A DNA stretch of 64,000 bases from Candidatus Sulfopaludibacter sp. SbA3 (GTDB lineage Bacteria > Acidobacteriota > Terriglobia > Bryobacterales > Bryobacteraceae), in the NCBI GenBank assembly GCA_945890485.1, contig CAMDCN010000008.1:1-64000 (forward strand). Reading direction: 5' to 3'. Below the pieces are notes generated by a model. It did no database searches, had not been told where the DNA came from, and was given only the letters and a program-made list of their open reading frames with translations. A program made the translations under genes and the position numbers. Position 1 is the stretch's first letter; each line of letters starts with the position of its first letter. Positions 1 through 64,000 of the stretch are shown one piece after another.

Positions 1-531
1 GAACAAACAGGGTGGCGCGGAGAACGTGTCACCCACAACTCCCCCTATCGGATCGATAGACCCCTATGCCTTGAAAATCCCCGCCCGCAGGGCGGAATCT
101 TCCCTCTTCCACCCATTTCCTATCCTCATTTTCACGCTGAGCCAAAACAGGAGCGGGGCCGGAGCCGCGTCAAAGCCGGATGGTCGAGTGGACGTTTGGA
201 CTTTTCGGGCGCACGAGTGACCCGGACGCAAGCGTGAACGCCAACCAGGTTTAAACTTGGCGACGCCGATAGGAAAAGGGACTGCTCGGTCCCCCTACCT
301 AATCAGGCAGCGCTTGTTCCCGTGCAAATCACCCACGCCAATCCGCCCGCTACGCTCGCCCATGTTTCGAATTGGGGCAACCAGCACACTTCGTTGGGGC
401 CTTTCAAATCGACTTGCTAGAGCGCGCGTCCAGATTGAGAGAACGAGGGATCCGTCCGCTCTGCCCGTCTTTACTGGAGTGCCTGGTTCAATTGGTGGAT
501 TGTCTTTTAGCCGGCTTGCCGCCGGTGTTGC
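1..531. other. Left-edge stretch without a supported gene
   Basis: No reading frame here has recognisable protein features. The frames that cross it overlap the start of the FeeM-like gene and read as low-complexity Arg/Pro-rich translations. The only notable structure is near the edge: CCCCTAT occurs at 42-48 and again at 61-67, flanking TATCG-GAT-CGATA at 46-58. The stretch probably contains the promoter of the gene that begins at 532, but no convincing -35/-10 pair is visible. Confidence 0.5.
42..67. repeat. Direct repeat CCCCTAT flanking an inverted repeat
   Basis: Two copies of CCCCTAT start 19 bp apart. The inverted repeat TATCG-GAT-CGATA (46-58) overlaps the first copy and lies before the second. 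This arrangement could be a regulator-binding site ahead of the 532-1140 gene, but it lies almost 500 bp upstream and at the window edge, so the link is only a possibility. Confidence 0.25.
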
Positions 532-1140
532 GTGGAAGCAAGTAAAGGACGAAGTATTAGCTTCTTTTGCCAGCAAGCCCACACCCCTGAAGAGATGGAC
601 GAGGTGTTTCGTCTGCGGTACCTTTGCTGCCACGCGAAGGGAGCTATCGCGGCCCGCGCCGACCAGCGCTTTCACGATCCCTATGACGAACTGGCGAATC
701 AGTTCAGCTTCCTCCTGCGTGTCGAGGATACGGCGGGCAGCGTATGGATTCGCTTAGTTTGGCCGAAACGCGGCTGGCTGGAGGCTCCGTCGGCGACGGT
801 GTTCGGCGACCACGCAGGCTTTCGTGGCATCGCCGCGGGGTCGTATGTGGCGGTAAGTCGGCTGTGTTTTTTGACGGAAGCCCGGAGTGACGTGCTCTAT
901 CGATTGGTGATGAATCTGATGGCGCTGGCCGAGTATCATCAGGCCGAATGGGTGGTCGCGTGTCCGCGCGAAGAACATGCTTTGTTCTATGAGCGAATGG
1001 TCGGGTTTCGCCTGATTGGGAAGCCGCGGACCTGTTGCGGCGTGAACTTCCGTACAGCGTTGCTGGCGGTGTCGCTGGCGAAAATTCGGGAGACGGCCGA
1101 CCGCGTGCGGTTGGGCGGGCGGCGGGGCAGTCGCTGTTGA
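532..1140 (+). CDS. FeeM-like N-acyl amino acid synthase (LuxI-type acyltransferase fold)
   Basis: The 202-residue product resembles the FeeM family, which transfers an acyl chain from acyl-ACP to the amino group of an amino acid and is distantly related to LuxI synthases and GNAT enzymes. Supporting features are the early FRLRY segment (about residue 26), the acidic DPYDE stretch, an alternating beta/alpha pattern, and the late segment EHALFYERMVGFRLIG typical of the final strand and helix of this fold. The start is GTG; no strong ribosome site is visible, so a nearby start is possible. The gene is followed 25 bp later by a glycosyltransferase in the same direction. Related proteins are also annotated as exosortase-system acyltransferases. 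The substrate cannot be read from the sequence. Confidence 0.65.
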   Translation: MEASKGRSISFFCQQAHTPEEMDEVFRLRYLCCHAKGAIAARADQRFHDPYDELANQFSFLLRVEDTAGSVWIRLVWPKRGWLEAPSATVFGDHAGFRGIAAGSYVAVSRLCFLTEARSDVLYRLVMNLMALAEYHQAEWVVACPREEHALFYERMVGFRLIGKPRTCCGVNFRTALLAVSLAKIRETADRVRLGGRRGSRC

Positions 1141-1165
1141 CCGCTGCTTGATGGCATGCTGAAGC

Positions 1166-2215
1166 GTGGCGTTCCCCTACTTTCAGCCGAGTCGTCCCTC
1201 GATTCTGTTCTTCAGCCGAGGCCGGGGGCGCGGGCATGCGGTTCCAGATCTGGAAATCGCGCGCCAAATCATCGCCCTCCGGCCTGAGGTGCAGATTCAC
1301 TTTGTCTCGTACGGCACTGGCGGTGCCACCATCGCCGCGCGGGGATGGCCGCTGGTGGATCTCGGCCTGCCCGACGACAACAGCACCGCCGTCACCGTAG
1401 TTCACGCCGGCCGGTTGATCGGCGCGCTACAGCCGGATCTGGTGGTGTCGCACGAAGAGTACGCGGCGCTGCCGGCGGCGGCAGTCTTCGGCAGGCGCGC
1501 GCTGCTGCTGACGGACTTCTTTGGCGAAGACGGCTCCTTTTGGATGGAGTGCCAGTGGTTCGCGGAACGTATCCTGTTTCTCGATCACCGCGGCCTCCAC
1601 CCCGAGCCGGCCTCGGCGAAAGGCCGCACTACGTATCTGCGTCCGGTGTTGCGGGACTTCTCCTGGCGGCGGAGCGATCGCCGTCGGGCCCGCCGCGAAC
1701 TTGGCTTGGCGGAAGAGGGCCGGGTGATCGGCGTGATGCCGGGCAGTTGGACGGAGGCCCGCGCGCCCTTGGCGGAGCGTTTGCTGAGGGCCCTGCCGTC
1801 TGGGGATCAACTGGTGTGGCTGGCTGGGAGCGACGCTTTGTTGCTCAAGCAAATGACGAGCGGGCGTCCGCGGACCACGGTGCTGGAACACGTTTGGGAG
1901 ATCGACAGGCTGATGTGCGCCTGCGATCTGGTGGTGACCAAGTGCAACCGGATGACGGTGCGGGAACTCGCCGCGTTGGGGATTCGCACGCTCTCGGTCA
2001 GCTATGGAAGGAATGCCGCCGATGAACGCTCCATCGCCGGGTTGCGCAACAATCGCACGCTCCAGCCAAGGCAGCTTACGGCAACGGCGTTGCGACGGGC
2101 TATGGCGGAGCCGGAGCCGCGGCCGGTACGCTGGCGGGCGGCGTCTTGTGCGGACGAGATTTTGCGGCGGCTTGAGCCTGCTCGCACCGGGGCCGATAGT
2201 CAGGAAAGTGCTTGA
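1166..2215 (+). CDS. MurG-like (GT-B) glycosyltransferase
   Basis: A 349-residue protein with the two-lobed layout of MurG/GT28-type enzymes. The N-terminal strand is followed by a glycine-rich GRGRGHAVPDLEIA segment (about residues 19-32), matching the acceptor-side loop of this family. The C-terminal lobe carries CDLVVTKCNRMTVRELAALG (about 253-272), the donor-binding stretch. Such enzymes transfer a sugar from a nucleotide donor to a lipid or small acceptor at the membrane face. It begins with GTG 25 bp after the FeeM-like gene, so the pair may be co-transcribed and could build a glycosylated acyl compound (inference). The last 116 bp overlap, on the opposite strand, the end of the metalloprotease gene. 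Confidence 0.6.
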   Translation: MAFPYFQPSRPSILFFSRGRGRGHAVPDLEIARQIIALRPEVQIHFVSYGTGGATIAARGWPLVDLGLPDDNSTAVTVVHAGRLIGALQPDLVVSHEEYAALPAAAVFGRRALLLTDFFGEDGSFWMECQWFAERILFLDHRGLHPEPASAKGRTTYLRPVLRDFSWRRSDRRRARRELGLAEEGRVIGVMPGSWTEARAPLAERLLRALPSGDQLVWLAGSDALLLKQMTSGRPRTTVLEHVWEIDRLMCACDLVVTKCNRMTVRELAALGIRTLSVSYGRNAADERSIAGLRNNRTLQPRQLTATALRRAMAEPEPRPVRWRAASCADEILRRLEPARTGADSQESA

Positions 2216-3473
2216 GCTTATCGGCGGAGTACCGAAGGTAATCTCGTTTTTCGGGCGAGAGCGCGCGATCCTCGGCAACTTTCCTCAAGTACTCGATGCC
2301 ATCGGCACGCTGCTGATCCTTCAATTGGGCGACGCTCTCTACCATCAGCACGGTTTGAATTTCGGCCATCCAGCGGGCGACGAATTTGCGCTCGCTGCGG
2401 GAACCCAGCTGGAATCCGTTGTTGTTCCGGAGCTCCCGGTAACGGGCCCGCAGGGCGCCGCGGAGCGTCTCGCGATCGCAAAGCCGGTTGCGGCCTTGCG
2501 TGTCGACCTTCGCCCCGGTCAGCTTTTCGATCTCCGGCACGATGCAGGCTCCGCAAACGGCTAGTTCGCGCTGCTGGCCGACAATAAAAGAAGGGCACGG
2601 TGACGCGGCGCCTTCTTCTTCCGCGCAACGCAGGCAAGCGCCGTGGTGCGCGGCGAACGAGCCGCAGGAAAGACCCATCCAAAACGCCTGCCCCGGCGAG
2701 AGCTGATTCACCAGGGTCTCGCTCAGGGGCCACATGACGTTGTTACAAGCGAAGCCGCGTTGGTTCGTCGTGTGGCCGTCATCAAAACGAGGGTCCCGGT
2801 TGTGGTCGAGTTGGTTCAAACCGAGCCGGTGCGAAAGCTCGTGAGCGGCGTCACCCAGTGCGGGCACTTCATGCACAAAGACCGCGGAGTTTTCGCCGCA
2901 ACTGATGTTCTGCCCGCGAGCGCCATAATACAGGTTGATTACTCCAGGGACGAAGTTGTTGCCTTTTTCGAAAACACTGCCACAACTGGCCTCGGACACC
3001 TTCCCGTCGGGCTTGAGGAAGCGAGCGCGGATGGTGAGTCCGGCGAGATTGTGGTTCCAGATCCAATCGGTATGGGCCAGGTCGTCGCGGGCCAAGTCGG
3101 CCATGCGGGCGCTGGCCGGGTGCACGACGACATCGACGATGCGGCGTGGCCGCATTTCGATCCGAACGGGTTCGCTGATCTGGAACTCGATGGCGGGCAG
3201 GTAGGCAACGGCACGATCCCGCGCCATTGCCGCCATGCCGGCCAGCGGGTCGTCTTCCCAGCACTTCGCGCCGCGGTCTGCGGGTAGGGTGAGCTTTCCG
3301 TCGGAGGGCAAGGGCAGGCGCACGAAACCCGTGCCCGCGCAATCGTCGCCACTCCAACGATTGAGTATCAACGTGACCGGCTCGGCGGGTGCCGGGCCGG
3401 TCACGATCATCTGCGTCTGCATCTGCGCGTGCGCTATCGCCCCGAGCGCGAGAATGGGGAGAAAGAGCCGCAT
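2100..3473 (-). CDS. Secreted zinc metalloprotease-like protein
   Basis: The 457-residue product opens with a signal peptide (MRLFLPILALGAIAHAQ). It contains HELSHRLGLNQLDH at about residues 211-224, an HExxH zinc site followed by Gly and a distal Asp-His pair. This resembles metzincins but the third ligand is displaced relative to the usual HExxHxxGxxH. Several Cys residues lie around it (CGENS, CNNVMW, CGSF, CLRC, CGAC), suggesting an extracytoplasmic disulfide-bonded fold. The C-terminus is charged then rich in Pro and Ala. Its ATG overlaps the TGA of the upstream 121-residue gene by one base (TGATG), so the two are translationally linked. It is the last gene of the sigma factor/kinase operon. 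Substrate unknown. Confidence 0.6.
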   Translation of the reverse strand: MRLFLPILALGAIAHAQMQTQMIVTGPAPAEPVTLILNRWSGDDCAGTGFVRLPLPSDGKLTLPADRGAKCWEDDPLAGMAAMARDRAVAYLPAIEFQISEPVRIEMRPRRIVDVVVHPASARMADLARDDLAHTDWIWNHNLAGLTIRARFLKPDGKVSEASCGSVFEKGNNFVPGVINLYYGARGQNISCGENSAVFVHEVPALGDAAHELSHRLGLNQLDHNRDPRFDDGHTTNQRGFACNNVMWPLSETLVNQLSPGQAFWMGLSCGSFAAHHGACLRCAEEEGAASPCPSFIVGQQRELAVCGACIVPEIEKLTGAKVDTQGRNRLCDRETLRGALRARYRELRNNNGFQLGSRSERKFVARWMAEIQTVLMVESVAQLKDQQRADGIEYLRKVAEDRALSPEKRDYLRYSADKLKHFPDYRPRCEQAQAAAKSRPHKTPPASVPAAAPAPP

Positions 3474-3838
3474 CAGCAGTCGATGTGAATGTCGGAGTCG
3501 CTTGCGCCGGCCGCATTCGCGGGATCGGTGATGAAATTCAGGTGGCCGCCGCGCGTCACCGTCAGATCTAGTTTTTCGCCGGGCTGCAAGGTCTTTGGCG
3601 GAGGCACGACGCCGAACGGGGACGGCGCCGCAACACCGGGTGTCAACTCCACGGGCCGAAATGTCACGGTGATGGCGCCCACAGGGCTCAAGTTATGCAG
3701 GCGGACCGTGGTGACTTCACCCACCTTGCCGTGAACACTGGGGTTGTTATTTCGCTGACCCGCCGGCGCATTCCGTCGGGTGCGCGGTCGGCCAGCTTTC
3801 GTCGCTCTCCTGAGTTCAACCACTTCGATACTTGGCAT
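3473..3838 (-). CDS. Conserved-looking hypothetical protein, 121 residues
   Basis: I do not recognise a family. The N-terminus is basic (KAGRPRTRRNAPAGQR). The rest alternates hydrophobic and polar residues with Pro/Gly turns (VTTVRLHNLSPVGAITVTF, then PPKTLQPGEKLDLTV), suggesting a small beta-sandwich. The protein ends DSDIHIDC. No signal peptide is visible. A strong ribosome site (AAAGGAG) precedes the ATG. It lies 15 bp after the kinase stop and is coupled to the metalloprotease start, so it is very probably a real operon member and may act with one of those neighbours. Confidence 0.65.
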   Translation of the reverse strand: MPSIEVVELRRATKAGRPRTRRNAPAGQRNNNPSVHGKVGEVTTVRLHNLSPVGAITVTFRPVELTPGVAAPSPFGVVPPPKTLQPGEKLDLTVTRGGHLNFITDPANAAGASDSDIHIDC

Positions 3839-3853
3839 GTTCGTCTCCTTTCC

Positions 3854-6595
3854 TCATTTGGCACCGGCTTGCTTGTCTAGCAGTGGCACCAGATTCTTCA
3901 AAAACTCAGAGCGGAGCGCCCCGCTGCGCGGGTAGCCGATGCGGAAGGCGCGCGCCAGATACTCAAGCGCACGCTCTCGTTCGCCGGCAACGGAGAGCGT
4001 CTCCGCCGCTTGCTGCACGACGCCGGCGTCGTCCGGCGCTAGCGCAAGACTGCGCTCCAGGGGAACCCGCCAATCGCTCCGGCCGACCAGTGCTCGGTAG
4101 AAGGCGAGCGCGCTATGGGTCCCGGCCAGCGAAGGGTTGATCAACAGATCCTTCTCCAATGTCTCCACGGCGGTCCGCCGGGCCTCCAGCGCTTTCGCCG
4201 GCTGGCCCGAGCGTTCATAAGCCGCACCGAGGTTGCCCCAGATCCGATAGAACTTTCCCGATCCGCCGTCGATCGCCTGCTGGTACATTCGAATCGCTTC
4301 CGGATAGCGGCCGGTCTCCAGGTAGGCCTTACCGAGATTGGTAAGTGTTCCCACCTGATTCGGAGCGATCGTCAACGCCCGGGTCCAGAGTTTCTCTGCC
4401 TCGCGCCAGTTCTCCAATCGCGCGTAAGCTCCGCCCAAGTTCAGGTAGCCGCTGGCATTGTCTGGATTCAGATCGATCACTCGCCGCCAAGCCTCAATGG
4501 CCTTTTCAAACTCGCCGCGATTGTAATGAAACAAGCCGAGCGCCTTGTAGCCGGCCCAATCCCCCGGCCGCAGCGAGATCGCCTTGCGGTACGTCGCCTC
4601 CGCCTTGGCGTACTCCTTCTGCGCCTGATACGCGTTAGCGAGCCCCACGAAGGCCGCCGAGTTGCGGCTGTCCAGTTCCAGCGCCTTTTCGAAATCGCGC
4701 TGCGCCTCCGCGTGCAGGCCTGTGCCCATATGGATCATCCCCATGCTGATGTGGGGACCCGCCACGGCCGAATTCAATTCCAGCGCCCGCTGCCCGCTCC
4801 GCACGGCCTCTTCCATCAGTTTGGCGTCGCGAGTCTGCTCAAACTGATAAAGCCGCGCCTCGCCCAGACTGGCGTGGGCGAGCGCAAATTTCGGATCGAG
4901 CGACAGAGCCTTGTTCAGTAACTGCACGGCGCTCTCGATGCTCTGCTTCTGGTCGCTGCGCTGCAGATAGCCGCGCGCCTGCAGGTAATACTCATACGCA
5001 CCCGGTTCAATCGGACTCATCTCGTCCTGCTCGCTCGCGTAACGAGCCTGCAGCTGGGCGTTCAACGCGTTCGCCAGCCGGACCACCGCCAGATCCTGCA
5101 GCCGTAGCGCGTTTCCGCGCGGCTCCTCAAGCGACACAGTCTCCAGTTGGACCTTCTTCTGCGTGTCGATCAGCGTCAACTGCAACCGCACGCGGTCGCC
5201 CTGGCTCTGCAGCGATCCTTCAACGGCCGTTGTGGCACCGAACTTGGCTCGCGCGTCGGAGGCCGTTACGGCTCCTTGGGCGCGGACCTCGCTGGCCGGC
5301 ACCACCAGCAACGGCTCTGTGCCATTGGCGTCGTATTGCGATAGGCGGCCAGTGATTGTATCCATAAGTCCCAAGGCGAAGATGCGCAGTTCCGGCTCAT
5401 CGGATATCACAGTCAGGGGCAGCAACGCCACCCGCTGGGCTGTCTTCGATGCCGGGTCGTCTCCTCGCCCTGTTAAGCGCAAGCCCACGAAGAAAGCGGC
5501 CAACACCGCCAAAAAAATTCCGGCCGCCACGAGCAAGCTGGTCCGACGGGAGAAGGGTCCGGGACCCGGGCCCGATCCAGCAATCTCTTCGATCACGGCT
5601 GCGGCCGAGGCGGCCCTCCGGGAAGGCTCACGCTCCAGGCAGCGCAAGATGGCCGACTCCCAACGCAACGGCAACTCCGGCGCATGCTGGCGCGGAGGCG
5701 TCGGCGGCTCCAGCACACGCTGCACGGCATTCTCAATGCCGCCTCCACCAGGGTAGGCCTTCCTGCCGGTGACCATTTCATAGAGCAGGAGGCCCAAAGC
5801 ATACAGGTCGCTGGCCGCCGAGGCGGGCTCGCCGCGCAACTGTTCCGGCGCCATATAGTCGGGCGTTCCCAGCAGATGGCCGGTGGCGCTGAGCGAAGGC
5901 GCGTCTTCGGAGCGGGCGAGCGCGCGGGCCAAGCCGAAATCACTAATCACGGCTCGCAACCCCTGCGACGATTGCGCCAGGATGACGTTGCCGGGCTTCA
6001 GGTCGCGGTGCACAATGCCACAACCGTGCAACGCGGCCAAGCCCTCCAGCAACTGGCGCGCTACCGGTAAGGCCGCGTCGGCCGAAAGCTTGCCTCGGCG
6101 CCGCAACAAGGCGCTCAACGTCTCCCCCTCCAGAAATTCCATGGTCAGGTAGACGCGGCCTTGATCATGGGCGACATCGAAGATGCGGCAGAGGTTCGGA
6201 TGCGTCACCTGACGCGCGATCTGCACTTCCCGCCGGAAGCGCGAGAGAAACTGCGGATCATCCAGCAGAGCGGGCTTCACCGTCTTCAAAGCCACACTTC
6301 CGCCGAGTTCCAGGTCCTCGGCTTCATAGACTTCGCCCATGCCGCCAGCGCCGGCGAAGCGGACAATGCGAAAGCGGCCGTTCAAGACTTCGCCCGGCGA
6401 CAAGCTGTGGCGTGGCGCCTCGGGTAGTAGTTCCTGCGTGACAGTGTCGCCTGCGTGAATCAGCAGCCGCTCGACGGCGGTGCGCAACTCAGCGTCGCCC
6501 GCACACTCGCGATCCAGGAAGGCGGCCCGCTCGGACAAGGGGAGTTCGGCGGCGTCGGCGAAAAGGTCCTTGACCCTATTCCAGTTCGTTTGCAT
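3854..6595 (-). CDS. PknB-type Ser/Thr protein kinase with C-terminal TPR repeats
   Basis: The 913-residue protein has a short helical N-terminal segment, then a Hanks-type kinase domain (about 74-340). This has a Gly-rich loop FAGAGGMGEVYEAED, the ATP-binding Lys in VALKTVKP (about 104), HRDLKPGN (about 196-203), DFGLA (about 219) and the APE motif (about 249-251), so the catalytic residues are intact. A single membrane segment follows at about 353-375. The remaining part is a middle domain and roughly nine TPR-like repeats that end near the C-terminus, probably on the far side of the membrane. Its start overlaps the sigma factor gene by 20 bp, consistent with a signalling pair in which kinase and sigma factor are made together. 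Targets are unknown. Confidence 0.9.
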   Translation of the reverse strand: MQTNWNRVKDLFADAAELPLSERAAFLDRECAGDAELRTAVERLLIHAGDTVTQELLPEAPRHSLSPGEVLNGRFRIVRFAGAGGMGEVYEAEDLELGGSVALKTVKPALLDDPQFLSRFRREVQIARQVTHPNLCRIFDVAHDQGRVYLTMEFLEGETLSALLRRRGKLSADAALPVARQLLEGLAALHGCGIVHRDLKPGNVILAQSSQGLRAVISDFGLARALARSEDAPSLSATGHLLGTPDYMAPEQLRGEPASAASDLYALGLLLYEMVTGRKAYPGGGGIENAVQRVLEPPTPPRQHAPELPLRWESAILRCLEREPSRRAASAAAVIEEIAGSGPGPGPFSRRTSLLVAAGIFLAVLAAFFVGLRLTGRGDDPASKTAQRVALLPLTVISDEPELRIFALGLMDTITGRLSQYDANGTEPLLVVPASEVRAQGAVTASDARAKFGATTAVEGSLQSQGDRVRLQLTLIDTQKKVQLETVSLEEPRGNALRLQDLAVVRLANALNAQLQARYASEQDEMSPIEPGAYEYYLQARGYLQRSDQKQSIESAVQLLNKALSLDPKFALAHASLGEARLYQFEQTRDAKLMEEAVRSGQRALELNSAVAGPHISMGMIHMGTGLHAEAQRDFEKALELDSRNSAAFVGLANAYQAQKEYAKAEATYRKAISLRPGDWAGYKALGLFHYNRGEFEKAIEAWRRVIDLNPDNASGYLNLGGAYARLENWREAEKLWTRALTIAPNQVGTLTNLGKAYLETGRYPEAIRMYQQAIDGGSGKFYRIWGNLGAAYERSGQPAKALEARRTAVETLEKDLLINPSLAGTHSALAFYRALVGRSDWRVPLERSLALAPDDAGVVQQAAETLSVAGERERALEYLARAFRIGYPRSGALRSEFLKNLVPLLDKQAGAK

Positions 6596-7163
6596 CGCCG
6601 GAGCCTAGTCCGAGATCCTCGCGGAGCCAGGCGCGCGCGAAGTTCCACTCGCGGCGCACGGTACGACCCGAGATCTCCATCACGGCGGCAGTTTCTTCCA
6701 CGCTGAGTCCGCCGAAGAAGCGGAGTTCGATGACGCGGGTGGCACGGGGGTCCTGTTGCTGAAGGCGATGGAGAGCCTCGTCGAGACGGACTAGAGGCTC
6801 GCTACGATCGGGCGTGAAGACGAGATTTTCTTCCAACGGCAAGACGTCGGCACCGCCACCGCGTTTGCCGGCCAGATGTTTGCGGGCATGATCGACGAGG
6901 ATGCGGCGCATAATGCTGGCGGCGGTGGCGAAGAAGTGCGAGCGATCCTTCCACTCGGCCTCGGTGTGGCGGATGAGTTTGAGATAGGCTTCGTTGAGGA
7001 GGGCGGTGGTTTGTAGGGTGTGCCCCTTGCGCTCGCGGCGCATATAGCGAGCGGCCATGAGACGGAGCTCACCGTAGACGGATTCGACTAGCGCGGCTTC
7101 GGCAGAGGAGTTGCACTGCTGAGCCTGGCGAAGCAATTCGGTGATGTCGGCGCTCTGGGCCAT
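6576..7163 (-). CDS. ECF-subfamily RNA polymerase sigma factor
   Basis: The 195-residue product has sigma region 2 (about residues 24-95, including TALLNEAYLKLI and the FFATAASIMRRILVDHARK core) and region 4 with its helix-turn-helix (about 150-185, GGLSVEETAAVMEISGRTVR). It matches the sigma family often found beside Ser/Thr kinases in Acidobacteriota and Planctomycetes. A longer reading frame exists, but the ATG at 7163 gives the normal family length. A TATACT element lies at 7195-7200 on the minus strand, about 30 bp before this ATG, and could be its -10 box; no good -35 is seen. The gene overlaps the kinase by 20 bp. Confidence 0.9.
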   Translation of the reverse strand: MAQSADITELLRQAQQCNSSAEAALVESVYGELRLMAARYMRRERKGHTLQTTALLNEAYLKLIRHTEAEWKDRSHFFATAASIMRRILVDHARKHLAGKRGGGADVLPLEENLVFTPDRSEPLVRLDEALHRLQQQDPRATRVIELRFFGGLSVEETAAVMEISGRTVRREWNFARAWLREDLGLGSGDANELE

Positions 7164-7400
7164 GCTGTGAATGCCTTGCGCTAGTGGCCAACTCAGTATA
7201 CATCGACTTTTGTATTGGTGATTTGCTTCGATTGCTTGGCGAAGACAGCGGCGATTTCCGGTCACCAGGATAGAGCGTTCACCATGGGTCACGGATGGGG
7301 ATGCGTTGGGCCGGGGACTGGCTCCGGGAGGGTGCACAAAACGGCGCTGCTCGTCTTGTGCCGGTTGATTGCCGGGTGGGCCGGTAAACTAAATCTGCGT

Positions 7401-7476
7401 TGGTTGCTGGGGCATGATTTGAACGTGTGCCCTTTGAGTGATGAGCCCGACGAGCAAGCGTTTCTTCAATACACCT
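7401..7476 (-). pseudogene. tRNA-Met(CAT)-like remnant
   Basis: Read on the minus strand, the 3' half keeps exact tRNA spacing. There is a 5-nt anticodon stem, a loop CTCATCA with CAT at the anticodon position, a 5-nt variable region AGGGC, a canonical 7-nt T loop TTCAAAT, 7 acceptor bases CCCAGCA, a discriminator A and an encoded CCA (7401-7403). The anticodon stem pairs at four of five positions, but the T stem at only three of five. The base after the anticodon is C instead of a purine, and the 5' acceptor and D arm are unrecognisable. It is therefore probably a decayed tRNA or a fragment, not a working gene. Confidence 0.45.
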
Positions 7477-7610
7477 CCAGGCCAATTGCGCGCCCGCACG
7501 AACAGGGACCGGATCAAAACCGCATCAAGACTCCATCTGAGGCCAACAAAAGGCTTAGAGACTCAGTTCTGGGCAGGTGGCCCAACTTGTTGAAACGCAA
7601 GAAGAACGTA

Positions 7611-7691
7611 CAGAGCCAGTGGGTCAAATAGAGACAGATCCTCTTCTTCACACACAGGAGGTCCGGGGGGCGAGTCCCTGCGCGCCCACCA
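7611..7691 (+). pseudogene. tRNA-Val(CAC)-like remnant
   Basis: The 3' half follows the tRNA-Val pattern closely. A TTCACAC anticodon loop with CAC is followed by variable loop AGGTC and a perfect five-pair T stem CGGGG/CCCTG around GGCGAGT (7669-7675), then CGCGCCC, A and an encoded CCA at 7689-7691. A D-arm-like GAGCCAGTGGGTC precedes it. Defects are GG in place of TT at the start of the T loop, a two-base expansion of the anticodon arm, and no matching 5' acceptor strand. It reads as a decayed tRNA-Val gene or fragment. Confidence 0.45.
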
Positions 7692-7786
7692 CCAGGAATC
7701 GCTGTACCGCATTGATTCCATGTGGTTTAGTCGGTAACCCATCCAAAGTGCTGCGACCGGCAGACTCATTGCTTCTTGAGGCATCT

Positions 7787-7843
7787 CCGGGTTATCGCCT
7801 GGGACCCGGCGCAGGATAGAATCTTCTCATCGTAATCCTGCGC
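7787..7843. repeat. Two adjacent inverted repeats downstream of the methyltransferase
   Basis: GCGCAGGAT (7809-7817) and ATCCTGCGC (7835-7843) form a perfect 9-bp inverted repeat with a 17-nt loop. CCGGGT/ACCCGG (7787-7792 and 7804-7809) forms a second hairpin beside it. They lie just past the minus-strand methyltransferase stop and could end its transcript, but neither is followed by a T run, so a factor-independent terminator is not demonstrated. Confidence 0.4.
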
Positions 7844-7856
7844 GGTTGGGGACGGG

Positions 7857-8753
7857 TTAATGATGATTCCTACTGTCTGCCGATTGTACAGGCACGGTCT
7901 GCCTTTCCAGGACGTAGCACAGCATGTGTCCAGTGGCTGAAGCGGGGAAGACTGCCCGGAGAAGGCGGCCAAGAGGATTCAGTTCGACCCGGAAGTTATC
8001 GTCGTTCCACGTCCCAGCTAATCGGCCGAATGTGTGGAATAAACCCTCATCGACGAACGCAGCGAAGCGGCGCTTCACGGCGAAACCTGCCTCCGCCACG
8101 AAGGCGTCGAGTTGGCGTGGGCTGAATTCGTACTCGTAAAATGACCAGCCTTTCTGGTTCAAGGCAAACTGGGGATGCCATGCCGCAGTTGTGCCGCGGC
8201 GGGCCAGACGAAGGGACAGGGCGTCAGCCGCCAAAGGGGATTTACCTACCATTTGACGGAGCATCCGTATGCCCTTGGCCGCCTGGAACTGCGCCGAGAC
8301 AAGCCTGCACAATCGGCGCAGCAACGCTCCATGAGGAACCGTAACTATGGCGACCCCGTTCGGCCGCAGCAGGCGATGAAACTCTGCTAGGGCTTTCTGC
8401 GGACCTTCAATTGCGTGCTCGATGGAACCCAGGGCCATCAGGCCCCCATACGCCCCGTCGGGCAGGCCTGTCTCGGCCATGTCACAGGCGAAGAATTGAC
8501 TACCCGGAATCTCGCTCGCCGCACGTCTGCAGAGCCCCTGCGACCAATCCACGCCATCTATGGAGATTCCTTGCTGCTGCAGCCATGCGCACCAACGGCC
8601 GCTGCCACATCCCGCCTCTATCACGGGTTGGGCATCTCTAAATAGCGCGAGGAAGAGAGGGGCGAGTTCGTAGGTGTCGCACGCACGAACGTGTTTTGAC
8701 AACGGAGCCGACAAGAAAGACTGTTCGAATGACTCGGCAATCGTCTGATGCAT
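7857..8753 (-). CDS. Class I SAM-dependent methyltransferase
   Basis: The 298-residue product has SAM-binding motif I VIEAGCGSGRWCAWL (about residues 44-58), an acidic strand end IDGVDW (about 66), FFACDMAE, and the post-motif LRPNGVAIVTVPHG, which together define a Methyltransf_11-type Rossmann fold. The C-terminal part (about 180-298) carries an aromatic FYEYEFSPRQLDAFVAEAGF segment often seen in enzymes acting on lipids or glycans. It stands alone on the minus strand, divergent from the Wzi operon and separated from it by about 550 bp. The acceptor is unknown; modification of surface glycan is plausible only from location. Confidence 0.75.
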   Translation of the reverse strand: MHQTIAESFEQSFLSAPLSKHVRACDTYELAPLFLALFRDAQPVIEAGCGSGRWCAWLQQQGISIDGVDWSQGLCRRAASEIPGSQFFACDMAETGLPDGAYGGLMALGSIEHAIEGPQKALAEFHRLLRPNGVAIVTVPHGALLRRLCRLVSAQFQAAKGIRMLRQMVGKSPLAADALSLRLARRGTTAAWHPQFALNQKGWSFYEYEFSPRQLDAFVAEAGFAVKRRFAAFVDEGLFHTFGRLAGTWNDDNFRVELNPLGRLLRAVFPASATGHMLCYVLERQTVPVQSADSRNHH

Positions 8754-9304
8754 TCCAGAATTGTAATAGACTTTTTTGTAAATGACTCCTGCTAATATCG
8801 CAACCGGGAATATTCCTAGATACGTATCTGTCGCTTTCGTCCATCGGGCTTTACCGTTTCCGGCGACAGTAGGACTGCTGTAGCTTGCTTAAGCAGTAAG
8901 ACACGTGTCGCGCGTATTGCGCGGGCGGAGGGTTCCCACCGGCGCTGGGCCAACTTTGCTATCCGCGATTGGAGGAAGGGCGGCGAGCGGTTGAGCCTGG
9001 CCATTGACGTCATTGATAACTTACAGTCAGTTCTTGTGTGAGTAAGTATCGTACGTTTGTCTTGTCTTGCATTTGCTTGACGCCGCGACTCTCGGCGGAC
9101 TTTCTGTGATTTCTTGCTTCCGGTCCAGAAAACTCTGGCACTATCTCCTGCGGCATGATAGTCTACCTCTAAAGGTACCGGTCGATACTACACCTTCCTT
9201 CCTTCTTACAAGCACGCCATCCAGTAATCTGTTTGTCTTACTTGGATAGTATCTGCTGGGAAACGCAGACCAATCGCATACCTCACCGGATCCGTCTTTT
9301 ACGG
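8754..9304. other. Divergent intergenic region ahead of polysaccharide system A
   Basis: This stretch lies between the minus-strand methyltransferase start and the Wzi start, and no gene is supported. It should carry the promoters for both directions. Palindromes TGCTTAAGCA (8886-8895) and TGACGTCA (9005-9012) are present and could be operator half-sites. A TGGCAC box at 9136 resembles a sigma54 -24 element but the -12 GC is one base out of register. No clear sigma70 promoter is seen. Its AT content is higher than in the flanking genes. Confidence 0.5.
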
Positions 9305-10942
9305 ATGGCGGCTCGGGTTGTCGCGGCTGCCCTGTTTATGGCGGTGGCGGCGGAACCGTTCAGTCCACCGGAGCGAGGCGGCGGTGCCTCGGTTCCCATG
9401 GATAGCTGGATGTATCCGGCATTGGACCGGCTTGCCGCATTGGGCTACGTGCCGTCCCAAATCACCGGGATCAGGCCATGGACGCGGGCCGAGGTTCGGC
9501 GGCAGGTGGAGGAGGCGAACGTGGTGACGCAGCGGCTCGGCGCTGACGCCGACCCGCAGGCATTGCAGCTAGTGGAAGCGCTGCGGGCGGAATTCGAGAG
9601 GGATTCAGCAGGGGGAACCCTCGTGTCCATCGATAACGTCTATTTCCGCGCAGGCGCCATCGGCGGCGCAGCATTAACCGACGGATATCACCTGGGACAG
9701 ACTTGGCGTAGCGATTTCGGGCGCCCATTCGGGCAGGGTGGCATGGGGAACGTCGGCGTAATTGCTAGAGTCGACTCTGGCCGTCTGTTTGGATTTGTGA
9801 GAGGCGAGTATCAGAAAGCGCCCCAGATCGCTGGTGCAACGGAGGAAGTTGGCGAGTGGATGCGCCGGGCGGATGCGCTGCCGGTGGCTCCGAATACAGG
9901 GCGGCCCGCAGTGAATCGTTTCCGGATGCTGGAGGCCTACGCCGGTATCCGAGTGAGGAACGTGGCCGTTTCGGTCGGCAAGCAGAGCCTGTACTGGGGG
10001 CCCAGCGTAGAAGCTCCCCTGTCATTTAGCGATAATGCCGAGCCGACTCAGAACCTGAAGGTTTCGTCGGTGTCGCCATTTGTGTTGCCGGGTTTATTGC
10101 GGCGATTGGGAAGCATTCGCGCGGAGTTCGTGATTGGAAAGCTCGGTGGACATGCCTACACGTGGCGGCCTTGGTTCAACGCGCAGAAGATCTCATTCAA
10201 GCTGACGGAGAACCTTGAGGCAGGATTTACGCGAGCTTCGATTTTTTGGGGTGAAGGGCATCCTGCGACGATAGGCAGCTTTTTGCGGAACTTCTCTTCG
10301 TTGATGAGCCCGGTCGCGAGTTCGTACACGGATCCGCGCGACCCGGGAGATCGGAAGGGCGGGTTCGACTTCCGGTACCGCCTGCCGGGCGTTCGGGAAT
10401 GGGTCACTTTGTATACGGACTCGTACTCGGAAGACGATCCGTCGCCGTTGGCGGCGCCGCGGCGGGCCGCGATGAGTCCGGGAATCTGGTTGACGAAACT
10501 GCCGGGTGCGCCGCGTATGGATCTCCGGGTGTATGTGGCGTCGACCAGGCCACTGGGGGTGGATCTGGGGGGGCAGTTCAACTACTTCAACGGTCAGTAC
10601 CGGAGCGGAAATACGAACCACGGCTTTTTGCTGGGGAACCCGGTGGGCCGGGACGGGCGTGCGGTAACGGCACGAACGAGCTATTGGCTAGCGCCGCGTC
10701 GACGACTGGAGGTTGCCTATCGGCAGGCGAAGGTGAGTCCTCAGTTTCTTCCTGGCGGCGGGACGCAGACCGGGGGAACCGCCCGCCTGTGGGTGGAGGT
10801 GCGGAAGCACTGGGTGGTGACGGCGATGGTTCAATACGAGCGCTTTTTGATTCCACTTTTGGGCGGAGTGCAGAGAAATGTCAGCGGGACAGTACAGATG
10901 GCTTGGGAGCCACGCGGAATCGCGGCGCTGTTCCGGCGGTAG
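9305..10942 (+). CDS. wzi: Wzi-family capsule assembly outer-membrane protein
   Basis: The 545-residue product matches capsule-assembly Wzi-like beta-barrels. After a hydrophobic leader (MAARVVAAALFMAVAAEP) comes the conserved N-terminal helix VPMDSWMYPALDRLAALGYV, then repeated amphipathic beta strands such as ISFKLTENLEAGFTRASIFW and VAVSVGKQSLYWGPS to the C-terminus. Wzi proteins hold capsular polysaccharide on the outer membrane. A longer frame begins with TTG at 9233, but ATG at 9305 gives a normal secretion leader. It is the first gene of polysaccharide operon A; the export protein starts 6 bp after its stop. Confidence 0.8.
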   Translation: MAARVVAAALFMAVAAEPFSPPERGGGASVPMDSWMYPALDRLAALGYVPSQITGIRPWTRAEVRRQVEEANVVTQRLGADADPQALQLVEALRAEFERDSAGGTLVSIDNVYFRAGAIGGAALTDGYHLGQTWRSDFGRPFGQGGMGNVGVIARVDSGRLFGFVRGEYQKAPQIAGATEEVGEWMRRADALPVAPNTGRPAVNRFRMLEAYAGIRVRNVAVSVGKQSLYWGPSVEAPLSFSDNAEPTQNLKVSSVSPFVLPGLLRRLGSIRAEFVIGKLGGHAYTWRPWFNAQKISFKLTENLEAGFTRASIFWGEGHPATIGSFLRNFSSLMSPVASSYTDPRDPGDRKGGFDFRYRLPGVREWVTLYTDSYSEDDPSPLAAPRRAAMSPGIWLTKLPGAPRMDLRVYVASTRPLGVDLGGQFNYFNGQYRSGNTNHGFLLGNPVGRDGRAVTARTSYWLAPRRRLEVAYRQAKVSPQFLPGGGTQTGGTARLWVEVRKHWVVTAMVQYERFLIPLLGGVQRNVSGTVQMAWEPRGIAALFRR

Positions 10943-10948
10943 GAAGCG

Positions 10949-13267
10949 ATGAAAACGCTAGTGAAAACAAAAATTCGGATGTGGATGGCAGTGCCAGCTC
11001 TTTTAGCTGGCGCAGGGGCCGTGGAGGCGCAGATGCCCGTGGCCAAGACCCACCAGGATCGATGCGCGGGTCCTTTAGGATCGTTGGTGCCCGGGTGTCA
11101 GGTAGCAACCGGTGGCGTGAGCATGACGTTGCCGAGTAAACCTGGAATGCCACCGATGGCGGCTGGAGCGGCGCCCGGGGAGGCGAGCGGGGCGAGGGCC
11201 GTTGCGCCGGAGCCAAAAGAGATTGCCGTGCCACTGGCGCCGGAGCCGCCGAGCGAATTTCAACAATTTGCCGCGATTACCATGGGCAGGACGCTGCCGG
11301 TCTTTGGAGCGAGTCTGTTTGAGCGGATACCAACGACGTTTGCGCCGGTGGAGAGGGCTCCGGTGACGGCCGATTACATGGTGGGCCCTGGAGATCAGAT
11401 CCTGCTGCGGGTTTGGGGGCAAGCTGCGTTGAACCTGGAACTGACGGTGGACCGGGGAGGACAGGTCTACATTCCTCAGGTTGGTAGCGTTTCAGTAGCG
11501 GGTTTGCAGTTCCGGCAGTTGCCAGGGTTCTTGAAGGCGCAGTTGGAGCAGGTGTTCCGGAACTTTGAGCTGAACGTAAATATGGGGCAATTGCGCTCGA
11601 TCCAGGTCTTTGTCGTGGGGAATGCGAGGCGGCCAGGGTCATATACGGTGAGTTCCCTGAGCACTTTGGTGAACACGATATTCGCGTCGGGCGGACCGTT
11701 GGCGGAGGGCACGATGCGTCGCATTCAATTGAAGCGAGACGACCAGGTGGTGACCGAGTTCGACCTGTACGACCTGCTGCTGCGGGGGGACAAGAGTAAG
11801 GACGCACGATTGCAGCCCGGCGACCTGATCTACTATCCACCGGCTGGGGCACAGGTGGCGGTGGGGGGGAGTGTGAAGACGCCGTCCGTCTATGAGGGTA
11901 AGGACGAGCGAACGGTTGGCGAGTGGCTGATGATGGCGGGCGGCTTAACGCAAGTGGCCGACGCTGGACGCGTCGTGTTGGAGCGGATCGGGCAGGGCGG
12001 GGAACGCAGGACGTTGCATTTGGCGTTGGATGAAGAAGGTGGGACAACGCCAATAAAGAATGGCGACATCTTGCGGGTAATGCCGGTGGCTGCGCGGATT
12101 CACGACGTGGTGACGCTGCGGGGCAATGTGGCTAATCCGGGCAGGTTTCCGTGGCGGGCTGGAATGCGGCTGCGCGATATTATCCCCGACAAGGAATCGC
12201 TGGTGACTGAGCAGTACTGGCGGAAGCGGAATTCTCTAGGCTTCGTTCCCGCCGCAGGTGGGCCGAGTAGTGACGGAGCAACAATGACGACCTCATTGGC
12301 GGGAGACGCGGCACCGATCAGCTGGTCCTACGCGGTGGTGGAACGACGAGACCAACGAGACCTGAGCACCCAGCTGCTGACATTTCATCCGGGCAAGCTG
12401 CTGTTGGACGGGGACGCGGCCGAAAATCTGGAATTGAAGCCGGGTGACGTGGTGACGATCTTCTCGCAGACCGACATCCGCGTTCCACAAGGCCAACAAA
12501 GCCGGTTCGTGCGTCTGGAGGGGGAGATTCAAGCGGCGGGGATCTATGCCGTGAAGCCGGGGGAGACGCTCGCGCAGGTGCTGGAGCGCGCGGGCGGCAT
12601 GACACCTCAGGCGTACGTCTATGGGGCGGAATTCAAGAGGGAGTCGACGCGAAAGGACCAGCAGGCGCGGATGGATCAGCTAGTTCGGGAGTGGGACCGC
12701 GAGTTGGAACAGCAAGGGATGCAGCGGAGCAGCAAGGCGGTAGGCGAGGCGGATTTGACGCAGATGCGGGCCGAGCAGGATACGGCGCGGCGCTTGATTG
12801 AGCGGATGCGGATGTTGAAGGCAACCGGGCGGATTGTGCTGGGGATGGACCGAAACCGCGGGGACTTGGGCAAGCTGATGGACTTGCCGCTGGAGGATGG
12901 TGATTCCTTCCTGGTTCCGGCACGGCCGGTGACAGTGAGTGTGCTGGGGGCGGTTTACAACCAGAACTCCTTCTTGCACGACGAAGGGATGGGGGTGGCC
13001 GACTATTTGCGCGAAGCCGGCGGAGCGACACGAAGTGCGGATAGGGACAAAATATTCGTTATTCGGGCGGATGGCACCGTGGTGCCGCGCCAGAACGGGA
13101 AACGACTCGGCGGGCAGAGCTTTGAGGCGACGCGGTTGAACCCGGGGGATGCCGTAGTGATCCCGGAGGCGTTGCCGAAAACTTCCGTATTGCGAAGCCT
13201 CCGTGACTGGACGCAGGTCTTCTCCCAACTGGTTCTTGGGGCGGCGGCCGTGAACGTACTGCGGTGA
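10949..13267 (+). CDS. Polysaccharide export protein with SLBB repeats (Wza-like)
   Basis: The 772-residue protein has a signal peptide ending near VEAQ, a Pro/Ala-rich spacer, and a Poly_export domain from about residue 133 (TADYMVGPGDQILLRVWGQ). Several SLBB-type domains follow, seen in repeated segments such as VFVVGNARRPGSYTV, VAVGGSVKTPSVYEGK, VTLRGNVANPGRFPW and VRLEGEIQAAGIYAVKPGE. It is about twice the length of classical Wza and lacks an obvious lipobox Cys, so it resembles long SLBB exporters. It probably forms the periplasmic/outer-membrane channel for system A. AGGAAG precedes the ATG. It is directly followed by the Wzz gene. Confidence 0.88.
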   Translation: MKTLVKTKIRMWMAVPALLAGAGAVEAQMPVAKTHQDRCAGPLGSLVPGCQVATGGVSMTLPSKPGMPPMAAGAAPGEASGARAVAPEPKEIAVPLAPEPPSEFQQFAAITMGRTLPVFGASLFERIPTTFAPVERAPVTADYMVGPGDQILLRVWGQAALNLELTVDRGGQVYIPQVGSVSVAGLQFRQLPGFLKAQLEQVFRNFELNVNMGQLRSIQVFVVGNARRPGSYTVSSLSTLVNTIFASGGPLAEGTMRRIQLKRDDQVVTEFDLYDLLLRGDKSKDARLQPGDLIYYPPAGAQVAVGGSVKTPSVYEGKDERTVGEWLMMAGGLTQVADAGRVVLERIGQGGERRTLHLALDEEGGTTPIKNGDILRVMPVAARIHDVVTLRGNVANPGRFPWRAGMRLRDIIPDKESLVTEQYWRKRNSLGFVPAAGGPSSDGATMTTSLAGDAAPISWSYAVVERRDQRDLSTQLLTFHPGKLLLDGDAAENLELKPGDVVTIFSQTDIRVPQGQQSRFVRLEGEIQAAGIYAVKPGETLAQVLERAGGMTPQAYVYGAEFKRESTRKDQQARMDQLVREWDRELEQQGMQRSSKAVGEADLTQMRAEQDTARRLIERMRMLKATGRIVLGMDRNRGDLGKLMDLPLEDGDSFLVPARPVTVSVLGAVYNQNSFLHDEGMGVADYLREAGGATRSADRDKIFVIRADGTVVPRQNGKRLGGQSFEATRLNPGDAVVIPEALPKTSVLRSLRDWTQVFSQLVLGAAAVNVLR

Positions 13268-13278
13268 AGGAAGACGTC

Positions 13279-14502
13279 ATGGATACGCGGATTGAAACGA
13301 CACAGTTGAGGGCCGACCGACGGACGCTGGCGATTGAAGGATTCGACACACCGGGCCCGGACGTTTTCGAGTTTCTGCTAGTTCTGGCGGCAAGGAAACG
13401 GCTGATTGGATGGATGGCGCTAGCGGGCGCCGTACTGGCGACGGGAATGGCGCTACAAAAGCAGGACATGTACACGGCGACGGCGGTGATCATGTTGCCG
13501 CAGCAGCAGCGTTCGACGCTGGCGAGTCTGGTCGGTCAGCTTTCGCCCGTGGGAAGCGCGGTCGGAGGCGGCAGCGATCTGATGCGGACGCCGTCGGATC
13601 AGTATCTCTCGCTTCTGGCCAGCCGGAGCATCGCCGATGACTTGATTCAGACGTTTCAGTTGCAACGCGAGTATGGGGCGAAGAACTTGGCGGGCACGCG
13701 GCGAAAGCTGGCGGCGCGGACGCACCTAACGGCCGGGAAAGACTCGCTGATTCGGATCGCCGTGGATGCGGAGAGTGCACAGTTCGCCGCGGACTTGGCG
13801 AACGCGTACGTAGATCGGCTCCACAAGTTGAACAGCCGGCTGGCACTGACGGAATCGGCCCAACGGCGCCTGTTTTTCGAGCAACGCGTGCAAGCCGAGC
13901 GGCAGGCGGTGGCGGAGGCTGAGGCGGCGATGAAGGCGACGCAGGAGCGGACGGGGTTGATCCAGGTTTCCAGCCAAATGGATGTAGTGGTGCGTACGAT
14001 TGCACAATTGCGAGCAGAGATTACATTACGCGAGGTGCTGCTCGATACCTTAAAGTCCGGGGCGACGGACAAGAACCCGGAAGTTGTGCGGCTGCGGGTG
14101 GAGTTGGAGTCGTTGCGAGGGCAATTGCAGAATGCGGAAGCGGGGTCCAAGGCGAGGCAGATTGGACCGGCCAATGCTCCGGCCGCCGGCTTGGCGTATA
14201 TGCGGACCCTGCGAGAGTTCCAATATCACGAGACGCTTTTCGAGTCCCTGAGCAAGCAGTATGAGGCGGCCAGACTGGACGAAGCCAAGGAGGCGCCGTT
14301 GGTCCAGGTGGTGGACCGCGCGTCGCCCCCGGAAGAGCTGAATCCCAAGCACCGGGTTTGGATGGTCCTGTTCGGGACGATCTCGTTTGCAATGTTTGGG
14401 GCGTGTCTGGCGATTGCCTCCCATTTTCTGGAGGCGCCGGAGCGCGCAGCGCGGTTGCGACTGGTCCGAATGGCGTTCTGGCCGGGACGGGCGAAGGCGT
14501 GA
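13279..14502 (+). CDS. Wzz/GumC-type chain-length regulator without kinase domain
   Basis: The 407-residue protein has the Wzz layout: a first membrane helix (about 37-57, KRLIGWMALAGAVLATGMAL), a long periplasmic helical coiled-coil region, a Pro-containing stretch before the second helix (PPEELNPKHRVWM), and a second membrane segment (MVLFGTISFAMFGACLAIA). No Walker motifs or Tyr-rich tail are present, unlike the paralogue at 35028. Such proteins set polymer length together with Wzy and Wza. A GTG start at 13264 is possible, but ATG 13279 has AAGGAAG at good spacing. Confidence 0.83.
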   Translation: MDTRIETTQLRADRRTLAIEGFDTPGPDVFEFLLVLAARKRLIGWMALAGAVLATGMALQKQDMYTATAVIMLPQQQRSTLASLVGQLSPVGSAVGGGSDLMRTPSDQYLSLLASRSIADDLIQTFQLQREYGAKNLAGTRRKLAARTHLTAGKDSLIRIAVDAESAQFAADLANAYVDRLHKLNSRLALTESAQRRLFFEQRVQAERQAVAEAEAAMKATQERTGLIQVSSQMDVVVRTIAQLRAEITLREVLLDTLKSGATDKNPEVVRLRVELESLRGQLQNAEAGSKARQIGPANAPAAGLAYMRTLREFQYHETLFESLSKQYEAARLDEAKEAPLVQVVDRASPPEELNPKHRVWMVLFGTISFAMFGACLAIASHFLEAPERAARLRLVRMAFWPGRAKA

Positions 14503-15962
14503 ACCGGGCAAGCGCACCAGAGAAGATCGCGGCGCGAGCGCGCGCCGGCTTCGGCTGGAATATGGCCGGAGGAGTGGTGCGCGCGTTGTTGGGGTTGGTG
14601 ATCAACGCGATGCTCGCGCGGACGCTGGGTCCGGAGCCGTTCGGGCAAATTGCGCTGGCGACAGTGGTTCTCGGACTAGGAAGCCTGTTGGTAGACGCTG
14701 GCCTGAGTGTGAGTCTGATTCAGAAGGCGGACCTGGACGAGTTGGATATTCGGTTTGTGTTTACGACCCAGGTAGCGATAGGTTTAGGGCTGGCGCTCGG
14801 GTTGGCGCTTCTGGCTCCATGGGGCGCAGCGATTCTGGCTCAGGGGAGTTTGACGCCAGTGCTGCGCGTGCTTTCGGGTTTGCTGGCAATCCAAGCATTC
14901 GGACAAACTGGAACTGCACTCCTGCGCAGGGCGGGCGATTTTCACCGAGTTCAACAGTTGCAGATCGGCTCGTACCTGGCGGCGTATCTCGGCGTGGGAA
15001 TTCCGTTGGCGTTGCAGGGAGGAGGCGTGTGGGCGTTGGTGGCGGCGCAGCTAGCGCAGGCAGCAGTGTACTCGGTGGGGGCGTGGCTATCGACGCGACA
15101 TAGCTTACGGCCGTTCACCGGACGGCGGGGCCTGACCGCGTTCGGGCTCACGATTGTGTCTTCCAACATCTTCGCGTGGGCAGTCGGCGCGCTGCCCGCG
15201 CTGCTGATCGGGCGCTTCCAGGGGGTTGTGATGCTGGGCCATTTTTCGCGGGCCTTCTTCCTTGTGAGCATGCCGGCATCAGTATTGGCAGTGAGTTTGC
15301 AGACGACCTCACTGACGGTCTATTCGCGGCTCCAGCGGCACACGCGGCTGACGGCGAGGACCTGTCTGGGGATGACTTCATTTTGTTTGCTGGCGACCGT
15401 GCCGCCGTATCTATCGGTGGCGGCGATGCCTCGGACGATCGTTGAGGCCTTGTTTGGCGAGCAATGGCTTCCGATGGCCAACCTGTTGACACCCTTGGCG
15501 CTAGCGATGCCGCTGGAGTGTGTGGCGGCGCTCTCCGGTCCCCTGCTAATTGCCAGGGGTAAGGCCGGGTTGGAGCTTCGGCTGCAGGCACTAACGGCAC
15601 TTTCCACTTTACTGGTAGTGGGCGGATTCTCGATGTGGGCGACGACGACTGCGGTGGCGTGGGCCGTGTTCGCGGCGGTGTATCTGGTGCGGTCGTCGCT
15701 CTCGGTAGCGGCCTTGCTTCAGGAAACGGAGATTCCAATTTCCCGCTGGTTGCGGGCTGCGGGCATGCCAATGGTGCTGGGCGCGGGTTGTTATGCGGCG
15801 GTGAATATATTCGAGCCCTACTTGACGGCGCAGGGGATGGCTCCTTGGTTGCGGCTGGTGCTGCTGGGCAGTCTCACGGGGGGAGCGGTGGTGCTGCGGG
15901 TGCTCCCGGAAGCCCGTCAGAAACGGGATTGGGCGGCAAAGGCGATGTCTGCTTATGTTTGA
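14499..15962 (+). CDS. wzx: Wzx-type oligosaccharide flippase
   Basis: The 487-residue product is an integral membrane protein with about 12-14 hydrophobic segments and the N-terminal ARAGFGWNMAGGVVRALLGL pattern of the Polysacc_synt/MurJ-like flippase family. It moves the undecaprenyl-linked repeat unit across the inner membrane. GTG at 14499 forms a GTGA overlap with the stop of the Wzz gene, which supports this start over a longer upstream frame. It is the only flippase seen in the window, and sits in system A. Confidence 0.88.
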   Translation: MNRASAPEKIAARARAGFGWNMAGGVVRALLGLVINAMLARTLGPEPFGQIALATVVLGLGSLLVDAGLSVSLIQKADLDELDIRFVFTTQVAIGLGLALGLALLAPWGAAILAQGSLTPVLRVLSGLLAIQAFGQTGTALLRRAGDFHRVQQLQIGSYLAAYLGVGIPLALQGGGVWALVAAQLAQAAVYSVGAWLSTRHSLRPFTGRRGLTAFGLTIVSSNIFAWAVGALPALLIGRFQGVVMLGHFSRAFFLVSMPASVLAVSLQTTSLTVYSRLQRHTRLTARTCLGMTSFCLLATVPPYLSVAAMPRTIVEALFGEQWLPMANLLTPLALAMPLECVAALSGPLLIARGKAGLELRLQALTALSTLLVVGGFSMWATTTAVAWAVFAAVYLVRSSLSVAALLQETEIPISRWLRAAGMPMVLGAGCYAAVNIFEPYLTAQGMAPWLRLVLLGSLTGGAVVLRVLPEARQKRDWAAKAMSAYV

Positions 15963-17133
15963 CGGGGACATGACGATCTGCGGACCGATTGAAGTGTCGC
16001 CGCTTCGGCAGTGGCTGCATGCGCCGGGGAACGAGGTGCCCCATGGGCTGGGTGGAACCCCGGTAGTGGACTTAGCGCGAGCGGCGCTCGAAGCAGGCCG
16101 CCACGTACGGATCTTTACGCTGGATCCCGCGGTATCGAGCGAGACGGTGCTGGCGGGACCGCGTCTGACGATCTTCATGGGACCGTTCCGGGCGCGATAC
16201 CGGGCCCGCGATCTGTTTCGCTCCGAGCGTCGATACCTGCGGAACGCCATCGGCCGGGAACGGCCAGCGGTGGTGCATGCCCATTGGACCTACGAGTTTG
16301 CGTTAGGCGCGATGGAGAGCGGTGTGCCGACGGTGGTGACCGCACACGATGCCCCGCTGCGGGTTTTGCGCCTGTTGCCGACACCATACAGGCTGATGCG
16401 CACGGTGATGGCGTATGAGGTGGTGCGGCAGGTACGGTTCTTGACTGCGGTATCCCAGTCGGTGGCGGAGCACTTTCGCCGGTACTTCCGATATTCGTCG
16501 TCCCCGATCCGCGTGATTCCGAACGGACTGCTGGAGGAATGGTTTCCCGGCAGGCGCGGGGCGGCGGAATGCGCGCGCGTTATATTTGCCAGCGCCTTGA
16601 ACGGTTGGGGCGAATTGAAGAACGGAGCGGGGATTCTCTCCGCATTCGCACTGGTGCGGAGAGAACTACCGGAAAGCGAGTTACTGCTGTTCGGCGCGGG
16701 TCACGGAGCTGGGGAGGCGGCTGAGAGGTGGGCTCGGCCGCGCGGTCTGCATAAGGGCGTCCGGTTTCTCGGCGCCGTGGAGAGGGAAGTGTTGCGGCGC
16801 GAACTGTCAGGCAGGGCGGACGTGTTCGTGCATCCTTCGCGGGAGGAATCGTTCGGGATGACGATCGCCGAGGCGATGGCCTTGGGATTGCCTGTAATCG
16901 CAAGCCGGAACGGAGGAGCGGTGGCGGAAATGTTGGAGGGTGGCGCTTGCGGTGTTTTGACGGACGTCCAATCTCCCGTGGCGCTGGCTGAGGAGATGTT
17001 GCGTTTGGCTGGAGACCCGGAGCTGCGGGCGCGGGTGGCGCGGGCCGGGATTGAATCGGCCGGGCGGCGGTTCGGGATGAAGCGTGTGATGGCGGCCTAC
17101 ACCGCTATTTACCAGGAGGCGAGGCAGAGTTAG
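15955..17133 (+). CDS. GT4-family glycosyltransferase
   Basis: The 392-residue GT-B enzyme has an N-terminal acceptor domain (GLGGTPVVDLARAALEAG) and a C-terminal Glycos_transf_1 domain. The signature HPSREESFGMTIAEAMALGL (about residues 282-301) contains the EX7E pair that binds the nucleotide sugar. The frame overlaps the flippase by 8 bp; a second ATG at 15970 is also plausible. Part of the assembly line of polysaccharide A. Donor and linkage cannot be predicted. Confidence 0.85.
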   Translation: MFDGDMTICGPIEVSPLRQWLHAPGNEVPHGLGGTPVVDLARAALEAGRHVRIFTLDPAVSSETVLAGPRLTIFMGPFRARYRARDLFRSERRYLRNAIGRERPAVVHAHWTYEFALGAMESGVPTVVTAHDAPLRVLRLLPTPYRLMRTVMAYEVVRQVRFLTAVSQSVAEHFRRYFRYSSSPIRVIPNGLLEEWFPGRRGAAECARVIFASALNGWGELKNGAGILSAFALVRRELPESELLLFGAGHGAGEAAERWARPRGLHKGVRFLGAVEREVLRRELSGRADVFVHPSREESFGMTIAEAMALGLPVIASRNGGAVAEMLEGGACGVLTDVQSPVALAEEMLRLAGDPELRARVARAGIESAGRRFGMKRVMAAYTAIYQEARQS

Positions 17134-18231
17134 ATGCGGGTGCTTCATGTCCTAAACGAGCTGCGGCCCTCGGGCGCGGAAACCATGCTGCGGGTGGCGG
17201 CCAAAAGTTGGCAGCGGCAAGGGATTGCAGGAGAGATTTTGTCCACCGGCGAGACGACCGGCCCCTATGCGGATGCTTTGCGGGAGGCCGGGTACCGAAT
17301 CCATCACCTGCCGTTCTCCAGGTCGCTGCGTTTCCTGGCGGACTTCTTCCTGTTCGTTCGGCGTCGGGAGTTCGATGTGGTGCACCTGCACTCGGAGAGG
17401 GCGACCTTCTGGTACGCGGCGCTGGCGCGGGCGGCCGGGAAGCGGAGGCTGGTGCGCACCATCCACGCTGCGTTCGACTTCGACGGAATGCTCCGGATGC
17501 GACGGGGCCTGCAGCGATGGGTGATGCGGCGGGTGTTCGGCCTGCAGATGGCCGCCTGCAGTGAGTCGGTAGCGCGCCTGGAGTGGGAACGGTTTCGGAA
17601 CCCCGTTTCCGTGTTGAAGAATTGGTTCGACAGTGACTTCTACCGGCCGACCACGGACGCTCGCCGGGACACCGGCGAGACGCTCGTTCTCGTGACGGTT
17701 GGTAACTGCGCCGCGGTGAAGAATCACAACGCAGTCTTGCGGGCGCTCGTACGCCTGCCAAACGTTGAATATCTTCATGCTGGCTGCGAGGGGGTGGGGC
17801 TGGAGGAACGGGCTCTGGCCCAAGAGCTAGGCGTTGCCGAGCGCGTGAGATTTCTGGGAATGGTGACAGACCTTAGGCTCGTCTTTCGTTCGGCGGACCT
17901 GTTCGTGATGCCTTCTTTCCAAGAAGGCTTTGGTATTGCGGCGGTGGAGGCGATGGGCGCTGGCCTGCCGGTGCTCCTGGCCGATGTGGAGGGTTTGCGA
18001 GATTTCGGGGAGTGCAGCGACGCGATCCGGTTCTGCGCCCCGGAGTCTTCGGCTATCGAGGAAGCGGTACGCAGGTTCATGGCGGTGCCGGCCATGGAGC
18101 GGGCTGCGGCGGGAGCCGCGCTTAGCGAAATGGCCCACCGCACGTTTGGCGTTGCTGCGGGCGCCGAACGGTACACGGCGCTTTATCGAGGAGCGCTGCC
18201 AGAGGGCAATGCGAGGGAGGTGGCTGCGTAG
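17134..18231 (+). CDS. GT4-family glycosyltransferase
   Basis: The 365-residue protein opens with MRVLHVLNELRPSGAETML, the typical GT4 N-terminus with a glycine-containing acceptor loop. Its C-terminal donor domain carries FVMPSFQEGFGIAAVEAMGA with the conserved Glu pair. The start directly follows the TAG of the previous gene, and the stop overlaps the GTG of the next one (TAGTG), so the three are translated in series. It probably adds one sugar to the repeat unit of system A. Confidence 0.86.
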   Translation: MRVLHVLNELRPSGAETMLRVAAKSWQRQGIAGEILSTGETTGPYADALREAGYRIHHLPFSRSLRFLADFFLFVRRREFDVVHLHSERATFWYAALARAAGKRRLVRTIHAAFDFDGMLRMRRGLQRWVMRRVFGLQMAACSESVARLEWERFRNPVSVLKNWFDSDFYRPTTDARRDTGETLVLVTVGNCAAVKNHNAVLRALVRLPNVEYLHAGCEGVGLEERALAQELGVAERVRFLGMVTDLRLVFRSADLFVMPSFQEGFGIAAVEAMGAGLPVLLADVEGLRDFGECSDAIRFCAPESSAIEEAVRRFMAVPAMERAAAGAALSEMAHRTFGVAAGAERYTALYRGALPEGNAREVAA

Positions 18232-19505
18232 TGGAGACCCTTCTAGCAACGCCAGCGATTGGCGCGATGGCGCTGCTGGGCAGCAGCCGGCTCTACTCGA
18301 GCCCCTCATTTGGAGCAGGCCTCGTGCTGCTTTTGTATGTCCTGAGCGCCGTGGTGGTGGCTCCGCTTAGTGTCGATCTGGCTGGCTTCAAGCTGTACGC
18401 CGAGGATGTCGTCTTCGGAGGGTTGTTTATCGTTGCGCTGCTGCGGCTGACGATTGGCGGGCGTCTCCTGGCGCGCCACTGGCCATGGTTACTGTTTGGC
18501 GCCGTGACCTTTGTTTCCTTCGGGATGGGAAGCCAGATGTACGGACTGAAGCCGGCTGGCGTGGAGTATCGCGCGGTTTTCTATGTTCTGGCGGGCTGTC
18601 TCTACAGCGCGTCTTTTCGCGTGCAGAGCGAGGAGGCCGGGCGGCTGATGCGATTATGGCTATGGTCAGCGGCCCTGCTGGTGGCTCTCGCCTGGTTCCG
18701 TTGGGCGGCGGAGTTTCTGCAACTGGGCATCCGCAGTCAGTGGGCGGGTGTGGGCGGGGACAACCCGATGCGCGTATTGAATGCTGGCCAGGCGTTTTTT
18801 CTCTCCCAGGCATTTGTCACTACGGTGTACTTGTATCGTCAGGTGACGGGGCGGGTAGCGTTATCCTGCTATTCGGCATTGCTGCTGCTAACGGTGATAC
18901 TGATGCAGCACCGCAGCGTTTGGGTGGTGACGGTGATTTGCTGCCTATTGCTGGCTTGGCGGGAGCAGGCGCTGCGGAGGTTGCTGGGCTTAGCGGTATT
19001 GGCGTTAGCTCTGGGTGCGCCGTCTTATTTTCTCGTCTCCCGGTACGCAGATACGGTGGGCGAATCGTTGCGGTCTAGTGTTGCCGAACCATTTGATTCG
19101 CGACGCAGCACAATTGCGTGGCGCGCGGTCCTGTGGGAACAACACCTCGTCGAGTACGTGGCGCTTAGCGGTATGCAGACCTTGTTTGGAGTCGGGTTCG
19201 GCAACCCCGCGATCTACTCGGTGGGAGGTAGCGAAGTCTCCAACGCGGCCCACAACTACTACGTCTTTGCGCTCAACCGTACGGGAATATTGGGGCTGAT
19301 CTCGCTCGTACTCGCCTATTGGCTTCTGATTCGCCACTTGCGCGGGCGACCGGGGAGCTGGGACTACCTGGGATTGTTCGTGACGATGACGGCGGGGCAA
19401 CTGGTCTATTTTCTGGTGTATTCGCCATCATTTGAGCAGGGCCTTATTGCGGGCACGGCGCTAGGGCTCACGGTGGTCCCAAGCCCGCGCAGGAGATCCG
19501 AGTGA
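18231..19505 (+). CDS. O-antigen polymerase/ligase-like membrane protein (Wzy-like)
   Basis: The 424-residue protein consists of about 10-12 hydrophobic segments. Near the C-terminus is the NAAHNYYVFALNRTGILGLI stretch that fits the Wzy_C/O-antigen-ligase pattern (a polar His in a periplasmic loop followed by a helix beginning GI/GL). Preceding it is a short Arg-rich loop (SRYADT to EPFDSRRSTIAWR). It is expected to polymerise or ligate undecaprenyl-linked units in the periplasm. GTG start overlaps the previous stop. A second such protein (61154) serves system B. Confidence 0.8.
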   Translation: METLLATPAIGAMALLGSSRLYSSPSFGAGLVLLLYVLSAVVVAPLSVDLAGFKLYAEDVVFGGLFIVALLRLTIGGRLLARHWPWLLFGAVTFVSFGMGSQMYGLKPAGVEYRAVFYVLAGCLYSASFRVQSEEAGRLMRLWLWSAALLVALAWFRWAAEFLQLGIRSQWAGVGGDNPMRVLNAGQAFFLSQAFVTTVYLYRQVTGRVALSCYSALLLLTVILMQHRSVWVVTVICCLLLAWREQALRRLLGLAVLALALGAPSYFLVSRYADTVGESLRSSVAEPFDSRRSTIAWRAVLWEQHLVEYVALSGMQTLFGVGFGNPAIYSVGGSEVSNAAHNYYVFALNRTGILGLISLVLAYWLLIRHLRGRPGSWDYLGLFVTMTAGQLVYFLVYSPSFEQGLIAGTALGLTVVPSPRRRSE

Positions 19506-21541
19506 CACCACGGGTGATCTGGGTACACAACTTCGCAACCCACTATACGGCAGGCCTGTTCGAGCAGATGGAAAAGCGGCTAAGGGTGGAGTTCCTCTTC
19601 TATTCGAAGGGCGGAGAGTGGTATTGGCTGCAGCAGAACCGCCTGCCAGCCTGCACCTTCCCCCACCAGAACCTGCTCGGACTGACCCTCGCCGGGACGC
19701 GAATCGTGCCCGGGCTGTTTTGGCGGCTCTGGTGGGGCCGCTATGACGTGGCGGCTGCGGGGGTAGACGGGAAGTTTGCGCTTCCGGTGACGTACTTGAT
19801 GGCTAGGCTTCGCGGGCGTCCATTCGTGTTGTACACGGGCATCTGGACCCGCGTCCAGACCGCCACCCACCGGCTAGCGTTCCCGTTACTACGACACATC
19901 TATCGGAATGCCGATGCCGTGGTCGTTTACGGAGAGCACGTCAGGCGATATCTGCTGAGCGAGGGGGTACGCGACGAAAGAATCTTTGTGGAGCCGCATG
20001 CGGTGGACAACGGATTCTATGGCCGCAGGATTGAGCCAACTGAGATTGATGCGGTGTACCTCAGGTTAGGAGTTCCGCGGGGGACGAAGCTGGTGCTCTA
20101 TGTCGGGCGACTGGAGCCAGAGAAGGGGCTGGGGACCCTTTTGCAGGCGTTCTCGTTGTGCGAGGAGAGCGAGGCGGTGCTTGTGATGGCCGGAGTGGGA
20201 ACGGCGGAGGCGGAGCTGAGGGAAGAGGTATCGCGGCTCGGTATGGTGAACCAAGTTCGCTGGGCGGGTTATCTCCGGCAGGAGGAAACGCCGGCGTTCT
20301 ACGCAGCCGCATTGGTGTTCGTACTGCCGTCGGTGACCACTCGCAACGGCAAGGAGGCGTGGGGGCTGGTCGTGAATGAGGCGTTCAATCAGGGGCTGCC
20401 GGCGATTGTGACGGACGTGGTAGGCGCGGCGGCGGGTGGCTTGGTGGAGGACGGGGTCACCGGCTGGGTAGTGCCGGAGGCTGACACCGTGGCGATGGCT
20501 TCCGCCTTGCGGATGGCGCTTCGGAACGAAGCGGCGCGGGCGCTACGGAGTGCGGCGGCGTTGCAACGGGTGAAGAAGTGGAGCCATGAGCACGCGGCGG
20601 AGGTGATCGAAAGGGCCATTCGGTTCGCTGCTGGATTTGGAGATACGACGGAGCCAATAGGGCCGCTGCGTGTTTGGGTTGTGATTCCGGTGCACAACCG
20701 CGTGGCATTTACGCGGGCCTGTCTGGCGTCGCTCCACGAGCAAACAGTGACTGGTTTCCAGATTGTCGTAGTCGATGACGGGTCGACAGACGGTACGGCC
20801 GAGATGGTGCGGACCGAGTTTCCCAATGTGCACATGCTCCGCGGCGAAGGCGACCTATGGTGGACGGGCGCGACAAATCTGGGAGTGGCCGAGGGGCTGC
20901 GGCTGGGAGCGACGCATTTGGTGACCCTTAACGACGACACGGTTCCGGATCCTGACTTTATTGAGAATCTGATGAGTTCGGCATTGGCGGCGCCGGCATC
21001 GCTAATCGGCGCTTACGCGCTAGATGCCGGGACCGGGGAGCCGGTCTACGGGGGCGAGACGATCCGCTGGGCGACAGCCTCCTACGAGTCGCACCTGGGA
21101 GAAGAGGCGCGGCGGGTGGAAGTGACCCATTTCCCTGGGCGGGGATTGTTGATCCCGGCCGAGGTTTTCCGCCGGATCGGATTCTTCGACGGCGACCATT
21201 TCCCACAAACCGCGGCGGACTATGACTTCACGCACAGGGCACGGCGCGCGGGATACCGGATCTACTGTGACCGGCGCGCCGTTCTTCGCGTGCATCCGGA
21301 AGCCAGTGGCGATTCTGTTTATCGGCGCGCCAAGGGTTTGAGGAATTACTGCCGGCATCTGTTCGACATCAAGGGCGGTGGGAATCTGCGTGTCTTTTTC
21401 TGGTATGCGATGCGAAACTGCCCGTGGTTACTGTTGCCACTGTGCCTACCTATGGGCATGGCTCGCCGGGTGGCCGGGTATCCGCTCGAATGGCTGGCGG
21501 AGGCTAGGGCAGCGCTGATGCTGCGACGGAGGCCAGGATGA
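19502..21541 (+). CDS. Two-domain glycosyltransferase, GT4 fused to GT2
   Basis: The 679-residue product joins two complete transferases. The first (about 1-380) is GT4-like with YVGRLEPEKGL and a donor signature FVLPSVTTRNGKEAWGLVVN near residue 278. The second (about 393-679) is GT2-like, with VWVVIPVHNRVAF, VVVDDGSTDGTAEMV and a metal-binding LNDDTVPDPDF, resembling WbbL-type rhamnosyltransferases. Fusion suggests two consecutive sugar additions. GTG start overlaps the polymerase stop; the stop overlaps the deacetylase ATG. Confidence 0.87.
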   Translation: MTPRVIWVHNFATHYTAGLFEQMEKRLRVEFLFYSKGGEWYWLQQNRLPACTFPHQNLLGLTLAGTRIVPGLFWRLWWGRYDVAAAGVDGKFALPVTYLMARLRGRPFVLYTGIWTRVQTATHRLAFPLLRHIYRNADAVVVYGEHVRRYLLSEGVRDERIFVEPHAVDNGFYGRRIEPTEIDAVYLRLGVPRGTKLVLYVGRLEPEKGLGTLLQAFSLCEESEAVLVMAGVGTAEAELREEVSRLGMVNQVRWAGYLRQEETPAFYAAALVFVLPSVTTRNGKEAWGLVVNEAFNQGLPAIVTDVVGAAAGGLVEDGVTGWVVPEADTVAMASALRMALRNEAARALRSAAALQRVKKWSHEHAAEVIERAIRFAAGFGDTTEPIGPLRVWVVIPVHNRVAFTRACLASLHEQTVTGFQIVVVDDGSTDGTAEMVRTEFPNVHMLRGEGDLWWTGATNLGVAEGLRLGATHLVTLNDDTVPDPDFIENLMSSALAAPASLIGAYALDAGTGEPVYGGETIRWATASYESHLGEEARRVEVTHFPGRGLLIPAEVFRRIGFFDGDHFPQTAADYDFTHRARRAGYRIYCDRRAVLRVHPEASGDSVYRRAKGLRNYCRHLFDIKGGGNLRVFFWYAMRNCPWLLLPLCLPMGMARRVAGYPLEWLAEARAALMLRRRPG

Positions 21542-22311
21542 CGACCCTATTCACCACCAGTTGGGACGACGGCCATCCGCTGGATCTGCGGATGGCGGAA
21601 CTGCTGGCCAAGTATGGGTTGCCGGGTACCTTCTATGTGCCTGGCCGTGCTCCGGGTCAAGTGATGGACGGGGCGGCGATCCGCGAACTGTCAGCGGGCT
21701 ATGAGATTGGTGCGCACACGATGACGCATGGAAATCTGCTGGAAATGACCGACGAACAGGTCTGCACCGAGATGGTGGATTCCAAACAGTACGTGGAAAA
21801 TCTGACGGGGCGGGAATGCTCGACATTCGCTCCGCCGGGCGGGAGGTTCCGGCGCTCGCAGCTTGCTATCGCGGCGGCGGCCGGGTTTAACGGACTGCGG
21901 ACCGTCGAGCTTATGAATCTGGGCAGGCCGTCGCTCCGCGCGGGGCTTGCCGTGATGCCCACCACGCTGCAAGTGTTTCCGCACTCGCCGTTTGCCTATC
22001 TGCGAAATGCGGCAAAGCGGTGGCGTCCCGGGAACGTCGCGACGCTTTTGGCGCACGCGCGTATGTCGGATCTCCCGCGGGCAGCGGAGGCGCTGGTGGC
22101 TGCCGCTATCGCCCAGGGTGGCGTGTTTCACCTGTGGGGGCACTCCTGGGAGATCGAAGAGCGCGGAATGTGGAGTGCGCTCGAGCAGATATTCGCGACC
22201 ATGCGGGTCGAGCGCGGTCGCTACCGGGGCGTTACGAATCAAGAGCTATGCAAGGAGGTACTGCGCGATGAGTCTATTGCAAAACCTGTTGCCGACCCTG
22301 AGTTGTCCTGA
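21538..22311 (+). CDS. Polysaccharide deacetylase (NodB homology, CE4)
   Basis: The 257-residue protein has the NodB motifs: an Asp pair in TTSWDDGHPLDLR (about residues 6-18), the zinc His pair in IGAHTMTHGNL (about 57), and the R/P motif in FAPPGGRFRR (about 96). A late HLWGHSWEIE carries the final His. It should remove N- or O-acetyl groups from a glycan. There is no signal peptide, so it may act on cytoplasmic lipid-linked intermediates. It overlaps both neighbours (ATGA at the start, 44 bp at the end). Confidence 0.85.
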   Translation: MTTLFTTSWDDGHPLDLRMAELLAKYGLPGTFYVPGRAPGQVMDGAAIRELSAGYEIGAHTMTHGNLLEMTDEQVCTEMVDSKQYVENLTGRECSTFAPPGGRFRRSQLAIAAAAGFNGLRTVELMNLGRPSLRAGLAVMPTTLQVFPHSPFAYLRNAAKRWRPGNVATLLAHARMSDLPRAAEALVAAAIAQGGVFHLWGHSWEIEERGMWSALEQIFATMRVERGRYRGVTNQELCKEVLRDESIAKPVADPELS

Positions 22312-23161
22312 CGACGGAGGCGCTTTGCGTCAACAGGGCGAGTCGCTGCAATGCGCCACTTGCGAACGCAGGTTCCCCGTCCTGGCGCCAAACTTGATCG
22401 AATTGCTTCCGTCAACTGAAGCGCTACAGCAGGATGGCTCTCCCTATGCGGCCGACTACGCAGCGGAACACAGTCGCAGTTTTGCCTTTCGCAAAGACGC
22501 CGTGGCGTGGGGCGCTCCGGAGTATCGCTCCGGATCTTGGGTTGAGCGGAAGTACCGGCAGGTGGAGGCGGTACGGTCTCTGTTGTTGGACGGAGTGGGA
22601 TCGCGTGAAGTGATCGGCGACTTCTCAGCCGGGGCTGGATACTATACCTTCGCCTACGCATCGCAGTGGCGCCATGTGGTGCATTGCGACCTTTCGGCGG
22701 ATGCCCTGACCTATGCGCAGCGCAAGGCTGAGCGGGCGGGCCTGCGAAACATCCTCTTCGTGCGGATGGATTACCTGCGTCCGCCATTCCGGGGATCACT
22801 GGACCGTGTGATCTGCCTGGACAGCTTGATTCGCGGCGAGGCGCACGAGAAACGCCTGCTGCGGACCATCCGCGGGGCGCTGCAGCCGGGGGGAGCGGCT
22901 GTGGTGGATTTCCACAACTGGTGGCACAATCCTGTCCGGCGGCTGGGACTGTTGCGAAATAATTTTGGACAGAACCGGAGCTATGTCGGTAGCGAGGTGA
23001 AACGGTTGCTTGACGAGGCGGGGGTAGTCGCGCCGCGGTACGTGCCCTTTCATCAAGAGACCGCCGGCCACCCAGTGCTGCGCGGGTTGCTGCAGCGGGT
23101 GTTGCCGCCGACTCGGCTCATCTACCGCTTTGACGTGGAGGGTGCGAATGCGGCCACTTAG
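22268..23161 (+). CDS. Class I SAM methyltransferase with N-terminal Cys4 motif
   Basis: The 297-residue protein starts with a Trm112-like zinc-ribbon-like segment (SCPDDGGALR then CATCERRFPVL). A Rossmann methyltransferase domain follows: GDFSAGAGYYTFAYA as motif I, VHCDLSADAL as motif II and LQPGGAAVVDFHNW later. A strong AAGGAGG ribosome site inside the deacetylase gene sets the ATG at 22268; the longer open frame upstream is a shadow. Probably O- or N-methylates a sugar of system A. Confidence 0.8.
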   Translation: MSLLQNLLPTLSCPDDGGALRQQGESLQCATCERRFPVLAPNLIELLPSTEALQQDGSPYAADYAAEHSRSFAFRKDAVAWGAPEYRSGSWVERKYRQVEAVRSLLLDGVGSREVIGDFSAGAGYYTFAYASQWRHVVHCDLSADALTYAQRKAERAGLRNILFVRMDYLRPPFRGSLDRVICLDSLIRGEAHEKRLLRTIRGALQPGGAAVVDFHNWWHNPVRRLGLLRNNFGQNRSYVGSEVKRLLDEAGVVAPRYVPFHQETAGHPVLRGLLQRVLPPTRLIYRFDVEGANAAT

Positions 23162-24344
23162 AATCCTTGTGGCGCACACTCGGTACCAGCAGGCGGGCGG
23201 AGAGGACGTGGTGTTCAATCTAGAAACCGCGCTGCTCCGGCGGATGGGACATACCGTCGTCACCTACGAACAGTCCAATCACCAATTGAGTGAAGTCGGC
23301 CCGGTTTCGGGGTTTCTGCAGGCTGTCTGGTCCCGGCAGACAACGTCGCAGTTGGGCGGCTTGCTGCGGGAGACCCAGCCCGATCTGGCTCATTTCCACA
23401 ATACCTTCGCGATGATTTCGCCGTCGGCGTATTACGCCTGCCATAGGACCGGGGTGCCAGTGGTACAGACGTTGAGCAACTACCGCCTGGGTTGCCCAAA
23501 CGCCTCTTGCGCGGTTAAGGGGCAGCCTTGCGAACGATGCGTTTCGCAGACGGTAGCGTGGCCCGGGATTGTGCGGAAGTGTTACCGTGACTCGCGCATA
23601 GCCACAGCCGGTGTTGCGGCGATCACGGCCATTCACAAGGCGCTGGACAGTTATGGCGGCAAGGTAGACGCTTTCATCTCGACGACCGAGTTCGCCCGCA
23701 GGATCCACATCCGTTCGGGACTACCGGAGCAACGAGTATTTGTGAAGCCGAACTTCGTCAGCCCGGCGGAAGTGGCGCGGCGAGAAAGGGGCGGGTATGC
23801 CTTGTACGCGGGCCGGTTGACGCCGGAGAAGGGCGTCGACCTACTATTGGAGGCTTGGTCTCAGTTGCGGCATCCGATGCGTCTGGTACTGGCCGGCGAA
23901 GCCGACGGCGAGTGCGTAGAGGCCGTTCGGCAGGCAGTGCGGACCAACCCTTTCATTGAGTGGGTTGGTGGACAGACCCACGAAGGAGTCGGACGGCTGC
24001 TACAGAGGGCCGACTTCCTGATCAACCCATCACGGCTCTATGAGGGCTGCAGCATGGTGGTGGTGGAAGCCTTCAATGCAGGAGTGCCTTGTCTTGTGAG
24101 CGGGCAGGGTTCGCTGGCGGAGATGGTGGAGGACGGCCGAACGGGACTGCACTTTCGACAGGGCGACGCGGCGCATCTGGCGGAGCGGGTCGCTTGGATG
24201 GCAGAAAACCCCGCCAGCCTGGACATGATGGGCGAGGCGGCAAGAGCGAGATACGAGGAGCACTTCACGCCAGAGCGGAACTATACCTTGCTCATGGACA
24301 TTTACCAGGCCGCGATTACCAACAAAAAACATGCGAGCCAATAA
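23148..24344 (+). CDS. GT4-family glycosyltransferase
   Basis: The 398-residue enzyme begins MRPLRILVAHTRYQQAGGED, has YAGRLTPEKGVDLLLEAW at the start of the donor domain, and FLINPSRLYEGCSMVVVEAF with the conserved Glu pair. A cluster of Cys (CPNASC, CERC, about residues 112-130) is seen in a known GT4 subset. It overlaps the methyltransferase by 14 bp and the WecG-like gene by 14 bp. Adds a sugar to repeat unit A. Confidence 0.86.
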   Translation: MRPLRILVAHTRYQQAGGEDVVFNLETALLRRMGHTVVTYEQSNHQLSEVGPVSGFLQAVWSRQTTSQLGGLLRETQPDLAHFHNTFAMISPSAYYACHRTGVPVVQTLSNYRLGCPNASCAVKGQPCERCVSQTVAWPGIVRKCYRDSRIATAGVAAITAIHKALDSYGGKVDAFISTTEFARRIHIRSGLPEQRVFVKPNFVSPAEVARRERGGYALYAGRLTPEKGVDLLLEAWSQLRHPMRLVLAGEADGECVEAVRQAVRTNPFIEWVGGQTHEGVGRLLQRADFLINPSRLYEGCSMVVVEAFNAGVPCLVSGQGSLAEMVEDGRTGLHFRQGDAAHLAERVAWMAENPASLDMMGEAARARYEEHFTPERNYTLLMDIYQAAITNKKHASQ

Positions 24345-25110
24345 CACCGGGACGTGGCCGGAAAGCCGCTACATCCTGGATATGCGCGTTGACGCGACCA
24401 ACTACAACCAAGTGTCCCGGCAAATTCTGTCATGGGTGCGGTCCGGGGCCGGACGCTCGGTTTGCTGCGCCACCGTGCACATGGTGATGGAGGCCTTTGA
24501 CAATCCCAGCTTCCGGCGTGCCGTGAACAGCGCGGATTTGGTCACCTCCGACGGCATGCCGCTTGTATGGGCCTTGAAAGGCATGGGGGTCGCGGGGGCG
24601 AGCCGGGTTTACGGGCCGGACCTGATGCGACTGCTGTTGGCCGAGGCGGAACGTGACGGTATACGGGCCGGCTTTCTGGGCGGGCGCCCGGACACACTGG
24701 GGCGGCTGCTCGAAAACGTCTCAGCGCATCATCCCGGGCTGCCGATTGCGTTCGCCGAGTCGCCACCGTTTCGGGACCTCTCGCGCCAGGAGGAACGAGG
24801 CGCAGTATCGCGAATCCAGGCGGCCGGCGTGCAGCTCTTGTTCGTGGGCCTGGGTTGCCCGAAACAGGAGACTTGGCTTGCCGAACATCGCGAGGAGTTG
24901 TCCTGTGTGGCCCTGGCCGTGGGCGCTGCGTTCGATTTTCTGGCGGAGACCAAGGCGCAGGCGCCACGCTGGATGCAGGCGTACGGTCTCGAATGGCTAT
25001 TCCGGCTCCTGACCGAGCCGCGCCGCTTGTGGCGGCGCTACCTGATGGCCAACCCGAGATTTATCTGGCATTTCGCGCGGCAGTTGCTGACTGGGCGAGG
25101 AGGGTTCTAA
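24331..25110 (+). CDS. WecG/TagA/CpsF-family glycosyltransferase (GT26)
   Basis: The 259-residue protein carries family hallmarks: the CATVHMVMEAF start region, TSDGMPLVWALKGMG (about residues 72-86), RVYGPDLMRLL, and LLFVGLGCPKQETWLAEHRE (about 169-188). This family, which includes the E. coli ManNAcA transferase WecG and TagA, adds the second sugar to a polyprenyl-diphosphate-linked residue at the membrane. Next to the initiating transferase this suggests steps one and two of repeat unit assembly. Its TAA overlaps the next ATG. Confidence 0.87.
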   Translation: MRANNTGTWPESRYILDMRVDATNYNQVSRQILSWVRSGAGRSVCCATVHMVMEAFDNPSFRRAVNSADLVTSDGMPLVWALKGMGVAGASRVYGPDLMRLLLAEAERDGIRAGFLGGRPDTLGRLLENVSAHHPGLPIAFAESPPFRDLSRQEERGAVSRIQAAGVQLLFVGLGCPKQETWLAEHREELSCVALAVGAAFDFLAETKAQAPRWMQAYGLEWLFRLLTEPRRLWRRYLMANPRFIWHFARQLLTGRGGF

Positions 25111-26534
25111 TGAGCACGCATTTCCGTCCGTTGACAGAGACCGTACTCCTTCCGGAGTTGCTGTCCGATTCGTTCCGGGAACGCCGGTGGACCGGTGCGG
25201 CATTGGCGGCCGGTGATCTGGTCTCGATTGAAGTCTCCTTTCTGATTAGCTATCTGGTCTGCCATTCCGCGAGGGCCTGGTACCCTGCGGATCTGGGTCA
25301 AGGCCAACTGCTTGGCATTGCCGTGGGTTTGCTTTTTCTTCCGCTAGCCCTGTTCACGGCCGGCCTGTATCCTGGCTACGGACTCAACCCCATTGAGCGA
25401 TTGCGACTGCGAATGCGAGCCACGCTGATGGTATTGGCCAGCCTGATCGTGTGGGACTGCTTGATCCAGCATGGCGGATGGTCGCGCGGAGTGCTGCTGG
25501 GGACGGCCTCGATTGCGATGTTTTTGCCGTTGGCAACGGAGTCGCTCCTGATTCGCTGGATGATGAGGCGCGGATGCTGGGGCACGCCGGTGCTGGTTTT
25601 GGGTGCGGGGCGCGCCAGCGGGGAGGCTGTTCATAGGCTGCGCCAGCATGCGGGGCTGGGTCTGGTGCCGGCGGTTCGACTTGAGGAGGGGGCCTTGGCC
25701 GCATGGCTGGCGGGGAACCAATCGCGGAACATCCGGCTGGCAGTCGTGACGACGCCGAATGTTGGCGACGCCCGGTTGGGGCCGTTGGTGGAGTCGCTGC
25801 CGTTCTCCCGAGTTATCGTGGTGCCGGAGAAGTGGGGCCTGCAGTGCCACGGCGTAGTTGGGGTGGATCTGGGCGGTACGCTGGGATTGGAACTGTACCG
25901 CAACCTGCTGCAGCCGGCGACACGGCGATTGAAACGTCTGTTGGATATTTGCCTGAGTCTGCCACTGCTGGTGGTGAGCGCACCGTTGATCGGAGTGCTA
26001 GCGCTATGGGTCAAGCGAGTAAGTCCGGGCCCGGCCTTCTACTCACAGGAACGTGCGGGCTATCAGGGAACGACCATTCGGGTTTGGAAGCTGCGCACGA
26101 TGTGGCTGGATGCCGAGCTCCGATTGGCAGAGGCGCTGGCAGGCGAGGCGGACACCGAGCAGGAGTGGGTCCGCTCGTTCAAGCTGCGGGACGATCCCCG
26201 TGTGTTGCCCGGCCTGGGAAGGCTGCTGCGGCGATATAGCCTTGACGAACTACCGCAACTCTGGAATGTGTTGAAGGGTGAGATGAGTCTAGTTGGGCCG
26301 CGTCCGTTCCCGTACTATCATCTGGCGCATTTCAGCGCCAAATTTGTCCGCCAACGTGAGCAGGTCCGGCCGGGGATTACCGGATTGTGGCAGGTCACGG
26401 TGCGGGGAGACAGTGACCTGGCGACACAAGAGTCTCTGGATACGTTCTACATCCGCAATTGGTCGATATGGATGGACGCGCATATCCTGGCCAGAACTCT
26501 GAGGGCCGTATTGCGGGGGAACGGCGCCTACTAA
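25110..26534 (+). CDS. Undecaprenyl-phosphate sugar-1-phosphate transferase (WbaP-like)
   Basis: The 474-residue polyprenol phosphotransferase has an N-terminal half with about four membrane helices and a soluble Rossmann-like domain (VLVLGAGRASGEAVHRL). The C-terminal catalytic domain begins with a membrane-inserting helix (LLDICLSLPLLVVSAPLIGV) and carries IRVWKLRTM, SLDELPQLWNVLKGEMSLVG and RPGITGLWQVTVRGD. It loads the first sugar phosphate on undecaprenyl phosphate for polysaccharide A. ATG 25110 overlaps the previous TAA; the last gene of operon A. Confidence 0.9.
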   Translation: MSTHFRPLTETVLLPELLSDSFRERRWTGAALAAGDLVSIEVSFLISYLVCHSARAWYPADLGQGQLLGIAVGLLFLPLALFTAGLYPGYGLNPIERLRLRMRATLMVLASLIVWDCLIQHGGWSRGVLLGTASIAMFLPLATESLLIRWMMRRGCWGTPVLVLGAGRASGEAVHRLRQHAGLGLVPAVRLEEGALAAWLAGNQSRNIRLAVVTTPNVGDARLGPLVESLPFSRVIVVPEKWGLQCHGVVGVDLGGTLGLELYRNLLQPATRRLKRLLDICLSLPLLVVSAPLIGVLALWVKRVSPGPAFYSQERAGYQGTTIRVWKLRTMWLDAELRLAEALAGEADTEQEWVRSFKLRDDPRVLPGLGRLLRRYSLDELPQLWNVLKGEMSLVGPRPFPYYHLAHFSAKFVRQREQVRPGITGLWQVTVRGDSDLATQESLDTFYIRNWSIWMDAHILARTLRAVLRGNGAY

Positions 26535-26577
26535 CGATTGATTGAATTGAGCGCATCGACGAGCATCTCCGTACCCG

Positions 26578-26597
26578 GCGCCACCATCGGGTGGCGC
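26578..26597 (+). terminator. Hairpin after operon A, possible terminator
   Basis: GCGCCACC and GGTGGCGC form a perfect 8-bp stem around the tetraloop ATCG, about 44 bp past the WbaP-like stop. The following bases (TTGGCTTTC) are only weakly T-rich, so intrinsic termination is uncertain. Confidence 0.4.
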
Positions 26598-27039
26598 TTG
26601 GCTTTCGGGCCCTGGAACGCGGAAGCGGAGTAGTTCGCCGTCCCTGGTGATGGATGCAATGCGGTGCCGGATAGTGCGGGCATTTACCGCCGGACGGGCC
26701 GTTGTCAGTGGCATTGGACGGAGGTTCTCCAGCACGCCAGACGCCAAATGTGGATATCTAGGTCCCGGGCGGGGCGGCGGGCAGGGCGGAGTATCTGTCG
26801 CATTCGCCCGGCTACCGATCGCAAGTTTCCGCAGGACCGGACGAAGCCGCGACGGCGGGAGCTGTTCCTCCGTTGCTGGCACGCGCCTGAGCGCTGACGG
26901 CCGCCGCGCTTCTGGTGCGTTCGGTCTACGGACTCGCACCAGCTCCGGAATTGAACCAGTATGTGCGGCAGGGCGGCCGGAAGCCATTCATCGCCGCGGA
27001 GTCGAAGCGGCGACCTTGATCCGTGCTGACCATACCCCA

Positions 27040-27059
27040 GACGCACAGCGCTGTGCGTC
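27040..27059. repeat. Perfect 20-bp palindrome
   Basis: GACGCACAGC is followed immediately by its exact reverse complement GCTGTGCGTC, giving a loopless 20-bp palindrome in non-coding DNA. It is not followed by a T run. It could be a protein-binding site or a cruciform-forming element. Confidence 0.6.
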
Positions 27060-27517
27060 GCGCAGAATCATGTTCTGGGGAACCCGATTTCTCGGATCGG
27101 TCGGTCGCTACCGCGAATAGACTGGTGTGCGTTCGTCTTGCCACTACCGGAAGCCAAGGTTTCCGTGGCGGATACCCGGCTGTCGAGGTGCTCGGGAATC
27201 AACCGTTGTACGGGCTTTCGTTCGATAGCCGTCGTGCCAGCCGCTGTCGTCAGGTCCAAAGCAAGCCGTGGTCGCGGGCCGCGAGGATGCTCTGCGACGG
27301 CAAGCCACCGCTTCGTGGCACTCCGGCATGGAAGGAGCGTCCCGCGTGTGAGACGAGAAAGTTCAAAATTCGCCCATTGGCGAGTGAAACGAAAGTGATG
27401 GAGCCGGCACTGACAGGTCAAGATCCGACGGAGTACTGAGCCGCAGGGTACCGCAAGTACTGTTACTAGGCTTCGATCCGTGTGGTCCTTTCCCGATCAT
27501 TTTTGCTGAGATTTTGG

Positions 27518-27546
27518 TTGACAATTGTAGTCTGACTGCATAGAAT
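27518..27546 (+). promoter_or_regulatory. Near-consensus sigma70-type promoter of operon B
   Basis: TTGACA (27518-27523) matches the -35 consensus exactly, the spacer is 17 bp, and the -10 box TAGAAT (27541-27546) matches five of six positions. Transcription would begin near 27553 and run rightward into the antiterminator gene, which starts about 400 nt later. This is the clearest promoter in the window. Confidence 0.7.
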
Positions 27547-27552
27547 CAGGGA

Positions 27553-27959
27553 GTCTACTTAAGGTATTCGTTGGTTGACGCCACAGGCTTTGTCTCTTGT
27601 GTCTAGATTACTAACGTAGCCCGGTCAGTCTTCTTACGTAAGTTATGCGGCAAGATGTCCAAGCAATTGGCGGTCTTACCACAATTTACTACTTCAGTGT
27701 TATCGGCCAGTCGAAGGCCAAAAAAAGAAAAGTAGCTCACGGGAGTGAGTTTGGCGAAAGCCTGTCCGGATTCGATATGTCGCTTTCTGCTTGTCACGCA
27801 GGCGGCTAAAGTCCTATTTTTCAGGGATTTCGGAGAGCTCGCCCGCAGAATTCCTGCGTCGCCGGTGAAATCTCACGGCTAGACATCCACTGCTTTTTCT
27901 GGCGCCCTGGTTGCGGGCCACCAGAATTCCCCTCTGTCACCAGGTTGGAGTCGTTCGGA
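27553..27959 (+). promoter_or_regulatory. Long hairpin-rich 5' leader of operon B
   Basis: Between the promoter and the first ATG lies about 400 nt of AT-richer sequence without a supported gene. It holds several short perfect hairpins: GGCC-(7 nt)-GGCC followed by A7 (27705-27726), CTCAC-GGGA-GTGAG (27736-27749), GGC-GAAA-GCC (27753-27762), CGCAG-AATTC-CTGCG (27844-27858), and a two-part hairpin with TTCTGG/CCAGAA outer and GCCC/GGGC inner arms (27897-27926). Two carry GNRA-type tetraloops. A regulatory RNA, attenuator or antitermination-loading site is likely, but I could not match a known riboswitch. Confidence 0.5.
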
Positions 27960-28529
27960 ATGATTGAGTTGAATCTATCTAGCAAGCTGCATTGGTTCGC
28001 TTTGTATGTGCGCGTTCGACATGAGCGAAAGGTGGAGATGCAGCTCACCAATAAGGGCTTTGAGACATTCCTGCCGTCTTACATCAGCCGCAGGAAATGG
28101 TCGGACCGGTTTAAGGACGTTGATCTTCCCCTGTTTCCCGGGTACGTCTTTTGCCGGATGGCGATGCGAGACCGCGCGGCTGTGCTGTCGGCCCATGGTG
28201 TAGTGCGCATTGTTGGTTTTGGCGCGCAATACATTCCGGTGGATGACTCCGAGATTCTTGCATTGCGGACCGCGATTGCAGCAGGGCTGCCCTGCGAACC
28301 GGTTCCCTATGTTTCGGTTGGGGAGCGGGTCCGGATTGTCGCGGGTCCTCTGGCTGGGGTGGAAGGCATCATGCTTGAGTTCCGCAATCGTCATCGGCTG
28401 GTGCTCTCCATCACCCTGCTGCAACGGTCTGTTTCGGTGGAAGTGGACCGTTCTCAATTGGAGTGTCTTTCGGCTTCAGCGGGACGCAAGCCTGGGACGA
28501 ATGACATCCGGTACCGCCGGTCTGCCTGA
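27960..28529 (+). CDS. NusG-family antiterminator (UpxY/RfaH-like)
   Basis: The 189-residue protein has an NGN domain (LHWFALYVRVRHERKVEMQL, then TFLPSYISRRKW and LPLFPGYVFCRM, about residues 10-75) and a C-terminal KOW domain (VSVGERVRIVAGPLAGVEGI, about 118-137). Specialised NusG paralogues of this type ride on RNA polymerase and keep long polysaccharide operons from terminating early. As the first gene of a cluster of more than 36 kb it probably regulates its own operon. ATG 27960 is preferred to TTG 27945. Confidence 0.9.
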   Translation: MIELNLSSKLHWFALYVRVRHERKVEMQLTNKGFETFLPSYISRRKWSDRFKDVDLPLFPGYVFCRMAMRDRAAVLSAHGVVRIVGFGAQYIPVDDSEILALRTAIAAGLPCEPVPYVSVGERVRIVAGPLAGVEGIMLEFRNRHRLVLSITLLQRSVSVEVDRSQLECLSASAGRKPGTNDIRYRRSA

Positions 28530-28621
28530 ACACCTCGTGTAGTGGGTGGGGCAAAGTAGAAATTCCGTCGAGGGCGATGGCTCCAGGCCACGATAGGCCC
28601 TCAGGTGAGTAGGGGTAGCGC

Positions 28622-28894
28622 ATGCGAACAACTTTTCGCGCCCGGCGCTCGATTGTGACGTTTCGTCTCTCGAGTGATGAGTATGAGCTGGTAAAACGAG
28701 CCAGCGAAGGGGCCAAGAGCCGTAGTCTTTCCGACTATGCCCGCGAGGCGGTTCTCCGTCGAGTGGCATCGGAGAGCGAGCCCAAGGACGCTGATCTACC
28801 GGCGATTACCGCCGGTATTGAACGGCTGGACCAAGCCATGAGGGAGATGGATGGAAAGCTCTCTCAAATTCTAAAGAAGCCAGTTCCTGAGTAG
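28622..28894 (+). CDS. Small ribbon-helix-helix protein with coiled-coil tail
   Basis: The 90-residue product has a basic start (MRTTFRARRS), then SIVTFRLSSDEYELVKRASE and LSDYAREAVLRRV (about residues 10-47). This is the beta-strand plus two-helix pattern of RHH DNA-binding proteins such as CopG/MobC. The C-terminal 40 residues predict an amphipathic helix (IERLDQAMREMDGKLSQIL). It lies 92 bp after the antiterminator gene and 44 bp before the dehydrogenase gene. A role as a local transcription regulator is plausible; a remnant mobilization protein is the alternative. Confidence 0.65.
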   Translation: MRTTFRARRSIVTFRLSSDEYELVKRASEGAKSRSLSDYAREAVLRRVASESEPKDADLPAITAGIERLDQAMREMDGKLSQILKKPVPE

Positions 28895-28938
28895 GGAGCT
28901 GGCTAACAATAATGTCTCTTTGGCGTGAGGAAAGAAGC

Positions 28939-30282
28939 ATGGCGACAGTGTGTGTAAATCAATTTGAGATGGCTGGAAAGCCGGTCTTGGCGGATCTGGA
29001 GGATAAGATTCGACGCCGGACGGCTAGGACCGGGGTGATTGGTCTCGGCTATGTGGGCCTTCCGCTATCGGTAGAGCTTTGTGACGCCGGATTCAACGTC
29101 GTTGGAATCGATGTGCACCCGGGAAAGGTGGCGGCGATCAACGATGGGCGGTCGTATGTGAAGGACGTTGATTCGGAAAAAGTTACGGCGATGGTTGCGG
29201 CCGGAAGGCTGCGCGCCACGGACGATTTCTCCGTGATTCGAGAGCTGGACACTGTCAACATTGCGGTTCCGACACCTCTGCGAAAGACCAAAGACCCGGA
29301 CATGACGTATGTCGTTGCAGCCTGTGAGCAAGTGGCCAAGTACCTGCATCCGGGGCTACTGGTGATTCTCGAATCGACCACGTATCCGGGTACAACGGAT
29401 GAGCTCGTGCTTCCGATGCTGGAAGCTTCCGGACTGCGTGTGGGCGTAGACTTTTTTCTCTGCTTCTCGCCGGAGCGGGTTGACCCTGGCAACCCTGTTT
29501 ATCAGACGGCGAACATTCCTAAGGTCGTTGGTGGTGTGACGGCGGCTTGTACGGAACTCGGAGCGCTTCTGTATGAACAGGCGCTCGACAAGGTGGTGCG
29601 GGTGTCGAGCACAAAGGTCGCGGAGATGGTGAAGCTGCTCGAGAACACGTTTCGGATGATCAACATCGGGCTGGTGAACGAAATTGCCCTGATGTGTGAC
29701 CGGATGGACGTTGATGTTTGGGAGATCATCGATGCGGCGGCAACAAAGCCGTTTGGCTTCATGCCCTTCTATCCAGGACCCGGCCTGGGCGGGCACTGCA
29801 TTCCGATTGATCCGTACTACCTCTCCTGGAAGACGCGGCAGGCGGGCATGGAAGCCCGGTTTATTGAACTGGCGGGATCCATAAACGGACAGATGCCACA
29901 CTTCGTCGTGGAGAAAATCCAGAATGCCCTTAACGACCGGAGTAAGCCGCTGCGTGGTTCGCGGGTGCTCGTGATGGGCGTCGCGTACAAGCGAGGTATT
30001 GATGACGTGCGGGAGTCGCCGGCGCTCGATGTGATGCATGTCCTGAAATCAAAGGGTGCGCACGTGACGTATAGCGACCCCTATGTTCCCCGGATGGAGT
30101 TTGAGGGCGCGCCGATGGAGTCGGTGGACCTTCTGGCTGGTGCACAGGATGCCGATTGCGTCGTGATTATCACGGACCATCGCGAGTTTCCTTACCGCGA
30201 GGTACTGAAGAGCGCCTCGTTGATTGTCGACACCCGGAACGCAATGAAGGGCATGGCGTCCGAGAAGATCGTGAAGCTGTAG
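28939..30282 (+). CDS. UDP-N-acetylglucosamine/UDP-sugar 6-dehydrogenase (WbpA/Ugd family)
   Basis: The 447-residue protein carries an N-terminal NAD site GVIGLGYVGLPLSVELCDAG, LESTTYPGTTDE, FSPERVDPG and the catalytic Cys in PGPGLGGHCIPIDPYYLSWK (about residues 276-295). GGHCIPIDPYYL favours the WbpA/WecC branch (N-acetylated hexosamine substrates) over plain UDP-glucose dehydrogenase. It oxidises C6 to give a UDP-uronic acid. GAGGAAAG precedes ATG 28939, so the longer frame from 28912 is not needed. An amidotransferase at 52320 could modify the product. Confidence 0.87.
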   Translation: MATVCVNQFEMAGKPVLADLEDKIRRRTARTGVIGLGYVGLPLSVELCDAGFNVVGIDVHPGKVAAINDGRSYVKDVDSEKVTAMVAAGRLRATDDFSVIRELDTVNIAVPTPLRKTKDPDMTYVVAACEQVAKYLHPGLLVILESTTYPGTTDELVLPMLEASGLRVGVDFFLCFSPERVDPGNPVYQTANIPKVVGGVTAACTELGALLYEQALDKVVRVSSTKVAEMVKLLENTFRMINIGLVNEIALMCDRMDVDVWEIIDAAATKPFGFMPFYPGPGLGGHCIPIDPYYLSWKTRQAGMEARFIELAGSINGQMPHFVVEKIQNALNDRSKPLRGSRVLVMGVAYKRGIDDVRESPALDVMHVLKSKGAHVTYSDPYVPRMEFEGAPMESVDLLAGAQDADCVVIITDHREFPYREVLKSASLIVDTRNAMKGMASEKIVKL

Positions 30283-30309
30283 GTGGCATTGAGGGAAGGG
30301 GAAGGAAGT

Positions 30310-30903
30310 ATGACTTTCATTCGACAGATAGTCTCGGGCATATTGGCTTGCCTGCTCGCGAGTCCTCTAGTGGGACAGGATCCGGGTCGCTTGCAAATTC
30401 GGATTCTGGAGGGAGAAGGCGCCTTGAACAACATTAAGCGCAAGCTGGCCCATAACCCCCAGGTGGTCGTGATGGACGCCGATGGCCGGCCGGTGGCGGG
30501 AGCCGCTGTCGTATTCAAGTTTCCCTTTTCCGGACCATCGGCGAGTGTTCAGGGAGGGAGGACGTACGAAGGCCGGACCGATGGCGACGGCCGAATTGCA
30601 GTTGTTGGAATGACGCCGAATGACGTGGAAGGCCGCTTCGTGATTGCGGTAGAAGCGACGAAGGATGGCTCTTCCGGTCGGACGGTGATTCCGCAAAGCA
30701 ACACGATGGCAGGCGGCCGGGAGGAGGCAGGCGCCACCGGAGGGAATCGCAAGCTGTGGATCGGTATTTTAGCGCTGGCTGGCGGTGGGGCCGCCGCGGG
30801 AATGGCTGCAATGCGGGGTGGAAACTCCAGCAGCGGCGCTACAGCGGCGGCTGCAAGTACGACGCTGTCGGTAGGAAGCGTAACGATCGGGGGCCCGCGA
30901 TGA
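30310..30903 (+). CDS. Secreted Ig-like/carboxypeptidase-regulatory-like domain protein
   Basis: The 197-residue protein has a signal peptide (MTFIRQIVSGILACLLASPLVGQ). A beta-sandwich domain follows (VVVMDADGRPVAGAAVVFKF, GRTDGDGRIAVVGMTPNDVEG), which fits the carboxypeptidase-regulatory-like fold. Next come a linker, a hydrophobic helix near residues 147-165 (LWIGILALAGGGAAAGMAAM) and a low-complexity Ser/Ala/Gly tail. Gene-specific function is unknown. It is the first of three secreted proteins between the dehydrogenase and wza; its stop overlaps the next ATG (ATGA). Confidence 0.7.
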   Translation: MTFIRQIVSGILACLLASPLVGQDPGRLQIRILEGEGALNNIKRKLAHNPQVVVMDADGRPVAGAAVVFKFPFSGPSASVQGGRTYEGRTDGDGRIAVVGMTPNDVEGRFVIAVEATKDGSSGRTVIPQSNTMAGGREEAGATGGNRKLWIGILALAGGGAAAGMAAMRGGNSSSGATAAAASTTLSVGSVTIGGPR

Positions 30904-31856
30904 GGTACGCGGCGGTGGGGTTCTGGCTGTTCGGCATGACGTTGACCGGGCTCGCCGACGAAGGCCTGCAGGGTCCGGTGACGGGCTACGTGTTTGACTC
31001 GCGGCAAGCGACGATCAGGCCGATCGAAGGCCTGCCGGGGTCAGCGCGGCTGGGAGCGGGACTCGAGGTGGGCCAAGCGTTAGCGGCGTGCGAGGTCTCG
31101 TCGCCAGAGCGGCTCGCGCTCTGCCGTGCGGGGGAGCAAGGAACTTGGCTGATGGTGGCCTGGGCGGGCGGAGCCGTGCGGACCTGGGAGGTTGCCGGGT
31201 TGGCGGGGGCGGCAGAGAAGATCCTGTTCCGCGCGGACGGCCGGCGTGCCGTGGTTCATTTTGGATCTGGTGAAGAAGCGAACGGCCGCTTGGTTTGGCT
31301 CCGCGATCCAGCCACGAATGGAACGGTGAGCACTTCTCAAGAAACGGGTCCTGGGTGGCAGCTGCTCGCGATTGAGCCCGAAGGTGACCGAGTACTGATG
31401 ACGAACGGGCGTGACCTGTGGGTCGTGGATCCATCGATAGGGTCGCAGCGGGTGGCGAGCGGCTTGAGCGTCAGTGCGGCGGTGTTCTCGAGAGAGGGTG
31501 GTGTCTACTTCGCCGATAAAGAAACCGGCGAGATTTGGAAACTCCCGCGTGCCGAGATGGGTTCAGAGGCGATACGCGTCATGACGCCGGCGGACGGAGT
31601 CGCGAAGCCTGTGGCGGTGGCGGCGTGCGAGGCCGCCGATGGCGAGCAGGTGGTGATGGTTGACGGCACTGCCGCGCACGTGGAGGTTCTGCGGCCCCAC
31701 GGCCAGCGTTGGGAGAGTTTGCCGGTTTGGGGACAGCCGAACCGGATGGCGACACTTGGCCGGGATGGTTTGTATTTGCTCAACCAGCCGGGTCAGGGGC
31801 CCTTGTTGTTGTTTGACTGTGCGGCTCGAGCCGTCTTCTTTGTTCCCGTGGACTAA
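30900..31856 (+). CDS. Secreted beta-propeller-like protein of unknown function
   Basis: The 318-residue product starts with a signal peptide (MRYAAVGFWLFGMTLTGLAD). It then shows repeated four-strand units of about 40-45 residues with features of WD40/YncE-like propeller blades (AAEKILFRADGRRAVVHFGS, GWQLLAIEPEGDRVLMTNGR, VSAAVFSREGGVYFADKETG). No catalytic motif is visible. It is translationally coupled to the preceding secreted protein and followed after 4 bp by the tandem Ig-like protein, so the three probably act together at the cell surface. Confidence 0.65.
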   Translation: MRYAAVGFWLFGMTLTGLADEGLQGPVTGYVFDSRQATIRPIEGLPGSARLGAGLEVGQALAACEVSSPERLALCRAGEQGTWLMVAWAGGAVRTWEVAGLAGAAEKILFRADGRRAVVHFGSGEEANGRLVWLRDPATNGTVSTSQETGPGWQLLAIEPEGDRVLMTNGRDLWVVDPSIGSQRVASGLSVSAAVFSREGGVYFADKETGEIWKLPRAEMGSEAIRVMTPADGVAKPVAVAACEAADGEQVVMVDGTAAHVEVLRPHGQRWESLPVWGQPNRMATLGRDGLYLLNQPGQGPLLLFDCAARAVFFVPVD

Positions 31857-31860
31857 TCTT

Positions 31861-34008
31861 ATGCCTACCCTTCTGACTACCGTCGCGCTGTTACTGGCGA
31901 CGATTTCCATCGGGCAGAGTCAGCCCTTGCCCAACTTCTCTTTTAGCTACCGGACGGACGCCGCCCCGGCTGTGGTGCCGCTGCCAGTGAATGGGCAATT
32001 GGCAGTGTCCACTGTGGTCGGTACCCCGTTGACGGTGTTTGTTGTGGTGGAGAACCGAGGCGTAGACGCCTGGAACATCACCCGCGCCAGCGTTACGGGG
32101 GCAGCCTTCACGCTTCTAACCACGACCGCGCAGACGATTGCTGGCGGAGGCTCTACAATCTACGCTTTGCGGTACGCTCCTTCGGCCCAAGGCACTTTGA
32201 CGGAGGTTCTGGCACTGACCGTGGCCAACGCGACCGGGAACAATTCCACAACTTACAATTTCTTCGTGAGAGGGACCGGCCTTGGCGCCGACCTCGCAGC
32301 AAGTTATTTTCTAACCTCGGGCGGAAACCAGATCTTACTCCAAAATGGGGAACGCATCTCGTATCCGGAAACGCAGGCGGGCCAGACAGCAGCCATAACG
32401 ATAGTCGTGCTCAATCGAGGGACAGCCGCCGGGACAGTGCGGTCCGTGGGGCTGCAAGGGGAACGTTTCCGGTTAACGGGCTTGCCTTTGTTACCAGCGA
32501 CGCTGGCACCGGAGAGGGATTTGCGATTCAATATCTCCTTTGAGCCGACCGGAGCGGAATCGGCCACCGGGCAACTGAGTCTCGACTTTGGCGATGGACG
32601 CCGGATGGATATCCAATTGGTGGGCCGTGGTGTTGCCGCCTCTTTTGTCTACACGGCGCAAGTGGAAGGCCTCGACGGTGCACGACTCCTGCCGGGCGGA
32701 AAGCTGCAGTTGCCCGAGACGGCTTCGGGCAATACGGTGACGGTTACTGTGTTGATAAAAAATGAGGGGACCGCGAACGGGCGCATCACGACGATTTCGA
32801 CTACGAACACAGCGTTTCGATTGACGAACCTACCCCCATTGCCAGCGACGATCGCTCCGGGCGGAGCAGTGAGTCTGCAAATTGTCTTTACCGCCCGGGA
32901 GAGCGGAAAGTCAGTTGGCCGGCTATTGGTGGAGCAGGCGCTTTTTGAACTGGAAGCGGTGAGCCTGGCACCACGCTTAACCTACTCTGTTCGCATCGGC
33001 GGTGTGGTTACGCCGGTGGCGGATGCGGGTCCCGTAATCTTCCCTAACGTGACGGTGGGCGGTAGTAATGAAATCAGTTTCGTGGTTTCCAACACTGGGA
33101 ACGCTCCCGCGCAGGTGTTCGGAATCAGCGTCACCGGCCGCGGTTTCCAGTCGAGGGCGTTGCCCGCTCTGCCGTTATCGATCCCTGTGGGCGACAGCCG
33201 TGAGTTCTCGCTCCGCTTTGCCCCAGAAGAGGTGGGTCCGGTAACGGGATCGATTCAAATCGACGAACGCTCGATGCCACTGCTCGGGGTGGGCACGATG
33301 CCGGGACCGGTGCCCGCCCTGAGTTTCACGGGGATCACCGGGACGGTGAACGCTCTCGAACAGCCGATGGTGGGGGTCGCGCTGGAGAAGCCGTACGAGG
33401 TGGACCTGACGGGCAAGCTGAGCCTGTCCTTTTCCCCCGACTCGTTTGGTGACGATCCGAACATTCAGTTTGCAACAGGTGGCAGGACGGTTGACTTTCG
33501 GGTGCCAGCTGGTTCCGTGGAGGCGGTGTTCGGCGACAGTGTCCGAGCGATTCCATTTCAGGCGGGCACCGTGTCGGGAACGATTTCATTGGCGGCCGCG
33601 TTGCAGGTGAACACGGTGAATGTGACCCCGTCGCCGGCGCCGACGAAGTTGATTTCGGTCGCGGGCGCCCCTCCGGTCCTGCGGAATGTTGCGGTAGGAG
33701 CTAGGAGTGCGACCGCGATTGAATTATTGATCACGGGTCTCTCGTCATTGCGGAGCATCACACAGTTTGGTTTGCAATTTACGGCGGCTCCCGGTGCGCG
33801 TCTGGATACGACGGCATTGAACGTAAACGTGGAATCCGCCTTTGGCGCTTGGTATCAGAGCAGTGCATCGCGAACGTTTGGCAGCCAGTTCACGGCATCT
33901 TTGACCATCAACGTGCAAGGCGGCGATGCAAACGCGGTGCAGAGCGTCGCGGTTACGGCGACGAACGGTCGCGGCAGTTCGACCCCGGTGAGTGTAACGG
34001 TCCGCTAA
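31861..34008 (+). CDS. Large secreted protein with tandem HYDIN/choice-of-anchor-D-type domains
   Basis: The 715-residue protein has a leader (MPTLLTTVALLLATISIGQS) and at least four repeats of about 110 residues. Each runs from an N-terminal strand VxVVVxNxGTAxG through FRLTxLPxLPATIAPG to a closing RFxPxExGxxTGxL. The pattern fits ASPM-SPD2-Hydin-like beta-sandwich (choice-of-anchor D) domains. The C-terminal 250 residues are a different beta-rich region. Such proteins are often surface or cell-envelope binding. ATG 31861 is chosen because the upstream extension lies inside the propeller gene. Confidence 0.7.
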   Translation: MPTLLTTVALLLATISIGQSQPLPNFSFSYRTDAAPAVVPLPVNGQLAVSTVVGTPLTVFVVVENRGVDAWNITRASVTGAAFTLLTTTAQTIAGGGSTIYALRYAPSAQGTLTEVLALTVANATGNNSTTYNFFVRGTGLGADLAASYFLTSGGNQILLQNGERISYPETQAGQTAAITIVVLNRGTAAGTVRSVGLQGERFRLTGLPLLPATLAPERDLRFNISFEPTGAESATGQLSLDFGDGRRMDIQLVGRGVAASFVYTAQVEGLDGARLLPGGKLQLPETASGNTVTVTVLIKNEGTANGRITTISTTNTAFRLTNLPPLPATIAPGGAVSLQIVFTARESGKSVGRLLVEQALFELEAVSLAPRLTYSVRIGGVVTPVADAGPVIFPNVTVGGSNEISFVVSNTGNAPAQVFGISVTGRGFQSRALPALPLSIPVGDSREFSLRFAPEEVGPVTGSIQIDERSMPLLGVGTMPGPVPALSFTGITGTVNALEQPMVGVALEKPYEVDLTGKLSLSFSPDSFGDDPNIQFATGGRTVDFRVPAGSVEAVFGDSVRAIPFQAGTVSGTISLAAALQVNTVNVTPSPAPTKLISVAGAPPVLRNVAVGARSATAIELLITGLSSLRSITQFGLQFTAAPGARLDTTALNVNVESAFGAWYQSSASRTFGSQFTASLTINVQGGDANAVQSVAVTATNGRGSSTPVSVTVR

Positions 34009-34026
34009 ATCCGAAGGAGATTCAAA

Positions 34027-34992
34027 ATGTTTGGAGTGCGGAAGCCGGCTACTTTATTGTGCGTACTCGTTAGTTTGACGCTACGGATTTCGATGGGCCA
34101 GGCCCCTTCCACTATCCGGGAGGTGACAATCGAAGCCGACGACACCTTGGTTGTTCAGGTACTGAACGGCGAGGAGTTGAGTAAGGAGTGGCGTGTGGCC
34201 TCCAGCGGAGAGTTGAATCTGCCCATGGTGGGGCGTGTGAAGGTCTCCGGATTGACGGTTTCCGAGTGCGAGAAGCTTCTGACGGAGCGCTTGCGGCGAT
34301 ATCAACATGATCCGCAGGTGACGGTGTATGTGCACGAATTTCGCAGCCACCCGGTATCCGTAGTAGGGGCGGTGGAGAAACCGGGTGTCTATCAACTTAC
34401 TCGACATACGACTTTGTTTGATGCAGTGGTGATGGCTGGGGGACCTAAGGAAGCCGGTCCGACGGTGACGCTCACGAGAGCGGAGCGGTCGGGGCCAATT
34501 CCCCACAACCGGGCGCGGGCCAAGTTGGAAGAGGGTGGGAAGTCGTCGATGCAATTGGTCGTGGATCTGAAAGATGTGATGAGCGGGCGCGGAGCGGAGG
34601 CTGAGTTGGAAGTCCACTCCGACGATGTCATTTCGGTGGCCACGGTGAAGCAACTGAAGTTGGTGCACATGTCGGGTGAGGTCAACCGGCCTGGCTCGGT
34701 GGAACTGGTACAGGCTCCGACGATGTCGCTTGTGAAGCTGGTTGCGTTGGCCGGTGGCTTGACGAGGTCGGCATCGCCAGGCAAGACGATGATTGTCCAC
34801 ATTAATGATGACGGAGTGCAGACCTCGGCCGCGTTTGTCGACTTGCGGAAAGTGATGCGCGGAAAAGTAAGGGATTTGGAGTTGATGCCAGGGGACGTGG
34901 TGATCGTCCCGTCCAACACGCTGATGGCCTACATGCAAACGGCATCCATGTCGGCAGTCACCACCGGAATGTTGCTACTTGGCCGGTTTTAG
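34027..34992 (+). CDS. Polysaccharide export protein with SLBB domains (Wza-like)
   Basis: The 321-residue protein has a signal peptide (LLCVLVSLTLRISMGQA), then a Poly_export domain (IEADDTLVVQVLNGEELSKEW to VYVHEFRSHPVSVVGAVEKP) and two SLBB-type parts (VSVVGAVEKPGVYQLTRH and VHMSGEVNRPGSVELVQ). It is of ordinary Wza length, unlike the exporter of system A, and lacks a clear lipobox. AAGGAG lies before the ATG. It probably forms the outer-membrane or periplasmic conduit of system B and directly precedes its partner Wzz-kinase. Confidence 0.87.
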   Translation: MFGVRKPATLLCVLVSLTLRISMGQAPSTIREVTIEADDTLVVQVLNGEELSKEWRVASSGELNLPMVGRVKVSGLTVSECEKLLTERLRRYQHDPQVTVYVHEFRSHPVSVVGAVEKPGVYQLTRHTTLFDAVVMAGGPKEAGPTVTLTRAERSGPIPHNRARAKLEEGGKSSMQLVVDLKDVMSGRGAEAELEVHSDDVISVATVKQLKLVHMSGEVNRPGSVELVQAPTMSLVKLVALAGGLTRSASPGKTMIVHINDDGVQTSAAFVDLRKVMRGKVRDLELMPGDVVIVPSNTLMAYMQTASMSAVTTGMLLLGRF

Positions 34993-35027
34993 TGGCCGTT
35001 TTCAAAGGCCGCGGAAAAGAGGAAGTC

Positions 35028-37298
35028 ATGTCATCCAGCAATTTATCAGGGATTGGTCCGGACCGGCGCTCTCCTGCCGTGCTTCCAGCGCTTGGGACGC
35101 GGACGTACCGACTGGAGCCAGTCGATGCGAACCCGGCCGAGGAGGCACAGCAAAATGGCGCCTTGCTGGATATTTGGTGGTTGATCATGGGGCGGAAGGG
35201 CCTGATCCTCACCACTCTGACGTTGGGGCTCATGATTACTGCGTTCGCTACGATTACACAAGTGCCCACTTACCTTGCTCGCACGACGATTGAGGTGAAC
35301 CCGCCTCCCGATGTAGCGAGCATGGGTAAAGATAGTGGCGACATTGGGGGCGGCGGCAGTGATTCGTACCTGCAGACGCAGGTGCGCATACTGCAGAGCC
35401 AAAGCCTGCGGAAGCAGATGGCTGCGCGAGTTGCGCGGCAACCTGCACGTGCTGTAGCGGCCAAGGATAATCTGGCTTCGTTGCGAAACGCTCTAAGCCT
35501 GCCGAACTGGCGGCGCGAACCGTCGGACAACGTCGATGTCAAGGTGATTCCGCTTGAGCGGACCCGGATGATCGAACTGGTTGCGGAGGCTGAAAGTCCG
35601 GAGTTGGCAGCGCACTACCTGAACCTGCTGACTTCCGAGTACACGCAAACACTATTGCAGACACGATGGGAGTCCGCAGAGGTTACGACGCAATGGCTGA
35701 CCCGCCAATTGGATGGCTTGCGCGACAAATTGCGGCAATCCGAGGGCGAGGTGCAGAAGTACCGCATGACGTCCGGGATGTTATTCAGCGACGACAAGCA
35801 GAGCGTGGAGGAGGCCAAACTGCGTCAGTTACAGGATGAACTGGCGCGAGCTGAAGTGGACCGGGTGGCGAAGCAGTCGGCGTATGAAATTGCGGAGACG
35901 AGCCTGGCGGAGGCCGTGCCGCAGATCATTGATAACGGAAGGTTGAGCGGCTACCAAGTAAAGCTTGCGGAGTTAGGCCGGGAGCGTGCCGAGTTGAAAT
36001 CCATGTACACGCCGGAGCACTACCGGGTGATTCGGGTGGAGGCACAGATTAGAGAATTGGAGACAACGCTCCGGCGAGAGCGGGAGAACATCATCTCGCG
36101 GATGAAGAACGATTTTGATGGGGCCAAGCGCCGGGAGCAGTTGCTGCGGGCGGCCTTCGTGGCGCAGACGGCGCGAGCCCGGGACCATTCGAAGCAACTG
36201 GGGACATACGAAATTCTCAAGCGAGAGGCGGAGAGCAATCGACGGCTTTATGACGACCTGCTGGAGCGCGTGAAGGGAGCTGGACTAACGGCGGCGATCC
36301 AGACGACGAATGTTCGGGTGGTTGACCCCGCGGATGTCCCGACTGCGCCATACCGGCCCAGCCTGATCAAGAACTTTGCCATGGGACTGGCGATGAGCTT
36401 GTTGGTGGCGGCGGGATTAGTGCTGGGGGCTGAGAATATCAACCATAGCCTTAAGGCGCCGGGAGAGGCGTCCTACCTTCTCAAATTGCCGGAACTTGGG
36501 GTAATTCCCGACATGAAGCGGTTGCCGGAGCTGAACCCGCCGAGTACATCTTTGACAAAGCTGCTGCGGGAGCCGGACGGGAGCGAAAGTGCGGGCGGTC
36601 AGCTCATCGCGCTGCAGAATCGGTCGTGGACGGTGGCCGAGTCCTTTCGCAGCACCTTAGCCTCAATCCTGTTTGCGAAAGGGCAAGCTGTGTTGCCGCG
36701 AGTGATTCTGATTACCAGCGTCAATCGGGGGGAGGGCAAGAGTACGACCGTGTCGAACCTGGGTGTTTCGCTTGCGGAGATCAATCAACGCGTTCTTTTG
36801 ATTGACGCGGACATGAGGAAACCGAATTTGCATAAAGCGTTTGGCGTTGCCAATACGTGGGGTCTGAGTGACCTGTTGCGAGAGCAGACCTCGTTGCGCG
36901 ACGTGCCGTTGGAGGCGTTGGCCAGGCAAACGGAAGTGAGTGGTCTCTATCTGCTGCCGAGCGGACCGGGAACGGTTAGCATATCGAGCCTACTGTACTC
37001 GAAGCGGGCGGCGGAGCTGTTGGATCGCTTCCGGGAGGAGTTCGACATGGTGATTATCGACACCCCGCCCATGCAGTATGTGTCTGATGCCCGCGTGCTC
37101 GGGCGATTGGCGGATGGGGTGATCATCGTGATCCGAGCGTCGCGGACTTTGCGCGACGAGGCTTTGAACATAAGCCGTCGGCTCAAGGAAGACGGAATCC
37201 CGGTGCTGGGTACCATCCTGAATGCGTGGGACCTGAAGAATCGGTCGCGGTATGGCTCGTACCGTTACCCGTATGGATCGACTGAGGCCGAGGATTAG
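35028..37298 (+). CDS. Wzz-tyrosine autokinase fusion (Wzc-like)
   Basis: The 756-residue protein combines a Wzz part with a BY-kinase. The Wzz part has membrane helices near residues 52-75 and 445-465 with a long helical periplasmic region. The BY-kinase contains Walker A NRGEGKSTT (about 565-573), Walker A' LLIDADMRKPNL (about 590) and Walker B MVIIDTPP (about 673). The tail RYGSYRYPYG (about 739-748) supplies a cluster of four Tyr, the typical autophosphorylation site. ATG 35028 with AGAGGAAG is preferred to GTG 34992. It controls length and export of polymer B with Wza. Confidence 0.9.
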   Translation: MSSSNLSGIGPDRRSPAVLPALGTRTYRLEPVDANPAEEAQQNGALLDIWWLIMGRKGLILTTLTLGLMITAFATITQVPTYLARTTIEVNPPPDVASMGKDSGDIGGGGSDSYLQTQVRILQSQSLRKQMAARVARQPARAVAAKDNLASLRNALSLPNWRREPSDNVDVKVIPLERTRMIELVAEAESPELAAHYLNLLTSEYTQTLLQTRWESAEVTTQWLTRQLDGLRDKLRQSEGEVQKYRMTSGMLFSDDKQSVEEAKLRQLQDELARAEVDRVAKQSAYEIAETSLAEAVPQIIDNGRLSGYQVKLAELGRERAELKSMYTPEHYRVIRVEAQIRELETTLRRERENIISRMKNDFDGAKRREQLLRAAFVAQTARARDHSKQLGTYEILKREAESNRRLYDDLLERVKGAGLTAAIQTTNVRVVDPADVPTAPYRPSLIKNFAMGLAMSLLVAAGLVLGAENINHSLKAPGEASYLLKLPELGVIPDMKRLPELNPPSTSLTKLLREPDGSESAGGQLIALQNRSWTVAESFRSTLASILFAKGQAVLPRVILITSVNRGEGKSTTVSNLGVSLAEINQRVLLIDADMRKPNLHKAFGVANTWGLSDLLREQTSLRDVPLEALARQTEVSGLYLLPSGPGTVSISSLLYSKRAAELLDRFREEFDMVIIDTPPMQYVSDARVLGRLADGVIIVIRASRTLRDEALNISRRLKEDGIPVLGTILNAWDLKNRSRYGSYRYPYGSTEAED

Positions 37299-37308
37299 GC
37301 GGGGCTGG

Positions 37309-37935
37309 ATGAGAAACGCGCTGGACCGGATCGTTTGTCTCGGCGGGTTGGTTGTGTTGGCGCCTTTGCTGGCGGTGATTGCGGTGCTGGTGCGCTGCGG
37401 GGATGGCGGTCCCATCTTGTTCCGGCAGGAACGGATTGGGCGCTGGGGCCGGCCGTTCGAACTGCTGAAATTTCGTTCGATGCGGACGAGCAACGAGGGC
37501 CCTGCCATTACGGCGGCCGGGGACAGCCGGATTACAAAGATCGGCCATAGATTGCGGAAGTACAAGCTCGATGAGTTGCCGCAGTTGTGGAATGTGGTGC
37601 GGGGAGACATGAGTTTGGTTGGTCCGCGGCCGGAAGTGAGCCGATACGTCAACCCGGTCGATACGGTTTGGCAACGGGTGCTGAGCGTACGGCCAGGAAT
37701 CACCGACCTCGCGACCCTGGTCTATCGCAACGAAGAAGAAGTACTCGGTGGAGCGGACGACTCGGAACGTCTCTACCGCGATGTCGTGCTGCCCGAGAAA
37801 CTTCGGCTCAACATCAGCTACCTGGAGCGCTCCACCCCCTTGCGGGACTTAAAGCTGATTCTGTTGACCATCCGCTACAGCATGTTTCCCGTTAGTTTTG
37901 AGCCGGAAGTTGTGAAGAAGAGATTAGTCGCCTAG
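37309..37935 (+). CDS. Short polyprenol-phosphate sugar-1-phosphate transferase
   Basis: The 208-residue protein corresponds to the catalytic domain only (PglC-like architecture). An N-terminal re-entrant helix LDRIVCLGGLVVLAPLLAVI is followed by FELLKFRSMRT, YKLDELPQLWNVVRGDMSLV and RPGITDLATLVYRNEEEVLG. It begins the lipid-linked repeat unit of system B. It lacks the multi-span N-terminal half found in the system A paralogue. ATG 37309 follows the kinase stop by 10 bp; in-frame ATG codons at 37252-37273 would overlap the kinase gene. Confidence 0.86.
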   Translation: MRNALDRIVCLGGLVVLAPLLAVIAVLVRCGDGGPILFRQERIGRWGRPFELLKFRSMRTSNEGPAITAAGDSRITKIGHRLRKYKLDELPQLWNVVRGDMSLVGPRPEVSRYVNPVDTVWQRVLSVRPGITDLATLVYRNEEEVLGGADDSERLYRDVVLPEKLRLNISYLERSTPLRDLKLILLTIRYSMFPVSFEPEVVKKRLVA

Positions 37936-37944
37936 GTGAGCCAG

Positions 37945-39171
37945 ATGAGTAAATCTCCGTACATTCCCTTTAATCTGCCCGAGATCGGCGAAGAAGAGAT
38001 CACCGCTGTAGTTGAGACGATGCGATCAGGGTGGTTGACCACCGGCGCCCGGACCGCAGCCTTCGAGACTAACTTCCAAGCGTACACCGGGGCGAAGTAT
38101 GCCCTGGCCCTAAACTCCTGCACGGCGGCTCTGCACGTGGCGCTTGTAGCGCTCGGTATTGGGCCGGGAGACGAAGTGATTACTACGCCTCTAACGTTCT
38201 GCTCGACGGTTCATGCCATCGTCCATACGGGTGCGTCCCCGGTGCTGGCGGATGTGGATGACGCCGGGAATCTGGATCCGGAGTCGGTCGCCGCCAGGAT
38301 CACACCGAGGACAAAGGCGTTGCTGCCGGTTCACCTCGCGGGCCTGCCGTGCCGTATGGACGAACTTTGGGAACTGGCCAGGCGTCATCGACTCTTCGTG
38401 GTGGAGGACGCCGCGCACGCGGTGGGGACCCACTACAGGCGACACCATTTGGGGGCAGAGGGTGCATCGCAGAGCGATGCTGTCGCTTACAGTTTCTATG
38501 CCACCAAGAATCTAACGACCGGCGAAGGCGGGATGGTCACGACAAACCGCGAAGAGTTATTTCTTCGCATGAAGTGCCTGGCACTGCACGGTATCAATCG
38601 TGACGCATGGAATCGATATGCCGAGAAGGGCTCGTGGTTCTATCAGGTTTTGGAGCCGGGATTTAAGTACAACCTGAGCGACCTGCAATCCGCCATCGGC
38701 TTACAACAATTGCGGAAGATCGAGCGGTTCACCGAACGTCGGCGAGAGCTGGCGGGGCGCTATCAACGCGCGTTCTCGGCGATACCAGAGCTCGAGTGCC
38801 CGCCGGAGGCCAGCGAAGGACGGCATGCTTGGCACCTATATATCCTTCGCCTGCGGGTCGACCAATTGAGGATCGGGCGAGATGCCTTTCTTGTCGAACT
38901 GAGAGAGCGGGGCATCGGGATCAGTGTTCACTTCATTCCCGTGCCGCTGCATCCGGTCTACCAGGATTTGGGCGTTTCGTATCCCTGCCCTCGGGCCATT
39001 GCAATGTATGAGCGGATGTTCTCTTTACCCCTGTACCCGGCGATGACGGATGAGCAGGTGGAACGGGTCATCTTCGCGGTAAGCGAGATCGTCCGCGAAC
39101 ATCGCGTTAGCGTGGGTGCGGTGGTGGCGACCGCGCAAGCTTCGGCTGCCGCGCTGGCCAGTGGCCAGTAG
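37945..39171 (+). CDS. DegT/DnrJ/EryC1-family sugar aminotransferase
   Basis: The 408-residue PLP enzyme shows LNSCTAALHVALVALGIGPG, VVEDAAHAVGTHY and the Schiff-base Lys in SFYATKNLTTGEGGM (about residue 193). It should convert a UDP-keto-sugar to an amino sugar. With the WbpM/PglF-type dehydratase encoded next, the most likely substrate is UDP-4-keto-6-deoxy-GlcNAc, as in LegC/PglE (inference). Its C-terminal 30 residues are Ala/Val-rich and appear extra. GTG 37936 is an alternative start. Confidence 0.88.
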   Translation: MSKSPYIPFNLPEIGEEEITAVVETMRSGWLTTGARTAAFETNFQAYTGAKYALALNSCTAALHVALVALGIGPGDEVITTPLTFCSTVHAIVHTGASPVLADVDDAGNLDPESVAARITPRTKALLPVHLAGLPCRMDELWELARRHRLFVVEDAAHAVGTHYRRHHLGAEGASQSDAVAYSFYATKNLTTGEGGMVTTNREELFLRMKCLALHGINRDAWNRYAEKGSWFYQVLEPGFKYNLSDLQSAIGLQQLRKIERFTERRRELAGRYQRAFSAIPELECPPEASEGRHAWHLYILRLRVDQLRIGRDAFLVELRERGIGISVHFIPVPLHPVYQDLGVSYPCPRAIAMYERMFSLPLYPAMTDEQVERVIFAVSEIVREHRVSVGAVVATAQASAAALASGQ

Positions 39172-39205
39172 CTCTGTGCCAGTTGGAGTAGGGGAGATTC
39201 CAGCA

Positions 39206-41125
39206 ATGAAGAAGAATAGAACGCTTCAATTCCTTCTCTATCACCGCCAGTTTCTAATCGCGCTGTTACACGGCATGCTCATCGTGCTTTCGATGATGTT
39301 TGCTTTCCTGTTGCGGTTCGAGTATTCGGTGCCCAGGGAACTGCTGCCGATCCTGACCGCGGCACTGTGGCTTGCGCTACTTGTGAAACTGCCCGTATTT
39401 CTTCTCCGGCGGCACGACAAAGGCTGGTGGCGCTACTCCGGAATTGTCGACTTGCAGAAGCTGTTCGTGACCAATGTTCTGGCATCTCTCAGCTTTGCGA
39501 TTGTCGCCACGTTGGCGATCGGGGCGAGCTTTCCCCGCTCAATTTTCTGTATCGACTTTCTTTTGTGTTTTCTGGCCACGGCCGGGTTGCGGTTTTCGGT
39601 TCGGGTATACCGCGAAAGTGTGGCGCAGGAGTTCCACGCCAAAGGCTCGGCTAAGGGCTTGCTAATTTACGGGGCCGGCCAGGCAGGCTTGAGCATTGCT
39701 AAAGAGATTCGGTCGAACCCGTCGCTAGGCTATCACGTGATTGGCTTTCTGGATGATTCCTTTTCCAAGCGAGGTGCCACGCTCGGCGGCGCGGCCGTCC
39801 TGGGTACGGGGCGTGAGGCGGCGCTGATCGTCGATATGGCGCGCAAATCGAATCGTCCAGTCGCCGAGATTCTGATTGCGATGCCGTCCGCCGGGGCGGA
39901 ACAGATGCGAGAGGCCGTGGCGAACTGCCGCGCTGCCGCCGTGCCGTTCAAGACGATTCCTGGCGTCGGCGAGATGTTGACAGGCAAGGTTCTCACGAGT
40001 CAGATTCGAGAGGTGTCCGTGATCGATCTGCTGGGCCGCGACCCGGTGGAGCTTGACGAGGCGTTGATCCAGGAGCAGTTGCAGGGCCGCGCGGTTCTGG
40101 TCACCGGAGCCGGCGGTTCGATTGGGTCGGAGATTTGCCGGCAGGTCGCAGGCTACAACCCACGCCGGTTGGTGTTGCTGGACCAAGCTGAAAGTGATCT
40201 CTTTCGCATTCATTTAGAGCTATTGGAACGCTTGCCTGAGGACCGGTTGGTTCCGGCGGTGGCAGACATCTGCGACCCGCAGAGATTGGACGAGATTATC
40301 AGCCATCAGCGGGTAGATGTAATCTTGCACGCGGCGGCCTATAAACACGTTCCGATGATGGAGTGCCATCTCTTTGAAGCGGTTCGGAACAACGTGCTCG
40401 GCACTCATAATCTGGTGGAGGCGGCAACCCGAAATGGTGTGTCGCGATTCCTGATGATCTCCTCCGACAAGGCTGTGAATCCCACCAATATCATGGGGTT
40501 GACCAAGCGGGTTGCCGAACTGATTATCACTTCAATGCCCGCCCACACGGGCCGTACGGAATATGTGGCCGTGCGGTTTGGCAACGTTCTCGGCAGCAAC
40601 GGCAGTGTCATTCCACTGTTCCGGAAACAGATTGCGACGGGGGGGCCGATCACCGTGACCCATCCGGATATGCAGCGATACTTCATGACGATCCCCGAGG
40701 CCGTGCAGTTGGTATTGCAGGCCTCCGTGATGGGGAAGGGGACTGAGATTTTCGTGCTCGACATGGGTGCGCCCGTAAAGATTCTCGATCTGGCGCAGAA
40801 CATGGCACGATTGTCCGGAAAGACCCCTGGCGTGGATATTGAAATCCGTTTCACCGGCTTGCGTCCGGGCGAGAAGCTATACGAAGAGCTGTCGGCTGAG
40901 GGCGAGGACTTCCAGCCGACGCACCATAACAAGATCAAAATCTATTGCGGGCCGCGTTTGGGACGTACGCGGATGCGCGACTGGGTTGAGCATGTCCGCC
41001 GAGCGATCGAGGTCCGTGACGAGGTTCAGTTGCTGAGCCTGCTCAAGGAAATTGTGCCCGAGTACCAACCTTCCGGACGATACCGTGAAATTCTGGCCGA
41101 CGTCCGCCAGGGTCATCCCGCTTAA
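39206..41125 (+). CDS. Membrane-bound UDP-GlcNAc 4,6-dehydratase (WbpM/PglF/FlaA1-like)
   Basis: The 639-residue protein has four N-terminal membrane helices (about 11-130), a first Rossmann region with GAGQAGLSIAKEI, and a second NAD-binding SDR domain (VTGAGGSIGSEICRQV, about 300-316). The family catalytic stretch is SSDKAVNPTNIMGLTKR, where Met takes the place of the usual SDR Tyr, as is normal in large WbpM-type enzymes. The HPDMQRYFMTIPEA motif is also present. It produces the 4-keto-6-deoxy intermediate for amino sugars. ATG 39206 has GGGGAG upstream. Confidence 0.88.
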   Translation: MKKNRTLQFLLYHRQFLIALLHGMLIVLSMMFAFLLRFEYSVPRELLPILTAALWLALLVKLPVFLLRRHDKGWWRYSGIVDLQKLFVTNVLASLSFAIVATLAIGASFPRSIFCIDFLLCFLATAGLRFSVRVYRESVAQEFHAKGSAKGLLIYGAGQAGLSIAKEIRSNPSLGYHVIGFLDDSFSKRGATLGGAAVLGTGREAALIVDMARKSNRPVAEILIAMPSAGAEQMREAVANCRAAAVPFKTIPGVGEMLTGKVLTSQIREVSVIDLLGRDPVELDEALIQEQLQGRAVLVTGAGGSIGSEICRQVAGYNPRRLVLLDQAESDLFRIHLELLERLPEDRLVPAVADICDPQRLDEIISHQRVDVILHAAAYKHVPMMECHLFEAVRNNVLGTHNLVEAATRNGVSRFLMISSDKAVNPTNIMGLTKRVAELIITSMPAHTGRTEYVAVRFGNVLGSNGSVIPLFRKQIATGGPITVTHPDMQRYFMTIPEAVQLVLQASVMGKGTEIFVLDMGAPVKILDLAQNMARLSGKTPGVDIEIRFTGLRPGEKLYEELSAEGEDFQPTHHNKIKIYCGPRLGRTRMRDWVEHVRRAIEVRDEVQLLSLLKEIVPEYQPSGRYREILADVRQGHPA

Positions 41126-41137
41126 GGAGATATCAAG

Positions 41138-41977
41138 TTGAGCGCAGCTACTAATCCTCTTCCCATTCTTCGGATTGCTCCGAGCAAAGGATGGGTCTCT
41201 CTTCAACTGAAAGAGCTCTTTGCTTACCGCGAGCTGCTCTACTTCTTGATCTGGCGCGACATAAAGGTCCGGTACAAGCAGACGGCCCTGGGCGCAGCAT
41301 GGGCCATCATTCAACCCTTTTTCACAATGCTGGTGTTTAGTCTGTTCTTTGGCAAATTGGCGAAGATTCAGTCTGACGGTCTGCCTTACCCGGTATTCGC
41401 TTACGCAGCCTTGGTGCCTTGGACGTTCTTTGCACAGGGCCTGAGCCAAGCGTCGGATAGCTTGGTGGGCAGCGCCAATCTGATTCGAAAGGTCTATTTC
41501 CCACGACTGGCGATCCCCGTGGGCACGGTTGCCAGCGGCGTTGTGGACTTCATGCTCGCCTTCTTCGTCCTGCTGTTGCTGATGCTCTACTACGGAGTTA
41601 CGCCGACCTGGAACATCGTCTGGCTGCCGCTCCTGCTGGTTCTCGCGCTGATTACCGCCTTGGGTGTTGGGCTTTGGCTTTCTGCCTTGAACGTCAAATT
41701 TCGGGACGTGAAGTACGTCGTGCCATTCATCACGCAATTCTGGATGTTTGCCACCCCTATCGCCTACCCCAGTAGCTTGCTGCCGGCGGAGTGGCGGCCG
41801 GTGTATGCATTGAACCCAATGGTGGGCGTTGTTGAGGGCTTCCGGTGGGCGCTTCTGGGTACGGACACGGCTCCGGGGCCTATGTTGCTGGTCTCGGCGA
41901 CCGTGGCAGTGCTGCTCCTGGTGGGCGGGGCCTTTGTGTTCCGGCGCATGGAAAAGAGTTTTGCTGACGTGGTCTAA
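41138..41977 (+). CDS. wzm: ABC-2 type polysaccharide transporter permease (Wzm-like)
   Basis: The 279-residue inner-membrane protein has six hydrophobic segments and the Wzm/TagG/RfbA pattern: FAYRELLYFLIWRDIKVRYK near the start, LGAAWAIIQPFFTMLVF, VFAYAALVPWTFFAQGL and FWMFATPIAYPSSLLP. It forms the channel of an ABC exporter for undecaprenyl-linked glycan. AAGGAGA lies seven bases before a TTG start. The matching ATPase gene lies about 12 kb downstream (54077), an unusual separation. Confidence 0.9.
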   Translation: MSAATNPLPILRIAPSKGWVSLQLKELFAYRELLYFLIWRDIKVRYKQTALGAAWAIIQPFFTMLVFSLFFGKLAKIQSDGLPYPVFAYAALVPWTFFAQGLSQASDSLVGSANLIRKVYFPRLAIPVGTVASGVVDFMLAFFVLLLLMLYYGVTPTWNIVWLPLLLVLALITALGVGLWLSALNVKFRDVKYVVPFITQFWMFATPIAYPSSLLPAEWRPVYALNPMVGVVEGFRWALLGTDTAPGPMLLVSATVAVLLLVGGAFVFRRMEKSFADVV

Positions 41978-41989
41978 GGCGGTGATTCT

Positions 41990-43036
41990 GTGAACAGTCA
42001 AGCACCCTGTCTCATCATGGCCGAGGTCGCCCAAGCTCACGACGGCAGCCTGGGCACGGCCCATGCATACATCGATGCTGCCGCCAAGGCTGGCGTCGAC
42101 GCCATCAAGTTCCAGACCCACTACGCCGATGCTGAGAGTTCCAGTTATGAAACTTGGCGCGTTCGCTTCAGCCGGCAGGACGCCACGCGCTACGACTACT
42201 GGCAAAGAATGGAGTTTTCTGAATCGCAGTGGCGGGAACTGCGAGACCACGCAGTTAGCAAGGGCTTACGCTTCCTGAGTTCGCCCTTTTCCAAGCGGGC
42301 GGTGGAAGTTCTTCGAAGGGTTGGCGTAGACGCTTGGAAGGTGGCTTCGGGCGAGGTGAACAATCCGCAGTTGTTCCAATTGATGGCCGATTCTGGACTG
42401 CCCATCTACGTTTCAACCGGACTGAGTTCCTGGCAGGAGATCGATGGCGTCGTGGAGCGCTTGGAGCGGCACCGGCTGCAGTATGTGCTGCTCCAGTGCA
42501 CTTCGGTCTATCCATGTCCACCTGAAAAGGTTGGCATCAATGTGCTGCCTGAGTTTCGCCGGCGCTACGGCTGTCCGGTTGGTCTGTCGGACCATTCGGG
42601 GACCATCTATCCTTCGCTGGCTGCCGTGACAATGGGAGCCGAACTGCTGGAAGTGCACGTCACGTTCAGCAGGGAGTGCTTTGGCCCGGATGTGCAGAGT
42701 TCGTTGACTACGACTGAGCTTCGACAACTCGTGGAGGGAGTGCGCTTCGTGGAAACGATGGTAGCGAATCCGGTGGACAAGGACCAAGCCTGCCAAGAAT
42801 TGCAGACCGTTCGAAACCTTTTCACGAAGAGCATTGTGGCGGAGGCGGATCTTCCCGCGGGAACAGTATTGAACGATTGGCACCTGGGCCTGCGCAAGCC
42901 GGGCACCGGACTTCCGGCTGAGCAGTTGGTCCATGTGGTTGGCCGGCGCCTGCTCCGGTCCGTGACTCGGGGCCAGTTCCTGGCTGAAGAGGATTTTGTC
43001 TCGCCTTTGGTGCGGGAGTTACAGGGGCAATCATGA
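41990..43036 (+). CDS. NeuB-family nonulosonic acid synthase
   Basis: The 348-residue protein aligns with sialic/legionaminic acid synthases. It has MAEVAQAHDGSLGTAHAYID at the N-terminus, DAIKFQTH (about residue 37), WKVASGEVNNPQLF, LLQCTSVYP, GLSDHSG and EVHVTFSRECFGPD. A C-terminal SAF/antifreeze-like domain follows (IVAEADLPAGTVLNDWHLGL, about 282-345). It condenses phosphoenolpyruvate with a ManNAc-type six-carbon sugar to give a nine-carbon acid. The N-terminal nHnG segment is altered to AHDG. The exact substrate cannot be decided; partners suggest a legionaminic-type sugar. Confidence 0.88.
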   Translation: MNSQAPCLIMAEVAQAHDGSLGTAHAYIDAAAKAGVDAIKFQTHYADAESSSYETWRVRFSRQDATRYDYWQRMEFSESQWRELRDHAVSKGLRFLSSPFSKRAVEVLRRVGVDAWKVASGEVNNPQLFQLMADSGLPIYVSTGLSSWQEIDGVVERLERHRLQYVLLQCTSVYPCPPEKVGINVLPEFRRRYGCPVGLSDHSGTIYPSLAAVTMGAELLEVHVTFSRECFGPDVQSSLTTTELRQLVEGVRFVETMVANPVDKDQACQELQTVRNLFTKSIVAEADLPAGTVLNDWHLGLRKPGTGLPAEQLVHVVGRRLLRSVTRGQFLAEEDFVSPLVRELQGQS

Positions 43037-44232
43037 GCTGTTCGTGCACAATTGCGGAGTTCTCGGCGATGGCCGTAGGGCAGGAGGCGTCGCTTTCCCG
43101 GGTGATTGAAGTGGCCGACGTGGACGCCTTTGCAAAGCTGAGCGGCGATTTCAATCCGTTGCACATGGAGGATGGCTTCGCCCGCCAGACAAGCTTCCAG
43201 CGAAGAGTAGTGCACGGCATGCTGGTGGGAAGTTATGTCTCGACACTGATCGGGATGCACCTTCCTGGACCCGGCGCACTCTGGGCCGAGCAGCGGTTTC
43301 AATGGCGGGCTCCGGTGTTTATTGGCGACACGGTGAACATGCGGATGCGGATCGTCCACAAGTCCGAGGGGACGCGAACGATTGCGGTGGAAGTCACTGC
43401 GACGAACCAACACGGGAGCATCATTATGGAAGGCAACGGTACGGTGAAGTTGTTGGCGGTTCGGCAAGAGGATCGCGAGGTTCCCCTGGCGGAGCGCGTG
43501 GCCTTGGTCACAGGCGGCGCCCAAGGGGTTGGCGCGGCGGTGGCGGCGGCGCTCGCGGAATCCGGGGCGGCGGTGGTCGTCAACTATCGGACATCCAGCG
43601 AATCGGCCAGGGACCTTTGTGAGCAGGTTCAGCAGATGGGCGGGCGGGCGATGGCATTTTGCGCCGATGTCACCGATTCGGTTGCGGTGAACGAGATGCT
43701 GGCGGCGGCCGAGGAGGAGTTCGGGCGGCCAGTTGATGTTCTGGTTAACAATGCTGCCGGCCGGCTAGTGCCGCGTGAGTTTTCTCGCCTGCAATGGGGT
43801 GACGTCGAGGCAGCCTTCGCGATGCAACTGAAAGCCGCGTTTACTTGCACGCAGGCCGTGCTTCCTGGCATGGTGGCGCGAAGGTCGGGCGTGATTGTAA
43901 ACATCGGTTCGGCGATCACATGGGACGTGCCACCCGCGCAGTCGGCAGGAGCGGCGATGGCCAAGGCGGCCATCAAGGCGATGACGAAATCGGTAGCGCA
44001 GGAGCTAGGACCCTCGGGCGTACGGGTAAACATGGTTTCGCCCGGATTGACGGAAACGACCGCTCTGGCGGAGGTGCCCGAGCGATTGCGAAAGCTGCAG
44101 GCGATGCAGACGCCGTTGCGACGATTGGCGGCTCCGGAGGACATTGCGGCGGTCGTGACCTTTTTGTGTTCGAGTGCAAGTCGTCACATGACTGGCGTCG
44201 ATGTGCCAGTGTGTGGTGGCGTGCACATGTAG
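43033..44232 (+). CDS. Fusion of MaoC-like hydratase and short-chain dehydrogenase
   Basis: The 399-residue protein has two domains. Residues about 1-150 form a MaoC/(R)-specific enoyl-hydratase hot-dog with the catalytic motif LSGDFNPLHMEDGFARQTSF. Residues about 155-399 form an SDR with VTGGAQGVGAAVAAALAESG, VLVNNAAG and a terminal GVDVPVCGG. In the SDR the usual YxxxK reads AAMAK, so the catalytic Tyr is replaced by Ala while the Lys and upstream Ser remain. Such fusions handle 3-hydroxyacyl/enoyl thioesters, and an ACP gene lies nearby. It overlaps NeuB by 4 bp. Confidence 0.83.
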   Translation: MSCSCTIAEFSAMAVGQEASLSRVIEVADVDAFAKLSGDFNPLHMEDGFARQTSFQRRVVHGMLVGSYVSTLIGMHLPGPGALWAEQRFQWRAPVFIGDTVNMRMRIVHKSEGTRTIAVEVTATNQHGSIIMEGNGTVKLLAVRQEDREVPLAERVALVTGGAQGVGAAVAAALAESGAAVVVNYRTSSESARDLCEQVQQMGGRAMAFCADVTDSVAVNEMLAAAEEEFGRPVDVLVNNAAGRLVPREFSRLQWGDVEAAFAMQLKAAFTCTQAVLPGMVARRSGVIVNIGSAITWDVPPAQSAGAAMAKAAIKAMTKSVAQELGPSGVRVNMVSPGLTETTALAEVPERLRKLQAMQTPLRRLAAPEDIAAVVTFLCSSASRHMTGVDVPVCGGVHM

Positions 44233-44242
44233 GGAGGCAGGA

Positions 44243-46129
44243 ATGCAGCGGATGCGTGAGGCCATCAACGAGGCAATTGAGGCAGGGCGGTACGGTGAAG
44301 CTCGTTCGGCGGTGGAGATGTTGTGGAAGGGGCAGCCAACCGGCGCGGTTGCTAACTATGTGCTGAGTTGCATTCCTCGGTGGCGGCAAACGATTCCCGG
44401 TAAGCCATGGCGGGTGTACTTTCTGCGCTCATTCACCCTTGAACCCATGGTGCCGTTGTTGCGGGCAGGCGGGGGGTTGGAAGGCCTGGATCTGACGGTG
44501 GGCGTGGGGGCGCTGGGTGCTTATATGCAGGAGGTCCTCTCCGCGGACAGCCCGTTGTACCGCTTTCAGCCGGACTCGGTGATTGTTGCCATACAGACTC
44601 GAGACATCGCGCCTTCCCTGTGGGAAAACGGGGTCCCGGGATCAGCCTTGGCGGCCGTGGCCGAGGATGTTCTGGATCAGTATTCCAAGCTGATTCAGGC
44701 TCTCCGAAGTTATAGCCAGGCCGATATCATTCTTCATACTCTCGAAGAACCAGTTCATCCCAGCTTTGGCGTGTTCGACGCTCAGTGTACGGATGGGCAG
44801 GCGGCGGCGGTGCAGGAGATCAACCAGGGTCTGCGGCGGTTAGCGGGTCAATGGTCAGGGGTGTATCTGCTGGACTACGATCGTCTCGTAGCCGCGCATG
44901 GCCGCCAGAACTGGCACGACGAGAGAAAGTGGCTTCTCGTCCGGCTCCCGATTCGTGCCGAATATCAGTACCTTATGGCGAATGAGTGGCTACGGTACCT
45001 GGTGCCGCTTGCCGGCAGGGGAGCCAAGGTGCTGGTGTCGGACCTGGACAATACTCTCTGGGGCGGCGTGCTGGGTGAGGATGGCAGCGATGGCATTCAA
45101 ATCGGCTTGGAGCATCCCGGCGCGCACTACCGCGCGTTGCAGCAAACATTGGCGGACCTATCGCGGCGGGGAATTCTGTTGGCGCTCTGCAGCAAAAACG
45201 AGGAATCCGAGGCGCTTGCCGCGATCAATCGACACCCCGGAATGCTGTTGCGTAGCACGGCATTCGCCGCGACTCGCATTAACTGGACGAACAAAGCGCA
45301 GAACTTGCGGGAGATCGCGCAAGAGCTGAATGTAGGCCTCGATGCGTTGGCCTTCGTCGATGACAGTCCTGTCGAGTGCGAGCGGGTTCGGCGAGAGCTG
45401 CCAGAGGTCACGGTGATTGAACTACCGCCGGAACCGGCGGCCTACGCGGCGGCTGTTCGTAGGCACCCTTCCTTTGAGCGACTCGCGCTTAGCAAAGAGG
45501 ATAGTGCGCGCGGAGACATCTACTGCGCCCAGCGGCAGCGTGCCTCTGCCCAGAGCGAGTCTGCATCCGTTGAAGAATTCTATGACTCGCTGCGCCAGGA
45601 ATTGGAGATGTCGCTCGTGGAGCCTGTCCACGAACTGCGCGTCGCGCAGTTGACGCAGAAAACGAATCAATTCAATTTGACGGGTCGACGCTACAGCGAA
45701 CTGCAGATCCACGACCTCGCCCGCCGAAAAGATACAAGCGTCCTTCAGGCCTCCGTTAGGGACCGCTTCGGCGACAACGGCATCGTGGGGGTGATCATTC
45801 TTCGTCACTCCGGCGACGTTGGCGAGATCGACACAATGTTAATGAGTTGCCGGGTGATTGGTCGAACTGTCGAGACCGCCATGTTGGCGCTCCTCCTGCA
45901 ATATAGTCGCGAACTCGGGTTGCAATGGCTGGAAGGCCGGTTCGTTCCGACCTCGAAGAATCGACCCGCCAAGGACTTCTTTTCCGACCATCAGTTTGAA
46001 CTTGTGGAGTCGGATGAGGGTGGCTCCCGTTGGCGGTTGAATGTGGAGCGAAATTCGTTGGACTGTCCGCGGTGGATCTACGGATTGCTTAGGAAGGACG
46101 GTGTTCTCGGTGAATCTCTTGCCTCTTGA
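44243..46129 (+). CDS. FkbH-like HAD-IIIC enzyme
   Basis: The 628-residue protein has an N-terminal alpha/beta region, a HAD-IIIC domain with the DxD nucleophile in VLVSDLDNTLWGGVLGEDG (about residues 263-281), LCSKNEESEAL and FVDDSPVECERVR, and a C-terminal GNAT-like part beginning LTQKTNQFNLTGRRYSEL. FkbH family enzymes load a glyceryl unit from 1,3-bisphosphoglycerate onto an ACP and remove the phosphate. The ACP gene follows immediately. AGGGAGG precedes ATG 44243. The acyl group here is inferred only. Confidence 0.88.
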   Translation: MQRMREAINEAIEAGRYGEARSAVEMLWKGQPTGAVANYVLSCIPRWRQTIPGKPWRVYFLRSFTLEPMVPLLRAGGGLEGLDLTVGVGALGAYMQEVLSADSPLYRFQPDSVIVAIQTRDIAPSLWENGVPGSALAAVAEDVLDQYSKLIQALRSYSQADIILHTLEEPVHPSFGVFDAQCTDGQAAAVQEINQGLRRLAGQWSGVYLLDYDRLVAAHGRQNWHDERKWLLVRLPIRAEYQYLMANEWLRYLVPLAGRGAKVLVSDLDNTLWGGVLGEDGSDGIQIGLEHPGAHYRALQQTLADLSRRGILLALCSKNEESEALAAINRHPGMLLRSTAFAATRINWTNKAQNLREIAQELNVGLDALAFVDDSPVECERVRRELPEVTVIELPPEPAAYAAAVRRHPSFERLALSKEDSARGDIYCAQRQRASAQSESASVEEFYDSLRQELEMSLVEPVHELRVAQLTQKTNQFNLTGRRYSELQIHDLARRKDTSVLQASVRDRFGDNGIVGVIILRHSGDVGEIDTMLMSCRVIGRTVETAMLALLLQYSRELGLQWLEGRFVPTSKNRPAKDFFSDHQFELVESDEGGSRWRLNVERNSLDCPRWIYGLLRKDGVLGESLAS

Positions 46130-46154
46130 TCTAGCACTCCAGACGGAGCCCCTC

Positions 46155-46418
46155 ATGCTCATCGACCGAGTCCGCATGATCGCATCGGACGTATTTGCTG
46201 TCCCCTTCGACGGACTTACCCCGACCAGCTCTCCGGATTCCGTGGACTCCTGGGATTCGCTGAACCATCTCAATATGGTCCTCGCCTTGGAGCAGGAACT
46301 GAACATCCAGTTTTCTCCCGAAGAGATGGAGGAGCTCCTATCCATAGAACTGATCGTGGCACTGGTGGAGGAGAAGTTGAGCATGAACGGTACCAACCCC
46401 GGGGGAGATAGACGATGA
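46155..46418 (+). CDS. Acyl carrier protein
   Basis: The 87-residue acidic helical protein has the phosphopantetheine attachment site VDSWDSLNHL with Ser at about residue 35, and IQFSPEEMEELLSIELIVAL as helix 3-4. It lies just after the FkbH-like gene and overlaps the GNAT gene by 4 bp, so it is almost certainly the dedicated carrier of this module. A GTG start at 46110, preceded by AGGAAGGA, would add 15 residues and overlap the FkbH gene; ATG 46155 gives the standard ACP length. Confidence 0.88.
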   Translation: MLIDRVRMIASDVFAVPFDGLTPTSSPDSVDSWDSLNHLNMVLALEQELNIQFSPEEMEELLSIELIVALVEEKLSMNGTNPGGDRR

Positions 46419-47581
46419 GTGTTGAATTTCGATATGCCGGCCTTGAGGAATATCCGCAAATCAGCCAGTTTCTGAATGAATACTGGGCGGAAAACCACAT
46501 TTACTGCAGGCGGGAGGACCTCTATCAGTGGTCGTTCGGCCGCGTTCGGCCGCGTCAGAACGATGCGGTGGGTGGGCCAAGCAGCATGGCCGTTGCGGAA
46601 CACGATGGCGAACTGGTTGGAATCTTGGGCGGTATACCGTTTACGTTCAATCATTTCGGTGAAAGCAAGCGGGGAGTGTGGATCACCAATTACGTGATTC
46701 GGCCTGATCACCGAAAGGGATCCACCGCATTGCAACTACTTAGTATGTTCCGCGGAAACACAGGTCGAGGGGAACATGACTACGACATTACCGTGGCCTT
46801 CGGGATCAACCCGGCGACCGCCACCATCTACAAGGTGTTGCGAGGCGAGGTGTTGGCCGACATTCCACGGCAACTGCTCGTGTTTCCCGGTGCCGTAAGC
46901 CGGATGGCCCATCTGCTCACCATCACCCGCCCGGAATGGGAGGTGGAGCGTCGAGAGGCACTCGCCGCGGCCTTCGAACTGCCGGCAATGCCCGAGGCGC
47001 CCGGCGGTGAACCGGTTCCGTTGAACTTAGACGCTTGGGACGATGAAAACTGGTCGATCATCGCTAAAGAGACCTTGGGCGCCGCTCGCGATGCTGCGTT
47101 CTTACGTTGGCGCTACTTTGACCACCCGTTGTTCGACTATCGAGTTGTTACGGCAGCCGAAGGCCGCCGCACGGGCCTTGCGATTTGGCGGCTCGAAACC
47201 ATCTACCAGAAGACTGAGGAAGGGCGGGCGCCAGTGGATAAAATCGCCCGCCTGGTTGAGTTCCTTCCTGCATCCGATGAGAACGCCAAGCAACTCATCT
47301 CCAGCTTTCTCGTTCAGGCTGGGGAGGCCGGCGCCTTGGCTGCGGACTACTACGGATACCATGGCCGATACGGAAAGCTGCTCGAAGCCTGTGGGATGAA
47401 ACGAGTGTCGTCGGTCCCGGATGGGGAGTTTCTGCCCACCCGGTTTCAGCCGCTCGATGGCAAGGGCGGGGGCATCATGAGCGCCATGCTGGTTCAGTTC
47501 GCCAAGCCCGCCTGTTTCGCTGATGCCGAGTGCCCTTGGTACTGGACCAAGGCTGATTCCGACCAGGATCGTCCCAACTAA
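46415..47581 (+). CDS. GNAT-type acyltransferase
   Basis: The 388-residue protein carries a GNAT-like fold in its first half (AEHDGELVGILGGIPFTF, then WITNYVIRPDHRKGSTALQL with the acyl-CoA/phosphopantetheine loop). The second half holds a related fold containing AAFLRWRYFDHPLFDYRVV. It is coupled to the ACP gene by ATGA and is the natural candidate to transfer the ACP-bound acyl group to an amino sugar. Two-lobed GNATs of this size are known in glycan clusters. The acceptor is inferred. Confidence 0.75.
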   Translation: MSVEFRYAGLEEYPQISQFLNEYWAENHIYCRREDLYQWSFGRVRPRQNDAVGGPSSMAVAEHDGELVGILGGIPFTFNHFGESKRGVWITNYVIRPDHRKGSTALQLLSMFRGNTGRGEHDYDITVAFGINPATATIYKVLRGEVLADIPRQLLVFPGAVSRMAHLLTITRPEWEVERREALAAAFELPAMPEAPGGEPVPLNLDAWDDENWSIIAKETLGAARDAAFLRWRYFDHPLFDYRVVTAAEGRRTGLAIWRLETIYQKTEEGRAPVDKIARLVEFLPASDENAKQLISSFLVQAGEAGALAADYYGYHGRYGKLLEACGMKRVSSVPDGEFLPTRFQPLDGKGGGIMSAMLVQFAKPACFADAECPWYWTKADSDQDRPN

Positions 47582-47591
47582 GGAGGCACGG

Positions 47592-48515
47592 ATGGATCAA
47601 CCGACACTGACCGTTGTGATGTACCACTATGTGCGGGACGCGAGCCGCAATCCGTTCCCCGGCTTGAAATCCATGGACCTGGATGCGTTCAACCGGCAGG
47701 TGAGCGAATTGCGAAGCCGCTATGAGATGGCAACTTTGGAATCTGCTTTGGCACTTCTGGAGGGTAAGTATCAGGCGCGCCGCCCCCTCTGCCTGTTGAC
47801 GTTTGACGACGGAGTCAAAGATCACTATCAGGACGTGACCCCGGTGCTTGCTGAACGCGGGATACAAGGCCTGTTTTTTCTTGTCACCGGTTGCATAGAG
47901 GAAGGAGCCGTGGCGGCAGTGCACAAGAATCACTTCCTTTCGGCCAGCCTTGGTTTCGACGAATGGCGGCGGCGCTTTTTTGATCGGGCGCAAGCGTCGG
48001 GCCTTGCAATGCCCACGGTGGATTGGGCGGCGGCTAGCCGGACCTATGCTTGGGATACGCCAGAGGTTGCGGCGTTCAAGTATGCGTTTAACTTTCAAAT
48101 GCCGCCTGCCGCGAGGGACCAGTTGGTGGATGAACTATTTGCCGAAGAATTCGGCGACGAAGTCGCCTTTGCCCGGCAGTTGTATGTCAGTTGGGAGGAG
48201 GCGCGCCAAATGCAGATCGATGGCATGATCCTGGGCGGCCACACTCATCGGCACCACCCGCTCGCCTCGTTGACCGGGCCACAGATGAAGAGCGACCTGG
48301 ACGAGTGCCGTCGGATTCTCGACCTCCGTTTGCGGCCCCAGTTTCAAACTCCCTTCAGCTATCCATACGGGAAGCGCGACTCATTCACCGCGGAAGCGGT
48401 GCATCGCTTGCATGAGTTGGGCTTCTGCTGCGCGTTCAGTACGGAAGTGGGGCGGAACCAAGCCGGAGCCGACTGCTTTGCACTCCAACGAGTCGACTGC
48501 AAGCAGGCTGCGTGA
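47592..48515 (+). CDS. Polysaccharide deacetylase (NodB homology)
   Basis: The 307-residue protein begins PTLTVVMYHYVRD and has the metal/base Asp pair in LLTFDDGVKDHY (about residues 68-79), the His pair in GGHTHRHHPL (about 216), and FSYPYGKRDSF (about 256) in place of the RxPY motif. A long insertion lies between the first and second motifs. No signal peptide. AGGAGG sits six bases before ATG 47592. It may remove an acetyl group from a nonulosonate precursor or the lipid-linked glycan of system B. Confidence 0.83.
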   Translation: MDQPTLTVVMYHYVRDASRNPFPGLKSMDLDAFNRQVSELRSRYEMATLESALALLEGKYQARRPLCLLTFDDGVKDHYQDVTPVLAERGIQGLFFLVTGCIEEGAVAAVHKNHFLSASLGFDEWRRRFFDRAQASGLAMPTVDWAAASRTYAWDTPEVAAFKYAFNFQMPPAARDQLVDELFAEEFGDEVAFARQLYVSWEEARQMQIDGMILGGHTHRHHPLASLTGPQMKSDLDECRRILDLRLRPQFQTPFSYPYGKRDSFTAEAVHRLHELGFCCAFSTEVGRNQAGADCFALQRVDCKQAA

Positions 48516-48540
48516 ATTCTCTAGAAGAGGTGTCAGGAAG

Positions 48541-49767
48541 ATGCTAATGCAACGAAGAAGAGTCTGTGTCGTGTTGGTTGATCGGGCCAACTACGGCCGA
48601 CTGAAACCGGTGATGACCGCTATAGCGGAGCGGCCTGAATTGGAGATGGTAGTCATCGCGGCAGGCACCATGGTGCTCGAACGCTTCGGCTACCCGGCGG
48701 AGATTGTCCGCAACGATGGGTTCCCCGTAGACGGCGAAATTCATATCGAGCTGGAGGGTTCAAAACCTTCGACGATGGCTAAGTCGGTCGGATTCGGTGT
48801 GGTGGAGTTCGCTAGCGAGTTTCAACGCCTTCGGCCAGACCTCGTGCTGTTGATTGGTGATCGCTATGAGGCGTTGTCCGCGGCGATCGCGGCTGCGTAT
48901 ATGAATATCTGCATCGTTCATATTCAGGGCGGCGAAGTTTCCGGTTCTATTGACGAGAGCGCGCGTCATGCCATCAGCAAGCTGTCGCATTTCCACTTCC
49001 CGAGCACCATACGCTCGGCTGAATATCTTGTCCGTATGGGCGAGCGGCCCGAATGCGTTCTCGGTGTTGGATGTCCCGGTAGCGATATTGCTCGGGAGAT
49101 GGATCGCTCCATCAGCGCGGACATTTTGAATGCCTCAGGCAGCGGCGCCCTGATCGATACAGAGAAGCCGTTTCTGTTGGTCATCTTTCATCCCACCACC
49201 ACGCGCTTCGGCGGCGAATTGCGGCAGATGAGCGAACTGCTCGAGGCGCTTCGCACGATTGCGATGCCCACTGTACTGCTCTGGCCAAACATCGACGCCG
49301 GGAGTGAACAGATTAGCAAAGCCATTCGCGTTTTCCGCGACCAAGCCGCACCAACCTGGCTCCGCACCATCACCAATCTAATGCCGGAAGAGTATCTCGC
49401 GGTGTTGAGCCGGGCCGCTTGTGCCGTTGGCAACTCCAGTAGTTTCGTTCGCGACGCCGGGTATTTCGGCACGCCTGTGGTTCTTGTTGGAGAACGGCAG
49501 GAAGGACGAGAAACGGACGAACACGTGGTTCATTCGGCGCCGTTGGCGGACGAACTGTCCCACTTGATCCGGCGGCAACTGGCTCATGATCGCTATGCCG
49601 CCAGCCGTCTGTATGGTGATGGCCGGGTCTCCCGGCGGATTGCCGAAGCGCTTGTAACACTTACCCCTTTCGTGCAGAAACGCCTCCACTACATCTATGA
49701 GGTGCAGCCGGGGGCACATACGACTCCGGCTCCGGCCGGAAGTGTGGCTGTTGGCGGTAGCCACTAG
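48541..49767 (+). CDS. UDP-GlcNAc 2-epimerase, hydrolysing (NeuC-like)
   Basis: The 408-residue GT-B-like epimerase has LLIGDRYEALSAAIAAAYMN, VHIQGGEVSGSIDESARHAI, VGCPGSDIARE, HPTTTRFG and a late AVGNSSSFVRDAGYFGTPVV. The combination is characteristic of NeuC/LegG, which hydrolyse UDP and invert C2 to give free ManNAc-type sugars. The usual N-terminal TGTRAEYG is altered to VDRANYGRLKP. It would feed the NeuB-like synthase encoded at 41990. AGGAAG precedes the ATG. Confidence 0.86.
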   Translation: MLMQRRRVCVVLVDRANYGRLKPVMTAIAERPELEMVVIAAGTMVLERFGYPAEIVRNDGFPVDGEIHIELEGSKPSTMAKSVGFGVVEFASEFQRLRPDLVLLIGDRYEALSAAIAAAYMNICIVHIQGGEVSGSIDESARHAISKLSHFHFPSTIRSAEYLVRMGERPECVLGVGCPGSDIAREMDRSISADILNASGSGALIDTEKPFLLVIFHPTTTRFGGELRQMSELLEALRTIAMPTVLLWPNIDAGSEQISKAIRVFRDQAAPTWLRTITNLMPEEYLAVLSRAACAVGNSSSFVRDAGYFGTPVVLVGERQEGRETDEHVVHSAPLADELSHLIRRQLAHDRYAASRLYGDGRVSRRIAEALVTLTPFVQKRLHYIYEVQPGAHTTPAPAGSVAVGGSH

Positions 49768-49786
49768 AGATATCGGAGGAATATTT

Positions 49787-50632
49787 GTGACCGACCAGAA
49801 CACTCAAACATTTTCAGTCGTGATCCGGGTCCGCAACGCGGCCGAATATATGGAGAAAGTCCTGGATGCCTTTGCGCTCCAATCGGTGCAACCGAATGAG
49901 ATCGTGGTGGTGGATAACGAGTCCACCGACGGGACCCGCGAGATCGCTTCCCGATACGGCGCATTGGTGCTTTCGATTTCCAAGAAGGAGTTCACCTATG
50001 GGCGAGCCCTAAATATGGGGATCCAGAAGTGCACGGGCAAGATTGTGTTTTTCATCAGCGCACATAGCCTGGTGCTCGGCAGAGAGTTCTTTCGAACCGC
50101 GATCGCCGAGTTTACCAATCCCGAGGTAGCGGCCGTCCGTTGTACCACCGTCAGCAAGACACGCGATCTGGAATCGTGGATGCAGCAGAAAGTGCTGCGC
50201 TGGCCGTTGGACCTCTACACGATTGTTGAGAATGGACCCATTGCCAGCGGATGCGCGATTCGGCGCAGTCTGTGGGAGGAGGTGCCGTTCGACGAAACTC
50301 TAGAGGCCGTCGAGGACAAGCTCTGGGCCCGCGAGGTAATGAAGCGAGGCTATATCGTTGTCAGTTCCGAGGCGATGTATCTTCATATGCGCCGCCGGGG
50401 TATGGTGGAGGCCATCCGCATCATGACCCGCGAGCGATTGGCAATTCGCCGGAGTACTGGCGAGATTTGGCCTTTGCCGCGACCCACGCTGCCAAAGCTG
50501 TTGAAGGCTCTCGTGATCAGCGCTCCGCGCGCCGCGTTCATGTTGGCAGCGCGCGAGATCTTGATCTACTGCTACATCAAAAGTATTCCGTTCCAAGCAC
50601 GCACCAAGCCGAAAGTCGGTTCGATCGTATAG
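49787..50632 (+). CDS. GT2-family glycosyltransferase
   Basis: The 281-residue GT-A enzyme starts FSVVIRVRNAAEYMEKVLDA, then IVVVDNESTDGTREIASRYG, with conserved AEDKLWA-type acidic residues in AVEDKLWAREVM (about residue 175). A hydrophobic helix near the C-terminus may dock it to the membrane. CGGAGGA lies just before a GTG start at 49787. It stands between the NeuC- and NeuA-like genes and may transfer an early sugar of repeat unit B. Confidence 0.83.
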   Translation: MTDQNTQTFSVVIRVRNAAEYMEKVLDAFALQSVQPNEIVVVDNESTDGTREIASRYGALVLSISKKEFTYGRALNMGIQKCTGKIVFFISAHSLVLGREFFRTAIAEFTNPEVAAVRCTTVSKTRDLESWMQQKVLRWPLDLYTIVENGPIASGCAIRRSLWEEVPFDETLEAVEDKLWAREVMKRGYIVVSSEAMYLHMRRRGMVEAIRIMTRERLAIRRSTGEIWPLPRPTLPKLLKALVISAPRAAFMLAAREILIYCYIKSIPFQARTKPKVGSIV

Positions 50633-50646
50633 TTTGGAGCAGCCAC

Positions 50647-51381
50647 TTGCCACCAATTTCCGTATTGGGCATTGTGACCGCTCGGGGCGGTTCCAAAGGG
50701 ATTCCGCGCAAGAACCTGGCGCCCCTCTTGGGCCGGCCGCTACTGGCTTTCACCGCGGAGGCCGCACTCGGATCGCGGCGGCTGTCCCGCGTCGTGCTTT
50801 CAACCGACGACCAGGAGATTGCACAGGTAGGTGAGTCACTTGGCATGGCGGTTCCTGTGCTTCGTCCCCCGGAGCTTGCTAGAGACGAGACGCCGACAAT
50901 TCCGGTACTCCAACATATGGTTCGCTATCTCGAAGAGCGGGGCGAGTACTATGACGCGGTCCTGGTGTTGCAGCCAACCAACCCGTTGCGCCAGGCGGAG
51001 GATATCGACGGCGCAATCGAGTTGATGGAGCGGACGAATGCCGATTCCGTGATTTCGTTTTCTGCCGTCGGAGAGAAGCACCCCGCGCGTATGAAATCGA
51101 TAGGCGAAGACGGCTGGGTGGAAGATCCCCCCTTTTGCGAAGCATTCGAGGGGCAGCCTCGACAGCAACTTCCGCCCTTGTACTTGCGCGAGGGATCGAT
51201 CTATCTGACACGCCATGATGTGTTGATGGTGGAGAACTCGCTCAAAGGCACCCGTTGCCAGGCGTGGATCATGCCAGCCGACCGGTCCTGCAATGTAGAT
51301 GACCTTTTTGATCTTCGTCTGGTGGAATTCCTTCTCGCTGGAGCGAAAGAACATGCGAATTCTGGTAGCCGAGTCCGCTAA
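50647..51381 (+). CDS. CMP-nonulosonic acid cytidylyltransferase (NeuA-like)
   Basis: The 244-residue protein has the family P-loop-like motif VTARGGSKGIPRKNLAPLLG (about residues 9-28), STDDQEIA, LQPTNPLRQAEDIDGAIEL and REGSIYLTRHDVL. It activates a nonulosonic acid with CTP. The start is TTG with GGAG seven bases upstream; an open frame extends further upstream but lies inside the GT2 gene. It overlaps the next gene by 29 bp. Together with NeuB- and NeuC-like genes it completes a nonulosonate pathway. Confidence 0.87.
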   Translation: MPPISVLGIVTARGGSKGIPRKNLAPLLGRPLLAFTAEAALGSRRLSRVVLSTDDQEIAQVGESLGMAVPVLRPPELARDETPTIPVLQHMVRYLEERGEYYDAVLVLQPTNPLRQAEDIDGAIELMERTNADSVISFSAVGEKHPARMKSIGEDGWVEDPPFCEAFEGQPRQQLPPLYLREGSIYLTRHDVLMVENSLKGTRCQAWIMPADRSCNVDDLFDLRLVEFLLAGAKEHANSGSRVR

Positions 51382-52309
51382 CTTCTCACCCGCCGCGGCA
51401 CGGATCCTGGAAGGTGCCGCCACGGTGACATGGGCCGATGTGGACTCTCGATCTCTCCGGGACATCCTGCCAGGGCACGAACTGCTGTGGGTTAGGCTAC
51501 GCAGCCGGATTGACCAAAACATGCTCGCGGCAGCGCCAAAGTTGAGAGTGGTGGCGACACCAACGACCGGGCTGACACACATCGACTTGCAGGCCGCCAG
51601 AGAGAGGGGAATTGCCGTACTGAGCCTGCGCGGGGAGACTGACTTTCTCCGGACGGTACGAGCCACGGCGGAATTGACGATTGGCTTGATGTTGTCACTC
51701 CTGAGAAAGCTTCCGGTAGCAATGTCGCATGCTACTTCCGAAAAATGGGATCGCGATCAATTCCGCGGACGGGAACTGTTCGGAAGCACCGTTGGCCTGA
51801 TTGGTTTGGGCCGCCTGGGCCAACTGGTGGCTCGATACCTCGAAGGATTCGAGGCAAACGTGCTGGCCTACGATCCTTACGTCGATCGGTCGAAGCTGCC
51901 TTCCAACGTCCGGCTCTGCTCGCTCAACGAACTTCTTGTGCAGGCCGATCTGGTAAGTCTTCACGCTAGTCTCACGGAAGAAACAGAGGGGTTCTTTGGG
52001 GCCCCGCAGTTCGCGGCGATGCGCCCCGGTTCTTTGTTCGTTAATACGGCCCGTGGCGAATTGGTGGATGAGCCCGCTCTGTTGTCGGCACTGACAAATG
52101 GACCTTTGGCCGGGGCCGCTCTAGATGTGATCGCGAGCGAACACACCATGAGTCCGGGGCATCCTCTGCTAGAGTACGCGCGCCGGCAAAACAATCTATT
52201 GGTCACGCCACACATCGGCGGCTGCACCGTCAACTCAATGGAACGAACAGAAGTGTTCCTCGCCGGAAAAGTCTCTCGCTGGATCGACGAGCAGCGCGGC
52301 AGGCAATAA
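51353..52309 (+). CDS. D-isomer-specific 2-hydroxyacid dehydrogenase (SerA-like)
   Basis: The 318-residue protein has the NAD-binding GSTVGLIGLGRLGQLVARYL (about residues 142-161) and the catalytic trio in VNTARGELVDEPAL (Arg), the following Glu, and TPHIGGCT (His). It oxidises or reduces a 2-hydroxyacid. Its place between NeuA and the amidotransferase, not among amino acid genes, suggests a role in sugar or acyl-group synthesis, for example handling glycerate for the FkbH/ACP module (inference only). Confidence 0.85.
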   Translation: MRILVAESANFSPAAARILEGAATVTWADVDSRSLRDILPGHELLWVRLRSRIDQNMLAAAPKLRVVATPTTGLTHIDLQAARERGIAVLSLRGETDFLRTVRATAELTIGLMLSLLRKLPVAMSHATSEKWDRDQFRGRELFGSTVGLIGLGRLGQLVARYLEGFEANVLAYDPYVDRSKLPSNVRLCSLNELLVQADLVSLHASLTEETEGFFGAPQFAAMRPGSLFVNTARGELVDEPALLSALTNGPLAGAALDVIASEHTMSPGHPLLEYARRQNNLLVTPHIGGCTVNSMERTEVFLAGKVSRWIDEQRGRQ

Positions 52310-52319
52310 GGAGTCGCAA

Positions 52320-54080
52320 ATGTGCGGAATCGCTGGAATCTTCGGGGTTGATTGGGTAGGTCCCGACCTGATGGCCATGGTCTTCAGTCAGGAGCATCGG
52401 GGTCCGGACACTCGCGGCGTATATATTTCACCGGGGGGCGTCGCGGGGCTTGGACACAACCGCCTAAGCATTCTTGACCTTTCTGAGTCTGGCCGCCAGC
52501 CGATGTCCAACTCTGCTGGCAACCTGTGGATCGTCTTCAACGGCGAGATTTACAACTATGTTGAACTTGCCCGGGAGCTGGATGGCTATCCGTTTCGTTC
52601 AAAGTCGGACACTGAAGTAATTCTGGCGGCCTATGAACGATGGGGCGAAGCTTGTCTCGATCGCTTGGTGGGTATGTTCGCCTTCCTGCTCTGGGATGAA
52701 CGCGAACAACGCCTCTTCGCGGCCCGCGATCGCTTCGGAGTCAAACCGCTCTACTATCATCATCGAACCGACGGTACATTGCTGGCGTCAAGTGAAATGC
52801 GAGCGCTCTATGCGGGTGGTGTCCCCGAAAAGGCGAATGCGCGAGCCTGGAGCTCCTATCTGACGTATGGTTTGCATGATCATACGGAGCAAACATTTTC
52901 ATCCGGTATCCTGGCGCTGCCGGCCGGGCACCTAATGACCTGGCGCGCGGGCAACATATGCATCCGGCGTTGGTACGACCTGGCTGTGCGGGTTGGTCCG
53001 GAGTTGGACAGGCGAAGCATCGCCGTGGTTCAGGAAGAGTATACGGCGCTCCTTCGGGAGTCAGTCGCACTGCGGTTCCGATCAGACGTTCCAGTGGCAA
53101 TCAATATCAGTGGGGGCCTCGACTCCTCAGTGCTGCTTGGTTTGGTCGACACCATGGCGCATGGGGAAGGCAGTGACGTTCTTGCCTTCACATACGTGAC
53201 GGGCGACGCGAGGTATGACGAGACCCCTTGGGTTGAGCAGATGCTTGCGCGGACCCGGCATCGTTCGGTGGTGAGCAAGTTACATCCGCGAGACGTCCCA
53301 GCGTTGGCGGCAGCAGTTCAGTCCAGCGCGGACGGCCCGTTTGGGGGACTGCCCACATTGGCCTACGCCGGCCTCTTTCAGCTCGCCCGGTCGCTAGGCA
53401 TCATCGTCCTGCTCGACGGGCAGGGAATGGACGAGCAATGGGCCGGATATGACTACTACGCTCCACTAGCGGCGGATTCCTCTCTGGCCTCCGGGCCGGA
53501 TGCCATGCTGCAGGGAACCCGTACAAGGGCCATGAGGCCGGAATGCCTGCTGCCGGAATTCCGAGCGTTGGCCGAACCGCTGCAGGCGGACGCCGCGTTC
53601 ACCGATGCCCTGCGCAACCGGCAATATCTGGATTCCTGCTTCACCAAATTGCCGCGAGCGCTCCGCTTTAACGATCGCATTTCGATGCGGTACTCAACCG
53701 AACTTCGCGAACCCTTCCTCGACCACCGCCTGTTTGAACTGGCCCTGCGCCAACCGCCGGAACGGAAGGTACAGGCGGGCTGTCACAAGTGGATGTTGCG
53801 GCAGATCGCCGCCGGCCTTGCACCGGCAGGTGTCACGGAAGCGCCCAAACGCCCCCTTCAGACCCCACAACGGGAGTGGCTCGCAGGACCGCTCCGTCGA
53901 TGGGCTCGCGACTGTATTGAGTTGGCCGTCGAGGAGTATCGGGGCGAATGGTTGGATTCGAAGGCCGTCGCCGAAGCTTGGCGCGACTTTCAGTGTGGCG
54001 AAAACGACAACAGCTTTTATGTCTGGCAGTGGATCAACTTGGGCCTCGCGGTCCAAAACAGGGTGGCAAGGACAGCATGA
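52320..54080 (+). CDS. Asparagine synthase-like glutamine amidotransferase (AsnB family)
   Basis: The 586-residue protein has the Ntn glutaminase domain starting MCGIAGIFG with nucleophile Cys2, HRGPDTRG, LSILDLS and FNGEIYNY. The synthetase domain has the PP-loop NISGGLDSSVLLGLVD (about residues 260-275) and LLDGQGMDEQWAGYDYY. Paralogues in polysaccharide loci often amidate uronic acids; the dehydrogenase at 28939 could supply the acid. AAGGAG lies before the ATG. Its stop overlaps the ABC ATPase start. Confidence 0.88.
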   Translation: MCGIAGIFGVDWVGPDLMAMVFSQEHRGPDTRGVYISPGGVAGLGHNRLSILDLSESGRQPMSNSAGNLWIVFNGEIYNYVELARELDGYPFRSKSDTEVILAAYERWGEACLDRLVGMFAFLLWDEREQRLFAARDRFGVKPLYYHHRTDGTLLASSEMRALYAGGVPEKANARAWSSYLTYGLHDHTEQTFSSGILALPAGHLMTWRAGNICIRRWYDLAVRVGPELDRRSIAVVQEEYTALLRESVALRFRSDVPVAINISGGLDSSVLLGLVDTMAHGEGSDVLAFTYVTGDARYDETPWVEQMLARTRHRSVVSKLHPRDVPALAAAVQSSADGPFGGLPTLAYAGLFQLARSLGIIVLLDGQGMDEQWAGYDYYAPLAADSSLASGPDAMLQGTRTRAMRPECLLPEFRALAEPLQADAAFTDALRNRQYLDSCFTKLPRALRFNDRISMRYSTELREPFLDHRLFELALRQPPERKVQAGCHKWMLRQIAAGLAPAGVTEAPKRPLQTPQREWLAGPLRRWARDCIELAVEEYRGEWLDSKAVAEAWRDFQCGENDNSFYVWQWINLGLAVQNRVARTA

Positions 54081-55351
54081 GTGAAACCGCGATTCGAATC
54101 TGCAATTTATCCAAGCGCTATCAGATCGGTGCTCCGCAACAGCGGTATCAGACGCTGCGGGACAGCATTGCCAGCGGCATCATGGCGCCGTGGCGGCGGC
54201 TGATGGCCGTTGGGCGGCCGAAGCCGAAGGCGGAGGACTCCGTCCTCTGGGCGCTGCAGGATCTCAATTTTGAGGTGAAGGCCGGAGAGGTGATCGGAGT
54301 CATCGGGAAGAACGGAGCCGGGAAGAGCACCCTGTTGAAGGTGCTGTCGCGGATCACGGAACCAACTACCGGCTACGCGGAGATTCGCGGCCGCATCGGC
54401 TCGCTGCTCGAAGTGGGAACCGGTTTCCATAACGAGCTGACCGGGCGCGAAAACATCTTCCTTAACGGTGCGATTCTCGGAATGAAGCAGGCTGAGATAC
54501 GCCGCCAGTTCGACGCCATCGTGGCGTTTTCCGAAGTGGACCGTTTCGTCGATACGCCCGTGAAATTCTATTCGAGCGGCATGTATCTTCGGCTGGCCTT
54601 TGCCGTCGCTGCTCATCTGGAGCCGGAGACTTTGCTGATCGACGAAGTGCTGGCGGTTGGCGATCTGGCATTCCAGAAGAAGTGCCTGGGAAAGATGGGC
54701 GAGGTGGCTGAACAGGGACGCACCATTCTATTCGTTAGTCACAACATGGGGGCGGTGAGATCCCTTTGCAATAAGGGGATCGTGTTGGACGGCGGCCGCC
54801 TGCTGCAGTACGGCGATATCGGTTCCGCGATTGAGACTTACTACAATGTGACGGCCGCCTCAAGTAGTCCAAAGGAAACCAGTACGCCCAAGTCGGGATT
54901 TGGTTTCGGCCCTGTGCATCTGGTCGATAGCGAAAGCCGCACTGTCGACCAGAAGGAAGGTTTCGAGGTGGCTACGACCTTGCACTTGGCCCACCCCGTT
55001 TGCGGCTTTACCCTTCTCTGCCAGATGGAAGACATGCATCAAAGGAACGTGTTCCATTTGCGCCGGGAAAGTTCAGACTTCGGAACGGATAAGGAGTGGC
55101 TCGGCGCCTACGACCTGCGCGTGAAGATCCCGGCGCTATGGCTGGAACCGGGAATGTACGGCGTCTACTTCAAAATTCTCTTGCGCGGCAATCTCGCCAG
55201 CTCTCGATACGTGTCCGAAGTGCTGCACCTCGACTTTGCTGGCGAAAGCAGCGGATGGGGTGCGGTGCTCACCCCATCCACCGAGTGGTCGATGGTTCGG
55301 GCAGCCACCGATCCCGTCCAGACTCTCGACGCGACTGCCGCAACCCTATAG
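54077..55351 (+). CDS. wzt: ABC transporter ATPase for polysaccharide export (Wzt-like) with C-terminal domain
   Basis: The 424-residue protein has an ABC domain with GVIGKNGAGKSTLLKVLSRI (Walker A, about residues 74-93), SLLEVGTGFHNELTGREN, the signature FYSSGMYLRLAFAVAAH (about 163-179) and LLIDEVLAVGD (Walker B). A separate C-terminal beta domain (about 255-424) corresponds to the Wzt carbohydrate-binding part that recognises a capped glycan end. It pairs with the permease at 41138. ATGA overlap with AsnB. Confidence 0.9.
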   Translation: MSETAIRICNLSKRYQIGAPQQRYQTLRDSIASGIMAPWRRLMAVGRPKPKAEDSVLWALQDLNFEVKAGEVIGVIGKNGAGKSTLLKVLSRITEPTTGYAEIRGRIGSLLEVGTGFHNELTGRENIFLNGAILGMKQAEIRRQFDAIVAFSEVDRFVDTPVKFYSSGMYLRLAFAVAAHLEPETLLIDEVLAVGDLAFQKKCLGKMGEVAEQGRTILFVSHNMGAVRSLCNKGIVLDGGRLLQYGDIGSAIETYYNVTAASSSPKETSTPKSGFGFGPVHLVDSESRTVDQKEGFEVATTLHLAHPVCGFTLLCQMEDMHQRNVFHLRRESSDFGTDKEWLGAYDLRVKIPALWLEPGMYGVYFKILLRGNLASSRYVSEVLHLDFAGESSGWGAVLTPSTEWSMVRAATDPVQTLDATAATL

Positions 55352-55370
55352 GAGATCTCGCATCAACGTC

Positions 55371-56852
55371 ATGCCGATTACAGAAGCGCATTCCACTCCA
55401 TTGGAGACAACACACCAAGCTGCCGAGAGCTCGCCACCGTTGCGGCGGCGCATCGAAGTGATTCTGCCGCGCGGAGAGGCGATTCGCAATTTTGTATATA
55501 CCGCGGCGCTCGACCGGATCCGTTCCCGGATGGAAGTTGACGTCATCAGTGTGATGCCTGACGAAGCTCTCCACAAACTCATGGTGAACCGATATGACTC
55601 GGTGATGGAGCTGTCGGAGATCCCTGAGCGCTGGATCGTGCGCGCCATTCGAGGGGTGCTTGAGATGGCCCATGGCCGCTGGCTTTGGTCTGAAGCCGCG
55701 CAAGATCGTTGGCGTCTCCGTGACTACGAGGCCACGACGATTGCTCTCAAAGTAAAGCGAATCCTTTCAAAGGCAATCTGCCTGCCTTTCGCTAACCGGC
55801 ACGGGTTGAATCTCCTGTCCGCAATCGAACGGCTCTGCAGCCGGTCTCTCCGTACTTCGGACTACTATTTGGACCTCTTCCGAAAGCGGAGGCCCGCTCT
55901 GGTTTTCAATGGATCTCACGTCCACTGCCGGGTTGCTATCCAAGCGGTGCAGGCTGCTCAGTGGCTCGGTATTCCGACGGCCACATTCGTATTCTCGTGG
56001 GACAACCTGACTTCGCAGGGTCGAATCATGTTGCCGTATAACTTCTTCCTGGTCTGGAGCGAGGATATGCGGGCGCAACTGCTGGAGCTCTATCCACAGA
56101 TTCCCCCAGCAAACGTCTTCGTGACGGGCACACCACAGTTCGATTTTCACTTCGATCCGCAGTACTTCTGGACGCGGGAAGAGTTCTGCCGGCGGCTTGG
56201 ACTTGATCCGGAGCGGCCCTTTTTTATCTACACAACTGGTATGCCGAACTACATGCCAGAGGAGATGCGCGTAGTGGAGGGTATCGCCGATCTGCTGGGC
56301 GGTATGGAAGACCTCGGGCGCCCGCAATTGCTGGTGCGCGTTTATCCAAAGGACCGGACGACCCGATTCGACGAACTACGCCGGCGTCGCAACGACATTG
56401 TCTTCTCGCCTGTGAACTGGGAGCAGGTATGGCTGACACCTAAGCCGGACGACGTCGAGATGTACACCAACACCTTGCGCCATTGTGCGGCAGGCATCAA
56501 CATCTCCTCGACGGTGTCGCTCGAACTCTGCATGTTCGACAAGCCAGTATTAAACGTTGGCTACAACCCTCCGGGCGCCGATATTTCGCCGGTCTCCTTC
56601 GCTTCTTACTACAAGTTCGATCACTACCGTGAGGTTGTGGAAAGTGGCGCGGTCACGGTGGTTCCGTCGCAGGAAGAAATGGCTGCCTGCCTGCGGCGGG
56701 CGCTGTTGGAGCCCGAGTATCGGAGGGATGAACGCCGCGCACTGATCACGAAAATGTTCGGGAATCTTCTCGATGGTAAGAGTGGCGTCCGCGTCTCCGA
56801 GGCTCTTCTTACCGCTGCAGGGCTATCACAAGGAACAAAGCCATCCGCATGA
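55371..56852 (+). CDS. Probable GT-B-type glycosyl- or glycerophospho-transferase
   Basis: The 493-residue protein is not a member of a family I can name with certainty. It has a Rossmann-like N-terminal half and a C-terminal donor-like lobe with FVTGTPQFDFHFDP, INISSTVSLELCMFDKPVLN and a helical end. The pattern resembles CDP-glycerol transferases and other GT-B surface-glycan enzymes. The SWDNLTSQG segment near the middle is distinctive. The only ribosome-like GGAG is 16 bases before ATG 55371, so the start is uncertain. It overlaps the methyltransferase by 4 bp. Confidence 0.6.
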   Translation: MPITEAHSTPLETTHQAAESSPPLRRRIEVILPRGEAIRNFVYTAALDRIRSRMEVDVISVMPDEALHKLMVNRYDSVMELSEIPERWIVRAIRGVLEMAHGRWLWSEAAQDRWRLRDYEATTIALKVKRILSKAICLPFANRHGLNLLSAIERLCSRSLRTSDYYLDLFRKRRPALVFNGSHVHCRVAIQAVQAAQWLGIPTATFVFSWDNLTSQGRIMLPYNFFLVWSEDMRAQLLELYPQIPPANVFVTGTPQFDFHFDPQYFWTREEFCRRLGLDPERPFFIYTTGMPNYMPEEMRVVEGIADLLGGMEDLGRPQLLVRVYPKDRTTRFDELRRRRNDIVFSPVNWEQVWLTPKPDDVEMYTNTLRHCAAGINISSTVSLELCMFDKPVLNVGYNPPGADISPVSFASYYKFDHYREVVESGAVTVVPSQEEMAACLRRALLEPEYRRDERRALITKMFGNLLDGKSGVRVSEALLTAAGLSQGTKPSA

Positions 56853-57673
56853 CTACGAAAGCACGAATCAAAAGAAGCTTGACGAATCTGTTCACCTGGC
56901 TGCGCCTCCATCCGAATCGATGGAGCGTAGGAAACGCCTTCAAAGTTCACGAGTATTGTGAACTTGTAGACCGGTCGGGGTTACGAAGGGACGACGTCGT
57001 GTTGGACCTTGGCTGTGGCCAGGGCCTGCAGACCCAACTGCTCGCTTGGGATTGCGCCAAGGTGGTCGGAGTCGATGTGAGTCCTTCGGCAATCGAGCAG
57101 GCCCGCCAACGCAGTCGATTTAGCCCTGTGCGGTCCCGTCTGCAGTTCTATTGTTCGCCGCTTGAGGAGGCGGGCCTACCCTCCGATCACTTTGACCACG
57201 TGTTTAGCTTTTGCGTGCTGGAGCACATCCCAAATTTGGATGTCGTATTGGCAGAATTGGCTCGAATCGTGAAGCCTGGTGGTGAACTTCATTTCACAGT
57301 GGATTCGCTTGGCACGATTGCGGATCAAGCCGTGATCGAGCGCCATCGAGCCGATCACTTTGTGATCGAGTACTTCACGCCGCAGTCGATTCGCGAGCGT
57401 CTGTCCAATGCCGGCTTTGAAGTGACCGAGAGCTATCCAATCTTCACGAGCCCCCTCGCCCGCGACGAATTTGTGAAGCGGATTGTCAGCGGTGGCAGCT
57501 TGAATTTGCTTGGCAAGATCCGGCTCTATCGCGAGTTGCGCCGAGAAGATCGGGAGAACGCTTCGCCCGCTGGAATCATGGTTTTGGTCCGGGCGCGGAA
57601 ACCGGTGCCGAATGCACGGCGGGCTACACCGATTTCCAGGCCGATGTCTGATGCAAAGCCGGCTGTGGCGTAG
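56849..57673 (+). CDS. Class I SAM methyltransferase
   Basis: The 274-residue protein has motif I VLDLGCGQGLQTQLLAWD (about residues 51-68), VVGVDVSPSAIEQA, FSFCVLEHIPNLD and IVKPGGELHFTVD, giving a Methyltransf_11-type fold. The basic N-terminus (MTTKARIKRSLTNLFTWLRL) is amphipathic and may touch the membrane. It is embedded among glycosyltransferase genes of system B and probably methylates a sugar in the repeat unit or caps the chain. The latter would fit a Wzt with a glycan-binding domain (inference). Confidence 0.82.
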   Translation: MTTKARIKRSLTNLFTWLRLHPNRWSVGNAFKVHEYCELVDRSGLRRDDVVLDLGCGQGLQTQLLAWDCAKVVGVDVSPSAIEQARQRSRFSPVRSRLQFYCSPLEEAGLPSDHFDHVFSFCVLEHIPNLDVVLAELARIVKPGGELHFTVDSLGTIADQAVIERHRADHFVIEYFTPQSIRERLSNAGFEVTESYPIFTSPLARDEFVKRIVSGGSLNLLGKIRLYRELRREDRENASPAGIMVLVRARKPVPNARRATPISRPMSDAKPAVA

Positions 57674-57674
57674 T

Positions 57675-58922
57675 ATGCGACGAATCCTGGTGGTCTCCCA
57701 CGTCTTGCCGTTTCCAGGCTCTGCCGGCCAACGGCAACGTGTCGGACTCACACTGCAGGCCTTGCGGAGAGACTTCCACGTGACCTTCGCAACGACAGTG
57801 CCGGCCCTCGATGTAGAGGACACACGGGCTGCGCTCGCCGAGTGGTGTGACGAGGCGATTGTGGCTCCCTATCGCAGGGCGGCCCATCGGCTCTCGAACC
57901 TTCGGCGCCAACTGTCGGCCGCCGCGTACTGTGCCTGGACCGGCTTGCGTGCGTCAAATTACTTTTTGGCCAAGGTGGAGTTCACCGCTGAGCGACTGAG
58001 CGAATTAGTTGGAGACCGGGAATTTGACTGCGTTTTGTTGGAGTATTGGCACGCTAGCGCCTCCATGGAGTATTTTCGCGCCCGTGGAATTCCGGTGGTC
58101 CTCGACACGCACAACATTCTGTGGCAAGCCTACCGCGCCGATGTGGATCGTAAAAAGTGGATCCCAGAGTGGTGGAAACGGCGAGTAGTGGCCTTGTATC
58201 GTTCGGCGGAAGAGGAAGCCTGGCGCCAGTTTGACGGACTCATCGCAATCAATCGCGAGGAACATCACTACATGCAAATGGTGGCGCCCCACGTGCGGCA
58301 TTTCTACGCGCCGATGGGAGTTGACGTCGTGAGTCGTTGGCGGTATCGCTGGCGGCCCGAGGGCGTGCGCCTGTGCTGCTACGGTGGCTTTGGCAGTTCA
58401 CACAACGCGGCCAGTGCCTTGCAATGCGCTCAAAAGATAATGCCGTTGGTGTGGGCCTATTTTCCCTCCGCGGAACTATGGATAGTTGGTAGCAATCCTC
58501 CTCCACAACTCCAGGCTTTGCAGTCCGATCGGCGAATCCGGGTGACCGGGTTCGTCGACGAGGTACAGCCAGTGCTAGGTTCCATGCGGCTGATGCTCTG
58601 TCCTTGGAAGGGTACCTACGGCTTCCGCAGCCGCCTGGTGGAAGTGATGGCGATCGGAGTTCCTGTGGTTGCAAATCCCGACGCCATCGACGGAATGGAT
58701 ATGAACCATGAACAGGGCGTCTTGTTGGCGAGCGACGACACCGGCTTGGCCGAGCACGCAGTGCGCCTGTTGTCGGATGAAAAGTTCGCGGCGGAACAGA
58801 GTCTGCGTGCTCGAGCCGTGGTCGCCGAGCAGTATGGCTTCGATTCAACGTATGGCGCCCTCAGCCGGGATCTGAGGGAGTGGGCACAGGCTGGCATGAG
58901 CCGGGTATGCAACTTCTCATAA
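57675..58922 (+). CDS. GT4-like glycosyltransferase
   Basis: The 415-residue GT-B protein begins RILVVSHVLPFPGSAGQRQR and has VVLDTHNILWQAYRAD, LCCYGGFGSSHNAASALQCA, MLCPWKGTYGFRSRLVEVMA and GIPV-type turns, fitting GT4 enzymes related to Stp1/TuaH. The conserved Glu pair appears degenerate (FRSRLVEVMA keeps one Glu). ATG 57675 follows the previous stop by one base; an in-frame ATG at 57651 exists. Part of the assembly line for polysaccharide B. Confidence 0.8.
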   Translation: MRRILVVSHVLPFPGSAGQRQRVGLTLQALRRDFHVTFATTVPALDVEDTRAALAEWCDEAIVAPYRRAAHRLSNLRRQLSAAAYCAWTGLRASNYFLAKVEFTAERLSELVGDREFDCVLLEYWHASASMEYFRARGIPVVLDTHNILWQAYRADVDRKKWIPEWWKRRVVALYRSAEEEAWRQFDGLIAINREEHHYMQMVAPHVRHFYAPMGVDVVSRWRYRWRPEGVRLCCYGGFGSSHNAASALQCAQKIMPLVWAYFPSAELWIVGSNPPPQLQALQSDRRIRVTGFVDEVQPVLGSMRLMLCPWKGTYGFRSRLVEVMAIGVPVVANPDAIDGMDMNHEQGVLLASDDTGLAEHAVRLLSDEKFAAEQSLRARAVVAEQYGFDSTYGALSRDLREWAQAGMSRVCNFS

Positions 58923-60070
58923 TCTCCCACAAGCCCTGTTGGAGCTCCTCCGGTTCGCCCTCCGGTTACAGCACGGATGGAGGGTTTCCGGCACAGATTG
59001 AGGCTGTGTCCAATCTCTTCAGCAGCACGCGGGTTGCTGTTCCCGTTGTGGTCCATCCTCCGGGCAAGGGAGAGAGCCCCGTCAAGGGCGTGGGCCTCTC
59101 TGTGGTTCCTCTGACAGAACCCTCCGGCGTGGCCTGGCGACGCAAGTTGGGGATGCCCGCTTGGCTGGTCCGGAACGTCCGGACCCTCTGGTGCGAGGCG
59201 CGGAAGGCGGACGCCATATATGCATTGATTCCCGGCGACATCGGTCTGATTGGTTTGATGATCGGCTTGCTGCAAGGGAAACCCATTTTTGCCCGCTACT
59301 GTGGCGATTGGCGCGACATGAAAACGCCCTATCAGAGTTTTACGCGATGGTTGATGGAGCGGTCTGCCGGTGGGCGGAATGTGATGTTGGCTACTGGCGG
59401 GGATTCGGCGCCCCCTTCGCCCCGCTTTCCCAACGTCCGATGGATCTTTTCGACGTCACTATGGCGAAGCGACTTGGAGCGATGTGCCTCCGCCGCATCG
59501 CGGAACAACTCTCCCTTGCGCCTGATCAACTCTTGCCGCCAGGAACCGTATAAACGGACAGAGCTCGTTATTCAATCAATGCCGTTGCTGCTTCGACGCT
59601 TTCCGGAGGTCACCTTCGACATAGTTGGTGACGGTAAGTCGATTCCCGCGCTACGCGAGATGGCCGATAGCCTAGGTCTGCTGGCCCGGGTCCGATTCCA
59701 TGGCCATGTGTCGCAAAGCGCCGTGATTCCCTTGCTCCAGAAGGCGACTGTGTTTTGCTACCCCACGGCGACCGAGGGATTCCCCAAGGCTGTCCTCGAG
59801 GCGCTGGCCTGCGGCTTGCCGGTTGTCACGACGCCCGTTTCCGTTCTGCCTCTGCTTGTTCAGGATGGCGTAGCTGGCGTAGTGCTTCAAGATCCTTCGC
59901 CAGCGAGTATCGCCGCCGCAATAGAAAGGTGCGCCGGCAATCCGGAAGTCTACGAACGGATGTCTGCCGCTGCGAGCGGGATAGCCGTCCGCTACTCGCT
60001 CGAAGAGTGGAATGCGGAAGTCGGGCGTTTACTCGCCGCAGCTTGGGGAGCGCAATACAGTGTCCACTAA
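58907..60070 (+). CDS. GT4-family glycosyltransferase
   Basis: The 387-residue protein has an N-terminal domain with SGSPSGYSTDGGFPAQIEAV, then the donor domain with FDIVGDGKSIPALREMADSL and FCYPTATEGFPKAVLEALAC, in which the EX7E pair is intact. The start at 58907 lies inside the preceding gene (16-bp overlap), and the stop overlaps the next GTG start by 11 bp. It adds a sugar during repeat unit B assembly; specificity unknown. Confidence 0.85.
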   Translation: MQLLIISHKPCWSSSGSPSGYSTDGGFPAQIEAVSNLFSSTRVAVPVVVHPPGKGESPVKGVGLSVVPLTEPSGVAWRRKLGMPAWLVRNVRTLWCEARKADAIYALIPGDIGLIGLMIGLLQGKPIFARYCGDWRDMKTPYQSFTRWLMERSAGGRNVMLATGGDSAPPSPRFPNVRWIFSTSLWRSDLERCASAASRNNSPLRLINSCRQEPYKRTELVIQSMPLLLRRFPEVTFDIVGDGKSIPALREMADSLGLLARVRFHGHVSQSAVIPLLQKATVFCYPTATEGFPKAVLEALACGLPVVTTPVSVLPLLVQDGVAGVVLQDPSPASIAAAIERCAGNPEVYERMSAAASGIAVRYSLEEWNAEVGRLLAAAWGAQYSVH

Positions 60071-61157
60071 TCTCGACGGTTTACGCATCTCTTTTCTGGC
60101 GGGTTCACTCGGTCAAGGTGGCGCCGAGCGGCAGTTGATGCATATGCTACGCGCACTCCAGTCCCGGGGCTCCATCTTGTCTGTACTCTCGCTCACGCAG
60201 GGTGAGTTTTGGGAGAGCCAGATCGAGGCTATGGGTGTTCCGGTAACGTGGGTGGGGCAGCCATCCGCACAGCCGCTTCGGTTGCACAGGATTGTATCGG
60301 AGCTTCTCCGGCACAAGCCGGACGTCGTGCAAAGCTGTCACTGCTTTACGAACGCCTACGTGGCAGCCGCGGCCCGCCTCACTGGTATTCGCGAGGTTGG
60401 CGCTATACGTTCCGATACCCGTCAGACTGTCTCTGGCCGGTTCGCTGCGATCCGAATGTGGAGCTTGCGCCACCTTCGCTCCATCGCCGTCAATTCGCGT
60501 GCGTCGCTTCAGACCGCCATCGAATATGGGGTACGTCCCAACCGCCTATTTCACCTCCCCAACGTCGTTGATACTGGCCAATTCTTTCCTTCGCGTCCCG
60601 TGATTTCGAATGATGGACTGGTTCGCCTGCTGGCGGTTGGCCGCCTTACTCCCGAGAAGCGGTTTGACCGGCTGCTCCGCGCGCTCGCGACGCTTCCTCC
60701 GGATGTGAGAGCCACTGTGCGGGCCAGTATTGCTGGAGATGGCCCGATGCGCTCGCTTCTTGAGCAGCAGGTGCTCCAGTTGGGGCTTCATGATTCTGTT
60801 CGCTTCTTGGGGCCGCAAGCGGAAATGGCGCCTATCTATCGGGAATTCGACCTGCTGGCGTTGACCTCCGATTCGGAAGGAAGTCCCAATGTGGTCTTGG
60901 AGGCGATGGCTTCCGGGCTGCCAGTGCTGGGAACGCGCACAGGCGGAGTGGCCGAACTCGTCGATCATGGCGTCACCGGTTTGCTGGCAAGACCCAGCGA
61001 TGAGGCAGCGCTCGCCGTGGCACTGGAGACCCTGATTCGAGATTCCGGCTTGCGCCAGCGCATGGGCGCGCGGGCGCGGGACAGGGCCTTGCTCACTTAT
61101 TCCCAGGCGAGCCTTCCCCGCTCGCTCGGCAACCTCTACGAGATGGCCCTGACATGA
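60060..61157 (+). CDS. GT4-family glycosyltransferase
   Basis: The 365-residue enzyme begins with ISFLAGSLGQGGAERQLMHM, the classic GT4 acceptor loop. It has VGRLTPEKRFDRLLRALATL at the inter-domain boundary and LALTSDSEGSPNVVLEAMAS with the Glu pair. The start is GTG 60060 with GGGGAG upstream; the frame extends further but lies inside the preceding gene. The stop overlaps the polymerase ATG (ATGA). Confidence 0.86.
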   Translation: MSTNLDGLRISFLAGSLGQGGAERQLMHMLRALQSRGSILSVLSLTQGEFWESQIEAMGVPVTWVGQPSAQPLRLHRIVSELLRHKPDVVQSCHCFTNAYVAAAARLTGIREVGAIRSDTRQTVSGRFAAIRMWSLRHLRSIAVNSRASLQTAIEYGVRPNRLFHLPNVVDTGQFFPSRPVISNDGLVRLLAVGRLTPEKRFDRLLRALATLPPDVRATVRASIAGDGPMRSLLEQQVLQLGLHDSVRFLGPQAEMAPIYREFDLLALTSDSEGSPNVVLEAMASGLPVLGTRTGGVAELVDHGVTGLLARPSDEAALAVALETLIRDSGLRQRMGARARDRALLTYSQASLPRSLGNLYEMALT

Positions 61158-62542
61158 GCACTAGCCCTTATATCCTGAACATCCCCGACAACTTTCTGGC
61201 AGGGAGCGACACTGAGGCGATCAACATGCGGCTCTGGGCCGTTGCCTTTGCTCTGCACGTTCCCCTGGCCCTGTTGCTGCAGATGGAGCCGGCGCTTGGC
61301 GCGGTTCATGGCTTGTCGGCTTTGGCGTTTGGGCTATACGCCGCGCTCGCTGGACGCATTGACCGTGTTGCCTTCACCGCGGCCTACATCGCGGGAGCCG
61401 AGGTGCTTTGGCGGATGACGAATTCGGGAGTGTTCTGGGAGTTCGGCAAGTACGCTGTCGTACTGCTGTTCCTGGCGGCGATCGTCCGAAGCCCTTCCTG
61501 GCGGGTTGCCCCGTTGGCATTGACGTACTTCATTCTGCTACTTCCGTCGTGCGTGATGACCTTTCTGGCGCTAGACATCGATGAGGCCCGCAAGCAGATC
61601 AGCTTCAATCTGTCCGGTCCCTTGGCCCTCGCCGTTAGCGTCTGGTTCTTCACCAACTGCCAACTGGCGAAGACGGAGATTTCACAACTTCTGCTTGCGT
61701 ATATGGTCCCGCTGATGAGCGTGGTGACGATCACCGTGATCTCGACCTATCTCACCGGTCCCGTGGTCTTTGGCACAAATTCCAACTTCGCCACGAGCGG
61801 AGGTTATGGCCCCAATCAGGTCGCCTCAAATTTAGGTCTGGGCGTGTTGTTTGGCCTGTTGGCGATCGCCTTCACTCCTCGCATCTCTTTGTTTGGCCGG
61901 CTACTCATTGCCATCGTCGTGGTTGCGTGCGGCGTGCAGAGTGCCATGACGTTCTCGCGCAGCGGACTTATCCTGACGCTTCTCGCTGGCATGGCCGGAA
62001 CGCTATTCCTGATGCGGGACCCAAAGGCTCGGATCCGTTTGGTTGTGCTCTCGGTGTCCGGATACTTCCTGGTGTCGTTCCTGATCATGCCGGCTCTCGA
62101 TTCCTTCACCGGAGGTGCTCTCGGTCATCGGTTCGAAAGCACGAACCTGAGTCACCGCGACGAGCTCGTCTTCGCCGACCTCGCCATTTGGATGGAGAAC
62201 CCGGTCGGGGGGAGCGGCCCGGGCGTCTCCAAATCGGTCCGTGCGTCGATGACCCATTCAAGCAGCATTGCCCATACCGAGTTCAGCCGCCTGTTGTCCG
62301 ACCATGGCCTGTTTGGCATTGTAGCGATGGGGACCTTGTTCATCATGGGCCTGCGGATGCTGGTAATGGCGCAAACTGGCGGCCATCGCGCGTTCGTCGC
62401 AGTGATGGTGTCGTGGAGTTTGATCTACATGGCGGTGAACGGAATGCGGCTGGTAGCACCTTCGCTACTGCTTGGTTTCGGAGCGCTCCATTGGAAGACA
62501 TTGCTCTCGGATCGGGCATTCTACATCAAGGAGGAGGTATGA
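61154..62542 (+). CDS. O-antigen ligase/polymerase-like membrane protein (Wzy-like)
   Basis: The 462-residue protein has about 11-12 membrane segments and the Wzy_C features SRSGLILTLLAGMAGTLFLM and, near the end, HTEFSRLLSDHGLFGIVAMG. It should polymerise or ligate lipid-linked units of system B in the periplasm. Finding it in the same operon as a Wzm/Wzt exporter is unusual, because ABC-exported glycans are normally polymerised in the cytoplasm. A strong AAGGAGGAGG for the next gene overlaps its end. Confidence 0.82.
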   Translation: MSTSPYILNIPDNFLAGSDTEAINMRLWAVAFALHVPLALLLQMEPALGAVHGLSALAFGLYAALAGRIDRVAFTAAYIAGAEVLWRMTNSGVFWEFGKYAVVLLFLAAIVRSPSWRVAPLALTYFILLLPSCVMTFLALDIDEARKQISFNLSGPLALAVSVWFFTNCQLAKTEISQLLLAYMVPLMSVVTITVISTYLTGPVVFGTNSNFATSGGYGPNQVASNLGLGVLFGLLAIAFTPRISLFGRLLIAIVVVACGVQSAMTFSRSGLILTLLAGMAGTLFLMRDPKARIRLVVLSVSGYFLVSFLIMPALDSFTGGALGHRFESTNLSHRDELVFADLAIWMENPVGGSGPGVSKSVRASMTHSSSIAHTEFSRLLSDHGLFGIVAMGTLFIMGLRMLVMAQTGGHRAFVAVMVSWSLIYMAVNGMRLVAPSLLLGFGALHWKTLLSDRAFYIKEEV

Positions 62543-63384
62543 TCACCAAGCTTAAGGTGGTGCCCTTCCGGCTGGAGGCCGCGCCGAAAACCGATCTGCC
62601 GCGTGTTATCGGTCGATCCGAAGCGACTCTGCACTCTACTCCCCAGCGGTGGTTACAATCCTCGTTTGGGCTTCTGGATATCCACACCCGTCAGAAGTGG
62701 ACGCTCCTGCGGCCGCTGCTGGGAGGTCTGCCCAGACGGGGTGTTCGCCTGCTGGACGCCGGCTGCGGTACCGGACGTTGGGCTCTCGAACTGGCCTCCT
62801 ATCGTCCCCAATGGCAAATCGTGGGCGTCGACATGGACGAGCAATCGATTGCCGAGGCTCGTTCTCGGTCGCAGCGGCTTGGGCTCAAGAATGTCACCTT
62901 TGAGCTATCGAGCTTCCTGGACTTCCAGCCCCCCGAGCGATTCGACGTGCTCTTGTCGATAGCTTCGGCCCACTATCTCGCCAGGGAGGGGAAGGCCCAG
63001 ATCCTGTTTTCCCGCTTCGCACAATGGCTGATACCCGGCGGGACGCTACTCCTATATGGGCCGCGGGAACCCGAACTGATCCCGGCACTCGGTTGGCTGC
63101 CGCCGCTCACCAATGATTGGGGATTCTCCCGTCTCCACTTGTTGGAACTCTGCCGTTCTAACGGGCTGGAAACCGCGACCGAAGGCGCCTACGGCCTCTT
63201 CCCCGTGATCGGCCGTACGGCAACTGTGGCGAAGCAAATCGCCATTGCCACGGACAAGAATCCCATCGTCCGTGCTGCTGCCTATCCGGTCGTTCTGGCG
63301 CTTGGATCCGTTGGGCTTTCCGCTCCACGAATCGAAGAGCCTTCTTCAGCCTGGCTGCTCGTGGCACGAAGGAGCGACGCATGA
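62539..63384 (+). CDS. Class I SAM methyltransferase
   Basis: The 281-residue protein has motif I LLDAGCGTGRWALELASY (about residues 72-89), IVGVDMDEQSIAEARSRS and LIPGGTLLLYGPREP. The ATG is fixed by AAGGAGGAGG just upstream; the long open frame before it is a shadow of the polymerase gene. The N-terminal 60 residues are an extra helical segment. Fourth methyltransferase of the window; likely glycan-modifying. Confidence 0.83.
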   Translation: MITKLKVVPFRLEAAPKTDLPRVIGRSEATLHSTPQRWLQSSFGLLDIHTRQKWTLLRPLLGGLPRRGVRLLDAGCGTGRWALELASYRPQWQIVGVDMDEQSIAEARSRSQRLGLKNVTFELSSFLDFQPPERFDVLLSIASAHYLAREGKAQILFSRFAQWLIPGGTLLLYGPREPELIPALGWLPPLTNDWGFSRLHLLELCRSNGLETATEGAYGLFPVIGRTATVAKQIAIATDKNPIVRAAAYPVVLALGSVGLSAPRIEEPSSAWLLVARRSDA

Positions 63385-64000
63385 GCGGGCGGCCACTTCC
63401 CGGGCGCCTTCTGCTCTTCTGGGACTACGACACACAGTGGGGGGCTGACCGTTCCCGCAGTGGCGGCGGCCAGAAAGAGTGGGGGCCGGATGAGTTTGTG
63501 AACACCGACCGGCTGTTGACCATGCTGGATCAGTATCGAGTACCTTCCTGTTTCGCCGTCGTTGCGGCCGCCGCCAGACCCGGCTTGCGCCCCTATCACG
63601 ATCCTGAGCAGATCCGGGCCATTCATGCCGCCGGCCATGAGGTAGGCTGCCACTCCCTCCACCACGACTGGCTACCCGCTCTCTCTCCGTCCCAATTGCA
63701 CGACAATCTTTCGAGGAGCCGCGAACTGCTGGAAGGTTGCATCGGCGCCGCTGTCTGCACGTTCGTGCCGCCCTACAATCAGCCGTTTCATTATCCTGGC
63801 GCACTTTCGTTCAGCCGCTCGGAGCGCAACGAGGCGGGCCCCAATCATCTCGGCTTTTCCGCTCTGTGCCGTGCCCTGGCCGTCACCGGCTATCGCTTCT
63901 GCCGGGCCGCCTATCGCCCGATGCCACAGCGGATCATGGAGGCCCTTCTGCGCCGTTCCTGTGATTCTCCCGGGACGATTAAAAACATCGAAGGCGTATC
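63381..64000 (+). CDS. Polysaccharide deacetylase-like protein, cut by the right edge
   Basis: The frame opens with ATG 63381 (ATGA overlap with the methyltransferase) and stays open to the last base, giving about 206 residues without a stop. LLLFWDYDTQWGADRS supplies the Asp-containing first motif, AAGHEVGCHSLHHDWL the His pair (HSLHH), and FVPPYNQPF the third motif, all fitting the NodB/CE4 fold. A variable Gly-rich loop follows motif one. It would act on a lipid-linked or exported glycan. The C-terminus lies outside the window. Confidence 0.8.
   Translation, partial: MSGRPLPGRLLLFWDYDTQWGADRSRSGGGQKEWGPDEFVNTDRLLTMLDQYRVPSCFAVVAAAARPGLRPYHDPEQIRAIHAAGHEVGCHSLHHDWLPALSPSQLHDNLSRSRELLEGCIGAAVCTFVPPYNQPFHYPGALSFSRSERNEAGPNHLGFSALCRALAVTGYRFCRAAYRPMPQRIMEALLRRSCDSPGTIKNIEGV

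Follow-up and report, generated by a model that had tools for sequence, protein, structure and literature searches.

The window analysed here, positions 1-64,000 of contig CAMDCN010000008.1 from Candidatus Sulfopaludibacter sp. SbA3 (Acidobacteriota), contains, within a locus for a nonulosonic (sialic-type) acid, a set of genes that on balance probably serves N-acyl exchange. If so, the set offers candidates for the genes behind a sugar decoration already described in other bacteria, most likely one in which the usual acetyl is replaced by a glycerate-derived acyl group borne on a carrier protein. By sequence, its genes are conserved, the FkbH, MaoC, ACP and deacetylase motifs are intact, and the tyrosine of the SDR is absent.

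Gene content of the locus

The initial annotation had placed genes for a MaoC-SDR fusion, an FkbH protein, an ACP and a GNAT between those of NeuB and NeuC/NeuA, and all four are found there on one strand (Table 1), with 4-base overlaps at the neuB/MaoC-SDR and acp/GNAT junctions. The four-gene set was incomplete: a fifth, deacetylase gene between those of the GNAT and NeuC had been overlooked.

Table 1. Features of the nonulosonate locus, in window coordinates.
Feature	Coordinates	Strand	Remarks
Small initiating phosphoglycosyltransferase (PGT)	37252..37935	+	PF02397, 180.2 bits
DegT sugar aminotransferase	37936..39171	+	PF01041, 407.8 bits; best PDB match ArnB
CapD/PglF-type UDP-sugar 4,6-dehydratase	39116..41125	+	PF02719, 387.1 bits
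Wzm-type ABC exporter permease (presumed)	41138..41977	+	Orthologue in 11/13 loci, immediately upstream of neuB or the MaoC gene
NeuB-family nonulosonate synthase	41990..43036	+	PF03102, 218.3 bits; TIGR03569, 290.4 bits (under cut-off, 399.65)
MaoC hydratase/dehydratase (~43033-43449) and SDR (~43486-44229) fusion	43033..44232	+	PF01575, 73.9 bits (cut-off 27); PF13561, 173.8 bits
FkbH-type HAD-IIIC protein	44243..46129	+	Likely start 44243, ORF open from 44201; TIGR01686, 293.4 bits (curated cut-off 146.65)
Stand-alone acyl carrier protein (ACP)	46110..46418	+	Start GTG 46110 or ATG 46155; NF002148, 27.7 bits
Tandem-GNAT acyltransferase (predicted fold)	46415..47581	+	PF00583, 21.6 bits (cut-off 20.7)
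NodB-type polysaccharide/amino-sugar N-deacetylase	47592..48515	+	PF01522, 69.2 bits (cut-off 23.1)
NeuC-type hydrolysing UDP-GlcNAc 2-epimerase	48541..49767	+	ORF open from 48412; TIGR03568, 342.6 bits (cut-off 235.9)
Glycosyltransferase family 2	49697..50632	+	PF00535, 68.8 bits
NeuA/PseF-type cytidylyltransferase	50251..51381	+	Domain from ~residue 136 of open frame; PF02348, 77.1 bits; PseF model, 129.9 bits (under cut-off, 205.7)
D-2-hydroxyacid dehydrogenase	51299..52309	+	Best PDB matches D-3-phosphoglycerate dehydrogenases; found in 11/13 loci
AsnB-type amidotransferase (presumed)	52320..54080	+	ORF; homologues in other loci
Wzt-type ABC exporter ATPase (presumed)	53948..55351	+	Orthologue in 12/13 loci

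NeuB, NeuC (a hydrolysing 2-epimerase) and NeuA (a cytidylyltransferase) all score above Pfam cut-offs; among the NCBIfam equivalog models for these proteins, only that for NeuC reaches its cut-off. The nearest solved structure to NeuB is SiaC/NeuB and the best PDB match of NeuC is human GNE, the nearest solved relatives of both being sialic-acid enzymes. The legionaminic pathway models fall far under their cut-offs (LegB 32.9 versus 475 bits, LegC 225.8 versus 420), and the pseudaminic models are likewise under theirs (PseB 184 versus 407.75, PseC 371.9 versus 423.5, PseI 205.4 versus 340.25). The legionaminic-type product originally proposed is thus not supported.

Distribution among Acidobacteriota

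Thirteen genomes, all of them Acidobacteriota, carry the locus, with the MaoC, ACP, GNAT and deacetylase genes in 13/13 and FkbH in 11/13. Gene order is largely the same in the 12 other genomes, and because the set recurs in these it is no chance reading. Of 61 genomes, 6 have the GNAT, and exactly these 6 also have the deacetylase, which belongs to the acyl set.

The association with nonulosonate genes in related genomes, whose absence the initial annotation would have taken as a refutation, is borne out. Such genes are present in all 12 informative loci. A strong NeuB is found in 6/6 GNAT-bearing relatives and in 5/55 others (61 genomes, Fisher p 8e-6); within the genus the figures are 5/5 with the GNAT and 0/14 without it (p 9e-5). 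These coincidences argue against the alternative in which the target is an O-position or a different sugar of the exported polysaccharide, and in which the module shares only the means of export with the nonulosonate genes. That reading, which we regard as unlikely, draws on one locus (L023) where the acyl unit keeps its place although neuBCA is only about 33% identical and lies elsewhere in the locus. It also draws on FkbH-ACP units whose surrounding stretch, as far as read, has no nonulosonate genes. Such units are common and count against N-acyl exchange: across 396 Acidobacteriota genomes, only 4 of 55 FkbH genes are <10 kb from NeuB. Two genomes of the same genus carry an FkbH-ACP unit with a different partner and no strong NeuB. 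In favor of N-acyl exchange, FkbH recurs with a deacetylase as well, since a deacetylase-profile match lies within 1.3 kb on the same strand in 11 of 54 further FkbH stretches from the phylum; that NeuB has no match in those 11 (L086, L102, L103, L106-L112, L117) counts on the other side.

FkbH and ACP join nonulosonate genes elsewhere in other architectures. In two other Acidobacteriota genomes neuBCA has FkbH-ACP-thioesterase proteins as neighbors, and two pseudaminic operons include FkbH-ACP-MaoC-SDR.

Acyl supply, deacetylation and transfer

We infer the chemical steps of N-acyl exchange, the acyl group and its acceptor. FkbH would draw glyceryl from 1,3-bisphosphoglycerate and load it onto the ACP. 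The earlier proposal that these two proteins supply the acyl group is supported: the HAD Asp/Asp/Ser/Lys/Asp/Asp residues and SCR Cys of FkbH, which we take to be catalytic, are retained in 11/11 orthologues, the gene immediately precedes acp, and same-strand FkbH-ACP pairs occur in 36 of the phylum's 54 other FkbH stretches. FkbH itself is above its curated cut-off. The ACP is under every curated ACP cut-off (best NF002148, E 1.8e-6, cut-off 71 bits) and matches no Pfam family at E 0.001; the Asp-Ser carrier (phosphopantetheine) site is present in 13/13 loci.

FkbH is absent from two of the 13 clusters (L015 and L016), which speaks against N-acyl exchange as drawn here, for MaoC, ACP, GNAT and deacetylase are still there. 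The acyl group may therefore not be glycerate-derived in every locus. It could instead be a short (R)-3-hydroxyacyl group (3-hydroxybutyryl, for instance) that MaoC would make from an enoyl-ACP of fatty acid synthesis, with FkbH accessory or serving another acyl. The two clusters without FkbH favor this, as do the MaoC catalytic residues (D39/N41/H44), present in 13/13 loci. We nevertheless find it very doubtful, given that FkbH stands directly before acp with all its catalytic residues in 11 of the 13 loci. Moreover, in 6 further loci FkbH stands ahead of a second family of putative acyltransferases, with an ACP recognized between them in 4, and the MaoC profile has no match in any of those 6 stretches. 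The L015 and L016 genomes each have a single, more distant FkbH outside the cluster, which in one of them lies on the cluster's own contig at about 20 kb.

In the preferred N-acyl exchange, the ACP-bound acyl may be altered by MaoC, whose domain scores well above its Pfam cut-off; one possibility is the removal of water from glyceryl-ACP to give enol/pyruvoyl-ACP. The SDR fused to MaoC would reduce nothing any more. Its catalytic Tyr (YxxxK) is found in 0/10 copies, the Lys in 9/10, and the domain is missing altogether in 3/13 loci; eight sets of MaoC and SDR located near other FkbH genes retain the Tyr. The SDR half is thus probably not a working reductase at this locus, and a functioning enzyme, as assumed at first, is not supported. 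With dN/dS about 0.08 (against L012, synonymous sites near saturation), the SDR fold is still maintained; the fusion retains its reductase half as a fold that lacks the catalytic tyrosine.

The NodB-type deacetylase would then free an amine, either of the nonulosonate or of the hexosamine from which that is made. The deacetylase scores above its Pfam cut-off, and the metal/base motifs TFDDG (TFDDA in L023) and GHxHxH are present in 13/13 loci. Onto the freed amine the tandem GNAT would move the acyl from the ACP. This protein passes PF00583 narrowly and reaches 20.5 bits against PF13527, short of the cut-off of 25. An AlphaFold model (pLDDT 83.4) predicts a tandem-GNAT fold. In Foldseek the best PDB folds are N-myristoyltransferases (E 3e-12, TM ~0.55), then 2ozg. 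The C-terminal DSDQDRPN is identical in 13/13 loci. A separate megasynthase (L077) has the order FkbH-ACP-KS-AT-KR-ACP-GNAT, and the GNAT there is matched by the profile built on the present one (E 3e-5 among all ORFs, 3e-8 searched alone). The match suggests that GNATs of this type are able to accept acyl groups carried by an ACP. The choice between N- and O-acylation had been left open; N-acylation is favored by our reasoning, because of the deacetylase and the N-myristoyltransferase-like fold, and O-acylation less so.

The acceptor could also be a 4-amino sugar, a point against N-acyl exchange raised by the DegT-CapD pair. PGT, DegT and CapD, encoded directly upstream, would make a UDP-4-amino-6-deoxy sugar, and the GNAT would be the absent 4-N-acyltransferase (PglD/LegH step) of a bacillosamine/legionaminic-type path. 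An ACP-borne acyl would go onto the 4-amino group with no acetyl removal needed, and the FkbH-ACP supply would be common to both readings. A Pfam scan of 20 window proteins showed no PglD-like acyltransferase. DegT (E up to 1e-90) is confined, within the genus, to the 5 of 19 genomes that carry the GNAT, and in genome G235 another FkbH-acyltransferase-deacetylase stretch has DegT and, further along, CapD and Wzm homologues. However, this reading leaves the deacetylase of all 13 loci without a role and has to contend with the low LegB/LegC scores, and DegT homologues (57-58% identity) also occur in two genomes (G030 and G035) without strong NeuB or GNAT. We hold it to be possible, though rather improbable.

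To complete N-acyl exchange, NeuA would activate the modified sugar and the Wzm/Wzt transporter would export it within a polysaccharide. In its most specific form, which is speculative and unlikely to hold in full, the product would be a new sialic acid: the deacetylase would strip a neuraminic-type sugar of its N-acetyl, pyruvoyl- or glyceryl-ACP would come from FkbH and MaoC (the reductase being off), and the N-myristoyltransferase-like tandem GNAT, with its invariant tail at the active site, would acylate the amine.

Comparison with known systems

In Nod factor synthesis, NodB, NodF and NodA (a deacetylase, a dedicated ACP and an N-acyltransferase) swap an N-acetyl for an ACP-borne acyl; there, unlike here, the substrate is a chito-oligosaccharide and the acyl fatty, and NodA is likened to the GNAT by function alone. 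The bryostatin BryA loading module presumably combines FkbH, DH- and KR-type domains with an ACP and takes glyceryl via pyruvyl to lactyl, whereas the KR-like SDR of the present locus is without its tyrosine and reduction in cis is therefore unlikely.

A comparable gathering of parts is an independent nonulosonate locus on the Maritalea myrionectae plasmid NZ_CP021332.1, with pseB, an N-acyltransferase-FkbH fusion, a MaoC-SDR-ACP fusion, a DUF4910 protein (the family to which Cj1295 of Campylobacter jejuni presumably belongs) and NeuB. It differs in its fusions, in its acyltransferase and hydrolase families and in an intact SDR tyrosine. The two loci together suggest one functional set assembled from differing protein families, and offer a testable gene list: FkbH acyl maker, carrier, N-deacylase and acyltransferase.

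The glyceryl-ACP units of tetronate/methoxymalonate polyketides (FkbH-like Mad7/Mad8, Mad14/Mad12), partly rebuilt in vitro according to PMC4979870, likewise pair FkbH with an ACP, but hand the acyl to a FabH-like enzyme or polyketide synthase instead of a GNAT and sugar. Bacterial nonulosonates with N-glyceroyl and methylglyceroyl groups are already known chemically. Tannerella forsythia makes an N-glyceroyl pseudaminic acid (Pse5Am7Gra), also a glyceroyl amide on a nonulosonate, with an AsnB protein in the cluster; the genes for the N-glyceroyl group are stated to be unknown in PMC6120980 and PMC6388019. For the di-O-methylglyceroyl-pseudaminic acid of C. jejuni, compared here by description, the flagellar locus holds an FkbH-domain gene, cj1302, not tied to the acyl group in the passages of PMC7099621 consulted. 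In strain NCTC 11168 an aminopeptidase-like hydrolase, Cj1295, is proposed to cleave the C5 acetamido so that methylglyceroyl replaces it (PMC3068675). C. jejuni thus resembles the present locus in joining nonulosonate genes, an FkbH-domain gene and a proposed C5 acetyl-removing hydrolase, the last being aminopeptidase-like there and NodB-type here.

Locus layout, distribution and association with NeuB

The genome holding the window is 7.1 Mb in 35 contigs. The genes in question are ordered as initiating PGT, DegT, CapD, Wzm, NeuB, MaoC-SDR, FkbH, ACP, GNAT, deacetylase, NeuC, GT2, NeuA, 2-hydroxyacid dehydrogenase, AsnB and Wzt, a set that looks like an ABC-exported polysaccharide locus (the products that we call Wzm, Wzt and AsnB are presumed to be such). 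The four genes that the initial annotation placed in a nonulosonate locus, those for MaoC-SDR, FkbH, ACP and GNAT, are all present there and had been located correctly. The GNAT stop codon is followed after 11 bases by the likely start of the deacetylase. Two SAM methyltransferases are encoded downstream; by analogy with the dimethylglyceroyl group of C. jejuni, O-methylation of the acyl group or the sugar is possible.

The GNAT was found in six of 61 relatives, the window's genome counted, and the deacetylase (E up to 1e-40) in exactly the same six. In a sample of 396 genomes of the phylum only the window's genome gave a strong GNAT match, while 24 others gave weak ones (E 1e-7 or worse), mostly over the C-terminal half. 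A scan of 84,980 species genomes with two peptide patterns, by which relatives may be missed, returned 12 GNAT loci, all in Acidobacteriota, five of which coincide with those already found among the 61 relatives. A plasmid-borne relative was sought by tblastn against 72,556 plasmid records, with no match, and none of 29 patterned stretches in viral contigs codes for a relative.

Counting the window, the loci number 13; they are related, so that counts over them are not independent. MaoC, ACP, GNAT and deacetylase occur in each of the 13, and FkbH in 11, being absent from stretches L015 and L016. The proposed association with nonulosonate genes in related genomes was borne out, since all 12 informative loci have neuB, neuC and neuA; L020, a 9.6-kb contig without them, was excluded as uninformative. 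Identity of the three is at least 58% in 11 loci (in L018 the contig ends within neuB); in L023 the three genes are divergent (about 33%) and sit at another place within the locus. The usual place of neuB is empty in L020 and likewise in L023.

A strong NeuB match (E below 1e-60, a threshold set after the match list had been viewed) is found in 11 of the 61 relatives: in 6/6 with the GNAT versus 5/55 without it (Fisher p 8e-6). Within the window's genus, 5 of whose 19 genomes carry this accessory locus, the figures are 5/5 and 0/14 (p 9e-5). These p-values ignore the kinship of the genomes and serve as a guide only. Weaker NeuB-family matches occur in 36 further genomes of the 61.

The MaoC-SDR fusion and the acyltransferases

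The SDR half had been expected to reshape an acyl thioester, an expectation not supported here. At the position of the catalytic Tyr the ten SDR-bearing loci have A, A, F, F, L, F, V, F, F and F, the window's Ala lying opposite the Tyr of SiaM in a PDB alignment, and in L013, L014 and L022 the protein ends after MaoC. Other residues have gone as well: L019 lacks the Lys, L016 and L018 lack the Ser, and L023 lacks two nucleotide-binding glycines. A working reductase was rejected on the missing Tyr (10/10), and reduction in cis by the fused SDR is unlikely. The fold is retained, since dN/dS of the SDR domain between the window and L012 is about 0.08, with synonymous sites near saturation. The MaoC domain keeps its Asp, Asn and His in 13/13, and its role, whatever its nature, is therefore retained. 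Eight comparison stretches, with the Tyr read by eye, have an intact YxxxK: the six further FkbH stretches of Acidobacteriota that show MaoC and SDR profile matches (L066, L074, L079, L084, L090, L098), and L128 and L129 of alphaproteobacterial plasmids. The lactyl logic of bryostatin is background here, for which the literature searched gave no confirmation.

The window's GNAT is a tandem GNAT in its predicted model (pLDDT 83.4, pTM 0.86, from 13 sequences). Sequence search gave no significant PDB match. The best Foldseek matches of the model are N-myristoyltransferases (E 3e-12, TM about 0.55, 13% identity), and 2ozg, a GCN5-related acetyltransferase, ranks 36th. The last eight residues, DSDQDRPN, are invariant in 13/13 despite three different stop codons after them, which suggests selection on the protein end. 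In N-myristoyltransferase the C-terminal carboxylate is the base, and the GNAT C-terminus may by analogy play a similar role.

A second acyltransferase-like family of about 370 residues, x373, follows FkbH in six loci. An ACP was recognised between the two in four of these and a MaoC match in none; two of the six lie in the window's genus, with no strong NeuB there. The x373 proteins have no Pfam or NCBIfam match, share similar C-terminal tails (R-G/A-D-G-D-G-x-P...) and are perhaps another tandem GNAT. Direct profile comparison gave no support for homology to the window's GNAT (probability 0.3%). The GNAT of L077, part of one open frame FkbH-ACP-KS-AT-KR-ACP-GNAT, alone bridges x373 and the window's GNAT (88% and 97%, pairwise with no background set); kinship by this route is a lead.

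FkbH partners across the phylum

FkbH was surveyed at 55 places in 41 of the 396 genomes, that is, the window and 54 other stretches. In 36 of the 54, FkbH has an ACP-profile match next to it on its own strand, and in one more the match is on the other strand; Pfam carrier domains are fused in L064, L065, L068 and L077. MaoC matches are near FkbH in six of the 54, NeuB matches in three and a match to the window's GNAT profile in one. By whole-genome positions, a strong NeuB stands no more than 10 kb away from four of the 55 FkbH genes, the window's included.

A deacetylase match on the same strand, at most 1.3 kb from FkbH, occurs in 11 of the 54 (L086, L102, L103, L106-L112, L117). No NeuB match was found in these 11 stretches, so FkbH-deacetylase pairs are not confined to nonulosonate loci. 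They support the logic of exchange and weaken the nonulosonate as its necessary acceptor; possibly they are N-acyl exchange sets outside nonulosonate loci.

In G303 (L064) and G359 (L065) neuB-neuC-neuA adjoin FkbH-ACP-thioesterase proteins, with AsnB also there. G088 (L066) and G433 (L098) have pseudaminic operons containing MaoC-SDR, FkbH and ACP; PseC and PseG score over cut-off in both genomes and PseB in G433. In these two stretches the PseG proteins carry a formyltransferase-like domain at the C-terminus, a sign that pseudaminic acid may be N-formylated. On the FkbH tree (branch support values unavailable) the window's FkbH type clusters with those of L080 and L089, and L064/L065 and L066/L098 are on branches apart from it, a pattern that points to more than one recruitment of FkbH to nonulosonate genes.

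Positions of features in the window and in compared stretches
Feature	Stretch	Positions	Remark
Protein with HYDIN/ASPM-SPD-2-type Ig-like repeats	window	31660-34008	upstream of polysaccharide locus
D-2-hydroxyacid dehydrogenase	window	51299-52309	kept in 11/13 loci
SAM methyltransferase	window	56849-57673	
SAM methyltransferase	window	61927-63384	
Second FkbH of window's genome (G000:C15:66421)	L068	7930-9876	own ACP domain fused; adjoins 1021-residue protein
FkbH-ACP-thioesterase fusion	L064	10456-13434	
FkbH-ACP-thioesterase fusion	L065	11204-14197	
FkbH-ACP-thioesterase fusion	L130	8935-11946	planctomycete plasmid
PseG with formyltransferase-like domain	L098	3-1718	
PseG with formyltransferase-like domain	L066	4778-6760	
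x373	L080	4526-5647	
x373	L089	3259-4386	
x373	L086	4363-5496	
x373	L121	6207-7316	
x373	L122	3364-4473	
x373	L123	4024-5253	
Maritalea myrionectae nonulosonate locus	L129 (NZ_CP021332.1)	4408-14721	plasmid

Sugar type, proposed N-acyl exchange and known systems

The interpretation in the initial annotation, a glyceryl- or hydroxyacyl-ACP built by the gene set and an acyl transfer by the GNAT to an amino sugar, giving an N- or O-acylated legionaminic-type residue, is supported in part: there is no support for the SDR as a working reductase, nor for the legionaminic product, for which the models score far below their cut-offs. NeuC best matches human GNE in the PDB (239.6 bits vs 173.7 for diacetylbacillosamine epimerase) and NeuB best matches SiaC (169.3 vs 137 for a pseudaminic acid synthase), a ranking that depends on the enzymes solved and does not settle the sugar type. 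A sialic-acid-type nonulosonate with a C5 amine only would need prior removal of the acetyl group before receiving a new acyl amide, and we chose N-acyl exchange because the deacetylase is present. A 4-amino sugar is possible, given DegT and CapD in the locus. These readings overlap, and their odds do not sum to one.

Among the open-access matches listed, only PMC7099621 combines FkbH with nonulosonate terms, and it does no more than mention the gene. Plasmid records with a match to FkbH number 82 at E up to 1e-30, and six of them were inspected around that match. The plasmid of Maritalea myrionectae has pseB, Antibiotic_NAT-FkbH, MaoC-SDR-ACP, DUF4910/DUF2172/HTH_47 and NeuB in a single stretch. 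In the remaining five an ACP gene or domain accompanies FkbH, and the surroundings are of polyketide, polysaccharide, MBOAT, WcbI or methyltransferase type; no NeuB is annotated in the stretches inspected, in an annotation that is incomplete. We take Cj1295 to be a member of the DUF4910 family. PMC3068675 describes Cj1295 as bearing an aminopeptidase-like domain and as required for dimethylglyceroyl-pseudaminate; that this protein removes the C5 acetamido group by cleavage is a hypothesis of its authors. For the window's locus we lean slightly towards N-acyl exchange with FkbH-ACP as acyl supply, set among nonulosonate genes.
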